Assembly (NCBI RefSeq): GCF_001542915.1
Contig: NZ_LNNH01000010.1
Coordinates: 181,039-245,038 of the forward strand
Direction: 5' to 3'
DNA from: Peribacillus simplex
Lineage (GTDB): Bacteria > Bacillota > Bacilli > Bacillales > DSM-1321
DNA length: 64,000 bases
Shown here one piece after another: positions 1-64,000 of the stretch (positions are counted from its first letter, which is position 1; each line of letters opens with the position of its first letter). The position numbers were made by a program, and so were the translations under genes. The notes beneath the pieces are model-generated. The model worked only from the letters and a program-made list of their open reading frames with translations. It was not told where the DNA came from and did no database searches.

Positions 1-1044
1 TATTCGTACCTTCGTCAGATAGTGTATGAACGAAATCCCTAATTCATTTTTAATTTGCTTGCTTAAATACGTAGGGCTCACCTGTACAATGGCAGCCACT
101 TCTTTCAATGAAATCGAATGCTCGTCATAGTGTTGATCGATATAATTTTTAGCCAATAAAACCATCGGCGATAAACTTTTGGAGGTTTTTACCTCTGTAA
201 TTAACTCGGTATATTGCTTTGGAAAAGCTAGGAGATCATGAAACATGTTCTCGGCACAAACAATCCCCTTGCCCAAGAATTTTTCGGCATAGTCTTTTAT
301 TTCCCTGTTCTGTGTGAGCAACTGTTCCATATTGACGCCTGGGATAAGTACGACAATATTGCCTGAATGGTCTTCAAAAAGCTCAACGTTTGGATACGCA
401 TTCAAAATATGCTTGATGATATTCTTCAATGAAAAGTTTATTAAACTATCACTCCAATACCGCTCCGCTCCACCGTCATCAATTCCTCTGACTACCTTGA
501 AAACCGACATCCCTATATGGCCTTCAAGCTTCAGCTCCAGTAGCTGGCACTGTTCATGGACTTCTTCTTCGGTAAATGAACCTGAGCACCAGTTTTGCAG
601 GAATTTTTCTTTAAGCAGTGGTTTATTTCCCTCCAGTTGCTGCGCAAGCCGCTTACTTCTGCTGTTTTTTTCGAGATGTTCCGTAGCCCTTTTCACCGTT
701 TTGATTAGTTCATCCTTGTTAACAGGTTTTATTATATAGTCAAATGCACCCATCTTGATCGCCTGTTGTGCATAGCCAAAATCATCGTAGCCCGATATGA
801 CGATAAAAATGGCGTCTGGAAGGTTTTTTCGCAATTGCTCCATCAATTCCAATCCATTTAGAAACGGCATATTAATATCAATGAATAAAATATCGGGCTT
901 CAATTCGATGGCCATGTCCAATGCCATTTCACCATCTTCCGCTTCTCCTATTACGTGAACGGAGTAATCCTCCCAGTCAGCTGCGAACCTGAGTCCTTTC
1001 CTTATCGTTGTTTCATCTTCGGCAATTAATAACTCCCACATCAT
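1..1044 (-). CDS. YesN-type response regulator, AraC HTH (3' end outside window)
   Basis: Cytoplasmic response regulator that would be phosphorylated by the kinase encoded just downstream of its neighbour on the same strand and then bind DNA. The N-terminal receiver domain (about residues 4-120) shows the acidic pair E9-D10, the phospho-acceptor D56 in the segment FIDINMP and the conserved lysine in YIIKPVNK. A long middle linker follows, then the first part of an AraC-type helix-turn-helix (VAAIVQVSPTYLSKQIKNEL). The window edge cuts the gene after 348 codons, so the last recognition helix is not visible. Start ATG-ATG follows GGAGG. It lies 37 bases from the kinase stop, so kinase and regulator are probably one operon. 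Confidence 0.88.
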   Translation of the reverse strand, partial: MMWELLIAEDETTIRKGLRFAADWEDYSVHVIGEAEDGEMALDMAIELKPDILFIDINMPFLNGLELMEQLRKNLPDAIFIVISGYDDFGYAQQAIKMGAFDYIIKPVNKDELIKTVKRATEHLEKNSRSKRLAQQLEGNKPLLKEKFLQNWCSGSFTEEEVHEQCQLLELKLEGHIGMSVFKVVRGIDDGGAERYWSDSLINFSLKNIIKHILNAYPNVELFEDHSGNIVVLIPGVNMEQLLTQNREIKDYAEKFLGKGIVCAENMFHDLLAFPKQYTELITEVKTSKSLSPMVLLAKNYIDQHYDEHSISLKEVAAIVQVSPTYLSKQIKNELGISFIHYLTKVRI

Positions 1045-1081
1045 AAAACCTCCACGACAGCCCATAAATTTTGTAAGCGCT

Positions 1082-2875
1082 TTATTTATTGATTATAGGA
1101 AGTATCGCTATCACTGTTGTCCCCGTTCCATATTCACTGAATACTTGTAATCCATATTGCGATCCATATGACAACATGATTCTTTCATTTACATTAAATA
1201 AGCCATAACCTTTATGGTCACCACTCATATTCTTCAAAGCATGATTCAATTTTTTCAAGGGCTCCGCCTCGATTCCGACTCCTGTATCCCTAACGGCAAA
1301 TAAAAGCTGATCGTTCTTTTTACATATGCTGATCGAGATTTTTCCTTTTCCTCTTTTGTTCCTTATTCCGTGATAGATCGCATTCTCGACCAAAGGCTGT
1401 AAAATAAGCTTCAGCACTTGGTTATTTTTTACCGTTTCATCCACATCCAACTGATATTCTATTTTGGATTCATAGCGGGTCATCTGTATGGTAAGGTAAC
1501 TGACTATATGCTCGACCTCTTCTTCAACCGTTATGAATTCATTTCCCTTATTCAAGCCAATTCTGAATAAGGTTGTCAGTGCATTGACCATTTCTATGAT
1601 TTTTTCGGCTTTATACTCGCTTGCCATCCATTGGATGGTGTCTAACGTATTGTATAAGAAATGCGGCTTGATTTGCGCTTGCAATATTTTAAGCTCTGCT
1701 TCCCTTTTACTTTTTTGTTCCTTATAGACAAGATCGATGAGCTCCTCCACTTCCTGGATCATTTTATTATAGCTGTTGCCCAACTGACCAATTTCATCGT
1801 CATACTTCGAGTGAAAACGGAGGTCGAATCGTCTTTCCTCCACATTCCCCATTAATGTCTTGAGTTTTGTTAATGGCTTCGTTATCGTATTCGCAAAGAA
1901 TAAAGACACGATCAAACTGATGATTAAAGTGATGATGGCGATGATCAAAGTGAGTCCTTGAACTTTGGATACGACCTTGGTCGTTTCATTAATCGAAAAC
2001 ACCCCGACAATCTTCCAACCGATATCGGGAACCGTATTGTAAATGATTTGGAACTTGTCATGCTCAATCTCTTTTTCGATCGGCGGCATTTCATCGTTCG
2101 CCAGCCAGCTTGGATGGATGCGGTAAACCGTCGAGTTAACCGGTGAATAAACCACTTTGCTTTCTTTATCCATGATGAAAATGAAGCCGCTTTTACCAAG
2201 CTTGATCGATTCTATCACGCTTTTTATGAAATCGAATTTAAGGTCAATTAAAATGACGCCCTCAACTTCCTTGGTTGTCGGGTTTTCAATGGCTTTGACC
2301 AGTGATAGCACATTATTGACTTGATAATCCGAGGTGTTTGTAAGATTCCTGCCGATCGGCTTTGAAATCAACTGGATCTTTCCTGGTGTTTGTATCGCCT
2401 TTTTATACCAAGACTCCTTCGTAAGCGGATCTCTGGAAATCCTCGTCATCTCATTACTGATCAGCTGATCGTACCGATTCACTAGAATGATTCCTGCTAT
2501 TTCCTGATGCCTGTCTTTATAGATTTGGATTTTTTCCTTCGCCTTTTGCTCTATCTTTTCAGCTGGGTTTTTTTGTTCCAAAAATTGTCCAACGGATTCT
2601 TCGTTCGCTAAGTAATACATAATATTATCATTCTCTTGAATTAGCACTTTAATGTGGTTCCATACTTGGTCAATCATCTGATCTGTGTGCCTGTTCGCTT
2701 CCTTTTCAATGGATTTCTTATATATTTCCCCGCCAAAAAAACTCAGGGTCATGATACACAAGATGATGATGATAAAAAAATAGAAAAATAGTTTAAATCG
2801 GATACTGCTGTTATTGAAATGTGCTAGCAATTTGAGCGCAATAGTGAACTCTCCCTCTCCCTTTTCTTGGGTCAT
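1082..2875 (-). CDS. YesM/LytS-type sensor histidine kinase
   Basis: Membrane histidine kinase, presumed partner of the adjacent AraC-type regulator and probably sensing the sugar bound by the neighbouring YtfQ-like lipoprotein (inference). Visible order: N-terminal transmembrane helix (FKLFFYFFIIIILCIM), a Cache-like extracellular region of about 250 residues, a second membrane helix, a HAMP segment (ANTITKPLTKL), the His_kinase box QIKPHFLYNTL, and an HATPase domain with NAIYHGI and DTGVGI. The frame stays open back to 3088, but that would overlap the binding-protein gene and cross a hairpin, so I use the ATG at 2875. No start has a good ribosome site; the ATG at 2920, or a TTG near the first membrane helix, are alternatives. 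Confidence 0.85.
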   Translation of the reverse strand: MTQEKGEGEFTIALKLLAHFNNSSIRFKLFFYFFIIIILCIMTLSFFGGEIYKKSIEKEANRHTDQMIDQVWNHIKVLIQENDNIMYYLANEESVGQFLEQKNPAEKIEQKAKEKIQIYKDRHQEIAGIILVNRYDQLISNEMTRISRDPLTKESWYKKAIQTPGKIQLISKPIGRNLTNTSDYQVNNVLSLVKAIENPTTKEVEGVILIDLKFDFIKSVIESIKLGKSGFIFIMDKESKVVYSPVNSTVYRIHPSWLANDEMPPIEKEIEHDKFQIIYNTVPDIGWKIVGVFSINETTKVVSKVQGLTLIIAIITLIISLIVSLFFANTITKPLTKLKTLMGNVEERRFDLRFHSKYDDEIGQLGNSYNKMIQEVEELIDLVYKEQKSKREAELKILQAQIKPHFLYNTLDTIQWMASEYKAEKIIEMVNALTTLFRIGLNKGNEFITVEEEVEHIVSYLTIQMTRYESKIEYQLDVDETVKNNQVLKLILQPLVENAIYHGIRNKRGKGKISISICKKNDQLLFAVRDTGVGIEAEPLKKLNHALKNMSGDHKGYGLFNVNERIMLSYGSQYGLQVFSEYGTGTTVIAILPIINK

Positions 2876-2959
2876 GGTTATATTATTACCAATGTGTTGC
2901 TCATTTTCAATAAAATTCATAATAATCAAAAAATAAATTTCCAACGGTTGATACCATAG

Positions 2960-2995
2960 AAAAATCGAAATTGTTAAGAAACAATTCCGATTTTT
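2960..2995 (-). terminator. hairpin between binding-protein and kinase genes
   Basis: AAAAATCG/CGATTTTT plus AATTGTT/AACAATT arms around a 4-base loop with one internal mismatch. On the minus strand it ends in a T run directly after the ytfQ-like stop. It would end or reduce transcription before the kinase gene, giving the binding protein in excess. Confidence 0.6.
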
Positions 2996-3005
2996 CCGCT
3001 TACTA

Positions 3006-4010
3006 TTAGTATTGTCGTGATGATAAAGCTTCCTCTGCCGCTTCTTTCCCAACAAACACATCTTCATCCGTTTTGATCCATCTTTCAATTTCTTTTCCAG
3101 CTTTTAAATCTTTAGCTGCTTGAGCAAGCTGAGGTCCCAATAATGGATTACATTCGACTATAATATTTGACTTACCTGCGATGACCGCTTCGAAAATATC
3201 TTTAATGCCATCCACCGATACCACTTTGATATCCTTACCTGGCTTCAATCCATATTCTTCGATCGCTTGTATCGCCCCTAATGCCATATCATCATTATGA
3301 GCGTAAACCGCATCGATATTATCGCCATCCGATTTCAAAAATGCTTCCATTACTTCCTTGCCTTTCGTACGTGTAAAATCACCTGTTTGTGATTTAATGA
3401 TTTTATAATTGGCATTCGCTTTGATTTCCTTGGCGAATCCAGCCATGCGATCATTGGCCGCACTAGCTCCGACCGTTCCCTGGAGCTCTACAATATTCAC
3501 CTTCGAATCCTTGCCCATCAAATTGATCAACTCTTTGGCAGCGTTTTCACCTTCTGTAATGAAATCGGAACCGATAAAGCTTGTATAAAGTGATTCATCC
3601 TTAACTTTAATTCCACGATCTAACAAGATGACTGGGATACCAGCATTTTTAGCTTCCTTCAGAACCGTTTCCCAGCCGGACTCAACAACGGGAGCCAATG
3701 CAATCAAATCCACTTTTTGAGCAATAAAGCTTCTAAGGGCTTTGATTTGATTTTCTTGTTTTTGCTGAGCATCCGAGAACTTCAATTCAAATTGGGGGTC
3801 ATTGCCCAACGTTTTTTTTATGGAGTCGGTTTCCGCTGTTCGCCAGCCGCTTTCAGCACCAATTTGCGAGAAACCTACAACGATTTTATCCCCCTTGCCT
3901 TTCGAAGTGCCACCGCTTGAGCCGGATGATTCGCTATTGCACCCTGCCAACAAAAAGATTGCCAACATTGAAGCAATTAACAGCATCCAACCCTTCTTTG
4001 CTTTCCCCAT
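3006..4010 (-). CDS. ytfQ: YtfQ-like galactofuranose ABC substrate-binding lipoprotein
   Basis: Extracellular lipoprotein that binds a sugar (galactofuranose in E. coli YtfQ) for an ABC importer. It has a signal peptide with lipobox LLAGC (C24), followed by a Ser/Gly linker and a Peripla_BP_4 fold. Stretches such as GFSQIGAESGWRTAET, QQKQENQIKALRSF, ELQGTVGAS, GDFTRTKGKEVME and YAHNDDMALGAIQA match what I know of E. coli YtfQ almost word for word. Start ATG at 4010 follows AAGGGGGGAAAAGAA; an upstream ATG at 4040 lacks a site. No ABC ATPase or permease gene follows in the window; the partner genes may lie beyond base 1 or elsewhere. Its promoter region carries paired TATTTATAAT repeats. Confidence 0.88.
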   Translation of the reverse strand: MGKAKKGWMLLIASMLAIFLLAGCNSESSGSSGGTSKGKGDKIVVGFSQIGAESGWRTAETDSIKKTLGNDPQFELKFSDAQQKQENQIKALRSFIAQKVDLIALAPVVESGWETVLKEAKNAGIPVILLDRGIKVKDESLYTSFIGSDFITEGENAAKELINLMGKDSKVNIVELQGTVGASAANDRMAGFAKEIKANANYKIIKSQTGDFTRTKGKEVMEAFLKSDGDNIDAVYAHNDDMALGAIQAIEEYGLKPGKDIKVVSVDGIKDIFEAVIAGKSNIIVECNPLLGPQLAQAAKDLKAGKEIERWIKTDEDVFVGKEAAEEALSSRQY

Positions 4011-4064
4011 TTCTTTTCCCCCCTTAAAGTTATTCCACATTAGATTACAGCTTAAAAAGAAGAA

Positions 4065-4100
4065 AGTATTTATAATAAAACAGGATTATTTATAATTTTT
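4065..4100. promoter_or_regulatory. paired TATTTATAAT direct repeat, proximal copy
   Basis: Two identical TATTTATAAT boxes at 4067-4076 and 4087-4096, exactly 20 bases apart, 55-90 bases upstream of the ytfQ-like start. Two helical turns between half-sites is usual for AraC-family regulators, so this is a candidate site for the response regulator at 1-1044. The link is inference. Confidence 0.5.
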
Positions 4101-4339
4101 AGTTTTTTTGACATGTATTCATATGTGATCAAGAATGTCAGGATAACCAGAACCCATCAAACGAGGGCAAAAAGTAATGGAGTTATCTTTCTTCCAGATT
4201 TGCTTTATCCCTTAACGATCTTTATGATTTCATTACATGTTGTGCACATGATCAAAGTAGGTCCATTTAACTGTTTGATTGTCGACAGCTGTTGATGCTC
4301 ACATTTTTTTATGGTGATCCCCCCATTCTTTAAAATTGG

Positions 4340-4383
4340 AGTCAACTGGTTTAACGCCATCCGGAGTCCGGTTACAGTTGACT
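4340..4383. repeat. 9-bp inverted repeat with 26-base loop
   Basis: AGTCAACTG (4340-4348) is a perfect inverted match to CAGTTGACT (4375-4383); the loop contains CCGGAGTCCGG. There is no T run, so it is not an ordinary terminator. Function unknown. Confidence 0.4.
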
Positions 4384-4412
4384 ACCATAAGATTACAAAA
4401 TAGGCCCGGAAT

Positions 4413-4447
4413 AGTATTTACAATAAAACGCCATTATTTATGAATTT
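4413..4447. promoter_or_regulatory. paired TATTTAYAAT direct repeat, distal copy
   Basis: Second copy of the 36-base element at 4065-4100 (29 of 36 bases the same by my count). Boxes TATTTACAAT (4415-4424) and TATTTATGAA (4435-4444) keep the 20-base spacing. It lies about 400 bases upstream of the ytfQ-like gene. The rest of 4100-4550 shows no convincing gene. Confidence 0.45.
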
Positions 4448-4553
4448 CCATGCTTGATCTAGAATTGGACCATCACCATTCTGGCTTTATTCTGCAACTG
4501 TTCGTCTTGGCTGGACTCACATGATGTGATCCTGCCAAACTTGATATATTGAT

Positions 4554-4594
4554 AAAAAAACTCGCCTTTCCAAGTAGGAAAAGCGAGTTTTTTT
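4554..4594 (-). terminator. terminator of the FtsH-domain gene
   Basis: CTCGC...GCGAG stem extended by a 7-A/7-T pairing, overlapping the stop codon of the minus-strand gene. Confidence 0.8.
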
Positions 4595-5048
4595 AATATC
4601 GTGGACGGTTCCATCTTTTTATCACCCGTAACATGAGGACAATGACGAAAACCATGATCAAAAGGAGTATGAACGGCAATGTCGTTGTAAGAACGGTGAC
4701 CCACCCGCTTACATCAGTATCTGGCGGTATCACGACAATTTGTTCTATATTATGTTCGTCCGCAGCTCGATTGATCGTATTCAGCGCGAACTCACTGTTC
4801 GGGACAATTACGTTAAAAGATTGATCCTTTCCATCAGCTTTCAGGCGGCCGCTTATTTCATATACACTTTTTTTCGGCTCCAATTTCAAGGATGTCACCT
4901 TTCCAGCCTCTAATGTTGAATAAAATTCAGCATCGGTCAATGTCTCTTTCTTCTCGCCATGCTCGTAATGGGTGAAACCAAAACCAGCAGCCAACAACAC
5001 GGCCAAAATAATTACATAAAAAAACTTAGTGCGGAAAATTGCCTTCAT
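4593..5048 (-). CDS. stand-alone FtsH extracellular-domain protein
   Basis: A 151-residue membrane protein corresponding only to the N-terminal part of FtsH: transmembrane helix 1 (about 8-26), the extracellular FtsH_ext domain (SLKLEPKKSVYEISGRLK, VPNSEFALNTI) and transmembrane helix 2 (about 119-141, after SGWVTVLTTTLPF, which closely matches the FtsH segment). It ends with a short basic tail (RVIKRWNRPRY), without an AAA ATPase or HExxH protease domain. The start is supported by GGGAGAAGG, and a strong terminator overlaps the stop, so it is not a truncation by the next gene. Single-gene transcription unit. It might join or modulate FtsH hexamers; that role is inference. Confidence 0.75.
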   Translation of the reverse strand: MKAIFRTKFFYVIILAVLLAAGFGFTHYEHGEKKETLTDAEFYSTLEAGKVTSLKLEPKKSVYEISGRLKADGKDQSFNVIVPNSEFALNTINRAADEHNIEQIVVIPPDTDVSGWVTVLTTTLPFILLLIMVFVIVLMLRVIKRWNRPRY

Positions 5049-5384
5049 CTAATACCTTCTCCCATGTTAAAACAAACTAAAGGTAATAGTATCATATATA
5101 GTTAATTATTAACAATTAAACCAATAGGAGAAGATCGGGACAGCCCGTAGTCAAAACTGAGGGTAACATGCGTAATGCCATTTCATCCCCTCTACAAGGG
5201 AATGGAGATAGAAGTTCGATTGCCTATAGTTTTCATATTTTATACATCGATCGTTTCATTACACTCAGCTTAAACATTTAGAAAGGACCATTTAACCCAC
5301 AGTTTTTGAGGTTTATACTTTCGTAGGCCAGCACGAACTGGGCAGCTTTCTTTAGGGTATTGGTTTATGAGGGTAATGGAGCTT
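5049..5384. other. intergenic stretch without a recognisable gene
   Basis: I see no frame with a ribosome site or family resemblance here; the region separates the FtsH-domain gene from the terminator of the VOC gene. Confidence 0.4.
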
Positions 5385-5429
5385 AAAAAAGATGCCATCT
5401 GCAAAATACAGACAGCATCACCTTTTTCA
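5385..5429 (-). terminator. terminator of the VOC gene
   Basis: GATGC-TCTG/CAGA-GCATC stem with single mismatches, flanked by A6 on the left and T5 on the right, 50 bases downstream of the VOC stop. Confidence 0.55.
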
Positions 5430-5477
5430 TGTCTTATATAAGGCGTACATGTTAAGTGAAGGGGTGTTCGTTTTGGC

Positions 5478-5894
5478 TTATTCTTGCCTGAACCCACTTT
5501 CATCCATGTAGAATACTTCCCAAAGATGTCCGTCCAAATCCCTGAAGCTCCAACCGTACATGAATCCATGGTCGATGGCTTCATTATAGGGCTGTGCGCC
5601 GGCATTCAATGCCCTATTGACGACTTCGTCGACTTCTTGCTTACTATTTACCGATAGGGCGACAATCGCTTCCGCACTCGTTTCCGAATTCGGGATTTCC
5701 ATCTTCGTAAACGTCTTGAAATAATCCTCAACCAATAGCATGACGTAAATCGATTCACTGATAACCATGCACGTTGCGTTTTCATTGGTCATTTGCTCGT
5801 TAAAGGCAAAGCCCACTTTAGTGAAGAATTGTATCGAAGCATCCAAATCTTTAACAGGCAGGTTAACGAATATCTTTTCTGCTTGAACTCTCAT
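5478..5894 (-). CDS. VOC (glyoxalase/dioxygenase-fold) family protein
   Basis: Small cytoplasmic protein of 138 residues with the vicinal-oxygen-chelate fold. The opening IFVNLPVKDLDASIQFFTKVGF, the middle ISESIYVMLLVED and the closing SFRDLDGHLWEVFYMD are typical of the COG3607 group of predicted lactoylglutathione-lyase relatives. The final glutamate of WEVFYMD is a usual metal ligand of the fold. The substrate cannot be inferred. The ATG at 5894 follows GAGGGTGA at good spacing; the ATG 36 bases upstream has no site. Single gene with its own terminator. Confidence 0.8.
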   Translation of the reverse strand: MRVQAEKIFVNLPVKDLDASIQFFTKVGFAFNEQMTNENATCMVISESIYVMLLVEDYFKTFTKMEIPNSETSAEAIVALSVNSKQEVDEVVNRALNAGAQPYNEAIDHGFMYGWSFRDLDGHLWEVFYMDESGFRQE

Positions 5895-6112
5895 CCTATT
5901 CACCCTCGCTTGATTTATTTGTTCACTCACCTATTATTCGCTGTTTTTTTCGAATATCCTGCTGGCAGCAATGATAGCGGTCCAAGTCAAAATATGAACC
6001 AGTTCATTACCCATCTTAAATCTTTAATATGCTATAGACATTGAGCGAATTCAGCGTGCGTATTCCTGAAAGGTCTATCTTGCTGGGTGGATAAATAAAG
6101 TTCATGATCATA

Positions 6113-6174
6113 AAAACATCCTTTGCAATAATCGCTGCAAAGGATGTTTTGCGGGTTTACACTTTAGTAAACCC
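6113..6174 (-). terminator. two consecutive hairpins after the EIIA gene
   Basis: GGGTTTAC/GTAAACCC (6153-6174) comes first on the minus strand. It is followed by a perfect 15-bp stem AAAACATCCTTTGCA (6113-6127 with 6136-6150) ending in T residues. Together they terminate the EIIA transcript. Confidence 0.8.
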
Positions 6175-6182
6175 TTAATTTT

Positions 6183-6674
6183 TTACTTTAAATAAACTTT
6201 CATAATCTCCGTTTCGTTCATGATCGCTTCGGTGCTAGCTGTTTTTTCCACTTTTTCAACGAGCTCACCATTCGTGATGACGATAGGAGTGATAATGCTT
6301 GGTGCATTCGATTTAAGAAATTCGATATCGAATGTAACGAGCTTGTCCCCGGCTTTTACACGCTGCCCTTCTGCGACATGGACTTCGAATCCTTCACCTT
6401 TAAGGTTCACCGTTTCTAGCCCGATATGCATCAGCAATTCAATCCCATTTTTTGTCTTAAGTCCTATTGCATGCTTCGTATGAAAAACCTGGACCACTTC
6501 TGCATCTATCGGAGCCACGACAAGGCCCTCCTCAGGAAGGATCGCGATCCCATCTCCCATCAGCTTCCCGGAGAACACCGGATCAGGAACATCCTCCATC
6601 TTTATGACTTGTCCGTTTATCGGTGCAAGCAATTGCTCCACACTATCTTTTTTTCCGAATAATTTCTTGAACAT
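6183..6674 (-). CDS. PTS glucose-type EIIA protein
   Basis: Cytoplasmic phosphocarrier of 163 residues, the stand-alone EIIA-Glc (Crr) form. It takes phosphate from HPr and passes it to an EIIB domain. The active-site pair H68 (FHTKHAIG) and H83 (LLMHIGLETV) has the same 15-residue spacing as E. coli Crr; H83 would carry the phosphate. The N-terminal MFKKLFGKKD is the amphipathic segment seen in this family. Start ATG at 6674 follows GGAAGGGG. It is monocistronic with strong terminators and stands 1.6 kb from the beta-glucoside operon, whose transporter has its own EIIA, so it probably serves other IIBC permeases. Confidence 0.9.
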   Translation of the reverse strand: MFKKLFGKKDSVEQLLAPINGQVIKMEDVPDPVFSGKLMGDGIAILPEEGLVVAPIDAEVVQVFHTKHAIGLKTKNGIELLMHIGLETVNLKGEGFEVHVAEGQRVKAGDKLVTFDIEFLKSNAPSIITPIVITNGELVEKVEKTASTEAIMNETEIMKVYLK

Positions 6675-6737
6675 AATAGACCCCTTCCTCTTTCCAGTCG
6701 AATTTATCAAGACAAAAAGTCTTCATCTCTTGCCCTA

Positions 6738-7349
6738 TTAATAAACCTTTGTTTCCTTATCTATTTTTTCCACCTTCATGAAATCGAACGCTGCTTCATA
6801 CCCAATTCCTTGCGGGCTACAGGCATAAAGGCCGACTTTCATCTTACTTGCCTCTTCAACGAGATGGGTCATCCTGATTTGGCTCCACGAAGTGCCATCC
6901 AATGAATAATCCACATAAAAGTCGTTGTCCTTTCTCGTGATTCGATAAAATAGCGGAGCCCCGTCTTCTGAAATGTCCTGGCTGGACCAATCAGAATACC
7001 CTTGATTTGTTGCAACCACACCTAATTTACTTTGGCCATCAGGGATATATTCAACCGACGTCTTTAGCCATGTCTCGCTTGAGAAGCGCACCATCAAGCC
7101 CGCTTGGTCATATCTATTGACTGGATTGGATTTCACTTTCGTCGTTAAACGAAAATCCCCGTTTACCTCAAGGTATAAAAAATGCCCATTATCCGCTTGA
7201 AAGCCATAATGAGTTTTTTGCCAAAAATCGGTTTGATTATCCGTTTTAATGACTAAAACCGAATCCTCCGCATTAATACTCCATGCTTTCGGCTCGGAGT
7301 GCCAAGTTAATTTCGTTCCGAATCCAGAAGCATGGTTAAACTCCTCCAT
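6738..7349 (-). CDS. DUF1349 concanavalin-like protein
   Basis: About 203 residues of the DUF1349 family (concanavalin A-like beta sandwich, YesU type). Typical segments are WSINAEDSVLVIKT, DFWQKTHYGF, RYDQAGLMVRFSSETWLKTSVEY, YRITRKDNDFYVDYSLDG and VGLYACSPQG. There is no signal peptide, so it is probably cytoplasmic; carbohydrate binding is likely from the fold but not shown. The frame is open to 7400. I chose the ATG at 7349 (MEEFNHASGFG) because it fits the family start, although the best ribosome-like sequence (AAAGGTGG) lies about 20 bases upstream, so the start is uncertain. Gap to the EIIA gene: 63 bases. Confidence 0.75.
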   Translation of the reverse strand: MEEFNHASGFGTKLTWHSEPKAWSINAEDSVLVIKTDNQTDFWQKTHYGFQADNGHFLYLEVNGDFRLTTKVKSNPVNRYDQAGLMVRFSSETWLKTSVEYIPDGQSKLGVVATNQGYSDWSSQDISEDGAPLFYRITRKDNDFYVDYSLDGTSWSQIRMTHLVEEASKMKVGLYACSPQGIGYEAAFDFMKVEKIDKETKVY

Positions 7350-7615
7350 TAATATAGCCGTTATGATCGTTGCCACCTTTCTAACAATTGATGCATGCAC
7401 GCAGGACTTTCGCCAACAAAATCATTAATATTTTGTTAATTCCGATAATACAAGCTTATCATAAGTCGACCACGTTTGAGAATTATCAGGTTCCGGAGCG
7501 CAGGGCAAGCAGAAGGCGATCAAATTCTACACACATTCCGGCACAAGAAAAAGCGATACTTCATAAGGAAAAACCGCCCCTTTTTTAACCGATTCGAAAA
7601 TGGCGCTGAACGTAC

Positions 7616-7999
7616 TTATTTCTTTTTCGCTTTGGCTTCGGCTTTTTTAATATTCTCCTTCACCCTGAATGTAACGATCTCACTTATTACATCATAAGGA
7701 ATCGGCTTGTTGAGCGGAAACTGAACGGCCCCTTTCGACCGTTTATAGTCCGATAAAGCATCTTCAAAGGCCAAGATCCCGCTCGGTGTCGGATAAAATC
7801 CGATATGGTTTTTATAAGCCGCGAAATGGACCAGGTTGCCATGTATGGCAAACGTGGGCATTTGATAACTAATCTTTTCACTAGCTTCCGGTGCCGCAGC
7901 TTTTATCACGTTCCTTACCGTTTTCAAAATCTCCTGTACCTCTTCGGGAAATTGCAAGATATATTCATCAATTGTATGAAAAGTTTTGGCTCCTACCAT
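7616..7999 (-). CDS. DUF1801 (YdhG/YdeI-like) protein
   Basis: A 127-residue cytoplasmic protein of the DUF1801 fold, often annotated as an iron-chaperone-like or YdhG-like protein. Family features: TIDEYILQFPEEVQEILKTVRNVI, KISYQMPTFAIHGNLVHFAAYKNHIGFYPTPSG, and GAVQFPLNKPIPYDVISEIV. The C-terminus is lysine/alanine-rich (KKAEAKAKKK). The start is supported by AAAGGAGAAATC. A metal role is only a family-level suggestion. It stands alone, with a decayed repeat upstream. Confidence 0.8.
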   Translation of the reverse strand: MVGAKTFHTIDEYILQFPEEVQEILKTVRNVIKAAAPEASEKISYQMPTFAIHGNLVHFAAYKNHIGFYPTPSGILAFEDALSDYKRSKGAVQFPLNKPIPYDVISEIVTFRVKENIKKAEAKAKKK

Positions 8000-8090
8000 G
8001 ATTTCTCCTTTCGTCGTTCAATTTGTCGTTATTCTATATTATAGCAATTTTTAGGATTCTTTATTTCTGTTTCTCAAGTAGTGTGTTGTG

Positions 8091-8168
8091 GTTGATTTCC
8101 CTCAATGCCGCTTTTTCGAGAGGGCGGGCACTCCTGACGCCGAAGTCTCGCAATCTGCTCCAATCAAC
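8091..8168. repeat. decayed Bacillus-type intergenic repeat
   Basis: A 78-base block bounded by GTTGATT...AATCAAC, with inner GAGAGGGCGGGC and GTCTCGC pieces. It resembles the GC-rich repeat (GTTGATTGGAGC...GAAATCAAC) scattered in many Bacillus genomes, but shortened and mutated. Recognised from memory of the family. Confidence 0.4.
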
Positions 8169-8217
8169 ATTTAGTAGCTTCGCCTTAAATAAGAAATCTT
8201 TACGAAAAGGGACTAAT

Positions 8218-8264
8218 AAACAAAGGAGTCCGCTACAAGTGGCTTATAGCGGACTCCTTTGTTT
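8218..8264 (-). terminator. terminator of the bgl operon
   Basis: Perfect 18-bp stem (AAACAAAGGAGTCCGCTA and its complement) around an 11-base loop, immediately after the glucosidase stop. Confidence 0.9.
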
Positions 8265-8273
8265 ATAGGAAGA

Positions 8274-9758
<1,485 letters not shown>

Positions 9759-9805
9759 TTATTTTTTATTATGGAGGGCTAAGACCCTTGCCCTCCAAGT
9801 CTGCT

Positions 9806-11805
<2,000 letters not shown>

Positions 11806-11807
<2 letters not shown>

Positions 11808-11835
11808 TAATGCCTGATCTAGTCAGTAGCAATCC
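11806..11835 (-). promoter_or_regulatory. RAT antiterminator before bglP
   Basis: On the minus strand this 30-base element reads GGATTGCTACTG, then a spacer, then CAGGCATTACC. That fits the LicT/BglG ribonucleic-antiterminator consensus. Confidence 0.85.
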
Positions 11836-11852
11836 TCAAGTGAAGATAACGG

Positions 11853-12704
11853 TTATTCAGTTTCAGCACGACTGGTGACGCGCCATATATGCAGTGTTAA
11901 ATAAAGCTTTTCGTCCGATGATAGTGACCAGCCGTACTGTTTAAGCAGCAGGTTGGCAATTTTCCCGACTGCCTGGTATGCCTTCATATACTTCGTTTTC
12001 ACCACATCAAGTAAAGTGTTATCGACTTGTGGGTTACCATCTTGTTCGTGATCAAGCTGACGTATGACGAAAAATCGTAAATGCGTGACAAGCCTGGAAT
12101 AGTTCATGGAATCTTCATCTAGTTTAATTTGAAAGTGATACTGTACGATGTCGATGATTCGATTGATCACCTCAGTCATTTTCATCGTTTCTTCAATCTT
12201 CGCATGCGCATTTTGGGCATTGACGAAGTGATAAGTAAGGAATGTTTCTTCACTTTTAGGAAGAAGTACATCGAGTTGATCATATACAAATCGAATCGCA
12301 TTCACTGCCGCCTGGTACTCTTTATGATAGAGCTTTTTCACTTCCCAACGGCTTGGTTGCGCGTATTCAATGCCTGCATCGCTCCGCTCAATGGCGAAAT
12401 TCAAGTGATCCGCAAGAGTTAAGTAAATATTCGTATTGAATGTTACGCCAATTTCAGCTTCGGCTCGCTTGATTATTTCTACGGATACCTCAAGGATTTC
12501 CGGTTTGATGCTGTCAAGAATTTGTGCAAGTGGTCTACGGACCGTCGAAGATTCAGCTACAAACTTACGCCGAATGAGGGATTCATCAATCATGTCCCCT
12601 TTTTTCTTCTGATAGCCAACAGCCGTTCCCATCACGACCCATTCTAAATTTGAGGAATCCTCCACTAAGGCTACATTGTTATTGAACGCTTTAACAAACT
12701 TCAT
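11853..12704 (-). CDS. licT: LicT/BglG-family transcription antiterminator
   Basis: RNA-binding antiterminator of 283 residues. The N-terminal CAT domain (1-55, MKFVKAFNNNVALVEDSS...MGTAVGYQ) binds RAT hairpins. Two PRD domains follow, with the phosphorylatable histidines in LTLADHLNFAIERS and YHKEY (PRD1) and in YHFVNAQNAH and LTLHIW (PRD2). The start at 12704 follows GGGGGAAG; the frame continues upstream through the leader, but those codons are RAT and terminator RNA. It heads the bgl operon and is itself preceded by a RAT/terminator, so it should stimulate its own synthesis when substrate is present. Confidence 0.92.
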   Translation of the reverse strand: MKFVKAFNNNVALVEDSSNLEWVVMGTAVGYQKKKGDMIDESLIRRKFVAESSTVRRPLAQILDSIKPEILEVSVEIIKRAEAEIGVTFNTNIYLTLADHLNFAIERSDAGIEYAQPSRWEVKKLYHKEYQAAVNAIRFVYDQLDVLLPKSEETFLTYHFVNAQNAHAKIEETMKMTEVINRIIDIVQYHFQIKLDEDSMNYSRLVTHLRFFVIRQLDHEQDGNPQVDNTLLDVVKTKYMKAYQAVGKIANLLLKQYGWSLSSDEKLYLTLHIWRVTSRAETE

Positions 12705-12757
12705 TGAAGCTTCCCCCACATCAAAGGAACGTAAAAAATCCCATCTTAAAAATGCAT

Positions 12758-12794
12758 AAAAAAATCCAAGCACTTTCAACATAGGTAATGCCTG
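12758..12794 (-). terminator. conditional terminator in the licT leader
   Basis: CAGGCATT pairs with AGTGCTTG (8 bp, two wobbles) across 12 bases and is followed by T7 on the minus strand. Its first arm is the 3' part of the RAT. Confidence 0.65.
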
Positions 12795-12813
12795 ATCGAG
12801 TCAGTAACAATCC
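12784..12813 (-). promoter_or_regulatory. RAT antiterminator in the licT leader
   Basis: The minus strand reads GGATTGTTACTG...CAGGCATTACC, nearly the same as the bglP RAT (one change in the first half). It implies autoregulation of licT by antitermination. Confidence 0.8.
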
Positions 12814-12830
12814 TTATTCTCGTTAGCTAC

Positions 12831-12859
12831 AATATACTATGCAATGAAAACGATGTCAA
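12831..12859 (-). promoter_or_regulatory. sigma-A promoter of licT-bglPA
   Basis: TTGACA (12854-12859), a 17-base spacer and TATATT (12831-12836), about 20 bases before the RAT. Confidence 0.8.
12845..12858. promoter_or_regulatory. candidate cre site on the licT promoter
   Basis: TGAAAACGATGTCA fits the CcpA site TGNAARCGNWWWCA with one mismatch and overlaps the -35 box. This predicts glucose repression of the beta-glucoside operon. Confidence 0.55.
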
Positions 12860-13057
12860 TCATTTTGTAACCGATATCACAAGAGAATATAAAGTCGAAT
12901 TGTATCGACGCAGGACGAATTCGACGTAAAGAAAAAATCTAAAGGGAATGATCCAGAATGAGCAAGCCTCTCCTCTTTCTCATTCAACACATACATATTT
13001 TCAGGCATCGCTGTCCATCTTAAGGAGGTATGCTAAAAAATATGGGAGGTAATACTT

Positions 13058-13672
13058 TTGCAAAATCAGCCTAATATGTCCAATACCCAACAGCCACAAG
13101 GCATGGTGCCGAACATGAACCATGGTGGTCATGAATTGTTTGATGCTCACGAGGTCCTTTCAGGATTCATAAATGTATTAGATCAATACCAACTCTTTGA
13201 CCAGCACATTAAAGATCAAGACCTGAAAGCGATCCTTCACCATCAGTATACATTCGTAACAGATGTGTATAACATTGCTGTAGAAGCTTTCACGACAGGA
13301 AAAAAACCATCGCATGTATCCCAGCCTTACGAAATGCACCAAAATAATGCCGTCACGTACGGCCTCACGCCTTCTCAGCCTAAAAAACCGAATCAATCTG
13401 TAAACGAGATGAATGAACAAGGTGTTTCCGGTCACATGCTCGGACTTATCAAATCAACGGGGTCACTGCTTGCCATGACTGCTGTCGAAATCACCAACCC
13501 TGTGCTTAGAAGGGTCATCGCTGACAGTGTACCTAACTTTGTTGAAATGGCCTATGAAATTTTCCTTTATCAAAACAAGCATCGCTATTATCAAGTGCCG
13601 CAATTAGCGCCACAGGATATGACACAAATGATAAAAGGCTTTGCTCCTGCCGCAAAAAATATCATCAATTAA
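13058..13672 (+). CDS. CotF-family spore coat protein
   Basis: A 204-residue protein of the Coat_F family, deposited in the spore coat during sporulation. The N-terminus is rich in Gln, Asn, Pro and Gly (about 1-28). Helical halves follow at about 29-85 (ELFDAHEVLSGFINVLDQYQLF) and 120-190 (GHMLGLIKSTGSLLAMTAVEITNPVLRRVIADSVPNFVEMAYEIF). The middle linker is Pro/Gln-rich. The start is TTG behind GGGAGGTAATACT. Single gene with its own terminator. A mother-cell promoter is expected, but I found no exact sigma-E or sigma-K match. Confidence 0.85.
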   Translation: MQNQPNMSNTQQPQGMVPNMNHGGHELFDAHEVLSGFINVLDQYQLFDQHIKDQDLKAILHHQYTFVTDVYNIAVEAFTTGKKPSHVSQPYEMHQNNAVTYGLTPSQPKKPNQSVNEMNEQGVSGHMLGLIKSTGSLLAMTAVEITNPVLRRVIADSVPNFVEMAYEIFLYQNKHRYYQVPQLAPQDMTQMIKGFAPAAKNIIN

Positions 13673-13674
13673 TA

Positions 13675-13720
13675 AAAAGCCCAGTTTTTCCACTTGATAC
13701 AAGCGAAAAACTGGGCTTTT
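13675..13720 (+). terminator. terminator of the coat-protein gene
   Basis: Perfect 16-bp stem AAAAGCCCAGTTTTTC with its complement, 14-base loop; it can act in both directions. Confidence 0.85.
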
Positions 13721-13737
13721 CATCGAGTAAAACCAAT

Positions 13738-13941
13738 TCATGAACCATCCCGTACGGTTAACCCCTTCTCCGCAAGTGCACGCTTAAGCTGCTCCAACGC
13801 TTTCGGCCCCATCCCATGCAGCTTGAGAATTTCCGCCTCGCTCAGCTTGGTGAACTGTTCCAGCTGTACATACCCAGCCCCTGCTAATGCCCGCTGTGCA
13901 GGCTTCGCCAACTCTGGCGGCAGATCTGTGCCTTTATTCAT
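13738..13941 (-). CDS. small RpoA-CTD-like helix-hairpin-helix protein
   Basis: A 67-residue protein whose body (RALAGAGYVQLEQFTKLSEAEILKLHGMGPKALEQLKRALAEKGL) resembles the C-terminal domain of RNA polymerase alpha. The helix-hairpin-helix LHGMGPKALEQL corresponds to the DNA-contacting loop. It has no other domain. A good ribosome site, AGGGAGGATGAGTA, precedes the ATG. DNA binding is likely from the fold; the target is unknown. Related small proteins occur in other bacilli. Confidence 0.75.
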   Translation of the reverse strand: MNKGTDLPPELAKPAQRALAGAGYVQLEQFTKLSEAEILKLHGMGPKALEQLKRALAEKGLTVRDGS

Positions 13942-14023
13942 TACTCATCCTCCCTATGAAATCAATTTCGTTATGTTTCGTTCACCACCTTGATTTAAAA
14001 CATGGAGTTTGTTGTGGTAAGGC

Positions 14024-14674
14024 TCAGCTTTTGCTTTTTATGAATTCCGCCAACCCGTTCATGACACTTTCTACAACCTTTATCGACCTTGAAGTATGAA
14101 AAGGCTCGATATCCAATGAATGATTAGCATCAGGGTATTGATTCATGCTGATGTTCGTTTTAGTTTTGATCCTTTGAATTTTTTCTGGAACATAGTGAGG
14201 ATCTTTTTCCCCAATCACTAGATGAATGGGATGATTGCTGCTCATTACCCCTTCAAAAACCGGGTCGAACTTCAGTAGCGGCGTAAGCAAAACCATTTTG
14301 GAATCGATATGCCGCTCGTCTTTCATAAAGCCATTAATGAGGGGGATGGTACCAAGTGATTTACCTAAAAACATAGTTTCTTGATATTCTTTTTTTTGAG
14401 ATACCTTCGCAATGACCGGAGAACAATCCCCAACCATAACTTTAGTGATATCCACCAATGGCTGCTTGGTTATATCCTGCTCGTAAGAATAATGAATATG
14501 TACGACATCAAACCGATTTTGAAGAAGAGTCATTGTCGAATAATAAAATAATGGCTTGTCATACGTGTAACCAGCACCCGAAAACATAAAACAAACAGCG
14601 GGACCTCCGTTTTCAATCTGGGTGTATGTCACATCTTTTTCGATCCCCTTTATTTTCCCTAAATTAACCTCCAT
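14024..14674 (-). CDS. alpha/beta hydrolase
   Basis: A 216-residue cytoplasmic protein with an alpha/beta-hydrolase core. It shows the nucleophile elbow GKSLGT (G-x-S-x-G), an aspartate in IGEKDPHYV and the catalytic histidine in DANHSLD. The glycine-rich oxyanion segment MFSGAGYTYDKPLFYY lies near the N-terminus. The start at 14674 follows GGGGGGCC; an upstream ATG at 14746 is less likely. The substrate is unknown; the active-site set is complete. Confidence 0.75.
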   Translation of the reverse strand: MEVNLGKIKGIEKDVTYTQIENGGPAVCFMFSGAGYTYDKPLFYYSTMTLLQNRFDVVHIHYSYEQDITKQPLVDITKVMVGDCSPVIAKVSQKKEYQETMFLGKSLGTIPLINGFMKDERHIDSKMVLLTPLLKFDPVFEGVMSSNHPIHLVIGEKDPHYVPEKIQRIKTKTNISMNQYPDANHSLDIEPFHTSRSIKVVESVMNGLAEFIKSKS

Positions 14675-14844
14675 ATATAGGCCCCCCTTCCAGCATTCAC
14701 CCCATATATTCATCAGCTTCCTGCCGCATCCCTGCTTGGTTGTCATGATTTAATGGTTTCGTTTCTCTTAGATCATATATATAATTTAATTATTGCCCTA
14801 TTTTTTGGAAAAATACCATTCCAACCCTTAAAGGAGAGTGTGTA

Positions 14845-15636
14845 ATGAATATCAAATCGTTATGTTTCATTCTTGTCCTGCTGGTCGCCGGTTCTGTGAG
14901 CACGGTTCATGCTAGTGCAAACGGTCATAAGGTGAAGGAACTGCAGATTGGGGAATTCTTCGGCGGTGTGGATGGCACGATGATCATCCAAAATGTAAAA
15001 ACGGATAAAGAATATATGTACAATAAGAAAAGAAGTAACGTTCGTTATACTCCGGAGTCGTCGTTTAAAGTGGCGAATGCATTGATCGGCCTGCAGACAA
15101 AGGCCGTAAGCGATGAATATGAAGTGAAGCGGTGGGATGGGGTGATCCGGGAGTTCGAAGATTGGAATAGGGACCATTCGCTTGCTTCAGGCATGAGGTA
15201 TTCCGTGATCTGGTTTTATCAAGAAATGGCCCGCGACATAGGTGCACAAAACATGCAGCAATATGTGAACATGCTCGATTACGGCAATCATGATATATCT
15301 GGCGGGATCGATCATTTCTGGCTGGACAGCAGCCTGAACATATCTGCCAAGGAACAGGTCCAATTTATCGAAAAACTGGTGAAAGAAAAACTGCCCATCG
15401 ATAAGCAGCATATGAGAACGGTAAAGAGAATCATGATCAATGAAGAAGCTGATGATTATGTCCTTCATGGAAAAACAGGTACGCGCCTCTCTGATATGGG
15501 ATTGGGCTGGTATGTCGGTTACATCGAAACGGACAAAGGGACATGGGCTTTTGCCACGAACTTGGACGGCAGCGGAAGCACGGCAAAGGCGGTTACTCTG
15601 GAAGCTTTGAAAAAGTTGGAAATCATTAAGGAATGA
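14845..15636 (+). CDS. class D (OXA-type) beta-lactamase
   Basis: Secreted serine beta-lactamase of 263 residues, of the chromosomal Bacillus class D type (YbxI/BPU-1 relatives). Signal peptide about 1-25. The class D motifs are present: S72-S-F-K75 (catalytic serine and the lysine that is carboxylated), S120-V-I122 (usually S-x-V, so the third position is altered), Y146-G-N148 and K210-T-G212. These should hydrolyse penicillins, but strength and spectrum cannot be read from sequence, and some Bacillus members are weak. The start is supported by AAAGGAGAGTGTGTA. No regulator adjoins. Confidence 0.88.
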   Translation: MNIKSLCFILVLLVAGSVSTVHASANGHKVKELQIGEFFGGVDGTMIIQNVKTDKEYMYNKKRSNVRYTPESSFKVANALIGLQTKAVSDEYEVKRWDGVIREFEDWNRDHSLASGMRYSVIWFYQEMARDIGAQNMQQYVNMLDYGNHDISGGIDHFWLDSSLNISAKEQVQFIEKLVKEKLPIDKQHMRTVKRIMINEEADDYVLHGKTGTRLSDMGLGWYVGYIETDKGTWAFATNLDGSGSTAKAVTLEALKKLEIIKE

Positions 15637-15643
15637 CTAATCA

Positions 15644-15673
15644 CGCATGCCCCCTTTTCCGGGCATGCGTTTT
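15644..15673 (+). terminator. terminator of the beta-lactamase gene
   Basis: CGCATGCCC/GGGCATGCG stem, 8-base loop, then TTTT. Confidence 0.85.
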
Positions 15674-15766
15674 GCGACATTCCAATATTTTTCAAATAAA
15701 GGTTTCATTTGACGCAAAGGGAGGTACTTATTACCTATAATTATAAACAGGAACGGGGATACAGCC

Positions 15767-16099
15767 ATGATGAATAAACAAGAAGTAATTAACCACATAT
15801 TAAACGGGGATCGACTTTACTTTACAAAGCTTTACAACAAATATGAAAACATGTTAAAAAATACTGCCCTGAAACTGACGGGTTCTGAAATCAATGCCGA
15901 GAATCTTTTGTTCATTACCTTCAAGAAATTGTGGGAATCGCCTCATTCGTTTGAAGCTTCCAATGATCGAATGATTTCCACCTACCTCATGAAACAGGTC
16001 GTATACAATCATCTACATGACAAGCGAAAGCGAGACAAGCGAAAGCGAGATAAGCAAAAAGAAAACATCCAAGCTATCCGTACTTCCGATTTCCTTTGA
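15767..16099 (+). CDS. sigma-70 region 2-like protein without region 4
   Basis: A 110-residue protein that resembles only region 2 of an ECF-type sigma factor (YFTKLYNKYENMLKNTALKLTGSEINAENLLFITFKKLWESP). Region 4, which binds the -35 box, is missing. Instead the C-terminus has a Lys/Arg-rich duplication (DKRKRDKRKRDKQK) encoded by a 15-base tandem repeat at about 16020-16050. The start is ATG-ATG with a weak site (ACGGGGA). It could be half of a split sigma factor or a core-RNAP-binding protein; no partner with a region 4 is seen nearby. Confidence 0.55.
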   Translation: MMNKQEVINHILNGDRLYFTKLYNKYENMLKNTALKLTGSEINAENLLFITFKKLWESPHSFEASNDRMISTYLMKQVVYNHLHDKRKRDKRKRDKQKENIQAIRTSDFL

Positions 16100-16251
16100 T
16101 CAGCTTATATTGTGAAATACAACCGATTTTTGCTTCGTTTGTTTTAAAAGAATGGCTGCCAAGAAGCCTCCTTATCCGCATCATAGAATATCCTTCATCT
16201 TTTATACTTCCGGAAAATCCAGTTTCCCTATCATCCAAGCCTGCCAGACAT

Positions 16252-16737
16252 TCATTTTCCATTCAATTCCTTAGTTAGCTCCGCTGCCGCAAGCAACACT
16301 TCCTTCGAATTTCCCTCACTGTTCAAGTGATTCCTCGAATGCAAAAGGATGGGCCTTACGGATTCGACTGAACGGCCGAATTCGTACATCCATTCATATC
16401 TCGGAACCATCCAAGTGTGGAAATGGTGCGTCGTATCTTCATTGTAAAAATAATACACATACTCTATGTTCAATACGGTTCTTTGAGCCTTCCTGATTTT
16501 AGTCAATAGATTGATATAATCGATTTTTTCTTCTTCAGTCAGCTCATCCAGACACTTAATATGGCGTTTTGATGCTAAAATGATCAACCCTTTGATCGGG
16601 TATGCTACATCCTGGTGGGCGTGAAAATATTCCGTTTCAATGATGGTACCGCCTTCCGGCTCGGCTAAGCCGCTTGTTACGGCACAGCTCAAACAGTCCA
16701 CCTCGATATTTTTCCCATTCGACATTAAAATCCCCAT
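16252..16737 (-). CDS. HIT-fold protein
   Basis: A 161-residue protein of the histidine-triad superfamily: it has CLSC near the N-terminus, the core YPIKGLIILASKRHIKCLDELTEEE and the triad-like THHFHTWMVPR. HIT proteins hydrolyse or transfer nucleotidyl groups; the triad here departs from plain HxHxH, so activity is uncertain. The start is supported by AAGGGAG. Single gene. Confidence 0.65.
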   Translation of the reverse strand: MGILMSNGKNIEVDCLSCAVTSGLAEPEGGTIIETEYFHAHQDVAYPIKGLIILASKRHIKCLDELTEEEKIDYINLLTKIRKAQRTVLNIEYVYYFYNEDTTHHFHTWMVPRYEWMYEFGRSVESVRPILLHSRNHLNSEGNSKEVLLAAAELTKELNGK

Positions 16738-17206
16738 CGAAACGCTCCCTTCTTGCTCAATTTCAAGACATTCAACCGAATGGCCCGCTGATGATGCCTT
16801 TTTCCTGAAACTACACTGGTTATCCGGCGGGTCTTCATCAACACCACACTGTGAACTCGCGTGATAGGCCAGAGCTTTACAACACTGTTTTTCGATTGCC
16901 TTGCCTCCACTCTACGATATAGATTTTCCGAGATTTATTCCACCGTTTTTTTTGCTTGTTTGCCAAAATAGGGATACTATAGCATCAAGAAAAAAGGCCC
17001 CTAATGAGTGGATTCATTCGTTTAGTTCGCAGGTGGATGCTCATGAATACGATCGAAACCGCCCACCAAGGATCATTAAGCAAATGTATGGGATGAACAC
17101 AAACGAAAGTCCAGTCCAGAAGACGGTAGCTGGAGAGTTTTCATTTTTCCCAATCAGGGAACAAGTTACAATAAAGGCGATTTTGAAAAAGAAAAGGAGC
17201 AAAACG
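16738..17206. other. intergenic stretch before the SDR gene
   Basis: About 470 bases. The SDR frame stays open upstream but shows no family resemblance or ribosome site there, and I see no other gene or clear promoter. Confidence 0.4.
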
Positions 17207-18049
17207 ATGGAGAAGAAACTAGCGATCGTAACGGGAGCCAATTCAGGAATGGGCTTGGCAACCGTGATAGCCCTTGCCAAGAAAGACCTGCACGTCATCA
17301 TGCTATGCCGGAATGAAGCGAAGGGGAAAAGAGCGCTTGAATTGGCCAAGGAAGAAAGCCAGTCCAGCAGTATCGAACTAATGAATGGTGATTTAGCATC
17401 CATCGAAAGCATTCACCACTTTGCAGAGACGTTTAAGGCAAATCATGATTCTCTTGATCTATTGATTAACAATGCAGGTGTCGTCACCTTAAAACGGCAG
17501 GAAACGAAGGATGGGTTCGAATCGATGTTAGGAGTGAATCACCTCGGCCATTTTTTGCTGACCAATTTGCTGATTGATGAATTAAAACGATCTGAAGCTG
17601 GGCGGATTGTCATCGTTTCTTCAGGAGCACATAAATGGGGGACATTCGATTTTGACGATCCTTATTTTCACAAAGGCTTCAATGTCGTTAAAGGATATGG
17701 GCGTTCCAAGCTGGCCAATGTTTGGTTCATGAAAGGATTGGCCAAAAGACTGGCAGATACATCCGTCACCGTAAACGCCTTGCATCCCGGGGCGGTTGCA
17801 ACGAATATAGGCGTCGATCGGGACACCGGATTCGGCAAGCGATTCATCAAGCTATTGGTCCCCTTTTTCAGAACCCCTGAAAGAGGTGCACAAACAGCTG
17901 TATTTCTCGCAACAAGCGACCGCGTCCAGACGATTTCCGGCTCTTATTTTTATGATGAAAAAGAAGCCCCGCTTTCAAAGCTAGCCCAGGATGACGAGCT
18001 TGTAGACCGGTTTTGGCATTGGAGCGAACAACAAGTGGGCTTGGACTGA
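17207..18049 (+). CDS. SDR-family oxidoreductase (retinol-dehydrogenase-like)
   Basis: NAD(P)-dependent short-chain dehydrogenase of 280 residues. The nucleotide-binding motif TGANSGMG is at 9-16, NNAG follows in DLLINNAGVV, the catalytic serine is in IVIVSSGAHKWG, and Tyr/Lys are in YGRSKLAN. The pattern VNHLGHFLLTNLL and LHPGAVATNIG places it with the RDH/WWOX-like SDRs. ATG 17207 follows AAAAGGAGCAAAACG. Substrate unknown. A GC hairpin without a T run (18066-18087) follows the stop and may be a weak terminator. Confidence 0.82.
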   Translation: MEKKLAIVTGANSGMGLATVIALAKKDLHVIMLCRNEAKGKRALELAKEESQSSSIELMNGDLASIESIHHFAETFKANHDSLDLLINNAGVVTLKRQETKDGFESMLGVNHLGHFLLTNLLIDELKRSEAGRIVIVSSGAHKWGTFDFDDPYFHKGFNVVKGYGRSKLANVWFMKGLAKRLADTSVTVNALHPGAVATNIGVDRDTGFGKRFIKLLVPFFRTPERGAQTAVFLATSDRVQTISGSYFYDEKEAPLSKLAQDDELVDRFWHWSEQQVGLD

Positions 18050-18285
18050 AATAAAAATGGTCATGACCACCCTGATTCAAGGGTGGTTGCCTTGGATAAT
18101 CTTCAAAATCACCTCCGTTTCATTTTCTCATGTTATCCAAAATTCACTGCAATCCAAATGCAGCAATCTAAAAACCAAGTATGGCTCATTATTTCCAATG
18201 GGCCGACTCCGTTGCAGACCTACCTTTGAAAAGCTTCATGCAATCTTCCTTCCACTTTATTTCCGAGTAGTAGCCTTATAAATGG
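18050..18285. other. intergenic stretch after the SDR gene
   Basis: Holds the ACCACCC/GGGTGGT hairpin at 18066-18087; nothing else recognisable. Confidence 0.35.
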
Positions 18286-18507
18286 TTAAAATAACACTAC
18301 TATCAACACTAGATTAGCAAGCGTTAACATATATTCCTTGTTTTTCAGGTATATTCTCTCCAAAACAATTTGAACTCCCATTATTACTGCGAAATAGCAC
18401 CATATAAACACCTTCATGAGCTGTGAACCCTCTATGACAAAAGGTATCATGCACAAATAACTGACTAAAATGCTCAATCTTTCCCAACAATCGATATTCT
18501 TCCATCA
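18286..18507 (-). pseudogene. fragment of a small DUF4181-like membrane protein
   Basis: The minus strand encodes about 70 residues that look like a real membrane protein: RLSILVSYLCMIPFVIEGSQLM, then a second hydrophobic stretch ending ERIYLKNKEYMLTLANLVLIVVLF. The ERKY-type motif followed by a last helix is typical of DUF4181 proteins of bacilli. A stop lies upstream in frame, there is no ribosome site, and a plausible start with a ribosome-site-like sequence is in another frame (near 18504). I read it as the 3' remnant of a frameshifted gene. Moderate to low certainty. Confidence 0.35.
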
Positions 18508-18510
18508 AAA

Positions 18511-18855
18511 AAAAACCTCCCTCCCGGAATCGAATATAGGTTATAGGCTCCACCTCATTGGAATGGATGTGCTAGCAGCTGCTTATTATAAATCGCTCCT
18601 TCATCGCTCCGTCACTTTTTTAAATCAAAGGAGCTAAGGTATTCACGAGTACTTATTCCATTGATCTGTCGCGGTAGTTTATCCATTGGCTTGTATTGCC
18701 TTCTATTATTTTTAGTTAATTAGCACAATTAATTGACTGAAATTTCACAATTATTCTAATGACTAATAAATCAATATTTTATATACTTTTTACATGTTAT
18801 TTTTCCTGACACAAAATAGTTAATTAGTCTCACAATAAAAGGAGTTGATTGTATA
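18511..18855. other. AT-rich leader region of the NCS1 permease gene
   Basis: AT-rich, with repeated TTAATTAG-like motifs (GTTAATTAGCACAATTAATTGAC and GTTAATTAGTC before the start). It may hold the promoter and an operator, but I cannot define either. Confidence 0.3.
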
Positions 18856-20253
18856 TTGTCTGCACATTTAGAAAAACACGTTCTAGAAGAGGGGGCCATC
18901 CGCCAGGCTGCGGATGTCGATGAATCATTACTGCCTAAAACTGAGGAAGGCAGGACGGTCGGTCCAATTTCCTACACTTTCATGTGGATTGGTGATGGTG
19001 TCAATCTAGGCAATATGACACTTGGGGCGAGCTTGATCGTAGCCGGAACCGCTACGTTAAACATCGTTCAGACATTTACAGCAGCGGCCATTGCCATTGC
19101 AATCATCTCCACCATATTTGCTTTAAATGATCGAATTGGATACAGAACGGGAATTCCTTATGTTGTACAGCTCAGGATGTCTTTCGGGATGAAGGGCGCG
19201 ATCCTCTCATCACTTTTGCGTGGCATACCCGCCATCATTTGGTACGGTTTCCAAAGTTGGATCGGCGGTACCGCCTTAAATGAAATCGTCAAGATCATGA
19301 CAGGCAGCGCTTTTGATAATGTCTTCATATGCTTCGTCGTGATTCAACTGGTGCAAATCACGCTTTCCCTGTATGGCTTCCATGCCATCAAATGGGTGGA
19401 AATGCTTGCATCGCTTGTCATCATGCTCGCTCTTGTCTATGTATTCGGTGTTCTTTTGACATCCCATAGCGAAGTGATCGCAGAAAAATGGGTGCATGCC
19501 AAAGGCTCATGGGGGCTGCCTTTCTTTGCATTCATCATGATGTTCTTGGGAAATTATGCAGCGATCTTTTTAAGTGCAGCGGACTACTCAAGAGAGCTAA
19601 AAACTGGCATTAGTGATTCAAAACGTGGATTTTTATACTTTTCGCCGATTTTAATTGCGTACGGATTTGTCCTGACCATCGGTGTCATGCTCGCCTCGGC
19701 TACCGGCATATCCAATCCGGTCAAGGCGTTCGCCATAGTCGTGGATAATCCTTATATTACAGTCGGTGTGTCTGCATTCATCGTCATAGGTGCGATTGCG
19801 GTCAACATGGTGGCCAATATCATTCCGCCCACCTATGTCATTACTTTACTGACAAACATGAAATATAAGCCTGCCGTTATCGTCACCGGACTGCTCGCAT
19901 CATGTTCCTTTCCTTGGGTGCTTGTGCAGGATTCCTCGGCAAAAGGCCTCGGTATGTTCATTCTGATTTATTCTGCATTTTTAGGTCCGATCGTTTCTAT
20001 TCTATTAGTCGAATATTATCTATTAAGAAAGCAAAAAATGAAGGTGTCCGACTTGTACAAAGAAGATGGACCATTCGCCGGGTATAATCCCTGCGCACTG
20101 CTAGCCATGCTGATTGGCGCAGGAGCCGCCTTCCTGAAAGTGGAGCTCGCCTGGATCATAGGTGTTGTCGTGGGAGGCATGGCCTATATCCTTCTGATGA
20201 AGTTCACCTATAAAACATCACCTTTCAAAAAAGGGACGATATTCGAAAAATAG
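18856..20253 (+). CDS. NCS1-family purine/cytosine permease
   Basis: Polytopic membrane symporter of 465 residues with about 12 hydrophobic segments, of the NCS1 (CodB/cytosine-purine permease) family. Typical segments are SYTFMWIGDGVNLGNMTLGASLI, GYRTGIPYVVQLRMSFG, IPAIIWYGFQSWIGG and NYAAIFLSAADYSREL. It would import a nucleobase or related compound with a cation; no deaminase or hydantoinase gene adjoins to name the substrate. The start is TTG at 18856, with AAAAGGAG 11 bases upstream. Converges on the Nudix gene, with a shared terminator. Confidence 0.82.
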   Translation: MSAHLEKHVLEEGAIRQAADVDESLLPKTEEGRTVGPISYTFMWIGDGVNLGNMTLGASLIVAGTATLNIVQTFTAAAIAIAIISTIFALNDRIGYRTGIPYVVQLRMSFGMKGAILSSLLRGIPAIIWYGFQSWIGGTALNEIVKIMTGSAFDNVFICFVVIQLVQITLSLYGFHAIKWVEMLASLVIMLALVYVFGVLLTSHSEVIAEKWVHAKGSWGLPFFAFIMMFLGNYAAIFLSAADYSRELKTGISDSKRGFLYFSPILIAYGFVLTIGVMLASATGISNPVKAFAIVVDNPYITVGVSAFIVIGAIAVNMVANIIPPTYVITLLTNMKYKPAVIVTGLLASCSFPWVLVQDSSAKGLGMFILIYSAFLGPIVSILLVEYYLLRKQKMKVSDLYKEDGPFAGYNPCALLAMLIGAGAAFLKVELAWIIGVVVGGMAYILLMKFTYKTSPFKKGTIFEK

Positions 20254-20254
20254 A

Positions 20255-20296
20255 CTAAAAAGAGATACTACTCACTATGGTAGTATCTCTTTTTAG
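20255..20296. terminator. bidirectional terminator
   Basis: Perfect 17-bp stem CTAAAAAGAGATACTAC with its complement and an 8-base loop, between the convergent permease and Nudix genes. Confidence 0.9.
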
Positions 20297-20301
20297 GAAG
20301 A

Positions 20302-20751
20302 TTACGAAAGATAGGTTTGACCATTTTTGTAAATGAAAGAGTAGGTGCCTTCTTCTTTCAATAAAACCGGCAAATACTCCCCGACCATCTCCGCTATCCC
20401 TAGATTATGAGGCGCGAGAATCCACTCAATCGTTTTCCAATCAAGAATCCCTTCTCGTGTTTTTTGGGGAGATTCATATGTTAAATCATCATCCGCTTCA
20501 TACAAATAAACGTATATTCCATCCCGGTCAGCCCCTGCAGTTTGCCACGTTACCGTTCCGCTAGAATAATAGTGCCCGACACGGATGCCCGTTTCCTCGA
20601 ACACCTCACGCATCGCCCCCTCATCAGGAGTTTCTCCTTTTTCGATCTTGCCGCCCACCCCGTTCCACACCCCCATGATGGGAGCCTTCTCCCGATTGAG
20701 CATCAGGATTTCATTCTTTCTCTTCACAAAACAAACCGTATACTTAAACAT
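20302..20751 (-). CDS. Nudix hydrolase (8-oxo-dGTP type)
   Basis: A 149-residue enzyme with a complete Nudix box, GGKIEKGETPDEGAMREVFEETGI (G-x5-E-x7-RE-x2-EE-x-G). The opening FKYTVCFVKRKNEILMLNREKAPIMGVWNGVGGK fits the MutT/8-oxo-dGTP diphosphatase group, which cleans the nucleotide pool. ATG 20751 follows GGAGGGGATTGGTT. Confidence 0.82.
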   Translation of the reverse strand: MFKYTVCFVKRKNEILMLNREKAPIMGVWNGVGGKIEKGETPDEGAMREVFEETGIRVGHYYSSGTVTWQTAGADRDGIYVYLYEADDDLTYESPQKTREGILDWKTIEWILAPHNLGIAEMVGEYLPVLLKEEGTYSFIYKNGQTYLS

Positions 20752-20904
20752 AACCAATCCCCTCCACCTGTAAGCCGCCTAAAGACGTGACGAAGCGATT
20801 TCACCTTTTAAAAATGAAAGTCGCAACTCATATAACATTGGTTTTACACCATTGGACCGTTTTATGTCCAGTTTGAGGAATTTGGATTACATCTATTAGC
20901 CGCG

Positions 20905-21090
20905 TTTACTCGAGAGTTTGGGCGATTCGTCGATGAAATTCGGTGCTTTACTCACAAATTTGGTGCCTTACTGGCCAATTCAGCTACTATATTCGTGAGT
21001 TTGGGCATTTTATTCGTGAATTCAAGTATTTTACTCGTGAGTTTGCGCTTGAGGCTTTGCTCTTCCATTTCGGCGCTTACTCATCAATGC
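20905..21090. repeat. degenerate ~22-base tandem repeats
   Basis: Seven or more units of about 20-23 bases around TTTACTCGTGAATTTGGG (for example TTTACTCGAGAGTTTGGG, TTTACTCACAAATTTGG, TATTCGTGAGTTTGGG, TTACTCGTGAGTTTGCG). Similar units occur near 60.8 kb. No conserved frame or gene fits. Confidence 0.6.
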
Positions 21091-21153
21091 TATTTTGGTA
21101 TATAAAGAGAAAAGCAGCGAGTCCCTTGTGGGAGTCGCTGCTTGTTTGTTGAT

Positions 21154-24100
21154 TTATGCTCCTGCCCAGACATCTTTTGCATATCTGCCGTTTTCTTCTA
21201 ACGACTGCAGCCAGACGGATGCTTCTTGCTGGGTTGTTTGTTGGAATTGCCTGTAGCTTTCGATCAATGTTCGTTCAACATCAGGGGCCATTTTGCTTCC
21301 GTCTCCGCAGATGTATAGGTGTCCGCCTTCAGTTAATAAAGGAAGAATGTCTTGAGCGTTCTCCGCGAGGCGGTTTTGAACGTATGTTTTTTCTTGGCCC
21401 TCGCATCTTGAGAAGGCTGTGTGCAAGGTTACGAGTCCATCTTGTTCGGCTTGGACGAGTTCTTCTTGATAAAGGAAGTCGTGTTCCGGATTGCGGCAGC
21501 CAAAGTACAGGTGGGCGGCTCCTAGTGTTTCGCCTTTTTCCTTCAGGGCGCGGCGGGCTTGAATGAACCCTCTGAACGGCGCGATTCCTGTTCCAGGTCC
21601 GATCATGATGATCGGTTTTCCAGGTTGGTTCGGAAGCTGGAAGTTGGATTGCGGTGTATGGATAAAGCAGGCCACTTTATCGCCTTCAGCGCGCCCCGCC
21701 AAGTAATTGGAAGCAACGCCTTTATATTCGCCGTTGCCGCTCCATGCATCGCCGCGGACGACGCTGACAGTGATGCTCGCTTGCCCCTCCTTATGCAGCG
21801 GGGAGCTTGAAATCGAGTAGTATCTTGCCTTTAAAGGCGGCAGCAATGCCAGGAATCCTGCAAATGGGATTTCACATGCTAGATATTTTTCAACTAAATC
21901 TAACATGGTCATGCGCTTGCCCAAGATTTCTCGTTTATAGGTGCCATCATCCAGCAGCGCTTCAAGCTCTTTTACATGCGGTGGACATACCGTATGTGCG
22001 GCAAGGGCCCGTATTTGGGACCGGGTGGCGGGTTCCTGCAACTCGACATAGTTTGATAGTACTTCCGCTAGTTTTACCGGTATTTCCGTAGGGAGATGGG
22101 CAGCTTTTCCAGAATCACCTGTAAGCTTGATATAGTCTTGGCCGTTCAGGTCGAATCGACTGAGCACTCGCTCGACAAGTTCCGCCGGATTTTGCGGAAG
22201 GACCCCGAGATGGTCGCCTTCCTGATACTCGACGCCATCTGGCAGCGCCAGTTCGATATGTCGTGTACTTCTTCCGCTATCCGCATGTTGTAATTCCACA
22301 TTCCTTTTGACAATCGATGTAATGGCATGATGAGTGCGGGCGAGTGGTGTGCCGCTTACATCACTGACGAAGTTCATCGTAATCGAGCTTGTTTCCCGAT
22401 CATCCGTATTGACTTCAATGCTAAAGGCGCTAGCAAGATTTGGCCAAAGGGCGTCCGTCCAATTCTCGTAGTCCCCTTCAAAATCATCACTTGCATCTCC
22501 ATAGCCTGTTTTTGACAATCTAATGGCTCCACTTTGTTCCAGCCGGTCATCGATGTAGGTCGGAATGCGTTGGTAAGTGGTAGCCCAATTACGGTCTCCG
22601 CATCCAAAGATGGCATAGCGGACTCCATCCAAGCTGCCATCCTCGCTTTCCTTCAACGCTGAAACAAAGTCATCCGCATTATCAGGGGGATTTCCATTGT
22701 AAGAAGCCGAGACAATCAGGACAGCTCCTTCGCGGGGAAGTTGATTGACATAATCATTCAAAGGGGCAACTTCCGTATGGTATCCTTGTTGTTTCCCTGT
22801 TTCTGCGAGATCTCTGGCCATTCCTTCAGCTGTTCCCATGTTCGATCCGAACAGGATGAGCAATGGTGTGCCATGAGCGGATGTGACTGAAGGGGCCGAG
22901 GCTCCTTTATTTGCTGAAACCGGTTCAGGAGGATCAACGGTAAGCGACATCAACGGCTTCCTTGGTGATACGCGCATCGTTAATCCGTCCGGTTTAAGCG
23001 TCAACGTTTCTTTAACGTCCAATTGATATTCTTTATGATCGATCAATTCAAAGTGCTGTAAGACCATCCCGAGCACAAGCGTCGCTTCATGAAGTGCAAA
23101 TTGCTGTCCGATGCAGGCGCGCTGCCCGTTTCCAAACGGCTTATACGCATGATAAGGAATCGAGCTTGGATTCTCGAAACGTTCCGGAATGAACGATTCG
23201 ACATCATCGCCCCAAACGGATGAATCAAGATGGAGTTCAGGAACGAGAAGCGAGAACACATCCCCTTCGTTCACCTTGTATGCTCCGCCAAGCACGGTGT
23301 CTTCCTTCGCATAAACAGTGAATGCCGGAGCTGTCGGCCATAGGCGAAGCGTTTCGTTCAACACCATCCGGACATATTTCAGCTTCTTGACTTGTTTGTA
23401 ATCCGGAATTCCGCCACCGAGCACTTCGTCGACTTCCTGTTGCGCTTTTTTCAATTTGCCCCTGTTATTCATCAGGAAATAGATGGCGAATGATAGGAGA
23501 CCACTCGTCGTTTCGTGTCCTGCGATCAAGAAGGTAATGATCTGATATCTGATGTTTTCGTCATCCAGCGTCTCTCCCGTTTCAGGGTCGACGCCCTTGA
23601 GCATATGGGAAAGGAGATCATCCTCGCCTTGATCGCCGTTTTTCTTTCGTTCGGCAATCAATTCATCCACGAGCGAAAACATATATTGAATATCTTCGCG
23701 GAATTGTTTTTTCGATTTGACCATCAGTTTATCCTGGATGCCGAGCCGCTGTGTTTGACTCATCGCTTCATCGAGCGATCTGACCATGCTGGCCACGAAC
23801 GGATGGGTGGTATCGCGATAAAAACTGTTAAAGCGGTAATTGAATCCGCATAAACCAATCGTATCCAAGGTCAAACGGGTCATATCTTCAGGCACATCAA
23901 CCTCATCTGCCGGATTCAAGCGAGCCCATTTTTGGATCAGCTGGGCGGCGATGTCCACCATTTTAGCATGATAGCCCTTCATGGCCTGCTGACTAAAGCT
24001 AGGGAGCAAAATGTTATGCGCCTTTTTCCAATTCGGCTCCGCCGTTTCACTTGTGAAGAGGCCGTCACCACCAAATGCCCTCACTTTTTGCAGTGCCGGA

Positions 24101-24321
24101 CCAACCTTCTTATCAAACCTGGTTTCATCGCAAATTTCTTTAGCTAGTGCTGCACTTGATACGAATGTACCGATTCGGCCCGGATATTGAAATTGAAAAA
24201 TCGGTCCAAGCTCCCGCGCCAGCTTCATATACGACTGAAGCGGTTTATCCTTATCGATGACAGGCAGGCTCCCTAAAGGGCCATATGTCTTTGGCTGTGG
24301 TATTTGAGTTGTTTTTGTCAT
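21154..24321 (-). CDS. cyp102A: CYP102A self-sufficient P450/NADPH-P450 reductase
   Basis: Soluble 1055-residue fusion that hydroxylates medium- and long-chain fatty acids near the omega end with electrons from NADPH, as P450 BM3 does. Order: P450 domain (1-470) with oxygen-activation helix [11 protein letters not shown], ExxR in NETLR and heme-cysteine loop [11 protein letters not shown] (cysteine near 403); flavodoxin/FMN domain (about 490-640, [12 protein letters not shown]); FAD domain (RYYSISSSP); NADPH domain ending KDVWAGA. The BM3 equivalents of R47 and F87 appear kept (PGRIGTF, DGLFTS), while Y51 is Phe. ATG 24321 follows AGAGGTGCTAAGC. It lies downstream of the TetR gene with an operator between them. 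Confidence 0.95.
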
Positions 24322-24348
24322 GCTTAGCACCTCTATTTACTAATATTT

Positions 24349-24368
24349 CGGAATGAACGTTCATTCCG
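24349..24368. promoter_or_regulatory. FatR/Bm3R1-type operator before the P450 gene
   Basis: Perfect 20-base palindrome CGGAATGAACGTTCATTCCG, 28 bases before the P450 start and 27 bases after the repressor stop. Confidence 0.88.
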
Positions 24369-24395
24369 CTTAATGGCTGAAAAATCGAACCTATC

Positions 24396-24971
24396 TCAAT
24401 TATGCAGGCGGACAGCATCCCAAAAGCTTTCTTCCACATCTGCCAAAAGTTTCGCTTCAGGTACCAACTCCCCGATACGGACAAGTCGCTGCAGTTCAAG
24501 AAATGCTCCATATATGATGGCGATCAAGGCGGAAGAGGGAAGCTGCTTGATTTCTTTTCGATCCTTACCTAAATCAAAGAAGTTTTTAAATAGATCCAAA
24601 AGACTTTGAAAACTAGAATGGCTTTCCTCATTTAAGAAATGGGCCCCGCTATGGATTTTTATAAAATAAAGCGCTTGGTCCTGCTCGTTTGTAAAATGGA
24701 CCATTGACTTGAAAATGTGATGAAACTGATTACGAATGGAATCCTCATGTGGAAATCCGCTCTTGATTGTCTCCGTAAAAATATCCACATACCCTTGAAA
24801 AATCTTATTGCCCAACACTTCTTTATTTTCAAAGTAACGATAAATGGTACCCGCTCCGACCCCTGCCTTCGTGGCGATCATCGGGATCGTCGTCGCATCA
24901 TATCCTCTTTCGGCGAATAGTTCCAATGCGCTGGACACGATGCTGTCTCGTTTATTTGCTGCAGTTATCAT
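24396..24971 (-). CDS. fatR: TetR-family repressor of the P450 gene (FatR/Bm3R1 type)
   Basis: A 191-residue dimeric repressor. The N-terminal helix-turn-helix (about 8-53, RDSIVSSALELFAERGYDATTIPMIATKAGVGAGTIYRYFENKEVL) is followed by a ligand-binding helical domain. In B. megaterium and B. subtilis the homologues repress their CYP102A gene and release DNA when fatty acids or their acyl derivatives bind. Two perfect copies of the palindrome GGAATGAACGTTCATTCC flank this gene, one over its own transcription start and one before the P450, supporting autoregulation and P450 control. Confidence 0.9.
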   Translation of the reverse strand: MITAANKRDSIVSSALELFAERGYDATTIPMIATKAGVGAGTIYRYFENKEVLGNKIFQGYVDIFTETIKSGFPHEDSIRNQFHHIFKSMVHFTNEQDQALYFIKIHSGAHFLNEESHSSFQSLLDLFKNFFDLGKDRKEIKQLPSSALIAIIYGAFLELQRLVRIGELVPEAKLLADVEESFWDAVRLHN

Positions 24972-25000
24972 ATTGAATCAGCCTTTCATCCAGAAAATGC

Positions 25001-25018
25001 GGAATGAACGTTCATTCC
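25001..25018. promoter_or_regulatory. FatR/Bm3R1-type operator before fatR
   Basis: Palindrome GGAATGAACGTTCATTCC, identical to the copy before the P450 gene. It starts about 10 bases downstream of the -10 box and so covers the likely transcription start. Confidence 0.88.
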
Positions 25019-25028
25019 TATCCATGCT

Positions 25029-25057
25029 AGTGTATACCCAATAAAACCCAATCTCAA
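25029..25057 (-). promoter_or_regulatory. sigma-A promoter of fatR-cyp102A
   Basis: TTGAGA (25052-25057), 17-base spacer, TACACT (25029-25034). Confidence 0.6.
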
Positions 25058-25229
25058 TCGAGCGTAGTACCCAAAATTTGTGAATTACACTCGATAAAAT
25101 AAGGACAAAAGACTTATTCTATTTCTATAATCTCAGAAAAAATATATACATATAATTCTTTTGAACTAAAAAAAGGACTGAAGGTCACAGCTCTTCTACT
25201 CCTTTGTTCACCTATTGAATGCCATCTAA

Positions 25230-25507
25230 GATTATAGCGTTCAGATCGTTTCTTTTTATGGGCACTCAACACTTCTTTCCAAAGGAAGATTGTATTCATT
25301 CTCAAATCACGCTCATGTTTCCCTGCACATCCCCCAATTCTCGGTTAGCTGCTGTTTGTTCACTTCAAACGAGCCATTAACTTCATTGGGTCTATCCCAC
25401 CCCATCTTAAGGGAGCGAATGGCTCGAGCTCCCTCCCCGGTTTCTTCTGCCAAAAAGCCAATGCGAATGATGAAGATGCCCACTCCCGACCATCATCGGG
25501 CTTCATA
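25230..25507 (-). pseudogene. decayed MazG-like pyrophosphohydrolase gene
   Basis: Read on the minus strand in three frames, this encodes a MazG-like protein in pieces: WSGVGIFIIRIGFLAEETGEGARAIRSLKMGWDRP and NEVNGSFEVNKQQLTE in one frame, ELGDVQGNMSVI in a second, and EVLSAHKKKRSERY in a third. The order and motifs (AEETGE, ELGDV, the C-terminal helix) follow the small MazG-like proteins of bacilli. Lesions: an in-frame TGA before WSG, a frameshift before ELGDV, a stop after it and another shift before EVLSAH. The gene must be inactive. Confidence 0.6.
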
Positions 25508-25642
25508 ATTTTCTTTTACCCCATGTTGAAATTCAGTGACGTTCCTATGCATCCACCTTTCATTAAATCATTCAAGTTTAACAAACCCCCTTGAATTTTG
25601 TATGATAAGAAAGGAAGATTACTAAATGGGAGATGTGATATT

Positions 25643-26224
25643 TTGAAAAGTCTAGCTGTATTTTGTGGATCGAGCAAAGGTGCATCTGCTGTCTATGTTG
25701 AAGAAGCTAAAAAACTGGGCAGGGAGCTGGCAAAACGTGAGATTACCCTTGTCTATGGGGGCTCAAGTGTCGGAATCATGGGGGCGGTTGCAGATTCCGT
25801 TCTGGAAGCAGGCGGTAATGTGATTGGCGTAATGCCCGATTTTCTAGAGAAAAAAGAAATCGCACATAAGAGCTTAACCGAGCTGATCGTCGTGGAATCC
25901 ATGCATGAAAGAAAAGCGAAAATGGCCGAGCTTTCAGATGGGTTCATGGCCTTGCCAGGCGGGCCAGGAACATTGGAAGAGTTTTTTGAGATATTCACTT
26001 GGGCTCAGCTTGGTCTTCATCAAAAACCTTGCGGACTCTTAAATATCAATCACTATTATGATCCTTTAGTCGCTTTATTCAATCATATGTCCGACGAACA
26101 GTTCCTGCATGAAAAGTTCCGTTCCATGGCGCTGGTAGATGTTGAACCAAGTGGACTTCTTGATCAATTCAATACATATGAGCCGCCAACCGTAAAAACG
26201 TTCATGACCGAAAATCAAACCTGA
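25643..26224 (+). CDS. LOG-family phosphoribohydrolase (YvdD-like)
   Basis: A 193-residue Rossmann-fold enzyme of the LOG/TIGR00730 family, which cleaves ribose 5-phosphate from nucleoside monophosphates (cytokinin ribotides in plants; AMP and related compounds in bacteria). Motifs: AVFCGSS, VYGGSSVGIMG, and the signature MHERKAKM...PGGPGTLEE with its catalytic Arg/Glu. The start is TTG 25643 behind GGGAGATGTGATATT; the upstream part of the frame lacks family similarity. It is the intact gene in a stretch of broken ones. Confidence 0.88.
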   Translation: MKSLAVFCGSSKGASAVYVEEAKKLGRELAKREITLVYGGSSVGIMGAVADSVLEAGGNVIGVMPDFLEKKEIAHKSLTELIVVESMHERKAKMAELSDGFMALPGGPGTLEEFFEIFTWAQLGLHQKPCGLLNINHYYDPLVALFNHMSDEQFLHEKFRSMALVDVEPSGLLDQFNTYEPPTVKTFMTENQT

Positions 26225-26233
26225 TCATAAAGA

Positions 26234-26271
26234 ACAAGCGGCCATGATCAAGGATGATCTTGGCCGCTTGT
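26234..26271. terminator. hairpin between LOG gene and Nudix pseudogene
   Basis: ACAAGCGGCCA/TGGCCGCTTGT stem with inner GATCA/TGATC, but no clear T run; probable weak terminator. Confidence 0.5.
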
Positions 26272-26285
26272 AATAAACGGATGGG

Positions 26286-26704
26286 TTAGGTGAATATCAG
26301 GTTTAAATAATCTCCATGTCCTTTAATAAGTTCCACTTCATGTTCGGATGAAATCCAGAAGAAATGAAAGGTCAGCCCCGCTTCATCTCCGCCGCCCTGT
26401 GGCTGATGGTCCCATTCATCAGGAACGTCCGATACACGGATTTGATAAAAAGATCTATGATGGATGGCGCCATCTGCGTTCTCCCACAAATCCTCGGCAA
26501 TTAAATCCTCGACACGAATATTTTCCAGCCTGTTTCTTCTTTTATTTCCCTAATCACCGCTTGGTACGCATCTTCTTGAGACTTCACTGTACCCTTCGGT
26601 ATCTGTATCCCCGCTTCAGCTATGGGATGTTGGAAAACCAATACCTGTGTCTCTCCCTTATTGATTCTTGTCACATACCCGTAGGCTTTTTTTATCGGCA
26701 TCAT
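26286..26704 (-). pseudogene. Nudix hydrolase with a single frameshift
   Basis: The start ATG at 26704 has a good site (GGGAGG) and encodes PIKKAYGYVTRINKGETQVLVFQHP...GIQIPKGTVKSQEDAYQAVIREIKEETGW, a proper Nudix box, then runs into a stop. The next frame continues at the same point with LENIRVEDLIAEDLWENADGAIHHRSFYQIRV... to FT at 26286. Joining ETG to LENIRVED restores a normal Nudix protein, so one base is missing near 26528-26535. A sequencing error would give the same picture. Confidence 0.75.
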
Positions 26705-26829
26705 GATCATCCTCCCGTCCTTAACTGGATAGATGGAAAATGGTTGTTGCTTCCTGAATCATTTATCATAATTTATAATCCTTTCTGTAAGACTTATTTC
26801 CTTTTTCTTGTGGCATGTCTTGATTCGCC

Positions 26830-27345
26830 CTATTCGAGTTTTTCAATAGGCATGATGTTTGTGACGCATTGGCAAATCAGCGTTTCGCTGTCATTTGTCC
26901 GAATTCGAGGAACGAGAGCTAGTTTTTGGTTATTCTGAAAAAGAGGCAGCTTATCGACATTTTCGAGAGAAGGTTGGTATCACTGGGGCCCTGAATGAAA
27001 TACTTATCCGCTACAAACACGTTTTCATCATTGGGTTCAGTGCAGGTGCGACTGTGGCCTGGATATGCAGTGAGGAAGAATGTGTCGATGGAATCGTTGG
27101 ATTTTACGGTTCTCGGATCAGGAATTATAGCGAATTGGTGCCACAGTGCCCTGTACTGCTATTCTTTGCTCAAGAAGAGCGATCTTTTGATGTGGACGAA
27201 TTGATTTCAATTTTAAAAGCTAAGCCTATCGATATACATACTTTCAGTGGAAGTTAGTGACTCCTATACTTCCAACTATGATGCCGAATCAGCCGATAAG
27301 GCATTTAGCATCATGAATGATTTTTTGCGGAACATGAAGTGTTAA
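26830..27345 (+). pseudogene. decayed dienelactone-hydrolase-family gene
   Basis: Three segments in different frames form one DLH-type protein. DVCDALANQRFAVICPN comes first (about 26852-26903). After a shift, EERELVFGYSEKEAAYRHF...HVFIIGFSAGATVAWICSEEECVDGIVGFYGSRI...CPVLLFFAQEERSFDVDELI runs to a stop at 27257. After another shift, VSDSYTSNYDAESADKAFSIMNDFLRNMKC ends at 27345. The nucleophile elbow GFSAGA is still readable. The N-terminal part upstream of 26852 is unrecognisable. At least two frameshifts make it non-functional as written. Confidence 0.7.
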
Positions 27346-27537
27346 CGTTTTGCATGCATGAATCCAGTTAATCGAACCCGAATCACTGTGGGGATGACAG
27401 TCCGATTGCACCCGTTTGTATTCCATTTCCAATTCATGTAAGGGTAGCTTCAAAAGCTGCTCTTCACTCTTGTAGAGGTGATGGATCCTAAGTTTATAAA
27501 TTAATTCCCGTTGTCTTTCTTTCGCATCCTTCTTCAT
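27289..27537 (-). CDS. FbpA-like small basic protein
   Basis: An 82-residue protein whose first 57 residues (RQRELIYKLRIHHLYKSEEQLLKLPLHELEMEYKRVQSDCHPHSDSGSINWI) match the small FbpA (Fur-regulated basic protein) group. These are short helical proteins thought to act with the FsrA RNA in the iron-sparing response of B. subtilis. Members usually end after the GSINWI-like segment; here the frame runs about 25 residues further, overlapping the antisense DLH pseudogene, which suggests a lost stop codon. The start is supported by AGGAGCGGGTGAA. No Fur box is evident upstream. Confidence 0.6.
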   Translation of the reverse strand: MKKDAKERQRELIYKLRIHHLYKSEEQLLKLPLHELEMEYKRVQSDCHPHSDSGSINWIHACKTLTLHVPQKIIHDAKCLIG

Positions 27538-27568
27538 TTCACCCGCTCCTATTCTTTATTTGCTTGTT

Positions 27569-27787
27569 TCAGTGGATGGCCCAATGCTCGATCATACAGG
27601 GGGGATGATCCTCTGGATTGGCTTCAATCTGCTTCGTTTTCCTTAATTTCCTATATTCCTCCTCTAAATCGGTCAAGGTCCATTCAAATAGATGGATGTC
27701 GTTCTTTTTATAAATCCCTTCGTTAATCAACTTATTGATCAGAAAGTTCCGTTTCGTTTCGACTGCTTTGCGTAATCTCATCCCCAT
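27569..27787 (-). CDS. FbpA-like small basic protein
   Basis: A 72-residue protein with the FbpA pattern RLRKAVETKRNFLINKLINEGIYKKNDIHLFEWTLTDLEEEYRKLR. It lies 31 bases upstream of a second FbpA-like gene, so the pair is probably co-transcribed. ATG 27787 follows AAGGGAGGGTTTTATT. Fur regulation and a role in iron sparing are known for the B. subtilis namesakes only; I see no good Fur box here. Confidence 0.65.
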   Translation of the reverse strand: MGMRLRKAVETKRNFLINKLINEGIYKKNDIHLFEWTLTDLEEEYRKLRKTKQIEANPEDHPPCMIEHWAIH

Positions 27788-27841
27788 AATAAAACCCTCC
27801 CTTATTATGAACACCACTGCGTACTTCTCTTGACCTGACAT

Positions 27842-27890
27842 AAAAAAAAACCGGAGACATCTCTTTGTACGAAAGAAAAAGTCTCCGGTT
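27842..27890 (-). terminator. terminator of the met/amidohydrolase operon
   Basis: AACCGGAGAC/GTCTCCGGTT stem with an inner CTTT/AAAG pairing and T9 on the minus strand. Confidence 0.8.
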
Positions 27891-27998
27891 ATCCGGTCAA
27901 TTAACCTATAATTCTTATTAGTTTACTAAGTATTATTGTCTCTTATGTTACAAACTCTCTGCTTCATAGTCAACAACTTTTTTCTTGTTTTCAAAATT

Positions 27999-29204
27999 TC
28001 ATTCAGCCTTTTGCTTCGCTTCCTGAAATGCAGCCGTTACCTTATTTAACAGGTCTTTATCCGAAATCAATCGATACCCTGTAAGGGCAAGTGCCTTTGC
28101 ACCAGTGAGGATGGCTTGGTCCCCTCTTGGGGATTTGGCGCAGTCGCGGAACTCATTCGTATGGGCAATCAGCTCATCCGGCCCGATTTTGATATAAGGA
28201 TGGGCCGTCGGGACCACATGACTAACATTACCTGCATCCGTCGAACCGAAACCATTTTCTTTTCTTGGTGCCACCGCTTCTCCTAATTCAGTCAGTTCTT
28301 CCTTCAGCACCTCATCCAGAACCGGATTAATGATGAAATCGAGCACTTCATTCTGGAACCGTTCGACTTTGACGGTGCTTCCTGTGGCAAGTGCTGCACC
28401 TTTTGCAATATCACGGATTTTTCCGGATACTTCCTGGCATAATTTCCATGTTGTCGCCCTGATGTAGAACCTCGCGGAAGCATATTCCGGAATGATGTTA
28501 GGCGCTTCCCCGCCATTGGTGATGATTCCGTGAATCTTGACTTCGGATGGAAGCTGCTGGCGCAAAGCATTAATGCCATTGAACAACTGGATGACCCCAT
28601 CGAGTGCATTCACGCCTTGTTCCGGTGCAGCCGCAGCGTGTGCCGCTTTTCCGTAAAAGTGAAAATCAAGAGGATCGACAGCCAAAAATGGACTTGTCAC
28701 ACCCGTTTTTCCGGCCGGATGGATAATGATCGCAGCATCGACCTCATCGAATAGGCCGTGCTTCACAAAGCTGCCCTTTGCGCTTCCATTGGGACCTCCC
28801 TCTTCGGCAGGCGTTCCGAACACGATCACCTGACCGCCTGTTTCCTCCAGCACTTGAGCGAGGGAAATGCCTGCCGCCGCACTCGTCGTCCCAATGATAT
28901 TATGGCCGCAGGCATGACCTAACCCCGGCAGTGCATCATATTCTGCCAAAAAGGCAATCGTGGGTCCTTGCTTGGAAGAGGTTTTTTTGGCGATGAATCC
29001 TGTTTCGTGTCCAGCTATATCGCGGGTCACTTCAAAACCCGCCGCTTGAAGCAATTTCGTCAACGTATCCGAAGCGAAGAACTCTTGATTGCCAATTTCC
29101 GGTTTGGCATGGATCGCCTGACTCGTTTCCACATATAATTTGGAATGTTCATCGATGTGATCGGCAATGATTTGCTGAGGCGACTTCACTAATTCAATTC
29201 CCAT
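27999..29204 (-). CDS. M20-family amidohydrolase
   Basis: A 401-residue cytoplasmic metal-dependent amidohydrolase (M20D; N-acyl amino acid or aminobenzoyl-glutamate hydrolase type). It carries ALPGLGHACGHN, the glutamate pair in TPAEEGGPNG, the dimerisation-domain histidine in YGKAAHAAAAPEQGVNALDG, and late metal-site segments FGSTDAGNVSH and HT. The start is supported by AAAAGGGGAGATAGC. It is the last gene after metNIQ, 77 bases from metQ with a hairpin in between. The context suggests release of methionine or another sulfur amino acid from an N-acyl form (inference). Confidence 0.85.
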   Translation of the reverse strand: MGIELVKSPQQIIADHIDEHSKLYVETSQAIHAKPEIGNQEFFASDTLTKLLQAAGFEVTRDIAGHETGFIAKKTSSKQGPTIAFLAEYDALPGLGHACGHNIIGTTSAAAGISLAQVLEETGGQVIVFGTPAEEGGPNGSAKGSFVKHGLFDEVDAAIIIHPAGKTGVTSPFLAVDPLDFHFYGKAAHAAAAPEQGVNALDGVIQLFNGINALRQQLPSEVKIHGIITNGGEAPNIIPEYASARFYIRATTWKLCQEVSGKIRDIAKGAALATGSTVKVERFQNEVLDFIINPVLDEVLKEELTELGEAVAPRKENGFGSTDAGNVSHVVPTAHPYIKIGPDELIAHTNEFRDCAKSPRGDQAILTGAKALALTGYRLISDKDLLNKVTAAFQEAKQKAE

Positions 29205-29231
29205 ATTGCTATCTCCCCTTTTCTGTTAATG

Positions 29232-29266
29232 AAAAAGCCGGATGGCTAATCATATTGCATCCGGCT
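29232..29266 (-). terminator. hairpin between metQ and the amidohydrolase gene
   Basis: AGCCGGATG/CATCCGGCT stem followed by T5 on the minus strand; it would end or reduce read-through into the amidohydrolase gene. Confidence 0.7.
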
Positions 29267-29281
29267 CTTTCGATCTTTACA

Positions 29282-30154
29282 TCATTTTTCATTAGCTGGT
29301 TTTGTCCAGGAATCTTGGTAATTCAATAATTCATCGACCGTCACATATGCCGGAATCGAGCTTCCTTTATACGTTTTTTTAATGAACGCTTCCACTTCTT
29401 TCGACTGATAAAGATCGACTAATTTTTGCAGTTCAGGACGATCGGCGTCTCCCTTTTTGACGGCAATGATATTGATATACGGTTTGGCCGTTTTACTTTC
29501 ATGGAATAATGAATCTTTTAAGTTAAGTCCAGCTTCCACGGCAAAGTTACTATTGATGGTGGAAGCATCGGCATCATCCAGCAGACGTGGCGTACTTCCG
29601 GCAGCAACAGGCTTGATTTTCAAGTTTTTCGGATTATCCTTGATGATATTCGCTGATCCCGACCCATTGAATTCATCCTTCAATGTAATCAAGCCCGCTT
29701 CCTGTAAAAGGAGTAAGCCGCGGCCCCAATTCGTCGCTTCATTCGGAACGGCAATAGTCGCACCATCTGGAATATCTTTTATACTTTTATGTTTTTTCGA
29801 ATAAAGGCCCATTGGCGCAATGACGGTAGACCCGATGGCCTCCAATTTCAAATTTTGATCTTGAATGAATTCATCGAAATAGGCGACCGTTTGGAATGAA
29901 TTCGCATCGATTTCGCCCTCGCTCAAGGCAAGGTTTGGTTGGATATAATCATTAAACGTGACCAGCTCGATATTCAGGTTCTTCTTTTTGGCTAATTCGA
30001 CAATGTACTCCCACGTTCTCGTATCCCCGCTGTTGACTCCGACTTTCACGGTTTTCACATCATCTGAACTGCCTGATGCCCCCTTCTCGTTTCCGCATGC
30101 TGCCGTCACGAGCGCAAATGCCAATACCATGATCGTTACTAAAATTTTCTTCAT
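29282..30154 (-). CDS. metQ: methionine ABC transporter binding lipoprotein
   Basis: Membrane-anchored binding protein (290 residues, NlpA/MetQ family) for methionine. It has a signal peptide with lipobox VTAAC (C20). Family segments: KVGVNSGDTRTWEYIVELAKKKNLNIELVTFNDYIQPNLAL, GEIDANSFQTVAYFDEF, VPNEATNWGRGLLLLQEAGLI and NPKNLKIKPV. The start is supported by TAGGAGGTAGAGAC. Third gene of metNIQ, 21 bases after metI. Confidence 0.92.
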   Translation of the reverse strand: MKKILVTIMVLAFALVTAACGNEKGASGSSDDVKTVKVGVNSGDTRTWEYIVELAKKKNLNIELVTFNDYIQPNLALSEGEIDANSFQTVAYFDEFIQDQNLKLEAIGSTVIAPMGLYSKKHKSIKDIPDGATIAVPNEATNWGRGLLLLQEAGLITLKDEFNGSGSANIIKDNPKNLKIKPVAAGSTPRLLDDADASTINSNFAVEAGLNLKDSLFHESKTAKPYINIIAVKKGDADRPELQKLVDLYQSKEVEAFIKKTYKGSSIPAYVTVDELLNYQDSWTKPANEK

Positions 30155-30175
30155 GTCTCCTACCTCCTGATATAT

Positions 30176-30847
30176 TTATCTTCTTCTGATTTTTCTGGAA
30201 ACGAAGTTCCCGGTGGATTGCAGTAATTGAACGATGATCACGAGCACTGCTACCGTGACGACCATCGTCATCGTATCGAATCTTTGATAACCGTAAGCCA
30301 AAGCTAGATCTCCGACCCCGCCAGCACCAACGGCCCCTGCCATCGCAGTAGCTCCGACAAGCCCGATTGTCGCTGTTGTGAAGGTTAGGATCAGCGAACT
30401 AAGTCCCTCAGGAATCAAAAAGCGATGGATGATCTGCCATGTTGTTGCCCCCATTGCCTGGGCTGCCTCGATGATTCCTTTGTCCACCTCCAACAGGGAG
30501 TTCTCGACGAGCCGGGCAATATAAGGAGCGGCGTAAAAAACAAGCGGAACAATCGCTGCATTCGAACCGATTCCAGTGCCTACAATCCATCTAGTAAAAG
30601 GAATGATTGCGACAAGTAAGATGATGAAAGGAACCGATCGCACAATATTTATGATTGGGTTCAATACATTAAAGATCCATTTATTATCCATGATGTGACC
30701 CTTCCTTGTTATGACGAGCAAGACGCCAAGCGGAAGCCCGATCAGCCCGGAAAAAATCAACGAGAGGGCTACCATATAAAGAGTGTCGCCGAAAGCGGTC
30801 GACAGCTGCTCTGCCGTTATTTCCATTCCCCAAAGTGTATTACCCAT
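30176..30847 (-). CDS. metI: methionine ABC transporter permease
   Basis: A 223-residue inner-membrane permease with five hydrophobic segments and the EAA-type loop (VDKGIIEAAQAMGATTWQIIHRFLIPEG) that docks on the ATPase. The glycine-rich GLVGATAMAGAVGAGGVGDLALAYGYQRF is characteristic of MetI. It overlaps the metN stop by 8 bases. Confidence 0.92.
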   Translation of the reverse strand: MGNTLWGMEITAEQLSTAFGDTLYMVALSLIFSGLIGLPLGVLLVITRKGHIMDNKWIFNVLNPIINIVRSVPFIILLVAIIPFTRWIVGTGIGSNAAIVPLVFYAAPYIARLVENSLLEVDKGIIEAAQAMGATTWQIIHRFLIPEGLSSLILTFTTATIGLVGATAMAGAVGAGGVGDLALAYGYQRFDTMTMVVTVAVLVIIVQLLQSTGNFVSRKIRRR

Positions 30848-31862
30848 TTACCTGCACCTCCTGGACGAGAATCCCCTCATCTTTAATATATTGATAAGCC
30901 TTGGCTACCTCTTGCTTGTCACCCGTCACTTCGATGATCAAATTCCCAAACGGCGTTTCTTGAATTTCAGAAATATTGGCTGATAAAACACTTAAGTGAA
31001 CATCATATTTCTTTGAGATCGTAGAAAGCAGCGGGGTGCCGGAAGTAGTCCCAATAAAATTAATTTTCCAAATAATCGGAATGTGCGTCCCTATCCTTTT
31101 TAGGAAACTTTGCGGAATCTCATCATGGATCACCGTTCTCACGAAGTTTTTGGCGATAGCCGTTTTGGGCTTGGCAAACACCTCGAACACGGAGCCTTGT
31201 TCAACCACGAAGCCGCCCTCCATCACTGCCACCTTATTGCAAATTTCCCTGATCACGGACATTTCATGGGTGATGAGCAGAATGGTGATATTGTATTCTT
31301 TATTGATTTTCTTCAAGAGCTGCAGCACGGCACTCGTTGTTTGCGGATCCAATGCGGATGTCGCTTCATCACATAAAAGGATCGATGGGTTGGTGGCCAA
31401 TGCCCGTGCAATCCCAATCCGCTGCTTTTGACCGCCGGATAATTGTTCCGGATAGCTCTTTGCTTTACTCGATAAGCCGACGAACTCAAGCAGCTCGCTT
31501 ACCCGCTCTTTGATCTCTTTACTTGGCGTGCCCGATAAAACCAGCGGCACAGCAATATTATCAAAAACGGTCTTCGAGTTTAGTAAGTTGAAATGCTGAA
31601 AGATCATCCCGATTTTCTTCTTTTCTGCCCGTAATTCCTTCGGGCTCAATGAAGTGAGCTCCTTCCCGCCGACGACTACCCTACCTTCTGAAGGATGTTC
31701 CAGCAGGTTGACTAGCCTGATCAACGTACTTTTCCCGGCCCCGCTATAACCGACTACACCGAATATATCCCCCTTCTCGACGGTCAAATCGATGCCTTTC
31801 AATGCTTCGACGGTCTGCTTCTTCGTTTCGTAAACCTTTTTAACATGTTGAAACTCAATCAT
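30840..31862 (-). CDS. metN: methionine ABC transporter ATPase
   Basis: A 340-residue ATPase: Walker A GYSGAGKST, signature LSGGQKQRIGIARAL, Walker B ILLCDEATSALDP and switch histidine in LLITHEM. The C-terminal NIL domain (about 265-340) binds methionine and inhibits transport in homologues. The start is supported by GGGGGGAGACAGG. First gene of the operon, under a SAM riboswitch. Confidence 0.93.
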   Translation of the reverse strand: MIEFQHVKKVYETKKQTVEALKGIDLTVEKGDIFGVVGYSGAGKSTLIRLVNLLEHPSEGRVVVGGKELTSLSPKELRAEKKKIGMIFQHFNLLNSKTVFDNIAVPLVLSGTPSKEIKERVSELLEFVGLSSKAKSYPEQLSGGQKQRIGIARALATNPSILLCDEATSALDPQTTSAVLQLLKKINKEYNITILLITHEMSVIREICNKVAVMEGGFVVEQGSVFEVFAKPKTAIAKNFVRTVIHDEIPQSFLKRIGTHIPIIWKINFIGTTSGTPLLSTISKKYDVHLSVLSANISEIQETPFGNLIIEVTGDKQEVAKAYQYIKDEGILVQEVQVNG

Positions 31863-31928
31863 CCTGTCTCCCCCCAGTTGTTCGTTTTTTCGATTTCATT
31901 ATCAGAGAAGAGCTTTGCATGAATAAAC

Positions 31929-31994
31929 AAAAGAGGCCTCCTCCGTCATCAGACAGAAGAGGCCTCTTTTAGAAATAAAAAAGAGTAAACTCTT
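31929..31994 (-). terminator. riboswitch expression platform: two terminators
   Basis: AAGAGT/ACTCTT hairpin followed by T6 (31977-31994), then a perfect 12-bp stem GAGGCCTCTTTT (31929-31940 with 31959-31970). The second is the stronger candidate for the SAM-induced terminator. Confidence 0.75.
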
Positions 31995-32021
31995 AATTTA
32001 ATTATCTAAGAAAAGCTCCTT

Positions 32022-32129
32022 CTTATCTTTCAAACTTTCGTCCGTTGGAATTAGCACAGTATTTTTACAAAAGTAAAAACCCGCTGCCGAGGTATCATAG
32101 GGCCAAGTCCCTCCACATCTCTTGATAAG
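32022..32129 (-). promoter_or_regulatory. SAM-I (S-box) riboswitch
   Basis: The minus strand carries the S-box core: CTTATCAAGAG at the 5' end, GTGGAGGGACTTGGCCC, TATGATACCTCGGCAGC, GTGCTAATTCC and the closing GATAAG that completes P1. Bound S-adenosylmethionine should favour the downstream terminators and shut off metNIQ. Confidence 0.95.
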
Positions 32130-32261
32130 AAATAACGTTATATTTAATTATGTCCTTCACTATATCTTCAAATCCCGCTAAAGTCAACCACCATTTTCAT
32201 CATTCGAAAAATTTTGACAGGATAGTTTATTTATTATTTTTTATTATATCAATATAATTTA

Positions 32262-32735
32262 TTATAAAGATTTCCTCATTCTCCATACAAGATATTTTTC
32301 GTTTTCTTCCCTTAGCTTCACCATTCCTGACTTCGTATAGAACCGAACCGCGCGTTGATTATCCGGAGACACCCTTAACTGATATTCGGATACCCCGAAC
32401 TTCCTGAAAAAGGTTTCTGCATAGCCGACCAATTCCTTGCCAAGCCCCTTACTCCGGTATTCGGGAATAAGATAAAACAGATTCACATAGCCAATTTCAG
32501 TACCTTCATATTCCCGAATTTGAAGCTCCATCTGTCCGATCGGCTCCTGATCCCGTTCAATGATCACCTGCCCATCCGGAAATTGGCGCACCCTTTCTTT
32601 AATTCTATTCAAATACGATCGCTCATCTCCAAAACCCTCTTCAGACCCAAAACTCACAACATACGAATCCTTCCTGAATGCAACGATTGTTTCCTTATCT
32701 TTATCGATATCTATGGTTCTAAATATCAACTTCAT
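32262..32735 (-). CDS. GNAT-family N-acetyltransferase
   Basis: A 157-residue acetyl-CoA-dependent transferase: the acetyl-CoA loop is in LIPEYRSKGLGKELV (RxxGxG) and the closing motif is LRVSPDNQRAVRFYTKSGM. Substrate unknown. ATG 32735 has only a modest site (GAAAGAGAGTG). It lies 130 bases from the S-box on the same strand but outside its control. Confidence 0.82.
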   Translation of the reverse strand: MKLIFRTIDIDKDKETIVAFRKDSYVVSFGSEEGFGDERSYLNRIKERVRQFPDGQVIIERDQEPIGQMELQIREYEGTEIGYVNLFYLIPEYRSKGLGKELVGYAETFFRKFGVSEYQLRVSPDNQRAVRFYTKSGMVKLREENEKYLVWRMRKSL

Positions 32736-33017
32736 CACTCTCTTTCGTTTTGTTGGGATAATAATGACAGGTACTTGCACTCTTTATTGTTAAATAAGAG
32801 GACACTTTTCTCCAACTGCTGCAAATCTTCTCTAAAAGAATAAGCTTCTTTTTTCATTCCCTTCAACACTTTACATATACATGAAGCATGCTGTAAAATC
32901 ATGTATACTATACATTAACAAAATATTCCATAATAAAGTGAATTAAATTGTCGATGCTAGCAAAGATTGTTTAACCCGTTCATCGTTTAACATTAGCTGG
33001 CTACTATTGCGGTCAAT

Positions 33018-33140
33018 CGAATATTTCGTCCCAAACCCCATTTAATTCGTCCCACATTCGAATTTACAGACCAAACCCCCGTTTTTTCCGGCCTACATAC
33101 GAATATTTCGTCCTACACCTCGATTAATTCGGCCGATCCG
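33018..33140. repeat. three 41-base tandem repeats
   Basis: Three consecutive units of exactly 41 bases, each beginning CGAATWTWNC and holding the CGTCC/CGGCC pieces. Each unit looks like a doubled 20-21-base half. No frame or RNA family fits. Lies in a 460-base gap. Confidence 0.7.
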
Positions 33141-33161
33141 CCTTTGCATCATTCCATCCAT

Positions 33162-33197
33162 AAAAAAAAGAAGCTGCAAGTCGCAGCTTCTTTTTTT
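33162..33197 (-). terminator. terminator of the mtaD-like gene
   Basis: Perfect stem AAAAAAAGAAGCTGC with its complement (33163-33177 with 33183-33197), overlapping the stop codon. Confidence 0.9.
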
Positions 33198-34506
33198 ATC
33201 GTGAAAGGGTTCCTTGCAGGCGATTGGCTTCGGCAATGACTTTTTCTTCGTCGATGGTGAGGGAGACGCGGTCTTTGACGACCATTTTGCCATCGATGTA
33301 TACATCGCATACGTCGTTTCCGCGTGCGGCATAGAGCAAGTGTGAGTAAGCTTCGCTTAGCGGCTGCAGATGTTCTTTGTCGTGAGGGTAAATCGTGATG
33401 AAGTCCGCTTTTTTACCTGCTTCGAGTGATCCGGTGTGACTCATGCCGATTGCTTCGGCGCCCATTCTGGTGGCCATGGCCAGTGCGGTTTGAGCTGGGA
33501 ATTTAGTGGCGTCCTTGTAGATGCCTTTTTGCAGCAAGGCTGCCGTCCTCATTTCCTCGAACATATCGAAGTTGTTATTGGAAGCTACGCCATCTGTTGC
33601 CACGCCCACTTTAATGCCTGCATCCAAGAGGCTGACAACATCGGCAATCCCCGATCCGAGCTTTAGGTTACTGATTGGATTGTGGGCAACACGGACGTCA
33701 TGCTGTTTTAATATCGACCGTTCTTCATCATTGAGAACGACACCATGGGCCATCACGGTCGGCTGGTCGAACAGTCCTAGACGGCGAAGGTGTTCGACAG
33801 GACGGGATCCGTACCGCTTTTCGATGTCGAGGATTTCAAAGTCCGTTTCCGATACGTGAATGTGCACCATCAAGTCATTTTCCTTAGCGATCCGGGCACT
33901 CTCGGAAATGGCTTCAGGTGTACAGGCATACGGGCTATGCGGTGCGACCATGGTGGTCAGGCGGCCATCGGCAAAATTCTTATACGCTTTCGAGAACTGT
34001 TCAGCCCCGGTGAGGTTCGCTTTTTGGTCTTCTTCGGTACCCAAGCTGAAAATCGTGTAGGAGAAGGCTCCGCGCATGCCTGTTTCGCTTATCGTTTCCA
34101 TGACAGCCCCTGCATCTATTCCATTTGGATTGAACATATCCGAAAAGGTCGTCGTGCCCGATTTCATCATTTCCAAGATGCCAAGCTGTGTGCTTACTGA
34201 GGCAATTTCGGTTGTGAACTGGGCCTCGATCGGCCAGATTTTCGTTTCAAGCCATGGCTTGAGCAGCATATCATCCCCGATTCCGCGCAATAGCGTCATC
34301 ACGATATGTGAATGGGCATTTACAAGACCTGGCATCACCCATTTCCCGCCAAGGTCGATCACTTGATCTGCATCCTTCAATTGCTCGTTTGAATGCGGAC
34401 CGATAGAGGAGATGGTTTGATCCTGCACAACCATCATGCCATTTTCAAAGATTTGATTTTCCTTATCCATGGTAAAAAAAGTAGCATTCATATATATCGT
34501 TTTCAT
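33196..34506 (-). CDS. mtaD: MtaD-like amidohydrolase (MTA/SAH deaminase family)
   Basis: A 436-residue zinc-dependent deaminase of the ATZ/TRZ family, commonly annotated as 5-methylthioadenosine/S-adenosylhomocysteine deaminase. Metal ligands are the HxH in PGLVNAHSHIVM, a histidine in MVHIHVSE, another in VMAHGVVL and the aspartate in VATDGVASNNN. ATG 34506 follows TTTGGAGGAGATACGA; a longer frame to 34557 is less likely. Monocistronic. The location near the methionine genes agrees with sulfur-nucleoside salvage, but guanine or other substrates are possible. Confidence 0.85.
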   Translation of the reverse strand: MKTIYMNATFFTMDKENQIFENGMMVVQDQTISSIGPHSNEQLKDADQVIDLGGKWVMPGLVNAHSHIVMTLLRGIGDDMLLKPWLETKIWPIEAQFTTEIASVSTQLGILEMMKSGTTTFSDMFNPNGIDAGAVMETISETGMRGAFSYTIFSLGTEEDQKANLTGAEQFSKAYKNFADGRLTTMVAPHSPYACTPEAISESARIAKENDLMVHIHVSETDFEILDIEKRYGSRPVEHLRRLGLFDQPTVMAHGVVLNDEERSILKQHDVRVAHNPISNLKLGSGIADVVSLLDAGIKVGVATDGVASNNNFDMFEEMRTAALLQKGIYKDATKFPAQTALAMATRMGAEAIGMSHTGSLEAGKKADFITIYPHDKEHLQPLSEAYSHLLYAARGNDVCDVYIDGKMVVKDRVSLTIDEEKVIAEANRLQGTLSR

Positions 34507-34643
34507 TCGTATCTCCTCCAAAGTCGTATCATTGCTCAACATGTGTCTATTCCGCATTCTACCCTAGCCTCTTACCGGTATTCAAGTAATTCCATATTAT
34601 CAGGGGCGATTACCTTTTACCTTAGGAAGCTAATTCCATTTAA

Positions 34644-35633
34644 TCAGCTGCTTAAAAACACCTTTCCTCTATTGCTGGAGGAAGTTTCGGCGACAGTAAT
34701 GGCTTCCTGCACATCCCGAAGGTCATAGTGGGAATGAGGCAGCATGAGTTTCAAGCTATGATCGGCAATGAAGCCGAGCAAGCGGTCAAACGTTTCGTGC
34801 CAGGTTTGAACGGACGCCCGCTGGTTCCAATGCCTTAGGTGAAACATCTGAACATGAACTTTTGTCGCTTTAGAAATTTTCGCCCAATTGACGGATTGAC
34901 CTGATAGAAGACCGATCGTCAGCAGAATGCCCGTAGGCTGAACACAAAAAGCCAGCTCAGAGCCAGCATTGCCGCCCACAGAATCGATGGCCGCATTCGC
35001 TCCTCGCCCACTCGTCCATTCCATCACGGCATCGGTCAATGCTGTCCTGGACGTGTCGATTACAAGATCGGCACCGAGTTTGAGCAGTTCAGCGGTGTAG
35101 GTATCGTTTCTCGTTACGGCAATCAGCTTGAAGCCAAGGATCTTCGATAGCTGGGTGAAGATACGGCCAATCGCAGATCCGCAGGCATTCACGACCAATA
35201 CATCATCCGGCTTCAGCGCCAACGATTCTGTGCAAATCAACCAGGCCGTCAACGGATTGATATATAATTGTGCCGCAACATGATCCTCGATCGAATCGGG
35301 AATGACGATGGCAAGTTCGGCAGAGGTTCTTACATATTCCTGCCACGTTCCTTCGCCGCGCAAAGGCAAAACACGTTTGCCAATGAGGTCTTTCGAACCA
35401 AAAGGACCCACCTCTTCCACAATGCCGACGCCTTCGTAACCTGGGATCGCTGGCAAGGGAATTCGATGGGAATAGGCGCCTCTGATGGGCAGCAGGTCAG
35501 ACGGGTTAATCGGACGGGTGGTCATCCGAACGAGGACTTCCCCACTTAAAGGTTTTTGTATAGATGTATGTTCCACTTTTATCACGTTTTGCGGATTCCC
35601 GAACTCATAGAATTTTGCGCATCTGGCTTCCAA
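34644..35633 (-). CDS. MDR-family zinc-type dehydrogenase/quinone reductase
   Basis: A 329-residue medium-chain reductase. The N-terminal GroES-like domain (PINPSDLLPIRGAYSHRIPLPAIPGYEGVGIVEEVG) is followed by a Rossmann domain with VNACGSAIGRIFTQL. The structural zinc cysteines are absent and the pattern resembles enoyl-thioester or quinone reductases, so NADPH-dependent reduction is more likely than alcohol oxidation. The start is TTG 35633, with AAGGAG about 10 bases upstream. Substrate unknown. Confidence 0.78.
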   Translation of the reverse strand: MEARCAKFYEFGNPQNVIKVEHTSIQKPLSGEVLVRMTTRPINPSDLLPIRGAYSHRIPLPAIPGYEGVGIVEEVGPFGSKDLIGKRVLPLRGEGTWQEYVRTSAELAIVIPDSIEDHVAAQLYINPLTAWLICTESLALKPDDVLVVNACGSAIGRIFTQLSKILGFKLIAVTRNDTYTAELLKLGADLVIDTSRTALTDAVMEWTSGRGANAAIDSVGGNAGSELAFCVQPTGILLTIGLLSGQSVNWAKISKATKVHVQMFHLRHWNQRASVQTWHETFDRLLGFIADHSLKLMLPHSHYDLRDVQEAITVAETSSSNRGKVFLSS

Positions 35634-35681
35634 TATCGTAAGTCTCCTTCACTATCAAGTTCCATCTATTTTATCATGATG

Positions 35682-35714
35682 AAAAAAGATCAGGGAGATG
35701 GATATCCCCCTGAT
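35682..35714 (-). terminator. terminator of the iron-citrate operon
   Basis: ATCAGGGGG/CTCCCTGAT stem followed by T6 on the minus strand, 14 bases after the ATPase stop. Confidence 0.8.
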
Positions 35715-35727
35715 TGTGCAACACGTT

Positions 35728-36519
35728 TTATAGATTTTGTGATAAACCAATTGGAATGCATAATGGTGTTTGATCTACAGGATTTTCGATAATACAGCAT
35801 TCCAGTCTAAAGACGTCCTTGATCATTTCTTTCGTAAACACCGTTCCAGGCGGTCCCTCTTTATAGATTTTCCCCTTCACGATGCTAATCAGATGATCGG
35901 CATATTGTGCTGCTTGATTTAAATCGTGCAACACCATGACAATCGTACGTCCATAGGTTTGGTTTAGATCGCGCAGTAATTCCAATACTTCGATTTGGTG
36001 TGCTAGATCGAGATACGTTGTCGGCTCATCCAATAGTAAAAGATCCGTTTCTTGTACCAAGGCCATTGAAATCCACGCTCTTTGCCTTTGCCCTCCAGAC
36101 AAGGCATCCAAAGTCCGATCAGCGAATTCCGTCATTTTAGTGGCGGATAACGCCCGGTCCACAATGGCCTCATCCTCCAGGGTCTTCCTGGAAAATAACC
36201 CCTTATGAGGATGCCTGCCATAATGGCACAGTTCCTTAACGGTTATATCCTCAGGAGCCTCGGGAGCTTGAGGCAGAATGGCCAATTTCCTTGCCACTTC
36301 CTTGGAGGATTGAAGGGCGATCGCTTTTCCATCTAAATAGATCGTCCCTTCCTGAGGCATCAATAATCGAGCAAGGGACCGCAGGATGGTGGACTTGCCG
36401 CATCCATTGGATCCAATGATTATGCTTATTTTACCTTCCGGGATGTCTAAATCGATATCCTCAATGATTCGATTCGTTCCATAAGAGAGAGAAAGATGCT
36501 CTGCTGATAATGTTGTCAT
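35728..36519 (-). CDS. iron-siderophore/citrate ABC transporter ATPase
   Basis: A 263-residue FecE-type ATPase: Walker [11 protein letters not shown]-loop LPQAPE, signature [15 protein letters not shown]-like ([15 protein letters not shown]), Walker [14 protein letters not shown], switch LHDLNQA. It powers import through the two FecCD permeases encoded just upstream (20-base gap). Last gene of a four-gene Fur-type operon. Confidence 0.9.
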
Positions 36520-36539
36520 AACCGCCAGCCTTCCTTATG

Positions 36540-37541
36540 TTATTTTCGTTCACGACGTAATAAATATAAAAAATACGGCACGCCAATCACCGCTGTGATA
36601 ATTCCGGCGGGTATTTCTACTGGCGGGAATAATCCCCTCCCTAGGCTATCGGCGACGAGCAGAAAGATTGAACCAAAGAGAGCTGATGCAGGAAGCAATA
36701 CCTTGAATTTTGATCCTACTAGTTTTCGGGCAATATGGGGGGCAATCAAACCAATGAACCCGATGGAACCAACTGCAGCTACACATACTCCAATTAAAAT
36801 GACCGAAACACTAAGCAATATATAGCGCAGGGATTTTGATCTTTCACCGAGACCTGTAGCTATATCGTCGCCAAGACTCAGCACATCCATTTTAGAAGTT
36901 AAGGCAATCAATACCGGGACAAGAATAAGGCATGGCAGCAATATGAAGACTTGATCCCATCCTCTTCCCCATAAACTGCCCGTCAACCACAGCAGTGTCG
37001 TATTGACATCATCCGGGAATTTGACCATGAAATACTCTATGCCCGCTTGACAAATGGCCCCTAAAGCAATTCCCACCAGAGCGATCGTATTCGGTTGAGC
37101 TCCTTTTTTATAAACGAATGTCATCAAAATGGCCGCCATGATCGCCGCTCCTATGAAAGCCGAAAGAGGCAGGATGATGAGGGGTGATTGCGGAAATAAA
37201 ACGATTACGATAACAGCCGCCAATCCGGCCCCTTTCGTTACCCCGATCACATCGGGAGAAGCCAATGGATTCCGCAGGACTCCCTGCAAGATGGCTCCAG
37301 CCGTTGCCAATCCGGCTCCCACTATCACAGCAATTAAAATGCGCGGTATACGATAGTTGTGCAGAATGAATGCCTGGCTTTGCATCCCTTCTCCAAGCAA
37401 GTGTTGGATGATATCTAAAGGTGATATATATATGGCCCCTAACCCCAGGCTCACCATCGATAGGACCAACGTAATCATGGTCAGCATCAGGAGAATGGAA
37501 TTTGGGCGCAACCTTGATTTCACTTTCCGTTTTGGTTTCAT
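36540..37541 (-). CDS. FecCD-family iron ABC permease
   Basis: A 333-residue membrane permease with about ten hydrophobic segments. Family marks: RIPRILIAVIVGAGLATAGAILQGVLRNPLASPDVIGVTKGAG and GLIAPHIARKLVG. Its ATG overlaps the TGA of the preceding permease by four bases (ATGA), so the two are translationally coupled and probably form a heterodimer. Confidence 0.9.
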   Translation of the reverse strand: MKPKRKVKSRLRPNSILLMLTMITLVLSMVSLGLGAIYISPLDIIQHLLGEGMQSQAFILHNYRIPRILIAVIVGAGLATAGAILQGVLRNPLASPDVIGVTKGAGLAAVIVIVLFPQSPLIILPLSAFIGAAIMAAILMTFVYKKGAQPNTIALVGIALGAICQAGIEYFMVKFPDDVNTTLLWLTGSLWGRGWDQVFILLPCLILVPVLIALTSKMDVLSLGDDIATGLGERSKSLRYILLSVSVILIGVCVAAVGSIGFIGLIAPHIARKLVGSKFKVLLPASALFGSIFLLVADSLGRGLFPPVEIPAGIITAVIGVPYFLYLLRRERK

Positions 37542-38542
37542 TGCTTAATATTCCTCCCTCTTCTCGCTAAATAAAGGAAGAACGGCGCACCGATGATGGC
37601 TGTTACGATGCCTACCGGCGACTCGAACGGATAGGCGATAAAACGGGCAAGAACATCTGCATATACTAACAATACAGCGCCGAATAAGGCCGAAAAGGGA
37701 ATGATTCTTCGATAATCCCCACCCACCAGCTTTCTGGCGATATGAGGAACGATCAGTCCAACGAAGCCGACTGGACCTGCGACGGCCACCGAAGAACCGG
37801 CCAAAATGATCACCAAGATTCCTGCTAGAATCCGGATTCGTTGAACCTTCTGACCAAGTCCTTGGGCCATATTTTCTCCTAAGACAAGGATGGAAACCGA
37901 TCGGGAGAACACGGCAGCAATCAATAACCCAGAAAGGGACCAAGGGAGAATCAAATTGACATGCGTCCATGTTTTTCCATTGATCGATCCCACTAGCCAA
38001 TAGAGCACGTCTTTCGCTTGCTCATTAAAGATGATCATTCCTTGCGTTAAAGAAGATAAAAAAAAGTGAACAGCCATCCCGGCCAATGCCAGTTTTACTT
38101 GTGTCATTCCCCCTCCCGAAGCAAAAGAATAGACCAACAGCCCCGCCACTGCTGACCCAGCAAATGCAAGACAAACAAGAGAGACGGAAGAGAGCGTAGG
38201 AAAGAAGACAAAGGCGGACACAATAAAAAATGAGGCTCCGGCATTCACCCCAAAAACTTGCGGCGAGGCTAGTGAATTCCGGGTGATAGCCTGCATGAGG
38301 GCACCCGCAACCGCTAAATTTGCACCGACTAAGGCGCCGACCAAGGCGCGGGGCAAGCGAATGGTCCTGATGATCGTTTGTTCCTTGGACGAATCCATCG
38401 CAAAAAAGGATTTCATCACCATTGATACATCTATATCGGCTGCACCCACCGTAATGCTGGACAAGACTCCTAACATTAACAAAACCACTCCAGTTACAGC
38501 TGTACCGTATACTTTCATTTTATTTTTACCTAAAATTTCCAT
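37538..38542 (-). CDS. FecCD-family iron ABC permease
   Basis: A 334-residue partner permease with the same landmarks (RLPRALVGALVGANLAVAGALMQAITRNSLASPQVFGVNAGASF; GLIVPHIARKLVGGDYRR). The ATG at 38542 has no strong ribosome site; an ATG eight codons later is the alternative. It lies 85 bases after the binding-protein gene. Confidence 0.88.
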   Translation of the reverse strand: MEILGKNKMKVYGTAVTGVVLLMLGVLSSITVGAADIDVSMVMKSFFAMDSSKEQTIIRTIRLPRALVGALVGANLAVAGALMQAITRNSLASPQVFGVNAGASFFIVSAFVFFPTLSSVSLVCLAFAGSAVAGLLVYSFASGGGMTQVKLALAGMAVHFFLSSLTQGMIIFNEQAKDVLYWLVGSINGKTWTHVNLILPWSLSGLLIAAVFSRSVSILVLGENMAQGLGQKVQRIRILAGILVIILAGSSVAVAGPVGFVGLIVPHIARKLVGGDYRRIIPFSALFGAVLLVYADVLARFIAYPFESPVGIVTAIIGAPFFLYLARRGRNIKQ

Positions 38543-38627
38543 TTACAACACAACACACTTCCTAACAAAATTTAAAACGACTGGAAAGAGAAGTAAGAAT
38601 CAGTTCTCTTACTCCTCTTTTATTCCT

Positions 38628-39587
38628 TTATTTTTCATCAAGCATTTTTAAAGTGTCTTTGGCAATGGCCTCTGCGGATACAACCCCGCGGTATCTTGTC
38701 CATAAATCACGATCAACGCTGTAAATATGACCGTTTTTTACAGCCTTCAGGTTTTTCCATAGAGGATTGTCCTTCCACTCATCAGTCAGCAGCTTGCCCT
38801 CATTGTTCGCCAACAGCAGGATATCTGGATCAATCTCGACAAGCTGCTCCAGATTCATCTCAGCATGCGGCTGTTCCTGCTGAATGGCATTTTTCAATCC
38901 CATCCGTTCAAGCAATTCTCCATCATAGGAAGATGATGTATGAGCCTGGAAGGAAGTATCCCGCACAACGGCTGGCAGAACCGTCATGTTTGTATCGACA
39001 GTAAGCTTTTCCTTAAGGTCCTTGATCGTTTTTTCATGTTCGGTTAAACGTTTTTCTGCAGGCTCTTCCTGATTGACTGCCTTTGCAATCGTTTTAAAAG
39101 AATCCAGGTTTTCTTGATACGTCGATTCCCGACTTTTCAAGATGATCGTAGGGGCAATCTGTTGCAAATCTTTATAAATTCCTTTATGACGCTCGGCATC
39201 TGCAATGATCAAATCCGGCTGTAAAGAACTGATGACCTCTAAATTAGGCTGTTCACGTGTTCCTACTGAGGTATAATCTATTTCTTTCCCTACAAGTTTT
39301 GTAATCATCTCTTTTTTGTTATCATCTGATATTCCAATAGGTTCCAATCCCAGAGCATTTAAAGAATCAACGAAAGATAATTCAAGGGTAACGATTTTTT
39401 TCGGAGTATGCTTGATTTCCGTTTCTCCCATTTCGTGCTTGACCGTTTTAATGTCTTGATTCTTTGCTGTTTTCTCTGCTTCTGTCGTTTTTTGAGAGGT
39501 ATTGCATGCTGACAATATCATCATGACCGTGAATAACAGGATGAATATTCCCCCCCCTACTGTTCTTGCTTTCTTCGATTCCCGCAT
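38628..39587 (-). CDS. iron(III)-citrate-type binding lipoprotein (YfmC-like)
   Basis: A 319-residue extracellular lipoprotein with lipobox ILSAC (C28) and a FecB/Peripla_BP_2 fold. Segments such as VGTREQPNLEVISSLQPDLIIADAERHKGIYKDLQQIAPTI closely recall B. subtilis YfmC (FecC), the ferric dicitrate binder; a siderophore ligand remains possible. ATG 39587 follows AAAGGGTGCAAAAA, with GTG 39596 as alternative. First gene of the operon, behind a Fur box. Confidence 0.85.
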   Translation of the reverse strand: MRESKKARTVGGGIFILLFTVMMILSACNTSQKTTEAEKTAKNQDIKTVKHEMGETEIKHTPKKIVTLELSFVDSLNALGLEPIGISDDNKKEMITKLVGKEIDYTSVGTREQPNLEVISSLQPDLIIADAERHKGIYKDLQQIAPTIILKSRESTYQENLDSFKTIAKAVNQEEPAEKRLTEHEKTIKDLKEKLTVDTNMTVLPAVVRDTSFQAHTSSSYDGELLERMGLKNAIQQEQPHAEMNLEQLVEIDPDILLLANNEGKLLTDEWKDNPLWKNLKAVKNGHIYSVDRDLWTRYRGVVSAEAIAKDTLKMLDEK

Positions 39588-39626
39588 TTTTTGCACCCTT
39601 TCTGTTTTAGCAATGAAGTTTTAAAT

Positions 39627-39645
39627 GAAAATGATTATCATTATC
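39627..39645. promoter_or_regulatory. Fur box
   Basis: The minus strand reads GATAATGATAATCATTTTC, 18 of 19 matches to the classic Fur box, between promoter and start of the iron operon. Iron-replete cells should repress it. Confidence 0.88.
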
Positions 39646-39653
39646 TTGTTGTT

Positions 39654-39682
39654 ATGATAAAGTCATGGACTGATACCGTCAA
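39654..39682 (-). promoter_or_regulatory. sigma-A promoter of the iron operon
   Basis: TTGACG (39677-39682), 17-base spacer, TATCAT (39654-39659), with the Fur box just downstream over the start point. Confidence 0.75.
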
Positions 39683-39786
39683 CATTAGTACGATTTTGTG
39701 AATAAAAAACATTATGGCCATTAAGAAAGCCTTCATGCATTTAATTGCTCATGACATTGATGTGCTTCATGGGAACCGGCTCAAAA

Positions 39787-39817
39787 ATAAAAAAGGCAAA
39801 CCCCTCCAGGGTTCACC
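39787..39817 (-). terminator. terminator of the MFS gene
   Basis: GGTGAACCC/GGGTTTGCC stem (two wobbles) followed by T6 and more on the minus strand. Confidence 0.75.
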
Positions 39818-39846
39818 TTTTCATCTTTCATGTATGCGTTATCATT

Positions 39847-41091
39847 TCAGCGTACACTCATTTTCTTTTCGTCATCATCTCCTATAATAGGATAGATTTG
39901 ATCGGAAGATTGCCCTTTGGCAGGTTTGACCGTTCCTCTAATCAGAATCGTGGACACGATCGACAAGATGCCAATGATGAGGAAGCCGGTCGTCCTTGAA
40001 AACATTTCGATCAAGATCCCGATTAGGACAGGGCCCAAAAACATCCCCCCGGAATAGAGGCTTTGGAACAAGCCCAGTCTCGTGGATTGCTTGATCTCCG
40101 GTATGTTTTCGACGGCCCAGGAGGTGACGACCGTAAAGATCAAACCGTATCCAAAGCCTTGAAATGCTTGCAGGAGGAACAGCATGGACAGGCTTTGGGC
40201 ATAGGGAATCGCGATCACGATCACCCCTTGCAATACCGCACCTATGAACGCCGTTTTCACCAACCCGATCTTTTTGTAAAAAAAGCCTCCGCATAATGCT
40301 GCCGCTACCCCATATATGATCAGATGCGTATTGGCCAGCATGCCGATCAGCAAGGGATTTGCGCCCAGGTCCGTTGCTACTAGAGGTGTGAACGTATCCC
40401 TTGTTGCAATGGTCACCATCAAGGCAACCGTTGCCAAGGCGGAAATGATCCAGATTTTTTTATCGGTAACTTGCTCGATGAGTATTTTCTTATCGTATTT
40501 GACCTTCATTTTAATACTTATATCCTTCGTGAAGCAGGTTAATATCAACGCAAGGATCGCTGCGGCAACAGCGACCAAAAAACTATAACGATAGCCATAA
40601 CTGTTGGCCACCAGCGCACCGGTCGTCGTTCCCAGGATCGAGCCAATCGGCGATGCGACGCTCAATATCGCGACAGCCTTCGCAGCTTCCTTCACGCCAT
40701 AATAGGAAGCGAACATGACGTTATAAATCACCCAGGTCGAACCTGTCAGTCCGTCCGAAATCTTCCCGAGATACAAGGTTGTTGCATTTGGGATGAAAAA
40801 GGCTAACGTCCACAGGACGATCGTGACCAACAACCCCAATTGGATGAACAATCTCCGTTTATGGAACATATCTGAAAGTATCCCTATTGGAAGTCTGGTC
40901 AATAAGGCGACAATCCCCGATATTCCGATTATGCTGCCGATAACGACGGAATCGAACCCGAGATCTTTAGCGTAAGAGGAGATAAATGGATCAAATGCCG
41001 AAATGGTGACAAAGAACAACAAGCTAATGATAAAGAATAAAATGGTCTCTTTTCGATTGTTCATTTTATTGGTTCGGTTCATATATTCCAT
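39847..41091 (-). CDS. MFS transporter of the catabolic locus
   Basis: A 414-residue major facilitator with 12 predicted membrane segments. The loop RLPIGILSDMFHKRR matches the MFS signature between segments 2 and 3. It lies 128 bases downstream of the histidinol-dehydrogenase-like gene with a GC hairpin (41157-41184, no T run) between, so it is probably the last gene of the SnoaL/dehydrogenase unit and could import its substrate (inference); an exporter role is not excluded. ATG 41091 follows GGGAGGGG; another ATG lies three codons on. Confidence 0.75.
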   Translation of the reverse strand: MEYMNRTNKMNNRKETILFFIISLLFFVTISAFDPFISSYAKDLGFDSVVIGSIIGISGIVALLTRLPIGILSDMFHKRRLFIQLGLLVTIVLWTLAFFIPNATTLYLGKISDGLTGSTWVIYNVMFASYYGVKEAAKAVAILSVASPIGSILGTTTGALVANSYGYRYSFLVAVAAAILALILTCFTKDISIKMKVKYDKKILIEQVTDKKIWIISALATVALMVTIATRDTFTPLVATDLGANPLLIGMLANTHLIIYGVAAALCGGFFYKKIGLVKTAFIGAVLQGVIVIAIPYAQSLSMLFLLQAFQGFGYGLIFTVVTSWAVENIPEIKQSTRLGLFQSLYSGGMFLGPVLIGILIEMFSRTTGFLIIGILSIVSTILIRGTVKPAKGQSSDQIYPIIGDDDEKKMSVR

Positions 41092-41219
41092 CCTTTCATT
41101 CCCCTCCCTTGCCTTCCCTTCGTTCGGAAAGGCGCTCTTTTCTCTCATGATGCCCTAGCCCCCCATCCACCTTAAAGGGGGGCTTGAAGCTTTATGGAGC
41201 TTGCCTTATATCATTCATT

Positions 41220-42473
41220 TCACGACATCCTGACCGTGGCTGATAGTTTATGGCCTTCCAATCCTTCAATTTGGGATTGGTCTTCTGCATGGGAGGCCAG
41301 GAATTGAATGCCTTGGCCTGTAATTTCCTGATGGGTCATCACCTTCACATAGCTTCCTGCCCATAATCCGCCCGTATACCTTGCTGCCTTTTGAGTGGGC
41401 AGGGTATGGTTCGTGCCGGAAACCTTGTCCGAAAAGACGACGGAGCTGCCTTCGTCGAGGAACAATGATCCATAATTATATAACCTATCCATCAAATCAC
41501 GGCTTTTTTCAATATGCAGATGCAAATGCTCTATGGCATAGTCATTGCAAATATCGAGGCCTTCCTGCAGCGATTCCGCCAAAATGATTTCGCCTCTTTT
41601 TTCCCATGATTCATGAGCGGGCGATGATGGTGAAAAGGATTTCAAAATCCGTGCGACTTCGGTTTCCGTTTCCTTGCCAACCGCCCGGGAAGTCGTAACG
41701 AGAATGGCCCGTGCGTAAGGATCGTGTTCTGCCTGGGCAAGCAGATCAGCCGCGATTTTCGTCGGTGATGCGGAATCATCGGCAAATACCATGACCTCGC
41801 TCGGTCCTGCAATAAGGTCAATGCCGACCTTCCCGAATACTTGGCGCTTTGCTTCTGCCACGAAGCGGTTTCCTGGCCCTGCGATGATATCCACTTCGGG
41901 AATGGATTCCGTTCCATACGCCATCGCTGCAATCGCCTGGGCACCGCCGATGGCGAAAATGTCTGTCGCACCGGATCGAATCAATCCATATAAAACAGCT
42001 GGATGGATGCCGCCTTCATAATTGGCCGGGCTACAGGCAACGATTCTTTTTGCCCCGGCCACCTTTGCCGGGGCAACGACCATGGGCCCTGATGACAATA
42101 AAGGGAATCTCCCCCCTGGTACGTAAGCACCTACCTTTTCGATCGGGACGATTCGATGCCCCATTTTGATTCCTTCTCCAAAATCCTTTTCGAATGGTGT
42201 CAGACAGCTCAGCTGCGCCTTGGCAAATTCACTGACCCTATCCACGACCCGATCGATGAGGGCTTTCACCTCATCTGGCAGCGTCCTCATGCAGCGATCC
42301 AGCTCCTCTTCACTTACCCGGACCGGACGATCGGATTGGCCGAATTTCCTTTCGTATTCCTGTACGGCCGCATCTCCGCCCGCTTTTACATGCTCAATAA
42401 TGGACTTTACCGTTTGTTCTACATCATTTGAAGAGGTCTGCTCCAACGCTTCCGCTTTCTTCATATATTCCAT
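41220..42473 (-). CDS. histidinol-dehydrogenase-family enzyme, catabolic paralogue
   Basis: A 417-residue zinc- and NAD-dependent dehydrogenase with the HisD fold. Motifs include VGAYVPGGRFPLLSS, IAGPGNRFVAEAK and DLIAGPSEVMVFAD. The zinc ligands look intact: Q and H in LLAQAEHD, D in SDKVSGTNHTLPT, and the late H in EGLEGHKLSAT. HisD enzymes oxidise an alcohol through the aldehyde to the acid. No other his gene is near, and the neighbours are catabolic, so a role like that of the HisD homologue HpsN (sulfopropanediol dehydrogenase) but on an unknown alcohol is likely. The start is supported by AGGAGGAAAATGAG. Confidence 0.82.
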   Translation of the reverse strand: MEYMKKAEALEQTSSNDVEQTVKSIIEHVKAGGDAAVQEYERKFGQSDRPVRVSEEELDRCMRTLPDEVKALIDRVVDRVSEFAKAQLSCLTPFEKDFGEGIKMGHRIVPIEKVGAYVPGGRFPLLSSGPMVVAPAKVAGAKRIVACSPANYEGGIHPAVLYGLIRSGATDIFAIGGAQAIAAMAYGTESIPEVDIIAGPGNRFVAEAKRQVFGKVGIDLIAGPSEVMVFADDSASPTKIAADLLAQAEHDPYARAILVTTSRAVGKETETEVARILKSFSPSSPAHESWEKRGEIILAESLQEGLDICNDYAIEHLHLHIEKSRDLMDRLYNYGSLFLDEGSSVVFSDKVSGTNHTLPTQKAARYTGGLWAGSYVKVMTHQEITGQGIQFLASHAEDQSQIEGLEGHKLSATVRMS

Positions 42474-42533
42474 CTCATTTTCCTCCTATTCGTGTCATTA
42501 CCTGCTGCAGCACAGCCGCTAAAAACCGATCAA

Positions 42534-43808
42534 TCATGATACGCCGGTAAAGTTCCCATCTTCCACTGTCGCTTCAGCATGTTGTTCGGAATCTTGTTCA
42601 TTCGGCAAATGGATTTGGCGCAATACTTCCATCCCATCAAACAATAACCATTCCTCGAGGATTTTTTCATTGCGGATTTTATAATGGCTGATTCCAGCAA
42701 TATCGATGGCGTTTCCGCTAGGCGCTCCAAAGTATCCTGTTCCTTCGTGCATCCCTTGGATTCTCCAGCGCACCGCTACATCCCAGTCACTTTCCGAGCC
42801 GCGTTTATTGCACGTCACCCGTTCCACGATCACTTTCCCGTTCGGAACGGAGGCAAACAAACTCATGAACATTCCTTGAATTTCACTCGCTCCAATGACA
42901 TCCTTATTGCAGACATAATGAACGACGGCATTTTCCTCATAATATTGACGAACGAAGTTAAAGGAGCGCCGTGCCCAGATGCGGTTGAATACAAGCTGCA
43001 TGAACTCCCCGATCTCGAATTCATCAGATGATGGCGTGAAGACCTTTGGCGGGAGCCCCATTTCCGCTGTCTCATTAAAGCCGAATTGAATCGATGGAGC
43101 GAGCTTCAGCGTGCTTTTGGCCATTTTTTTAGCCACCTCGACAGGATCCAGGCCAAGCTGTAAAACAAGGTGGTAGGTATCCATCACAAGCCACTCTTCG
43201 TGAATTTTATTATTCAAGATCAAACAATCGGCGCTTGTTCTGAACATCACTTTCTTTCCGGTGGCCGGGCCGTATAAGCTATCTCCAAGATTCGTCGCAA
43301 CCGAACGTCCCCGGTGGGAGGTGAAAAATCCTTCTTCATCATTTCCTGACCAGATTACACTCCATCCCAGTCCTTTCCGATCGGGAAACGCATGCAAGGT
43401 TTGCAGCGTGCCTGATATGACTTCGTTAACGCCGTGACTATTGATCAGCCCTTTATGAACGGAGACACTTGTGCTATACGTATCGTAAATCAGGCCGATG
43501 TCTTTTTCCTTCCAGATTTGACGCGTGATTTTTACGATATAATCGACGATGTTGTTGTATTCCGGGTCAAAACCGTTCATCCGCTGTTTCTTTTGATACA
43601 TTTCTTCTATATTTATGTAATCGGAGTCATCCTTCGTATCCAGCATATTCACTTCATCAGCATCCGCATAGAAGATGTAGTTGGGCGATCTCTTGATTGG
43701 TTGACTCATTTTCCTTGCTGCCTTTCCTTCTTTTGGAGCCACATTGATTGAACCTGCTTTTTCCTCTTTTACCGCCATTTCGATTGAACCTGAATTTTTT
43801 TCTGCCAT
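42534..43808 (-). CDS. double SnoaL-domain protein, paralogue 1
   Basis: A 424-residue protein made of two SnoaL/NTF2-like domains. The N-domain (about 85-235) ends KIHEEWLVMD and the C-domain (about 265-405) ends KILEEWLLFD, so the halves are themselves repeats. SnoaL-fold proteins act as cyclases, isomerases or epoxide hydrolases, or bind small molecules; family databases call such proteins ester cyclases. An extra N-terminal piece has a duplicated segment (GSIEMAVKEEKA/GSINVAPKEGKA). AAAGGATGG precedes the start. It begins a unit with its own promoter and palindrome and is followed by the HisD-like gene 60 bases on. Confidence 0.72.
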   Translation of the reverse strand: MAEKNSGSIEMAVKEEKAGSINVAPKEGKAARKMSQPIKRSPNYIFYADADEVNMLDTKDDSDYINIEEMYQKKQRMNGFDPEYNNIVDYIVKITRQIWKEKDIGLIYDTYSTSVSVHKGLINSHGVNEVISGTLQTLHAFPDRKGLGWSVIWSGNDEEGFFTSHRGRSVATNLGDSLYGPATGKKVMFRTSADCLILNNKIHEEWLVMDTYHLVLQLGLDPVEVAKKMAKSTLKLAPSIQFGFNETAEMGLPPKVFTPSSDEFEIGEFMQLVFNRIWARRSFNFVRQYYEENAVVHYVCNKDVIGASEIQGMFMSLFASVPNGKVIVERVTCNKRGSESDWDVAVRWRIQGMHEGTGYFGAPSGNAIDIAGISHYKIRNEKILEEWLLFDGMEVLRQIHLPNEQDSEQHAEATVEDGNFTGVS

Positions 43809-43874
43809 AGTGGATAACCATCCTTTTTAATAGAGTTATAGCTTCCTTACATTCAACGCAAGATATCTAGACCT

Positions 43875-43888
43875 TGTAAACGCTTTAA
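43875..43888. promoter_or_regulatory. candidate cre site
   Basis: The minus strand reads TTAAAGCGTTTACA, one base from the CcpA consensus, in the leader of the SnoaL paralogue 1 unit. Suggests carbon catabolite repression. Confidence 0.5.
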
Positions 43889-43942
43889 GCTGCTTCGTCT
43901 ATCTTTTTTTTGCCCACTTTGCAACATTAGGAAAATGTTACA

Positions 43943-43960
43943 TTTGAATACGCATTCAAA
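43943..43960. promoter_or_regulatory. LacI-type operator, copy 3
   Basis: TTTGAATACGCATTCAAA, one base from the perfect palindrome found before the SDR and ADH genes. It sits just downstream of a good promoter. Confidence 0.75.
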
Positions 43961-43976
43961 ATATTGGGTATCATCG

Positions 43977-44005
43977 AATATAAATAATTTTCTAACTAAT
44001 GTAAA
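43977..44005 (-). promoter_or_regulatory. sigma-A promoter of the SnoaL1-HisD unit
   Basis: TTTACA (44000-44005), 17-base spacer, TATATT (43977-43982). The same hexamers and spacing as the promoter at 52.6 kb. Confidence 0.7.
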
Positions 44006-44006
44006 T

Positions 44007-44070
44007 AAAAAAAATCAAAAGGAGAAACCTCCATTACTCTCCCCCTAAAAGTAAAAAGAAGGCTCCTTTT
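44007..44070 (-). terminator. terminator after SnoaL paralogue 2
   Basis: AAAAGGAG/CTCCTTTT arms around a long loop, then T8 on the minus strand. It separates the upstream catabolic unit from the SnoaL1-HisD unit. Confidence 0.6.
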
Positions 44071-44133
44071 CGCAGGAATATATATGGCGCCTGAATACCG
44101 CATCAAATAAGAAAAATGGGGGGCATGCAGCAA

Positions 44134-45300
44134 TTAAATGGGTTCATCCTCTGTATCTAAAAAGGTTTGCCTTAATACATCTATTCCATCAAATACGATC
44201 CATTCTTCAACGATTTTTTCATTGCGAACCTTCAGATGGGTGATTCCAAGAATTTCGATAGGCTTTCCACTCGGCAAACCAAAAGTGCCAATTCCCTCAT
44301 GAATGCCTTGCAATCTCCATCTTACAGCCACATCCCACTCTTTATTGCCTTCACCTTGATTGCACGTAACTCTTTCCAAGATTACTTTGGCCGTTGGGAA
44401 CGATGCAAATAAACTAACAAGCAATCCTTGGATTTTATTGTGGCCTACGATATCTTGATCACAAATGTAATGGACCACTGCATGATCTACGTAAAAATCC
44501 TTTACATGATTAAATAATCGCAGTTCCCAAATTTTATTGTACATTTCTAAAACAAAATCGCCAATATCGAAACATTCGTGCTTGTTAGTGTATACTTCTG
44601 GCATGAATTGACCTTCCATTGCTTCAGGTCTTCCGAAACTAGACTGTTTTTGAGAGGTGCGTGCCAGTTTTTTAGCAATCTCGACCGGATTATATCCCAA
44701 TTGTTTAACGATATGAAGATAATCCCTTACAAGCCATTCTTCCACAATCCTGTTAGAATGAACAACACAATCTGCAATCACTCTAAATGTTGCCCTTTTA
44801 CCTGTCGCTGGTCCAAAGCTCGTCGCCCCTAGATTTGTCCCCATTGACATACTGCGGTGAGATGTATAAAAGGAATCCTGATCATTCCCTGACCATATGA
44901 CTTGTTCCCCGACTACCTTGCGATCTGGAAAAGAATGCTGCATTTGAATGGAACTTGACAGGACATGATTGATGCCATAATGATTAAGTGATCCCGCATG
45001 TAAAATCGATTCATTATGGTAGTGGGAATAGATCAAGCCAAAGCCTTTTTCTTCCCAAATGCGGTGGGTGCATTTCACAATATAATCCACAATGTCTACA
45101 TAGGTTTTATCGAAACCTCTCATGCTTTGTTTCCGTATCGTTTTCTTCGAATATTCGTTATAATCTGCATAGCCTAAACGATTCACTTCTGCATTATCTC
45201 CGTAAAAAACCTTGTCATGAAGAACTATATTATTAGGTGTGTTGTTACTATCTAGTGATTCTTTCTTTTCCATCACTTTACTATCATCTACTTTTGTCAA
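44134..45300 (-). CDS. double SnoaL-domain protein, paralogue 2
   Basis: About 388 residues from the chosen start, with the same two-domain plan as its neighbours: N-domain ending RIVEEWLVRD, C-domain ending KIVEEWIVFDGIDVLRQ. Highly conserved shared pieces are KQSMRGFDKTYVDIVDYIVK, HSFPDRK, VIWSGNDQ, GPATGKR and VTCN. The frame is open to an ATG at 45351 without a ribosome site; TTG at 45300 (LTKVDDSK) aligns with the start of paralogue 3 (MTKSTE) and has AAGGGG upstream, so I prefer it. A decayed fourth copy lies between it and paralogue 3. Confidence 0.7.
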   Translation of the reverse strand: MTKVDDSKVMEKKESLDSNNTPNNIVLHDKVFYGDNAEVNRLGYADYNEYSKKTIRKQSMRGFDKTYVDIVDYIVKCTHRIWEEKGFGLIYSHYHNESILHAGSLNHYGINHVLSSSIQMQHSFPDRKVVGEQVIWSGNDQDSFYTSHRSMSMGTNLGATSFGPATGKRATFRVIADCVVHSNRIVEEWLVRDYLHIVKQLGYNPVEIAKKLARTSQKQSSFGRPEAMEGQFMPEVYTNKHECFDIGDFVLEMYNKIWELRLFNHVKDFYVDHAVVHYICDQDIVGHNKIQGLLVSLFASFPTAKVILERVTCNQGEGNKEWDVAVRWRLQGIHEGIGTFGLPSGKPIEILGITHLKVRNEKIVEEWIVFDGIDVLRQTFLDTEDEPI

Positions 45301-45354
45301 TTTTTCACACATCCCCTTACATTTGTTTGGCCCCTGTTTCTTGATTGGCATGAA

Positions 45355-45684
45355 TTTGATTCAAAATATCCATCTCATCAAAAATGATCCATTCTTCTAC
45401 AAGTTTAATCGCTAGTTTTCAATAGGTTCATAGCTTGGTTGACCAAAGAATGCTCTTCCTTTAACCTTCATTAACGGCACCGCTTTAGGTACAGGTCACC
45501 CTTTCAAAATCGGGCGGCAGGATACGAAGCAAAAAAATAGGCCAACATTCACTGGATTCGAGCGTTTTATCGTCAATAAAATGACCGGTAGCGTTATCTC
45601 TATAAAAGCTCTTACTTGGTTGAAAGATCGCTGTTCCATGATAAAATCACCCATTTCGAAAGTGCCCGATACACTCTCGGAAGT
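45355..45684 (-). pseudogene. decayed C-terminal half of a fourth SnoaL paralogue
   Basis: Starting just after the stop of paralogue 3, the minus strand shows pieces that align in order with the C-domain of its neighbours: FEMGDFIM, QRSFNQV, a degraded middle, ERVTCT, RAFFGQPSYEPIEN and finally VEEWIIFDEMDILNQ. These sit in different frames and are interrupted by several stops, so the copy is dead. It shows the array once had four members. Confidence 0.65.
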
Positions 45685-46881
45685 TTACAGTTCTTTTTGC
45701 GGTGATTCTTCCATATCATCTGTGTTCATGTAAATCTGTTTGAGGACATCCAATCCATCAAAGGTCATCCACTCTTCGCCTATTTTGCCGCCAATCACGC
45801 GCAGCTGAGTGATACCTAGAATATCAACCGGTTTCCAGCTCGGTTGCCCGAAGCAGCCGATTCCTTCATGAAGTCCCTGGAGACGCCATCTTACAGATAC
45901 ATCCCAAGCATCATGATCATCTCCCGGGTTGCAGGTCACACGGTCCATTAAAAACTTAGCGTTCGGGAATGATGCAAACAGGCTTACGAGCATCCCTTGA
46001 ATCTGATCGTAGCCACTAAGGTCTTTATCGCAAATATAATGTACCACCGCGTGATCCGCGTAATAGTCAGGTAATTGATTAAACAAACGCCACTCCCAAA
46101 TCTTATTGTACATATCCTGAATGAACTCACCGATTTCGAATTGAGCGGATTTCGGTTCGAACACAGCAGGCATCAATTGACCATTCATCGTCTCGCTTAA
46201 GCCATAGCTTTGCTGAAAGGAATTTGCAGTATTTCTTGCCAGGATTTTTGCCATTTCATGAGGGTCCAGGCCTAGCTGTTGAACAATATGAAGATTATCC
46301 CTCACTAACCATTCCTCATAAATCCGATTCGAGTGCACGGCACAATCGACAGTGGTCCTGAAGTTCACCCTTTTCCCAGTCGATGGTCCAAATAGCGAGT
46401 CCCCTAAATTCGTTGCAGTCGAATTAATTCGATGGGAGGAATAAAAGCCCTCTTTATCGTTACCAGACCAAACAACGTTTCCTCCTATTAATCTCCTGTC
46501 TGGAAACGCATGTAAGGTTTGCAAGGTATTGGAGATGACTGCATTCATTCCTTGAAGATTTAAAGACCCACAGTGCATGGTGACATTATTATGGTACGTT
46601 TTATAAATGACACCAATGCCTCGTTCTTCCCAAATTTGGTGAGTGATTTTCATGATGAAATCCACTATGTCCAAGTACTGAGGATCAAAACCATCCATGC
46701 TTTGCTTTCGATTCAGCTTTTTCCTATACTCATTAAAATCATGAAACCCCAACCTATTAACTTCTTCGCTATTTCCATAATGGATTTTCCCATTATTGGA
46801 ATTTAGCACCTTCCTTGTTACAGCTGATTGTACTGAATCTTTTTCCTCGTTCACATCGATGGTTTCTGTGGATTTAGTCAT
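45685..46881 (-). CDS. double SnoaL-domain protein, paralogue 3
   Basis: A 398-residue double SnoaL/NTF2-fold protein. N-domain (about 60-205, IWEERGIGVIYKTYHNNVTMHCGSLNLQGMNAVISNTLQTLHAFPDRRL...RIYEEWLVRD), C-domain (about 240-385, IWEWRLFNQLPDYYADHAVVHYICDKDLSG...KIGEEWMTFDGLDVLKQI). The histidines and acidic residues in HAVVHYICD and HEGIG are kept in all three paralogues and may line the pocket. It starts 15 bases after the aldolase stop with GAGGAGTTAATCGC, so it belongs to the long catabolic operon. No signal peptide. Confidence 0.72.
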   Translation of the reverse strand: MTKSTETIDVNEEKDSVQSAVTRKVLNSNNGKIHYGNSEEVNRLGFHDFNEYRKKLNRKQSMDGFDPQYLDIVDFIMKITHQIWEERGIGVIYKTYHNNVTMHCGSLNLQGMNAVISNTLQTLHAFPDRRLIGGNVVWSGNDKEGFYSSHRINSTATNLGDSLFGPSTGKRVNFRTTVDCAVHSNRIYEEWLVRDNLHIVQQLGLDPHEMAKILARNTANSFQQSYGLSETMNGQLMPAVFEPKSAQFEIGEFIQDMYNKIWEWRLFNQLPDYYADHAVVHYICDKDLSGYDQIQGMLVSLFASFPNAKFLMDRVTCNPGDDHDAWDVSVRWRLQGLHEGIGCFGQPSWKPVDILGITQLRVIGGKIGEEWMTFDGLDVLKQIYMNTDDMEESPQKEL

Positions 46882-46896
46882 GCGATTAACTCCTCT

Positions 46897-47679
46897 TCAA
46901 GATGATTTGATAGGTTGCACTGGTTTGCTAGCCGAGACGACATCATCTAACGCAGAGGTAATCACATTATTCAATATGACCCCAACGTATTGTGCACCTT
47001 TGTCAAATGCCCCATTAGCGGCAGCACCATTACCGGCAACCGTCCCAATCGGCACATCCAGCTCCTTCGCTTTTTCGAAAAGTCCATGGATGACCTTTTG
47101 CACTTCAGGGTGACTGGCCCCTTCCACGGAATGGCCCATGCTCACGGAGAGGTCCGTCGAGCCGATGAAGGCTAAGTCGATTCCAGGTACTGTGGCAATG
47201 GCTTCGAAGTTGCTGGCTGCCGTTTGCGTTTCAATATGCACAATTATCATAACATTTTCATTACTCTCATCTAAATAAGGTTTTCCACTTTCTTTTCCGT
47301 AGCGTGCGGGCCTCGTCGAATACGATACCCCCCTATTTCCATATGGCGGGAATTTGGCCCTGCTCACGACATCAAGCGCCTCTTCCTTTGTATTGACCAT
47401 CGGTACTTGTACACCTTTTGCACCGCGATCCAAGGCCTTTTGAATACTGGAAGGGTCATAGGAAACCCGGACGATCGGGACAAGCCCGCATGAATCCGCC
47501 GTACGGATCATACTCTCAAGCTCGGTGGGACTGAAGGCGCCATGCTCATCATCGATTACGACAAAATCAAAGCCGGCATAGCCGATCATTTCGACTAAGG
47601 GCGGTGAATGAATGCCTATAAATGCTCCAAGAACCTGTTCGCCTTGCTTTATTTTTTCCTTTACTTCATTCTTCATCAT
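46897..47679 (-). CDS. HpcH/HpaI-family class II aldolase
   Basis: A 260-residue metal-dependent aldolase that splits 4-hydroxy-2-oxo acids into pyruvate (or a related oxo acid) and an aldehyde. Motifs: FDFVVIDDEHGAFSPTE, IVRVSYDPSSIQKALDRGAKGVQVPMV, the metal glutamate in IIVHIETQTA and the aspartate in LAFIGSTDLSVSMG. The start is supported by GAGGGAAG. It lies between the hydrolase (13-base gap) and SnoaL paralogue 3. In this locus it is the most likely carbon-carbon-cleaving step, with the aldehyde dehydrogenase handling the aldehyde product (inference). Confidence 0.85.
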   Translation of the reverse strand: MMKNEVKEKIKQGEQVLGAFIGIHSPPLVEMIGYAGFDFVVIDDEHGAFSPTELESMIRTADSCGLVPIVRVSYDPSSIQKALDRGAKGVQVPMVNTKEEALDVVSRAKFPPYGNRGVSYSTRPARYGKESGKPYLDESNENVMIIVHIETQTAASNFEAIATVPGIDLAFIGSTDLSVSMGHSVEGASHPEVQKVIHGLFEKAKELDVPIGTVAGNGAAANGAFDKGAQYVGVILNNVITSALDDVVSASKPVQPIKSS

Positions 47680-47692
47680 CTTCCCTCACTTT

Positions 47693-48400
47693 CTACAAAG
47701 CGTATTCATTCCATAACCAAGCCCTCAATAAGGCACTTACTTTTTCTGGCTGCTCTAACGTACTTAAATGACCTGAATGATTCACGATTTCCAGTCTCGC
47801 TTCCCGGATATTTTCTTGCAGGAATTCAGACATATGGACAGGGCACACGACGTCTTCCTTTCCTGTCAGAATCATGGTCGGACATTCAATGGAGGAAAGA
47901 ATGGGGCGCTGGTCAGAGCGAGTCATCACGGCTTTTAACTGATTGATATACCCTGCTTTACCGACTTTCTCAGCCATTTCGATAATCGTTGAGACCAATG
48001 CTTCATCATTTCTCCGGTCTGGATGGATCAACACCGGCAGCAGGTGGTTGTGTGTAATATCGAGGAATAGACCGTTATCGGCCATTTCGATGAGCCTCTC
48101 CCAGCCTGAGATTTGTTCAGGTTGGGGAGGATATGGATTTGTATCGAGCAACGCTAGCTTTAGGACCCGCTCCGGTGCGATTCGCATGATTTCAAGAGAG
48201 ATGATGCCGCCCAGTGATAACCCCGCAAGGGCAAACCGATCAGGTGCCTCTTTCAATACCGACTTTGCCATGCCCTCGATCGTATCAGCTTTGGACACAT
48301 CACATACTTTTACATCTGCAAGATCCGATAGTTTCAGCGATTCCCATAAACGTTCATCACAAAGCGTTCCAGGAAGCAGAATGAGCGGTACCTTTTGCAT
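47693..48400 (-). CDS. alpha/beta hydrolase
   Basis: A 235-residue serine hydrolase: opening LILLPGTLCDERLW, nucleophile elbow AGLSLGG, aspartate in LTGKEDVVCP and histidine in IVNHSGHLSTLEQPE. It resembles MhpC/carboxylesterase-like lactone or ester hydrolases. The ATG lies two bases after the cupin stop, so the two are translationally coupled. It may hydrolyse an ester, lactone or ring-cleavage product in the pathway. Confidence 0.82.
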   Translation of the reverse strand: MQKVPLILLPGTLCDERLWESLKLSDLADVKVCDVSKADTIEGMAKSVLKEAPDRFALAGLSLGGIISLEIMRIAPERVLKLALLDTNPYPPQPEQISGWERLIEMADNGLFLDITHNHLLPVLIHPDRRNDEALVSTIIEMAEKVGKAGYINQLKAVMTRSDQRPILSSIECPTMILTGKEDVVCPVHMSEFLQENIREARLEIVNHSGHLSTLEQPEKVSALLRAWLWNEYAL

Positions 48401-48402
48401 GC

Positions 48403-49026
48403 TTATTTTTCACCCATTTTCAATTTATCGGCGATTTCCTTTTCAAGTTCTTCGAAGTTATCCGGTTTAATCATTTTTCCTAATTCATTGGCGTGGAAGC
48501 CATATTTAGCAGCATCTTTAATCACTTTTGGCGACCAGTAAGGGTCTTTTCCATCAAATACTTGATGTTGTTCAAGCACGGCAAAGATCCAGGCATCTTC
48601 TTCACTGATGTTTTCGAAGCCTCTCCATAAACCTGGCGGCAAGGAAATCAAGTCCCATTGCTCGATGATCGTTTCACCATCAATTTCATCCGGTCCTTTT
48701 CCCCAGTAAAAACGCCATTTCCCTGAAAGAGGAAGGAAGGATTCAATATAGTCATGCGTATGGTAAGCGGGTCCGTTGCCTTTCTGGGCCTTCACCATTC
48801 CGATTTGAAAACCATGCGGCTCCGTAATCTCCGGTGTGAAGTTATCATTTTCACTTGCTGTATCCCCGATTAATGTATAGTTGAGGCGTTGATGTCCTGG
48901 AATGATGCTGTCGATGAACATAAGCGGTATTCCTTTTGCTTTCATTTGATCGAAACGGACGATCCAATTGTTTTCCATTTCCTCATTCGTTACCGCTTTT
49001 TTCACTTTTGGCTCTTGTACTGTCAT
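48403..49026 (-). CDS. cupin-domain protein
   Basis: A 207-residue single-cupin protein. Metal-binding motif 1 appears as YHTHDYIESFLPLSGKWRFYWG and motif 2 region as EQWDLISLPPGLWRGFEN. It could be an isomerase, dioxygenase or small-molecule-binding protein; its substrate is unknown. ATG 49026 follows AAGGGGAAATTAAA. In the catabolic operon, 47 bases after the aldehyde dehydrogenase. Confidence 0.75.
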   Translation of the reverse strand: MTVQEPKVKKAVTNEEMENNWIVRFDQMKAKGIPLMFIDSIIPGHQRLNYTLIGDTASENDNFTPEITEPHGFQIGMVKAQKGNGPAYHTHDYIESFLPLSGKWRFYWGKGPDEIDGETIIEQWDLISLPPGLWRGFENISEEDAWIFAVLEQHQVFDGKDPYWSPKVIKDAAKYGFHANELGKMIKPDNFEELEKEIADKLKMGEK

Positions 49027-49073
49027 TTTAATTTCCCCTTCCATCTTCGTTATTTTTTAAAATTTCAATTTAT

Positions 49074-50510
49074 TCAAAGCGTAAAGACGGCAAGCTTCAA
49101 TTCCGTCATTTCCTCCACTGAATATTTAACCCCTTCTTTGCCCGTGCCGCTGTTTTTCACACCGCCATATGGCATATGGTCAACCCTGAATGATGGGATA
49201 TCATTCACGATGACACCGCCCACTTCCAGCCGCTCGACCGCATCGAACGCTTTTGGCATCGAAGTTGTATACACCCCTGCTTGAAGGCCGTATAAGGAAT
49301 CATTGACAAGGTCGATGGCTTCATCCCAGGTTTTATAGGCGTTCACTGACACGATTGGCGCAAATGCTTCTTGACAGCTTACTTCCTGTGTTGACCCTGC
49401 ATTTTTGATAATGGTTGGATGAAGGACTGCATCTGTTCTTTGCCCGCCATAAACGATTTCCGTTCCAGCCATTCTAGCCGATTCAATCCACTTTTCCACA
49501 CGTTCCGCTTCATTGATATGAATTAGTGCGGAAAGGTCTGTATCTTCGGATTCCGGATCGCCCATTTTAAGCTGCTTCGTCTTTTCAGTGAATTTTTGTA
49601 AAAATGCTTCATGTAAATCTTCTTGAACATAAATTCGCTGGATCGAGATGCATACCTGACCGGAATAAGCAAAGGAACCCTCGACACAACGCGCTGCAAC
49701 GGCATCCAAGTCATCAGCACTGTCTATGATGACAGCTGAATTGGAACCAAGCTCCAATGTCACTTTTTTCAAACCCGCTTTTTCTTTGATTCCCAAACCG
49801 ACGTCGACACTTCCTGTAAACGTAACCATTTTAATTCTGGGATCAGTGACCAAAACATCGCCGACGACGCTTCCCTTACCTGTGACGACATTGAGAGCTC
49901 CTTTAGGCAAGCCTGCTTCTTCAAAGATTTTCGCGGCCATGATTGCGCTTAACGGCGTTTGTGAAGCTGGCTTTAATATGACTGCGTTACCTGCAGCAAA
50001 CGCAGGGCCCAGCTTATGTGCCGCTAAATTAAACGGAAAGTTAAAGGGTGTGATCGCCGCAATGACGCCAAGCGGTTCACGCTTCGTATAAGCGAAACGG
50101 CCTTTGCCGTTTTTAGCGGCATCCATCGGAATCGTTTCACCATGGATCCGTTTTGCTTCCTCCGCCGCAAACTTATACGTCTCGATCGTGCGGAGGATTT
50201 CCCCCCTTGCGGCCTTCAATGGCTTGGCATTCTCTTTAGCGAGTATTAATGCACATTCCTCAAGTCTTTCCTGAAATAGTGCGGCTGCGCGTTCCAAAAT
50301 GGTTGAACGCTCAAGCGCCGTTAGCTTTCTCATTTCCTTCGCACCACGTTCGGCACATTCGATCGCGTTTAAAACGGTTTCCCTTTCTGCCAAAGGAACT
50401 TGTGCGATCACCTTACCGGAGAAAGGAGACCGAAGCTCGTAATGATTGTTTCCTTCCAGCCACTCGCCCCCGATGAATAATTTCTTTCTATCAGAATCTG
50501 TACCAATCAA
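49074..50510 (-). CDS. NAD(P)-dependent aldehyde dehydrogenase
   Basis: A 478-residue aldehyde dehydrogenase. It has ITPFNFPFNLAAHKLGPAFAAGNAVILKPASQTP, FTGSVDVG, the glutamate in VTLELGSNSAVI and the catalytic cysteine in SFAYSGQVCISIQR. It resembles lactaldehyde/succinate-semialdehyde/phosphonoformaldehyde-type enzymes. The frame opens at 50570 but would overlap the ADH gene; TTG 50510, one base after the ADH stop and behind GGAGGGAAACTAAG, gives a family-like start (FIGGEW). Confidence 0.86.
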   Translation of the reverse strand: MIGTDSDRKKLFIGGEWLEGNNHYELRSPFSGKVIAQVPLAERETVLNAIECAERGAKEMRKLTALERSTILERAAALFQERLEECALILAKENAKPLKAARGEILRTIETYKFAAEEAKRIHGETIPMDAAKNGKGRFAYTKREPLGVIAAITPFNFPFNLAAHKLGPAFAAGNAVILKPASQTPLSAIMAAKIFEEAGLPKGALNVVTGKGSVVGDVLVTDPRIKMVTFTGSVDVGLGIKEKAGLKKVTLELGSNSAVIIDSADDLDAVAARCVEGSFAYSGQVCISIQRIYVQEDLHEAFLQKFTEKTKQLKMGDPESEDTDLSALIHINEAERVEKWIESARMAGTEIVYGGQRTDAVLHPTIIKNAGSTQEVSCQEAFAPIVSVNAYKTWDEAIDLVNDSLYGLQAGVYTTSMPKAFDAVERLEVGGVIVNDIPSFRVDHMPYGGVKNSGTGKEGVKYSVEEMTELKLAVFTL

Positions 50511-50511
50511 C

Positions 50512-51708
50512 TTAGTTTCCCTCCCTTCCTTTAAAGGCGCTTTGATAGATTCCAAGAATCTTTTGTTCATTTAGCTTATAAGGAGTATTCGATAGCAAGC
50601 GATCGATTTTAGCAGCTTGTTCCGCCATCATCGGTAATGAGCCTTCATCGATCCCCAGTTCAGATAACGATGTTGGTAAATCCAGATCCTCCAGAAGCTG
50701 ATACATGTAATCAACAACTGCCTTCAATGCTTGATGCGGTCGTGATTTGTAATCACCCAGCTGTAAAAAGGTCGCTACTTCAATCATTTCTTCCGTACAT
50801 GTTTTTCCGATTACTTCGAAAACAAATGGCATTAAGAGAGCATTTGCGACTCCATGCTCAATATGGAATGTTCCGCCTAGCGGATAGGCGAGTGCGTGCA
50901 CCGCCCCAACCCCCGCATTGGCAAGGGCCACTCCCGCAAGCGAGCTTACCCAGCTCATCCCGATCCGCGCCTCTAAGTCACTTCCATTGTGGACAGCTCC
51001 CGTAATGTTCGAAGTGAATAGCTTCATCGCCTTTTCAGAGTAAACCTTCGTGAGCGGTGTCGACTTGATGGCGATATACGATTCAATCGCATGGGTAAAC
51101 GCATCCACCCCTGATGCCGCGGTCACTCGAGGCGGGCAGGAAATGGTCAGCTCCGGATCGATGATGGCTGCATCAGGAAGGAACACTGGACTTACCAGCC
51201 CTCTTTTGACTTGCTGCTCTTCATCGCCGAAAATGGCATTCATCGTCACTTCCGAACCTGTTCCGGAGGTTGTCGGCAGAAGGATGCATTTCACCATTCT
51301 CGATTTGATCGTTTCCTCCCCATTTAAATAGGGAGCCAAATTGTCTTTTCCGCATAAAGCGGCTGTTGCTTTGGCGACATCCAGCGCACTTCCCCCGCCA
51401 ATCCCGATGATCAAGTCGCAATTCTCGGCTTGAAGCGTTTCTACGGCATCCTGCAATAGCTGAAACGTTGGCTCGCCGGCAATATTCGTATACGTGACGG
51501 TTGGAATGGAAAGCGGTTCAATCAAATCGACCACTCTTTGGACTACGCCTACCTTTTCAAGCCCTTTGTCACTAACGATCGCCACCTTCCTGGAACCAAG
51601 CGTTTCTATTTCTTTCACCAATGTTGCAAATGCCCCGGCACCGAATCGGAAAACGGCAGGCATTCGAAAATCATGGCTCATATGATGCCTATATTGATTA
51701 ATTGACAT
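50512..51708 (-). CDS. iron-containing alcohol dehydrogenase
   Basis: A 398-residue group III alcohol dehydrogenase: NAD motif IIGIGGGSALDVAKA, TTSGTGSEVT, and metal-ligand segments SGVDAFTHAIESY, GVGAVHALAYPLGG and FHIEHGVANALLMP. The start has AAAGGAGGATGAAAC. A LacI-type palindrome lies 13-30 bases before the ATG. Oxidises or reduces an alcohol/aldehyde pair of the pathway; the substrate is not known. Confidence 0.86.
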   Translation of the reverse strand: MSINQYRHHMSHDFRMPAVFRFGAGAFATLVKEIETLGSRKVAIVSDKGLEKVGVVQRVVDLIEPLSIPTVTYTNIAGEPTFQLLQDAVETLQAENCDLIIGIGGGSALDVAKATAALCGKDNLAPYLNGEETIKSRMVKCILLPTTSGTGSEVTMNAIFGDEEQQVKRGLVSPVFLPDAAIIDPELTISCPPRVTAASGVDAFTHAIESYIAIKSTPLTKVYSEKAMKLFTSNITGAVHNGSDLEARIGMSWVSSLAGVALANAGVGAVHALAYPLGGTFHIEHGVANALLMPFVFEVIGKTCTEEMIEVATFLQLGDYKSRPHQALKAVVDYMYQLLEDLDLPTSLSELGIDEGSLPMMAEQAAKIDRLLSNTPYKLNEQKILGIYQSAFKGREGN

Positions 51709-51720
51709 GTTTCATCCTCC

Positions 51721-51738
51721 TTTGAATACGTATTCAAA
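51721..51738. promoter_or_regulatory. LacI-type operator, copy 1
   Basis: Perfect 18-base palindrome TTTGAATACGTATTCAAA between the SDR stop and the ADH ribosome site. Confidence 0.8.
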
Positions 51739-51743
51739 AAAAC

Positions 51744-52523
51744 TCACCAGACGGTCCACCCGCCATCAATCACCAAGGTTTGGCCCGTCATCATATCCGA
51801 ACTTCGTGATGCCAGATAGAGCACACCTCCGAATAGGTCTTCCGATTTGGCAAGCCTGCCAAGAGGGATCCTCCCCAATACTTCGCGTCTAAAGGCTTCA
51901 TCTGCAAACATCGGCTTTGTCATCGGTGTCTCTATGAAAGTCGGGGCTATGGCATTGACATTGATTTGATGGGGCGCCCACTCTATTGCCAGCGCTTTCG
52001 TAAGCTGGGTGATTCCCCCTTTGCTGGAGGAATAGGCTGCCCGCTTGTAATAGCCGACAAACGCCATTTGCGAGGACATATTGATGATTTTCCCTTTTTT
52101 CTGGTTGATCATATACTTGCCTGCTGCTTGACTCGTGAAGAATACACTCTTTAAATTAATGTCCAACACCTTATCCCAATCTTGTGGTGTTAACTCTTCC
52201 GCTGGCTTTGCCACATTGATTCCTGCGTTATTTATTAAAATATCGAGCTGACCGAAATGCTTGTAGATTCCATCCATCATCTGTGCCGTGTCTTCCACCT
52301 TCGTTAAATCAAAAGGAACGGGTAAAACATTCACACCGATTCGTTCAATTTCATGTGCAGCTTCTTCGAGTTGCTCTTTATTGCGGGCAACTATGGCGAT
52401 ATGGGCCCCGGCCTGCGCAAGGGTTTTGGCCAACTCTTTGCCGATCCCCTTACTTGCGCCGGTTATGATCGCCACTTTACCGTTTAAATGAAATATTTGA
52501 TTAATGTCCAATCTATCACCCAT
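51744..52523 (-). CDS. SDR-family oxidoreductase
   Basis: A 259-residue NAD(P)-dependent dehydrogenase of the gluconate-5-dehydrogenase/3-oxoacyl-ACP-reductase type: TGASKGIG at 21-28, NNAGINVAKPAEELTPQDWDKVLDINLKSVFF, serine in INMSSQMA, YSSSK and IAPTFIETPMTKPM. The frame opens at 52568, inside the leader next to the operator; the ATG 52523 (MGDRLDINQIFHLNGK) is the more usual start. First structural gene after the LacI regulator. Confidence 0.82.
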   Translation of the reverse strand: MGDRLDINQIFHLNGKVAIITGASKGIGKELAKTLAQAGAHIAIVARNKEQLEEAAHEIERIGVNVLPVPFDLTKVEDTAQMMDGIYKHFGQLDILINNAGINVAKPAEELTPQDWDKVLDINLKSVFFTSQAAGKYMINQKKGKIINMSSQMAFVGYYKRAAYSSSKGGITQLTKALAIEWAPHQINVNAIAPTFIETPMTKPMFADEAFRREVLGRIPLGRLAKSEDLFGGVLYLASRSSDMMTGQTLVIDGGWTVW

Positions 52524-52573
52524 CTTTATCTCATCGAAGAGATTTTTGTAAATTCCGGAATGAAGCATTTGCC

Positions 52574-52591
52574 TTTGAATACGTATTCAAA
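52574..52591. promoter_or_regulatory. LacI-type operator, copy 2
   Basis: TTTGAATACGTATTCAAA, identical to copy 1, about 40 bases downstream of the -10 box at 52.63 kb, where it could block elongation or initiation. Confidence 0.8.
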
Positions 52592-52627
52592 AAATGGGAT
52601 GCAGTGTTTTAATCGATTACAAACTAA

Positions 52628-52656
52628 AATATATACAACTTTCCGACTTTTGTAAA
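52628..52656 (-). promoter_or_regulatory. sigma-A promoter of the catabolic operon
   Basis: TTTACA (52651-52656), 17-base spacer, TATATT (52628-52633). Confidence 0.7.
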
Positions 52657-52730
52657 TAGTTAGATTATTTTTTTACGAAGAAATTTTCAACAAACATACT
52701 TGAGGACCACCCCAAAGCCGGTCATGACAC

Positions 52731-53759
52731 TCAGTCTTGTTTTGGGGCGGGTCCCGTTGTACGGCGGATCATCAATTCAGGCTCAAGGAATATTTGGATC
52801 GATGCCGCTGCTTCTTCTTCTTTATGTTCAATTAGATATATCAGTTTCTCCAAAGCCGTCAACGACATTTCATCCATTTTTTGCGATATGGTGGTCAGCC
52901 CGATGAATTCATTGGAAGCTAGCCTTATATTATCAAACCCGACAACGGACAAATCATCCGGGATTTTCATATCGAGGCTGGAAGCTGCACCTAAAACGGC
53001 GAGGGCCATTTGATCGGATGCGGCGATGATTGCTGTCGGCCTGTCTTTTTTCTTCAGCAGTTTTTTCGTGAATGAATAAATTTTATCATAGGAAAATTCA
53101 CTACTGAAAATCAAATCGTCATCGATTGCATATCCATTGTCCGTAAGCTCTTGTTTATAGCCCATCGTTCGTTCATAAGTCGCTAAGTATTTGGAAGGCC
53201 CGGATATTTTCGCAATTTTTTCATGTCCTAATCCCAATAGGTGCTGGACGGCTACCCTCGCCCCTTTATTATTGTCCATGACGATAAAGTTCACATCCTC
53301 GATATCCAGGAAGCTATTATATAATAATACCGGAAATCCATTATCATGTAATTTCTTGATTTTTTCAGTATAGTTTTTACTCACACTTGTGAGGATGATT
53401 CCGTCCACCCGCTTACCAATCAGCAAATTAATCGCCTGCTCCAGGTTTTCATCTTTATGACCGGTATTGTATACGATTACATCATATTTCAATTGCTGGG
53501 CCCTTTCGATGATGACCTCGGCCGTTTCGGCAAAGAACGGATTGGAAATGCTCCCCAATATCAACCCTATCGACTTCGTTCTTTTTTCAACAAGGCTTCG
53601 GGCAATTTCATCCCTTGTGAACCCCAGTTCTTCAATGACAGCCAGAACCTTTTCACGGGTATGCTTCTTAATATAGGGATAGTCATTCAACACCCTCGAA
53701 ACAGTTGACTGTGAAACACCAGCAATTCTTGCCACATCTTCTGTCGTCAATCTTTTCAT
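52731..53759 (-). CDS. LacI-family transcriptional regulator
   Basis: A 342-residue regulator: LacI helix-turn-helix at 4-26 (LTTEDVARIAGVSQSTVSRVLN), hinge, and a periplasmic-binding-protein-like effector domain (IGLILGSISNPFFAETAEVI; GFDNIRLASNEFIGLTTISQ). It lies directly upstream of the catabolic operon on the same strand and is the obvious candidate to bind the three TTTGAATACGYATTCAAA palindromes, which have the central CG usual for LacI operators. The effector is probably a pathway substrate or intermediate. AAAGGA precedes the start. Confidence 0.87.
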   Translation of the reverse strand: MKRLTTEDVARIAGVSQSTVSRVLNDYPYIKKHTREKVLAVIEELGFTRDEIARSLVEKRTKSIGLILGSISNPFFAETAEVIIERAQQLKYDVIVYNTGHKDENLEQAINLLIGKRVDGIILTSVSKNYTEKIKKLHDNGFPVLLYNSFLDIEDVNFIVMDNNKGARVAVQHLLGLGHEKIAKISGPSKYLATYERTMGYKQELTDNGYAIDDDLIFSSEFSYDKIYSFTKKLLKKKDRPTAIIAASDQMALAVLGAASSLDMKIPDDLSVVGFDNIRLASNEFIGLTTISQKMDEMSLTALEKLIYLIEHKEEEAAASIQIFLEPELMIRRTTGPAPKQD

Positions 53760-53920
53760 ACTTATAAAATCCTTTCTACGCTTACAAATTGTTATCCTGA
53801 AAAACTAAAAACCTAGATATTTTTCAACCTGAACGGTAATCGATTTCCATCTCTTATAATATATCATAATATTACAAATTTTTCTTCCGGTTATGAAATC
53901 GGTCCTGGCGTCCGTGAAGC

Positions 53921-53947
53921 AAAAAAAGGCCCATCGCTAAAATGGGC
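53921..53947 (-). terminator. terminator of the ascorbate-type PTS operon
   Basis: GCCCAT/ATGGGC stem with T7 on the minus strand, after the HAD gene. Confidence 0.7.
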
Positions 53948-53967
53948 ACAGATCAAACAAGTATGGG

Positions 53968-54813
53968 TCATTGAAACTTTTCCTTCAAAAAGCGATACAG
54001 GCCATCTTCTCTATAGGAATACTCCGTCACTTCATCTGCCTGTTCTTTGACAAGATCAGTGGCGTTTTTCATGGCAATGCAGCGTCCGGCGAATTTAAAG
54101 AGCGGAAGGTCATTTTCACCATCACCCACAGCGAGGATATTTTGGGGCTCCACCTGAAAATGCTTCAGCAATATTTGAACGCCCGTTGCTTTCGAAACGC
54201 CCTCCACGGTCACTTCCACATTATGATGGGTCGAGGATGCTGTTGTGAAAGCATGCTCCTTCTTGATCCATTCCAGCTCGGCTATCCATTTCTCCATGGT
54301 ATGGATGTCATTGCTGAAAAAGTAGATTTTGGCGACGCTGTCAGTATCCATTTGTTCCACCCATTTTATTTTCCCTTCCATTGCCTCCTGTCTTGAGAGC
54401 CATTCATTCTCCTCGACTGTAGCAGGCTTTTGCACCATTCCTTGTTTAACCATATAGCCTTTATCTTTTTTTAACGTCATTCGTGCTCCGTCGTTCGGAT
54501 GCACTTCGTAATACATCTCTTCCGCTCCCGCTTTCGCAACCAATCGCTCCACAAGTTGTGGCGGCAGGGCGTGTTCAATGATCTGATTGCCTTCAATGAA
54601 TGCGGACATCCCATTCGCGGTCACCATGGCATCGACGAGCATATGAGACGGCACAACGTCCTTCAATTCTTCCAGCGTCCTTCCCGTTGCAATGAACACC
54701 AGCTTTCCCCTTTCCCTAAGTTCCCCTATGTACTGGATCAGTGTTTCGTTCACCGTATTGATTTCGTTCAATGTCGTGCCATCCAAATCCAGCACGATTG
54801 CTTCAATCGTCAT
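53968..54813 (-). CDS. HAD-family (Cof-type) sugar phosphatase
   Basis: A 281-residue cytoplasmic phosphatase of the Cof/HAD-IIB group: nucleophile motif D9-x-D11-GTTL, ATGRT, and GDGENDLPLF near the C-terminus, with a C2 cap between. It would dephosphorylate a sugar phosphate, fitting its place as last gene of a PTS operon, 107 bases after the IIC gene. The start is supported by GAGGTGATGTAG. The gap holds a 9-bp CCAGCAGCC/GGCTGTTGG hairpin without a T run. Confidence 0.82.
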   Translation of the reverse strand: MTIEAIVLDLDGTTLNEINTVNETLIQYIGELRERGKLVFIATGRTLEELKDVVPSHMLVDAMVTANGMSAFIEGNQIIEHALPPQLVERLVAKAGAEEMYYEVHPNDGARMTLKKDKGYMVKQGMVQKPATVEENEWLSRQEAMEGKIKWVEQMDTDSVAKIYFFSNDIHTMEKWIAELEWIKKEHAFTTASSTHHNVEVTVEGVSKATGVQILLKHFQVEPQNILAVGDGENDLPLFKFAGRCIAMKNATDLVKEQADEVTEYSYREDGLYRFLKEKFQ

Positions 54814-54920
54814 CTACATCACCTCAGAATTGATCATGAAATGCCAACAGCCCACTCTCATATAGATCATAGGCTGCTGGTTTCGTTCCATTATTTTTCT
54901 TCATAAATCAGTATAACATG

Positions 54921-56189
54921 TTAGGATAATCCTAACAGCTTCATCACACTTAGAATCAGGAGACCGACTACGCCGAAGTCGGAATCACCGAATGTCGTTC
55001 CTTCAAATCCTACATCCCCCAGGAAGACGAGGAGGATCGCCGGCAGGAAGCTAATGATGATACCGTTGGCAAATGATCCGAGCATCGCCCCGCGCCTGCC
55101 GCCTGTGGCATTTCCGAACACACCCGCTGCCGCCCCGGTAAAGAAATGGGGAACGAGTCCCGGAACGATGACCTTCAGTCCGATTACCGGAAGAAGGAAC
55201 ATCGACAATAACCCAGCTATAAAGCTGAATAGGAACCCAATGATCACGGCATTCGGTGCGAATGGAAAGATGGTCGGACAATCCAGCGCAGGTTTTGTGT
55301 TTGGCGCGACTTTATCCGCGATCCCCTTGAAGGCTGGGACGATCTCGGCAATCAGCATCCGTACCCCTGCAAGAATGATGTAGACGCCGGCTGCAAATGT
55401 GATTGCCTGGATGAAAGAAAATACGATGAAGTTCGAGCCGCCGGATAATTTTGTTTCGATATAATCCTGCCCGGCAAACAATGCGACGATCACGAAGAAA
55501 ATCGTCATGGTTAGGGAGACAGCGACCGATGTGTCCCTCAAGAATCCCAACGATTTAGGCACTTTGATTTGCTCCGTCGTTCTTTCCTTGTTGCCAAACC
55601 ATTTTCCGACGGTTGCAGAAACGAAATATCCAATCGTCCCGAAGTGGCCGATGGCAAAATCATCGCTTCCGGTGATTTTCCGCACGTATGGCTGAAGGAG
55701 CGCAGGGAACAACACCATGCATGCCCCCAACAGAATGGAACCGACCAAGATGAGCGCAACGCCGTCAAGCCCGCCGACCGATAGGGTGACAGCAAGTAAA
55801 CAAGCCATGAATAAGGTATGGTGTCCCGTCAAGAATATATATTTAAATGGCGTGAAGCGTGCTAGTAAAACATTGACGACCATCCCAAAAACCATGATCA
55901 AGGCAGTCGAAGTCCCAAAATCACTTTGTGCCGCGGCAACAATGGCTTCGTTATTCGGGATGACGCCTTGAACATTAAAGGCATGATCGAACATTTGGCT
56001 GAATATATCAAGGGCGCCGATGAGTACGGCCGCACCCGCTCCAATGATGATGAAGCCCATAACGGTTTTTAGCGTTCCAGATACAACATCCGCAGCAGCT
56101 TTCCGTTGTAACAGCAAGCCGACTAGCGCAAACAGCCCGACCAGTATCGATGGTGTACCCAAGATGTCATTCATGATAAGCTCCAGCAT
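54921..56189 (-). CDS. ulaA: PTS ascorbate-family IIC permease (UlaA-like)
   Basis: A 422-residue membrane permease of the SgaT/UlaA family with about 11 hydrophobic segments. Typical pieces: GTPSILVGLFALVGLLLQRK near the N-terminus, MGFIIIGAGAAVLIGAL, FLTGHHTLFMACLL and GLVPHFFTGAAAGVFGNATGGRRG. It imports a sugar acid such as L-ascorbate with phosphorylation by the IIB proteins encoded just upstream. No ulaD/E/F-type catabolic genes adjoin, so ascorbate itself is unproven. The start is supported by GAGGGGGAGAGGCA. Confidence 0.87.
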   Translation of the reverse strand: MLELIMNDILGTPSILVGLFALVGLLLQRKAAADVVSGTLKTVMGFIIIGAGAAVLIGALDIFSQMFDHAFNVQGVIPNNEAIVAAAQSDFGTSTALIMVFGMVVNVLLARFTPFKYIFLTGHHTLFMACLLAVTLSVGGLDGVALILVGSILLGACMVLFPALLQPYVRKITGSDDFAIGHFGTIGYFVSATVGKWFGNKERTTEQIKVPKSLGFLRDTSVAVSLTMTIFFVIVALFAGQDYIETKLSGGSNFIVFSFIQAITFAAGVYIILAGVRMLIAEIVPAFKGIADKVAPNTKPALDCPTIFPFAPNAVIIGFLFSFIAGLLSMFLLPVIGLKVIVPGLVPHFFTGAAAGVFGNATGGRRGAMLGSFANGIIISFLPAILLVFLGDVGFEGTTFGDSDFGVVGLLILSVMKLLGLS

Positions 56190-56220
56190 TGCCTCTCCCC
56201 CTCTTCTTTATCTTTTCTTC

Positions 56221-56487
56221 TTATAGATGTGAAGCTAATTTCGATGTAATTTCAGGAATGCTCATCATGTTTTCCAGGGTGACGATCGTACGCGTCCCAT
56301 CATCCAGCTGACCGACAATATCCGCAGCACCGAGGAATATATCCGCCTGAATCGTTTTGGCCGATGCCAGATCCGTATGATCCACTTCCGCCGCCTTCCC
56401 CATTTCCGTTAACGCCTTTTTCACATTCATCTCCATGATGAAGCTGCTGCCCAATCCGTTCCCGCATACTACCATGATTTTTTTCAT
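56221..56487 (-). CDS. PTS IIB protein, tandem copy 2
   Basis: An 88-residue lactose/ascorbate-type IIB with the phospho-cysteine C8 in VVCGNGLGSS. It differs from the gene 14 bases upstream by only a few residues before the C-terminal tail (A32 for T32, I for V after SAKT, T for K after SIPEI, tail ASHL for EVHIG). The start is supported by AAAAGGAGAGATTGAT. It passes phosphate from the EIIA domain of the neighbouring activator to sugar entering through IIC. Confidence 0.88.
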   Translation of the reverse strand: MKKIMVVCGNGLGSSFIMEMNVKKALTEMGKAAEVDHTDLASAKTIQADIFLGAADIVGQLDDGTRTIVTLENMMSIPEITSKLASHL

Positions 56488-56501
56488 ATCAATCTCTCCT
56501 T

Positions 56502-56771
56502 TTATCCGATATGGACTTCCAATTTAGATTTGATTTCCGGAATGCTCATCATGTTTTCCAATGTGACGATCGTACGCGTCCCATCATCCAGCTGACCGAC
56601 AATATCCGCGGCACCGAGGAATATATCCGCCTGAACCGTTTTGGCCGATGCCAGATCCGTATGATCCACCTCCGCCGTCTTCCCCATTTCCGTCAATGCC
56701 TTTTTCACATTCATCTCCATGATGAAGCTGCTGCCCAATCCGTTCCCGCATACTACCATGATTTTTTTCAT
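56502..56771 (-). CDS. PTS IIB protein, tandem copy 1
   Basis: An 89-residue IIB, almost identical to the next gene (phospho-cysteine C8). Its ATG overlaps the TGA of the PRD activator by four bases, so the two are translationally coupled; the ribosome site GAAGGAGGAAGC lies inside the activator's last codons. The near identity, including silent positions, points to a recent duplication. Confidence 0.88.
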   Translation of the reverse strand: MKKIMVVCGNGLGSSFIMEMNVKKALTEMGKTAEVDHTDLASAKTVQADIFLGAADIVGQLDDGTRTIVTLENMMSIPEIKSKLEVHIG

Positions 56772-58840
56772 TCCGCTTCCTCCTTCGAATATTTATGAAC
56801 GTACTCCATAAGGATCTCTTTGTCTGAAGTTCGCAGGATTTCTTCAATATTGGCTGGTTCATTCAATAATTGAGTGAGCTGGATCAATGCGCGCAAATGG
56901 GAATCGTTATCCACCGCAGCCAAAATGATGATCAAGCGTACCGGTTTATCCGGCGCAAAGTCGACGGCTTCATCCAACTTCAATAAGCTCATCGATAAGG
57001 ACCGGACTCCCTGCTCCGGCCGTGCATGGGGAATGGCCACCCCGGGAGTGATGACTACATAAGGACCATTCGTTTCTATCGCCTCGATCATGGCATCCAC
57101 ATATCGATCTTCGACGGTTCCCAGATCCACGAGAGGCTTAGCCGCTACCTGAATGCCTTCCTTCCAATCGGAAACGTGCGGCTGTAATTGAATGGTTTGC
57201 ATATTGAGCAGTTCTTCTAACACAGGCTTCTCTGCCTCCTTTAATGAAAATTGAGTAATTTTTGGTGTACGATCATACATCTTCGACTGCAGTGCCTTTT
57301 CAAGCTGATCCTGTTCATGGATGGTGGCATACTTGGAGATGAGCTTCAATAATGCTGCAACATCGACACTTTCCGCCGTATATCCGTACAGCTGCTGCAT
57401 AACCTGCTGGCGCAATGTATGCTTATCCTGCATTTCCAGAATGGGCGGCACGACGAATAATGTCGCGTTCGTCCGCATATGGACGGTTGAAAAGACAAGG
57501 TCATATGAGAGTGTGTAATCGGCCGCAGCTCGAACGGACAGAACATCCAGGAACAAAATGTCGGGAAACAGCTCCCTCAATGTATAAATGAGGATATTGC
57601 TGATACCGATACCATTCGGACAAACGACTATCGCTCTTTTTCGATCATCCAATGTCGTTCCTTGCCTGCGCAGCCAGCCGCCAAAATAGATCGTGAAGTA
57701 GGCCACTTCCTCTTCCGATACCGGACAATCCAGCTCCTTCTCCAGCACCCACATCGACTTCTTTGTCAAATGATGCAGCTCAGGATATACCTTCTGGACC
57801 CGGCCGGTCATCGGATTCATTTGCGGGAGACCGTACCGCAGGCGATGATATGCCGGTTTAAAATGAACATATAGTTGTTGGCATAGCTGCTCTTTGTCTT
57901 TCAGGTGAACAAAAGCCAACCTTTCAAACTCTTCCACGATCTCCTCCAATAGCTGTTGAATGATCTCATCATCCTTTAGAGGCGATATGTCCTTCGTACG
58001 ATTCATGCTTAATAAATGTAAAGTCGCATATAGGTTTTCCGTTTCACTCCATGCCGATTGAAAGGCATCCGTTTTGGTCATTTCCTCGACCATTTTGTAC
58101 TCGTCAGTCGTAACAAATGGCTCCCAGCTTGGGTCTGCCAATAACGCTTCCCCTTTTCCAATGAGCTGATCGGTGCATAAAAACAAATACGTCAGTTCAT
58201 GGAGCCGTTCATCGGTGAAGGTGATGCCCAATTCACGCTCGATTTTTTCAAGCTGCGACCGAATGGCGATGATCCGGCTTTCGTATCGACCCCAGATGCA
58301 CTCCATGATCGGCTCGCGATTCGGGCTGTTCAGCACATCATGCACCAGATGTTCGATGACATATCGTTTAACCCGGCTTTCTCCCTTCACCACATATCCT
58401 TCTTGCTTCGAATACTGGATTTTAAGCGCCTTGTCTCTATGTATTTCCTTTAACCGCTTTAAATCCTTCAACACCGTATTCCGTGATATTCCGGTAAGTG
58501 ACTGGAAATGGTAGACGGACAGTTCCTCCTCGCTTAACAAAATCAGCAGGTAAAAAACTCTTTCTCTATCCATCTCTGAAAATATATAATTGCGTTTTGT
58601 CAGCTTAACATTCAATTCTTCATCCTTGATTGTTCCAGAAAAGGAATAACCCGTTTCACGGCTGAATTGAATCGGCTCATAACCTTGAAATTGCAGCCAA
58701 TCATTCGCTTTAGTCAGGGCATATTGAATTTGCCTTCTCGTCAAACCGGTTTGTGCTTCAAGCTCTTTCATTTTCGAAATCGGCGAATGCTGCAATAGCC
58801 TTAATAAATGGGCGCTTCTTTCATCTAAAAACATGCTCAT
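56768..58840 (-). CDS. PRD-containing transcriptional activator with EIIA domain
   Basis: A 690-residue BglG/MtlR-type DNA-binding activator. Order: two N-terminal winged helices (LTRRQIQYALTKANDWL; GISRNTVLKDLKRLKE), two PRDs (about 190-400, with histidines in RLHELTYLF and PAYHRLRYG), an EIIB-like domain (AIVVCPNGIGISNILIY, cysteine present) and a C-terminal EIIA of the fructose/mannitol type (active histidine in GVAIPHARPEQGV). It controls the PTS operon according to phosphorylation. Because no separate EIIA gene exists here, its EIIA may also serve transport. The start is supported by GGAAGGGAGAGGGA. Confidence 0.88.
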   Translation of the reverse strand: MSMFLDERSAHLLRLLQHSPISKMKELEAQTGLTRRQIQYALTKANDWLQFQGYEPIQFSRETGYSFSGTIKDEELNVKLTKRNYIFSEMDRERVFYLLILLSEEELSVYHFQSLTGISRNTVLKDLKRLKEIHRDKALKIQYSKQEGYVVKGESRVKRYVIEHLVHDVLNSPNREPIMECIWGRYESRIIAIRSQLEKIERELGITFTDERLHELTYLFLCTDQLIGKGEALLADPSWEPFVTTDEYKMVEEMTKTDAFQSAWSETENLYATLHLLSMNRTKDISPLKDDEIIQQLLEEIVEEFERLAFVHLKDKEQLCQQLYVHFKPAYHRLRYGLPQMNPMTGRVQKVYPELHHLTKKSMWVLEKELDCPVSEEEVAYFTIYFGGWLRRQGTTLDDRKRAIVVCPNGIGISNILIYTLRELFPDILFLDVLSVRAAADYTLSYDLVFSTVHMRTNATLFVVPPILEMQDKHTLRQQVMQQLYGYTAESVDVAALLKLISKYATIHEQDQLEKALQSKMYDRTPKITQFSLKEAEKPVLEELLNMQTIQLQPHVSDWKEGIQVAAKPLVDLGTVEDRYVDAMIEAIETNGPYVVITPGVAIPHARPEQGVRSLSMSLLKLDEAVDFAPDKPVRLIIILAAVDNDSHLRALIQLTQLLNEPANIEEILRTSDKEILMEYVHKYSKEEAE

Positions 58841-58926
58841 TCCCTCTCCCTTCCTCTACAATATCTCACTTCTCATTAGAAATGAACGGTTTCTGAGTTC
58901 GTTTGTTGTCACATCGACTGCACAAT

Positions 58927-58954
58927 ATTATACTCTACATTTTTTTGTGCACAA
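58927..58954 (-). promoter_or_regulatory. probable promoter of the PTS operon
   Basis: TATAAT (58927-58932) with TTGTGC 16 bases upstream (58949-58954). The -35 lies inside the palindrome TTGTGCACAA, a possible activator or repressor site. Confidence 0.5.
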
Positions 58955-59020
58955 TCCTGCAACCATGCTTAAGGCAACGAAGTCATCCGTTCGAGGGCTG
59001 AGTACGTCCACTCAAAAATA

Positions 59021-59051
59021 AAAAAAGGTTTCGGAGTGACCGAAACCTTTT
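59021..59051 (-). terminator. terminator of the DHA2 exporter gene
   Basis: Perfect 12-bp stem AAAAGGTTTCGG with its complement and a 5-base loop, with T-rich ends on both strands. Confidence 0.88.
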
Positions 59052-59072
59052 GTCTACTAGACAGTCATACTC

Positions 59073-60470
59073 TCATACTCCATGTCCAGACGGTTTTTTC
59101 ATGAATAATGAAAGCACCACATTAACGCCGGCAAGCAGTAAACTGACTTTAAATACAAGTGATGATCCCGTAGCAGCAGCTGCTGGCAGGTCATTTGCGA
59201 AATCAGTCAGATAGCTGCTTTGCTTCGCAGAGAAAAGCGATATCATGACTGCAATGCCTATGGCCCCCGATACTTGCTGGGAGGTTTGCGTGATCGCGAT
59301 ACCATCTGGATAGAATTGTCTTGGCAAGGCATTCAATGTATTCGTTTGGACGGAAGCAAGGACCATGCCAATGCCAAGCATCATCACGATATGCGTGACT
59401 GCCACGATCCAAAGTGCCGTTTCCGTTCCGTACATGGCATATAGCCCATATCCGATCGCAACCAATATCGTCCCAGGCATAATGATGGCACGAGGGCCAT
59501 ATTTATCGAATAGCCGCCCGATGATCGGCGCGAATACGCAGTTTAACAAACTGCCTGGCAGCATGATCAAGCCAGTGGCGAACGCCGAGACGATTAACGC
59601 CATTTGCATATACATCGGCAGCACAACAAGCATCGATAACATGTTGAAGAACGTAATCATGTTCATCACAAGTCCCAGCACGAAGAGTGGGTACTTGAAT
59701 GCCTGTAAATTCAACAGCGGGTTTTCCATCTTCGTTTGACGGAACGCAAACAAAACGAGTGCGATGATCCCAACGATGATTGTGCCCATGACCGTCGTAT
59801 TCGCCCAGCCGAGATCGCCGCCTGCGCTTACCCCGTACACAATACCGCCAAAGCCTATCGTCGATAACACAACCGACAAGAAATCAATTGTAACCGTTCG
59901 GATTTCATTAACATTCGGAATGAAAATATAGCCAAAAATAAGCGAAAATAATAAAAACGGTAGCGTAAACCAGAAGATGAAATGCCACGATAACGTATCC
60001 AAAATCATCCCCGCCAAGGTAGGACCGAAGGCTGGACCCGCTAAGATGACCAATCCCATGATCCCCATTGCCCCTCCACGTTTATGCGGCGGGAAAATCG
60101 TGAAGATGACATTTTGCGTCAACGGCAAAATGATCGCCAGTCCAGCTGCCTGTATCACACGTGCCGCCAATAGCACACTAAACTCTGGTGCGACAGCCGC
60201 GACAATCGTACCGACAATTGAAAAAAATAAAGACGCCATGAACATTTGGCGTGTTGTAAACTTTTGCATTAAAATTCCTGTTACCGGCACTAAAATGCCG
60301 AGTGTCAAAAAGTAGCCTGTAGCCAGCCACTGGATGGTCGTCGCATCTACATCAAAAATATGGCTTAATTCACCCAATGCGATGTTCAATGCGGTTTCAC
60401 TGAATAGCCCGACAAACCCCGCGACTAAAAGAGCCGCCATTATCGGCCCTGTTTTTACCTGTTTATTCAC
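59073..60470 (-). CDS. DHA2-family MFS multidrug exporter
   Basis: A 465-residue drug/proton antiporter of the EmrB/QacA (LmrB-like) family, predicted 14 membrane segments. It has the motif GYFLTLGILVPVTGILMQKFTTRQMF, and motif C as GLVILAGPAFGPTLAGMILD. The start is GTG 60470 behind GGGAGT. A 170-base leader carries a short ORF overlapping an intrinsic terminator, so expression is probably induced by ribosome-targeting or translation-perturbing drugs through attenuation. No TetR regulator adjoins. Confidence 0.87.
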   Translation of the reverse strand: MNKQVKTGPIMAALLVAGFVGLFSETALNIALGELSHIFDVDATTIQWLATGYFLTLGILVPVTGILMQKFTTRQMFMASLFFSIVGTIVAAVAPEFSVLLAARVIQAAGLAIILPLTQNVIFTIFPPHKRGGAMGIMGLVILAGPAFGPTLAGMILDTLSWHFIFWFTLPFLLFSLIFGYIFIPNVNEIRTVTIDFLSVVLSTIGFGGIVYGVSAGGDLGWANTTVMGTIIVGIIALVLFAFRQTKMENPLLNLQAFKYPLFVLGLVMNMITFFNMLSMLVVLPMYMQMALIVSAFATGLIMLPGSLLNCVFAPIIGRLFDKYGPRAIIMPGTILVAIGYGLYAMYGTETALWIVAVTHIVMMLGIGMVLASVQTNTLNALPRQFYPDGIAITQTSQQVSGAIGIAVMISLFSAKQSSYLTDFANDLPAAAATGSSLVFKVSLLLAGVNVVLSLFMKKPSGHGV

Positions 60471-60544
60471 TTTTTAAAAACTCCCTCAATATATTTGATA
60501 GCCATCGCAAACCCGATGTCTCTGAACACATCTGCAAAAGCTTC

Positions 60545-60598
60545 TTACATTTCCCGAAAAAAAATCGTTGCAGGACCTCGGCAACGATTTGTACCCAT
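60545..60598 (-). CDS. leader peptide of the exporter gene (17 codons)
   Basis: The minus strand encodes MGTNRCRGPATIFFREM, starting at an ATG nine bases after a strong AAGGAGGAGG site and ending 74 bases before the exporter GTG. Its codons run through both arms and the T run of the intrinsic terminator, so a ribosome paused on it would prevent terminator folding. The peptide itself has no known similarity. Confidence 0.6.
   Translation of the reverse strand: MGTNRCRGPATIFFREM
60557..60590 (-). terminator. attenuator in the exporter leader
   Basis: Perfect 10-bp stem AAATCGTTGC/GCAACGATTT, loop of 9, followed by T8 on the minus strand. It lies in front of the exporter gene, not behind a gene. 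An alternative pairing TTTCGGC/GCCGAGG would disrupt it. Confidence 0.8.
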
Positions 60599-60644
60599 AG
60601 CCGAAAGCCTCCTCCTTCTCTTTGTACCAACCGGTCTATTTGCA

Positions 60645-60674
60645 ACTATACCAAAAAAAATTCTCTGGATGTAA
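60645..60674 (-). promoter_or_regulatory. probable promoter of the exporter gene
   Basis: TTACAT (60669-60674), 18-base spacer, TATAGT (60645-60650). Gives a leader of about 165 bases. Confidence 0.5.
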
Positions 60675-60778
60675 GTACTTTTTTCTCTTCTAATTAACGA
60701 ATTCACATTTTGGACACACTTTTATCAGTGCATGTTCTTTTTACCGGAAGACTAGTGCTCTCTTTCACTGGATCGGAG

Positions 60779-60868
60779 CTTTATTCGCGAGTTTGACGAC
60801 TTTACTCGCTAATTCGGTACATTTACTCCCCAATGTAGCCCTTCTCGCGAATTTGGCTTTTACACATA
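60779..60868. repeat. degenerate ~21-base tandem repeats
   Basis: Units TTTATTCGCGAGTTTGACGAC, TTTACTCGCTAATTCGGTACA, TTTACTCCCCAATGTAGCCC and TTCTCGCGAATTTGGC. Same family as the block at 20.9-21.1 kb. Confidence 0.55.
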
Positions 60869-60894
60869 TTTTAGTGGGATTTCTTGTTCATTCA

Positions 60895-60923
60895 TTGACA
60901 ATTTGTATACATAAGTATACAGT
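60895..60923 (+). promoter_or_regulatory. sigma-A promoter of the His-rich/methyltransferase operon
   Basis: TTGACA (60895-60900), 17-base spacer, TACAGT (60918-60923). The first TGTATAC palindrome lies in the spacer and -10. Confidence 0.75.
60904..60921. promoter_or_regulatory. TGTATAC-N4-GTATACA operator 1
   Basis: Inverted repeat TGTATACATAAGTATACA, placed between -35 and -10. Confidence 0.7.
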
Positions 60924-60940
60924 TAGAACAAGAAAAAACA

Positions 60941-60958
60941 TGTATACGTTTGTATACA
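60941..60958. promoter_or_regulatory. TGTATAC-N4-GTATACA operator 2
   Basis: Inverted repeat TGTATACGTTTGTATACA, 37 bases centre-to-centre from operator 1 and just after the transcription start. The cognate regulator is not encoded next to it. Confidence 0.7.
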
Positions 60959-60972
60959 GAAAGAGGAATGCT

Positions 60973-61296
60973 ATGAGAGATGAAAAAATGAAGGATCTAA
61001 AAAAAGATGGACATCACAAAGGAAAAGGACATGGCTCACACCATCGCGGCCCAAAAACGTTTCGCCGCGGACGGGCTCTCGCTTTTTTAGAGATGATGAA
61101 GCTTAAACGTTCAACCATTAAGGAACAGTTAGACAAACCAGAGTTTCAATCCATTAATCAAATCTTAGTCGGTGAATTAAAAGCCATCGATATGTTAATC
61201 AACGAATTTACACAATTATTTGAAATACAAGAAGGTGAAGAAAAGGAAGCTATCAATCACAATGAGGAAGGAATGGTTCAGAATGAAACAAATTAA
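60973..61296 (+). CDS. small His-rich basic protein of unknown function
   Basis: A 107-residue protein. The N-terminal third is rich in His, Lys and Gly (DGHHKGKGHGSHHRGPKTFRRGRALAF), suggesting metal or nucleic-acid binding. The rest is helical (LEMMKLKRSTIKEQLDKPEFQSINQILVGELKAIDMLINEFTQLFEIQE). I recognise it as a type found in bacilli but know no function. ATG 60973 follows AAGAGGAATGCT; a longer frame upstream would run through the promoter and operators and is rejected. It overlaps the methyltransferase start by 14 bases, so the two are coupled. Confidence 0.7.
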   Translation: MRDEKMKDLKKDGHHKGKGHGSHHRGPKTFRRGRALAFLEMMKLKRSTIKEQLDKPEFQSINQILVGELKAIDMLINEFTQLFEIQEGEEKEAINHNEEGMVQNETN

Positions 61297-61918
61297 CCAC
61301 TATATCGATTCAGTTTTTCATACCCAAGATGAGGTTTTGGAAGAAGTCGTGGCTGCGATAAAAGATAACGGGATGCCTTCCATATCGGTATCTCCTTCAT
61401 CAGGGAAGTTCCTAACCATGCTTGTATCCATATCAGGTGCGAAACATGTACTGGAAATAGGTGCTCTTGGAGGCTATAGCGGGATTTGCCTGGCCAGGGG
61501 CTTCGGCAGCGAAGGGAAATTAACGTCCCTTGAATTAAAGGAAAATTACGCAGCCTTGGCACAAAGCCATCTATCAAAAGCTGGCTTTGGCGATCAAGTA
61601 ACGTATATGACCGGAGAGGCACTGCCAAGCCTTGAACAACTTGTTCGTGATAACAGGAAATTTGATTTTTTCTTTATAGATGCTGACAAGGACAATTATG
61701 AAAATTACCTTCACCATTGCATAGAGCTGGCAGAACCGGGTGCTTTAATCGTCATGGATAATGTCCTTGTCGGAGGCAGTGTCGCAGATCAGGAAGCTGA
61801 ACCTAAGCATTATACTGAATTCATGAAGAAATTCAATGAATCTGTCGCCAATCATCCTCGCTTGGAGTCATTACTCATTCCACTTGGTGACGGGCTGACC
61901 ATTTCAAAAGTAAAGTAA
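61283..61918 (+). CDS. SAM-dependent O-methyltransferase (COMT-like)
   Basis: A 211-residue class I methyltransferase of the O-methyltransferase family 3 (caffeoyl-CoA/catechol type, YrrM-like): SAM motif VLEIGALGGYSGICLARG, acidic SLELKENY, metal-site aspartates in FFFIDADKDNYENYL and VMDNVLVGG. It would methylate a catechol-like hydroxyl with a divalent metal. ATG 61283 lies inside the 3' end of the His-rich gene, with GAGGAAGGA upstream. Confidence 0.86.
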   Translation: MKQINHYIDSVFHTQDEVLEEVVAAIKDNGMPSISVSPSSGKFLTMLVSISGAKHVLEIGALGGYSGICLARGFGSEGKLTSLELKENYAALAQSHLSKAGFGDQVTYMTGEALPSLEQLVRDNRKFDFFFIDADKDNYENYLHHCIELAEPGALIVMDNVLVGGSVADQEAEPKHYTEFMKKFNESVANHPRLESLLIPLGDGLTISKVK

Positions 61919-62042
61919 AGCTGCTTCGTTCACGATTATATCGATCAAACTTCCCGATTTATCGCTCAATCTTACGAAGTGAGGAAGAAAAATAAAAGGA
62001 ATTTCATTTTCCTTGAATGAAAATGATTTTTATTATCAATAA

Positions 62043-62078
62043 TAAAAAAGAAGAAGGGCAACCAGTTGATGGTTACCC
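62043..62078 (-). terminator. terminator of the DUF1540 gene
   Basis: GGGTAACCA/TGGTTGCCC stem with one mismatch, then TTCTTCTTTTTT on the minus strand. Confidence 0.7.
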
Positions 62079-62087
62079 CCCGAGGTT

Positions 62088-62243
62088 TTAAACTCCTGGA
62101 TCAAATGTTTTGCAATCCGTTTCTTTACTATTTGATGCATGATTCCCTTTATGACTCACTACATAAATAGCTTCAGCATTACATTTGTTTCCAGAATGCC
62201 AATGTACACAGTTGTTTACCTCACATAGAACATCTTTAGCCAT
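62088..62243 (-). CDS. DUF1540 Cys-rich mini-protein
   Basis: A 51-residue protein, MAKDVLCEVNNCVHWHSG followed by NKCNAEAIYVV and ending ETDCKTFDPGV. The four cysteines (C7, C12, C21, C44) and the order C-x4-C-x8-C fit DUF1540, presumed metal-binding proteins common in Firmicutes. A strong site, GAGGAGGTGTAATACG, precedes the ATG, and a terminator follows. The inverted repeat TTGTTATCATTAACAA (62262-62277) lies just upstream of the ribosome site and may be an operator. Confidence 0.82.
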   Translation of the reverse strand: MAKDVLCEVNNCVHWHSGNKCNAEAIYVVSHKGNHASNSKETDCKTFDPGV

Positions 62244-62322
62244 CGTATTACACCTCCTCATTTGTTATCATTAACAAATTTGGGGGTATTGATACTTTCC
62301 TTTTTTAGGTTATCTCATTTTT

Positions 62323-64000
62323 TCAGGCTGATTGTTTCAGTAGTTCGGCTTGCGGGATTTTCCAGAGCTCGCGCCATTTTTTCAGGGCGGAGATGAGAAT
62401 GACCAAGCCGAGGCATAGCATGATGATCGACAATGCTCCATTCAGGATGCTGAAGCCTGCAGCGTCCGGGTTCAAGTATACGTTTTTCACCATCCAGTAT
62501 CCTGCTACATTAACCGTTACATATAGGTAGGCGAGGGGCACGAGGCATGTCCACATATACCAGCGCTTGTCGGCGATTTTCAAGACGACGGTCGCCCCGA
62601 TGATGAGGCCGATCGAAGCCATGAGCTGGTTGGATACGCCAAATAGTGCCCAGATCGATCCGATGTCCCCGGAATAGAGCAGATAGCCCCAGATGAAGCA
62701 GGCTAATGCACTGGCGAAGATGTTGCCGGGCAGCCAATCGACTTTCTTCAATGGTTTATAGAACTCGCCGAAGAAGTCCTGGATCAAGTAGCGGGCCACA
62801 CGTGTCCCCGAGTCGATCGCGGTTAATATGAACACCGCCTCGAACATGATGACGAATTGGAAGAAAAACGAAGCCAATTTTTCAAAGAAGGGAATCTCCG
62901 TGAAAATATAGGTCATTCCGACAGCAAGGGTTACGGCCCCGCCTGTCCGTCCTTCAAGGTTAATGCCGATTTCTTCGCTTAGCTCATTAAGGTGCACTTT
63001 TTCCATGCCTAATGTTTGAAAGACCTCAGGTGAAGAGTTAATGGCAAAATAATCACCTGGCTGCAGGGAGACTGCCGCAATCAATGCCATGATGGCCACG
63101 ACACATTCCACAAGCATCGCCCCGAAACCGACGGATTTGATATCACTCCAGCGGTTCAGCATTTTTGGCGTTGTACCGGAGCCGACAAATGCATGGAATC
63201 CTGAAATCGCCCCACAGGCAATCGTGATTGAAATGAATGGCCACACAGGACCGGCGACAATCGGGCCTCCGCCATTGACGAATTCGGTGAATGCCGGAAA
63301 TTGGATCTCTGGATTCACCACGAACACGCCGATGATCAAAGCGGCAAACACACCAATTTTCATGAAGGTGCTTAAATAATCGCGCGGTGCAAGCAGCAGC
63401 CACACAGGCAATGCCGCTGCAAAGAAAGCATAAATCGGCAAAATGAGGGCCAGCGTGCTTGCTTCGAGTGTCAATAGTTCACCAAGGGCCGTTCCTTGAA
63501 TGTTCGGACCAAGCAAGATCCCAGCCATGATGAGCGCGAAGCCGACAATGGTCGCGCCTTTCAAATTGCCTGTTTTTTTATGGTACAGCCCGACTCCCAT
63601 GGCGATGGGAATCGTGATCCCGACAGCAAACGTTCCCCATGGGTTATTTTCCAATGCATGCAGGACGACCATAGAAAGTCCTGCCATCGTAATGGTGATG
63701 ATAAAAAGCATGGCAAGTCCTGTACAGAAGCCTGCGACCGGTCCAAGTTCTTCCTTGGCCACTTCCGATAGCGATTTTCCGTCTTTGCGCATGGAAGCGA
63801 AAAGCACTACGGCGTCATGGACCGCTCCGCCGATGACGGCTCCGATCAATAGCCATAACAAACTTGGCAAATAGCCAAATTGTGCAGCAAGGATCGGACC
63901 GACGAGCGGACCTGCCGCTGCGATGGCGGCAAAGTGATGGCCGAATGCCACCCATTTATTGGTCGGAACATAATCTTTTCCATCTTCCAATGCGTGAGCC
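62323..64000 (-). CDS. cstA: carbon-starvation protein CstA (5' end outside window)
   Basis: Membrane transporter of the CstA family (peptide/pyruvate uptake during carbon limitation). The visible 559 codons start within the conserved AHALEDGKDYVPTNKWVAFGHHFAAIAAAGPLVGPILAAQFG, so about 40 residues, including the first membrane helix, are missing at the window edge. Many hydrophobic segments follow, with FHAFVGSGTTPKMLNRWSDIKSVGFGAM and DSGTRVARYLIQDFFGEFYKPL. The C-terminus ends in a short hydrophilic tail. Monocistronic as far as visible. Confidence 0.92.
   Translation of the reverse strand, partial: AHALEDGKDYVPTNKWVAFGHHFAAIAAAGPLVGPILAAQFGYLPSLLWLLIGAVIGGAVHDAVVLFASMRKDGKSLSEVAKEELGPVAGFCTGLAMLFIITITMAGLSMVVLHALENNPWGTFAVGITIPIAMGVGLYHKKTGNLKGATIVGFALIMAGILLGPNIQGTALGELLTLEASTLALILPIYAFFAAALPVWLLLAPRDYLSTFMKIGVFAALIIGVFVVNPEIQFPAFTEFVNGGGPIVAGPVWPFISITIACGAISGFHAFVGSGTTPKMLNRWSDIKSVGFGAMLVECVVAIMALIAAVSLQPGDYFAINSSPEVFQTLGMEKVHLNELSEEIGINLEGRTGGAVTLAVGMTYIFTEIPFFEKLASFFFQFVIMFEAVFILTAIDSGTRVARYLIQDFFGEFYKPLKKVDWLPGNIFASALACFIWGYLLYSGDIGSIWALFGVSNQLMASIGLIIGATVVLKIADKRWYMWTCLVPLAYLYVTVNVAGYWMVKNVYLNPDAAGFSILNGALSIIMLCLGLVILISALKKWRELWKIPQAELLKQSA

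Follow-up and report, generated by a model that had tools for sequence, protein, structure and literature searches.

The window analysed here, a 64,000-nucleotide stretch of Peribacillus simplex DNA, carries what is probably a LacI-controlled, two-module catabolic operon that forms the core of a small regulon and acts on a sugar-like or carbocyclic compound. Together with operator-sharing genes elsewhere in the genome, the operon probably breaks down this sugar-like or ring-shaped compound, with oxidation, hydrolytic opening and aldol cleavage as the likely chemistry. The twelve open reading frames (ORFs) that a preliminary description had placed on one strand between positions 39847 and 53759 were confirmed as complete, all on the minus strand and with the same coordinates (Table 1). 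Pfam supported every gene assignment except that of the cupin (22.8 bits against a cut-off of 27.2). The gene run is not one tight block, as Sno2 is flanked by gaps of 333 bp and 325 bp, the second of which holds its own promoter-like and operator-like sites. All twelve genes are under purifying selection as judged from dN/dS values of 0.03-0.18 against the related loci L029 and L030; against the more distant L036, an estimate was obtained for three genes only. A siderophore-type importer (35728-39596) and a set of PTS genes (54921-58840) were discarded as pathway members because, among the loci compared, operon-adjacent homologues were seen only in those of the same genus.

Table 1. Genes and predicted regulatory sites of the locus, in window coordinates.
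Feature	Position	Strand	Basis
LacI-family regulator	52731..53759	-	PF00356/PF00532; helix VSQSTVSRVLN
Promoter-like TTTACA-17-TATATT before SDR	52628..52656	-	consensus match alone
Operator-like perfect palindrome TTTGAATACGTATTCAAA before SDR	52574..52591	.	pattern search
SDR, gluconate 5-dehydrogenase/KduD-like	51744..52568	-	Pfam, profile matches, conserved residues
Operator-like perfect palindrome before Fe-ADH	51721..51738	.	pattern search
Fe-type alcohol dehydrogenase (Fe-ADH)	50512..51708	-	PF00465
Aldehyde dehydrogenase (ALDH)	49074..50570	-	PF00171
Cupin, single-domain	48403..49044	-	Pfam score under cut-off; invariant residues
Alpha/beta hydrolase, PcaD-like	47693..48400	-	Pfam, NCBIfam
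HpcH/HpaI-type aldolase	46897..47679	-	PF03328
Sno1, double-SnoaL	45685..46881	-	PF07366; nearest to SnoaL of module A-only loci
Gap with traces of a fourth SnoaL gene	45352..45684	-	short tblastn matches
Sno2, double-SnoaL, separate lineage	44134..45351	-	PF07366, tree
Promoter-like TTTACA-17-TATATT before Sno3	43977..44005	-	consensus match alone
Operator-like palindrome before Sno3, one pair short of perfect symmetry	43943..43960	.	pattern search
Sno3, double-SnoaL of module B	42534..43808	-	PF07366
HisD-like dehydrogenase, motif GRFPL	41220..42473	-	PF00815/TIGR00069, motif alignment
MFS carrier	39847..41148	-	PF07690

The operator-like sequence is a perfect 18-bp palindrome of the LacI-operator kind with a central CG, and it precedes SDR, Fe-ADH and, with one change, Sno3. 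At up to two mismatches the pattern occurs at seven places in the 5.1-Mb genome, against none for a reversed-pattern control. Of 101 genomes, 11 had a SnoaL match, and 10 of these carried exact sites; among the other 90, exact sites occurred in one genome, next to an operon relic made of LacI and a truncated SDR. When one mismatch was allowed, single places also appeared in seven locus-free genomes and the reversed control matched 3 of the 101. We also examined 27 loci (22 from Bacilli and 5 others) collected with two peptide patterns that cover the family partially: 20 of the 22 Bacilli loci, and none of the 5 others, had one or more sites at up to three mismatches, and 20 shuffled windows used as a control gave no site. 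In L041, the only operator-like site falls within the amidase ORF. The helix VSQSTVSRVLN is common to the module A LacI proteins of all 17 Bacilli loci with a LacI longer than 300 aa. These palindromic central-CG sites at the regulated genes are the predicted operator of the LacI regulator; they support the LacI control proposed earlier, with binding as a prediction. Elsewhere in the genome, contig C20 has two operator-like sites at a further SnoaL locus, where GH2 and MFS genes are also found, and another site precedes a Mem_trans carrier on contig C12; in genome G017, an ABC importer sits between the operator and a carrier 88% identical to the latter. Because two near-perfect tandem operator-like clusters lie ahead of other genes in P. 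muralis, a second regulator may use the same site. A match at window positions 389-406 was rejected as a regulon site, since it lies within a response-regulator ORF, carries two mismatches and is probably due to chance.

Comparison with related loci shows two modules. Module A consists of the SDR, Fe-ADH, ALDH, cupin, hydrolase and aldolase genes and a SnoaL gene, and module B of an amidase, a transporter, Sno3 and the HisD-like gene. Two Cohnella loci show no module A but do have MFS, amidase and Sno3. In the window strain, neither the amidase nor the second MFS gene of L029, L030 and G013 is present, and its version may therefore be reduced. Sugar-type ABC importers are found in related loci, and the ABC importer of the relatives was apparently lost in the window strain. 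Amide-type hydrolases occur in 19 of 35 loci and methyltransferase-type genes in 8 of 35; Chloroflexota loci and one alphaproteobacterial locus have related gene sets, some of which include a methyltransferase or C-N hydrolase gene. An IolN-like hydrolase is encoded in L049 (175.5 bits against 245), and in P. muralis another SnoaL locus (L093) has OtnK/OtnC-like genes that score under the cut-offs. The 35 loci were taken from 42, leaving out L085 and L107 (which repeat L054 and L051), L089 (overlapping L088), L033 (broken ORFs), L087 (contig end) and L094 and L095 (fragmentary or of a different kind); L055, which has one SnoaL, was scored as SnoaL-free through an overlapping ORF choice. Loci were cut about 10 kb on each side, and absences are local. 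A search of 398 genomes of the same phylum found one beyond the strain's own genome at E ≤1e-40, and 5 of 251 genomes from the phylum to which L051 belongs gave matches at E ≤1e-30. The neighbourhood comparison called for in the preliminary description recovered two recurring modules, including the aldolase and the HisD-like gene, and not a three-SnoaL core. The catabolic system thus outlined recurs in Bacillota, in Chloroflexota and in one or more alphaproteobacteria, and brings its own HisD-like class, double-SnoaL family and precise predicted regulon.

Conserved residues were found throughout module A. The SDR, nearest to gluconate 5-dehydrogenase and KduD, conserves N138, S166, Y179 and K183 (at least 95% of 26 rows), Fe-ADH conserves D202, H206, H271 and H285 (14 rows), ALDH N177, E273 and C307 (15 rows) and the hydrolase S62, D183 and H211 (23 rows). 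In the cupin, which gave a poor structure model (pLDDT 58), H95, H97, E101 and R141 are invariant (17 rows); phmmer searches of the cupin and Sno1 against solved structures returned weak matches only. The aldolase (PF03328, 105.8 bits against 25) conserves H46, R71, D84, E150 and D176 in at least 95% of 27 rows, residues whose roles we take to be catalytic, in keeping with the earlier proposal of a catabolic route with oxidations and an aldolase. Its best solved match is the 2-dehydro-3-deoxy-galactarate aldolase 1dxe. It shares the Pfam family and conserved residues with the GarL/HpaI class II aldolases but, unlike them, reaches 158-166 bits against equivalog cut-offs of 369-407 (159.5 against 406.75 and 157.7 against 368.8, for instance) and is joined to the hydrolase in one ORF in some relatives (L104 and L105, which are close kin). 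Lactaldehyde reductase and lactaldehyde dehydrogenase models gave 277.9 bits against 523 for Fe-ADH and 533 against 650 for ALDH. Since NCBIfam scores are mostly under the cut-offs (among the matches listed, all those of ALDH, Fe-ADH, hydrolase and aldolase, with 1 of 25 above for the SDR), the enzyme names give no substrate. In other genomes, a second HisD-like protein (HisD2) seems to stand in for Fe-ADH plus ALDH: across the 35 loci, 11 had HisD2, 12 the pair, 12 neither and none both (p 0.0055, an optimistic value because the loci are not independent). Some loci, among them L035, L036 and L041, have module A genes, but HisD2 and the complete pair are both missing from the stretch covered. 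The predicted operator and this apparent replacement make the system directly testable.

The HisD-like protein of module B scored 462.9 bits against PF00815 (cut-off 27) and 443.5 against TIGR00069 (cut-off 243.8), which places it at family level only. Its best solved relatives are HpsN (309 bits), (R)-DHPS dehydrogenase (304) and HisD (272). The Zn ligands Gln248, His251, Asp352 and His411, together with Glu318, His319 and Lys353, are kept as in HpsN (PMC11382572, in the part available) and are found in all 32 SnoaL-linked HisD-like rows, the window included; L051 and L107 are one gene counted twice, and HisD rows shorter than 381 aa (L033, L045) were excluded. According to the same portion of that paper, the hallmark of HpsN is the sulfonate-binding His126 in the motif GRY(A/S)H, and HisD has GSAPL and no Lys353; two HisD rows of our alignment show GTASY and GTAAY. 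The window protein has GRFPL and no His126, and on this motif an HpsN identity was rejected; with GRFPL and Lys353 instead of the HisD motif, so was a plain histidinol dehydrogenase; by its motifs it is neither, and belongs to a predicted class of its own. Its earlier designation as a HisD homologue holds at the level of the family, and neither the HisD motif nor the HpsN-defining residue is there. No matching HisD-like catabolic enzyme beyond HpsN was found in the open-licence literature searched. Another HisD-family protein, 38% identical, is encoded on contig C12.

The three SnoaL proteins scored 88.1, 87.0 and 85.7 bits against PF07366 (cut-off 28.4), with two stretches each, and the predicted structure of Sno3 consists of two SnoaL-type folds. 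Pairwise identities are 48-60%, and the proteins fall in separate clades, on which grounds a recent tandem duplication was rejected; in this tree the grouping of Sno1 is weakly supported (86/75), and elsewhere many long branches and unresolved forks are unsure. The gap between Sno1 and Sno2 gave tblastn matches to Sno2 (best E 1.6e-5, two-gap search), Sno1 and Sno3. All three proteins were seen only in the window genome, L029, L030 and G013 (L142). That they form one heteromeric enzyme would fit their adjacency, the purifying selection on all three and the presence of two deep SnoaL subfamilies in several loci elsewhere. However, 16 of the 22 Bacilli loci have a single double-SnoaL gene in the stretch covered, most beside the same enzymes, so that one SnoaL seems enough there and a heteromer is very unlikely; together with the separate clades, this count leaves the idea of a locus built around three paralogues acting together unsupported. 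Also unlikely is that the double-SnoaL proteins are non-catalytic binders or carriers of a reactive intermediate. NTF2-like folds are also used for binding, the fold matches include NTF2 itself and designed binders, and SnoaL copy number ranges from 1 to 7 among loci; against this, Asp210 is invariant and Asp391 nearly so in 30 double-SnoaL rows, at what is presumably the catalytic place in SnoaL. The role predicted for these proteins comes from the fold alone.

On the basis of the computed gene content, the conservation of catalytic residues, the modules and the operator-like sites in common, we infer the following reaction roles, whose order is a guess. The compound would enter through the MFS carrier in the window strain and through the ABC importer in relatives, many of which would use an amide-type hydrolase at entry. 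Each of the double-SnoaL proteins may act on one in a series of intermediates by acid-base chemistry that needs no cofactor, such as an isomerisation, elimination or hydration. A primary alcohol beside a hydroxyl group would be converted to a carboxylate by the HisD-like enzyme, Fe-ADH and ALDH would carry out a second alcohol-to-acid oxidation (HisD2 in other genomes), and the SDR would act on a carbonyl in a ring or chain. The alpha/beta hydrolase may open a lactone or beta-diketone and pass the product to the aldolase, which would cleave it to an oxo compound and either pyruvate or a comparable keto acid. As suggested earlier, no published pathway matching this gene set, or pairing SnoaL with such a set, was found in the open-licence literature searched; PMC13101464, in the part available, is a steroid pathway paper that names SnoaL.

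A linear aldarate or aldonate pathway is possible, although we consider it clearly less probable than the two-module scheme. SDR, Fe-ADH/ALDH and the HisD-like enzyme would then yield a sugar diacid, SnoaL dehydratases a 2-keto-3-deoxy acid, and the aldolase pyruvate and an aldehyde acid. The proximity of the aldolase to 2-dehydro-3-deoxy-sugar-acid aldolases, the relatives of the SDR, LacI with sugar-type ABC importers and the OtnK/OtnC-like genes of P. muralis argue for it, but it leaves unexplained the amide-type hydrolases, the methyltransferase-type genes and the IolN-like hydrolase of L049. The evidence weighs far more heavily against a sulfonate pathway with an HpsN-type dihydroxypropanesulfonate dehydrogenase, the SDR as HpsO and the MFS carrier as HpsU, the least probable reading considered here. 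It is consistent with the top solved relatives of the HisD-like protein, with a match of the SDR to HpsO (178 bits, eighth of 26), with sulfoacetaldehyde enzymes ranking second, under cut-off, in the ALDH and Fe-ADH NCBIfam lists, with a genome Xsc above its cut-off and with two genome proteins above that of PF04295, a family which we take to include SuyB as well as sugar-acid dehydratases. Yet the HpsN motif is replaced by GRFPL and occurs in 0 of 32 SnoaL-linked rows, and Xsc, on C12, is separated by more than 200 kb from the contig's single operator-like site. The hps cluster of Cupriavidus likewise groups HisD-type, oxidoreductase and MFS genes, but as hpsRNOUP and suyAB, without the SnoaL, amidase, cupin, hydrolase and aldolase of the present loci in the available part of PMC11382572. 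Rhizopine, sulfoglycolysis and levoglucosan-type pathways were weighed on general background only and set aside.

Within the two-module scheme, the boldest fit for the substrate, and a long shot, is a methoxylated C7 cyclitol of the mycosporine/gadusol type, which the wider system would degrade. On general chemical grounds, C-N hydrolases (amidase in Bacilli, CN_hydrolase in Chloroflexota) would free the amino acid from the enaminone, and MetE-like proteins and URO-D with a corrinoid protein of other lineages would take off the O-methyl group; an HpsN/HisD-type enzyme could chelate and oxidise the hydroxymethyl carbon beside the tertiary hydroxyl, and the hydrolase, cupin or IolN-like enzyme would open the cyclic diketone. 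If the opened C7 chain were oxidised to 4-carboxy-4-hydroxy-2-oxoadipate, the aldolase would release oxaloacetate alongside pyruvate. If the hydroxymethyl group stayed unoxidised and a further hydroxyl were present, as in gadusol, the aldolase would give 3-oxotetronate, which is the kind of substrate that the OtnK/OtnC-like pair of P. muralis would take. The window operon, without amidase and methyltransferase, would take a later intermediate. Bacterial catabolic genes for such cyclitols were not among the open-licence literature matches listed; if the assignment is true, the system would provide a genetic route for the turnover of widespread natural sunscreens.

Other known systems resemble the locus in part. 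The Otn acid-sugar pathway (3-oxo-tetronate kinase, decarboxylase) has its likeness in L093 of P. muralis, at scores under the cut-offs, and not in the window locus. SnoaL polyketide cyclases and ester cyclases share the domains and fold, with ring closure by the window proteins putative, but the latter have two domains per chain and lie in a catabolic operon. MgaD of syringic acid catabolism, a predicted isomerase, belongs to pfam13577 and has different partner genes, but it is likewise a SnoaL-like protein within a catabolic pathway (PMC12314914, in the part available).

Reading-frame and Pfam analysis bore out the twelve genes that the preliminary description had listed in the operon, all of them complete and on the minus strand: a LacI regulator, an SDR, an Fe-ADH, an ALDH, a cupin, an alpha/beta hydrolase, an HpcH/HpaI aldolase, three double-SnoaL proteins (Sno1, Sno2 and Sno3), a HisD-like protein and an MFS carrier. 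The window genome comprises 5.1 Mb in 58 contigs, and its closest named kin by Sno3 identity are Peribacillus sp. SI8-4 (locus L029, 96%) and P. muralis DSM 16288 (L030, 89%). From the SDR to Sno1 the intergenic gaps measure 2-35 bp and the Fe-ADH and ALDH reading frames overlap by 59 bp; Sno2 is flanked by gaps of 333 and 325 bp. Short matches in the gap between Sno1 and Sno2, the best at E 1.6e-5, are traces left by a fourth gene of the double-SnoaL kind. Compared with L029 and L030, dN/dS ranged from 0.03 to 0.18 for every gene and from 0.06 to 0.13 for the three SnoaL genes, and in alignments of 14-27 rows per family the residues expected to be catalytic were kept in 95% of the rows or more.

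Positions of the operon, neighbouring genes and distant features
Feature	Sequence	Position	Strand	Remark
Operon, twelve genes	window	39847-53759	minus	
Sno1-Sno2 gap	window	45352-45684		
Siderophore-type ABC importer	window	35728-39596		downstream of the operon; adjoins it only in same-genus loci
HAD hydrolase, PTS EIIC-GAT, PRD regulator	window	53968-58840		upstream of the operon; adjoin it only in same-genus loci
Operator before Mem_trans carrier (L113)	window genome, contig C12	791404		
Xsc gene	window genome (G000), contig C12	583639-585333		away from the operon
Three tandem operator copies	P. muralis, L136	6111-6184		

The operon carries a predicted LacI-type operator, an 18-bp palindrome. 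The perfect palindrome TTTGAATACGTATTCAAA lies 5′ of the SDR and again 5′ of the Fe-ADH, and an operator-like palindrome, TTTGAATGCGTATTCAAA, lies 5′ of Sno3. The palindromes of the SDR and Sno3 each follow a promoter-like site with identical hexamers, TTTACA-17-TATATT; since the promoter scan returned 37 sites against 28.2 in shuffled sequences, these two sites are proposed on position and likeness. At up to two mismatches the operator pattern occurs at seven places in the whole window genome, three of them in the operon, and the reversed pattern used as a control occurs at none. Two further places are on contig C20, with MFS and GH2 genes to one side and, divergent from these, a second SnoaL locus to the other (L095, L115; one double-SnoaL gene, two short SnoaL-like genes recognised by BLAST only, with no Pfam match, and an MFS gene). 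Another place precedes a Mem_trans carrier on contig C12. Because genome G017 keeps, in the equivalent neighbourhood (L134), a binding-protein ABC importer like those of other loci between the operator and the carrier (88%), this importer seems to have been lost from the window strain. The seventh place falls within a gene.

Among 101 genomes, 11 contained a SnoaL match, and exact operator sites were present in 10 of these 11, the exception (G056) belonging to another genus. Only one of the 90 genomes without a SnoaL match (G008) had exact sites, located between a LacI gene (87%) and a truncated SDR (81%), an apparent relic of the operon (L135). One-mismatch sites appeared once each in seven further genomes; the reversed pattern matched 3 of the 101. 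In a set of 27 loci, 20 of the 22 from Bacilli had one or more sites with three mismatches or fewer, both site-less loci being from Cohnella, and the five non-Bacilli loci had none; in L041 the sole site sits within an ORF. The LacI proteins that accompany the SDR-to-SnoaL genes share the helix VSQSTVSRVLN. Taken together, the distribution of the predicted operator and this common helix make co-regulation of the operon genes, a point the preliminary description had left open, well supported at the sequence level. A second regulator may use the same site, because three tandem near-perfect copies precede an ABC importer in P. muralis, next to genes that we named by eye as ThuA-like, Gfo/Idh-like and sugar-isomerase-like.

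The gene set divides into module A (SDR, Fe-ADH, ALDH, cupin, hydrolase, aldolase and SnoaL) and module B (amidase, transporter, Sno3 and HisD-like). Loci L046 and L047 contain module A only, with its LacI, and add a sodium symporter plus one more SnoaL-type gene; two Cohnella loci (L044, L045) have MFS, amidase and Sno3 genes without module A, with a HisD fragment at the edge of L045. In L037, L048 and L050, module B (with an ABC importer) stands beside a LacI of a different type and module A has its own. In a tree of 60 SnoaL proteins, Sno3 fell in a 21-row clade of module B proteins (support 100/100), Sno1 clustered weakly (86/75) with L046, L047, L049 and L091, and Sno2 branched separately. 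Chloroflexota, Alphaproteobacteria, L046 and L047 have, besides the main subfamily, another deep one, SnoX/SnoY (nine rows). Within the stretches fetched, 16 of the 22 Bacilli loci have one SnoaL gene; apart from the window genome, all three paralogues were seen together in L029, L030 and G013 only, and these three carry a second MFS gene and an amidase gene behind HisD, both of which the window lacks.

Against the PDB, the HisD-like protein of the window matched HpsN best (309 bits), followed by histidinol dehydrogenases (272). PMC11382572 gives GSAPL as the HisD motif and GRY(A/S)H as that of HpsN, in which the final residue, His126, binds the sulfonate; the window protein reads GRFPL. All 32 SnoaL-linked rows show G-x-x-P-(L/M) and keep the Zn ligands, Glu318, His319, Asp352 and Lys353, the last being absent from the two HisD rows compared. 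Since the HpsN motif is replaced while the Zn ligands and Lys353 are kept, we read these proteins as a putative third class acting on a substrate other than a sulfonate. An Xsc (sulfoacetaldehyde acetyltransferase) gene scored above its cut-off elsewhere in the genome. Relatives encode a second HisD-like protein, HisD2 (mostly GRYPM), with 59-66% identity between Bacillota, Chloroflexota and one Rhodobacteraceae MAG, and looser kin in L091 (53%) and as second copies in L104 and L105 (50%). Across 35 loci, HisD2 occurred in 11, the Fe-ADH and ALDH pair in 12, both in none and neither in 12 (P = 0.0055, kinship ignored). As the two never co-occur, the simplest reading is that they convert the same alcohol to the acid; L035, L036 and L041 possess genes of module A without HisD2 or the full pair.

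Double-SnoaL, HisD2 and SDR genes occur together in five of six Chloroflexota loci (L051, L103-L106), the exception being L052 on a 12.9-kb contig, and in one (L088) of four alphaproteobacterial loci (L054, L055, L086, L088), joined in varying part by LacI, cupin, aldolase, hydrolase and ABC importers. In L104 and L105 the aldolase and hydrolase are fused as one ORF. With NCBIfam matches for IolN, OtnK, OtnC, URO-D, C-N hydrolase and MetE all below the curated cut-offs, C-N hydrolase genes of the CN_hydrolase family, distinct from the amidase family, were assigned in L103, L104 and, by BLAST, L105; MetE-like genes in L055, L086, L088 and L104-L106 (identity 53-66%, and 94% for L104 versus L105); URO-D, corrinoid-protein, RACo and MTHFR genes ahead of LacI on the same strand in L051; URO-D, IolN-like, KduI, AFOR and malic enzyme genes in L049 (Natroniella acetigena); and OtnK-like and OtnC-like genes in a second P. 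muralis locus (L093) that also encodes two SnoaL proteins, two cupins and an aldolase. The MetE-like proteins keep His-x-Cys, Glu and Cys, presumably the Zn ligands of MetE. In an Anaerolineales MAG (L052), seven consecutive ORFs of the double-SnoaL type follow ABC importer genes, and in a Sphingomonadales MAG (L054/L085) GH42, GH43, tryptophan halogenase-like and sulfotransferase-like genes lie close to double-SnoaL genes.

The enzyme families of the operon are already known; our literature search found no description of the gene combination, the HisD-like class or the regulon. In the pathway that we propose, the substrate would be imported and, where an amidase is present, its C-N bond hydrolysed at entry; double-SnoaL enzymes would carry out an acid-base rearrangement, the HisD-like protein would oxidise one alcohol to an acid and Fe-ADH with ALDH, or HisD2, another, the SDR would add a further reaction, and hydrolytic opening would precede aldol cleavage. 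The last two steps are linked because of the joined ORF and the gene order, and the two oxidations because of enzyme class and replacement; the positions of SnoaL, cupin and SDR in this scheme are tentative. C-N hydrolases, methyltransferase-type genes and the IolN-like hydrolase of the relatives suggest a methylated, nitrogen-bearing and perhaps carbocyclic substrate. A review (PMC3083659) states that mycosporine-glycine yields a beta-diketone and glycine when heated and that Vibrio harveyi has been suggested to hydrolyse mycosporine-type compounds; mycosporines or gadusol would fit on paper, and we consider them improbable substrates.
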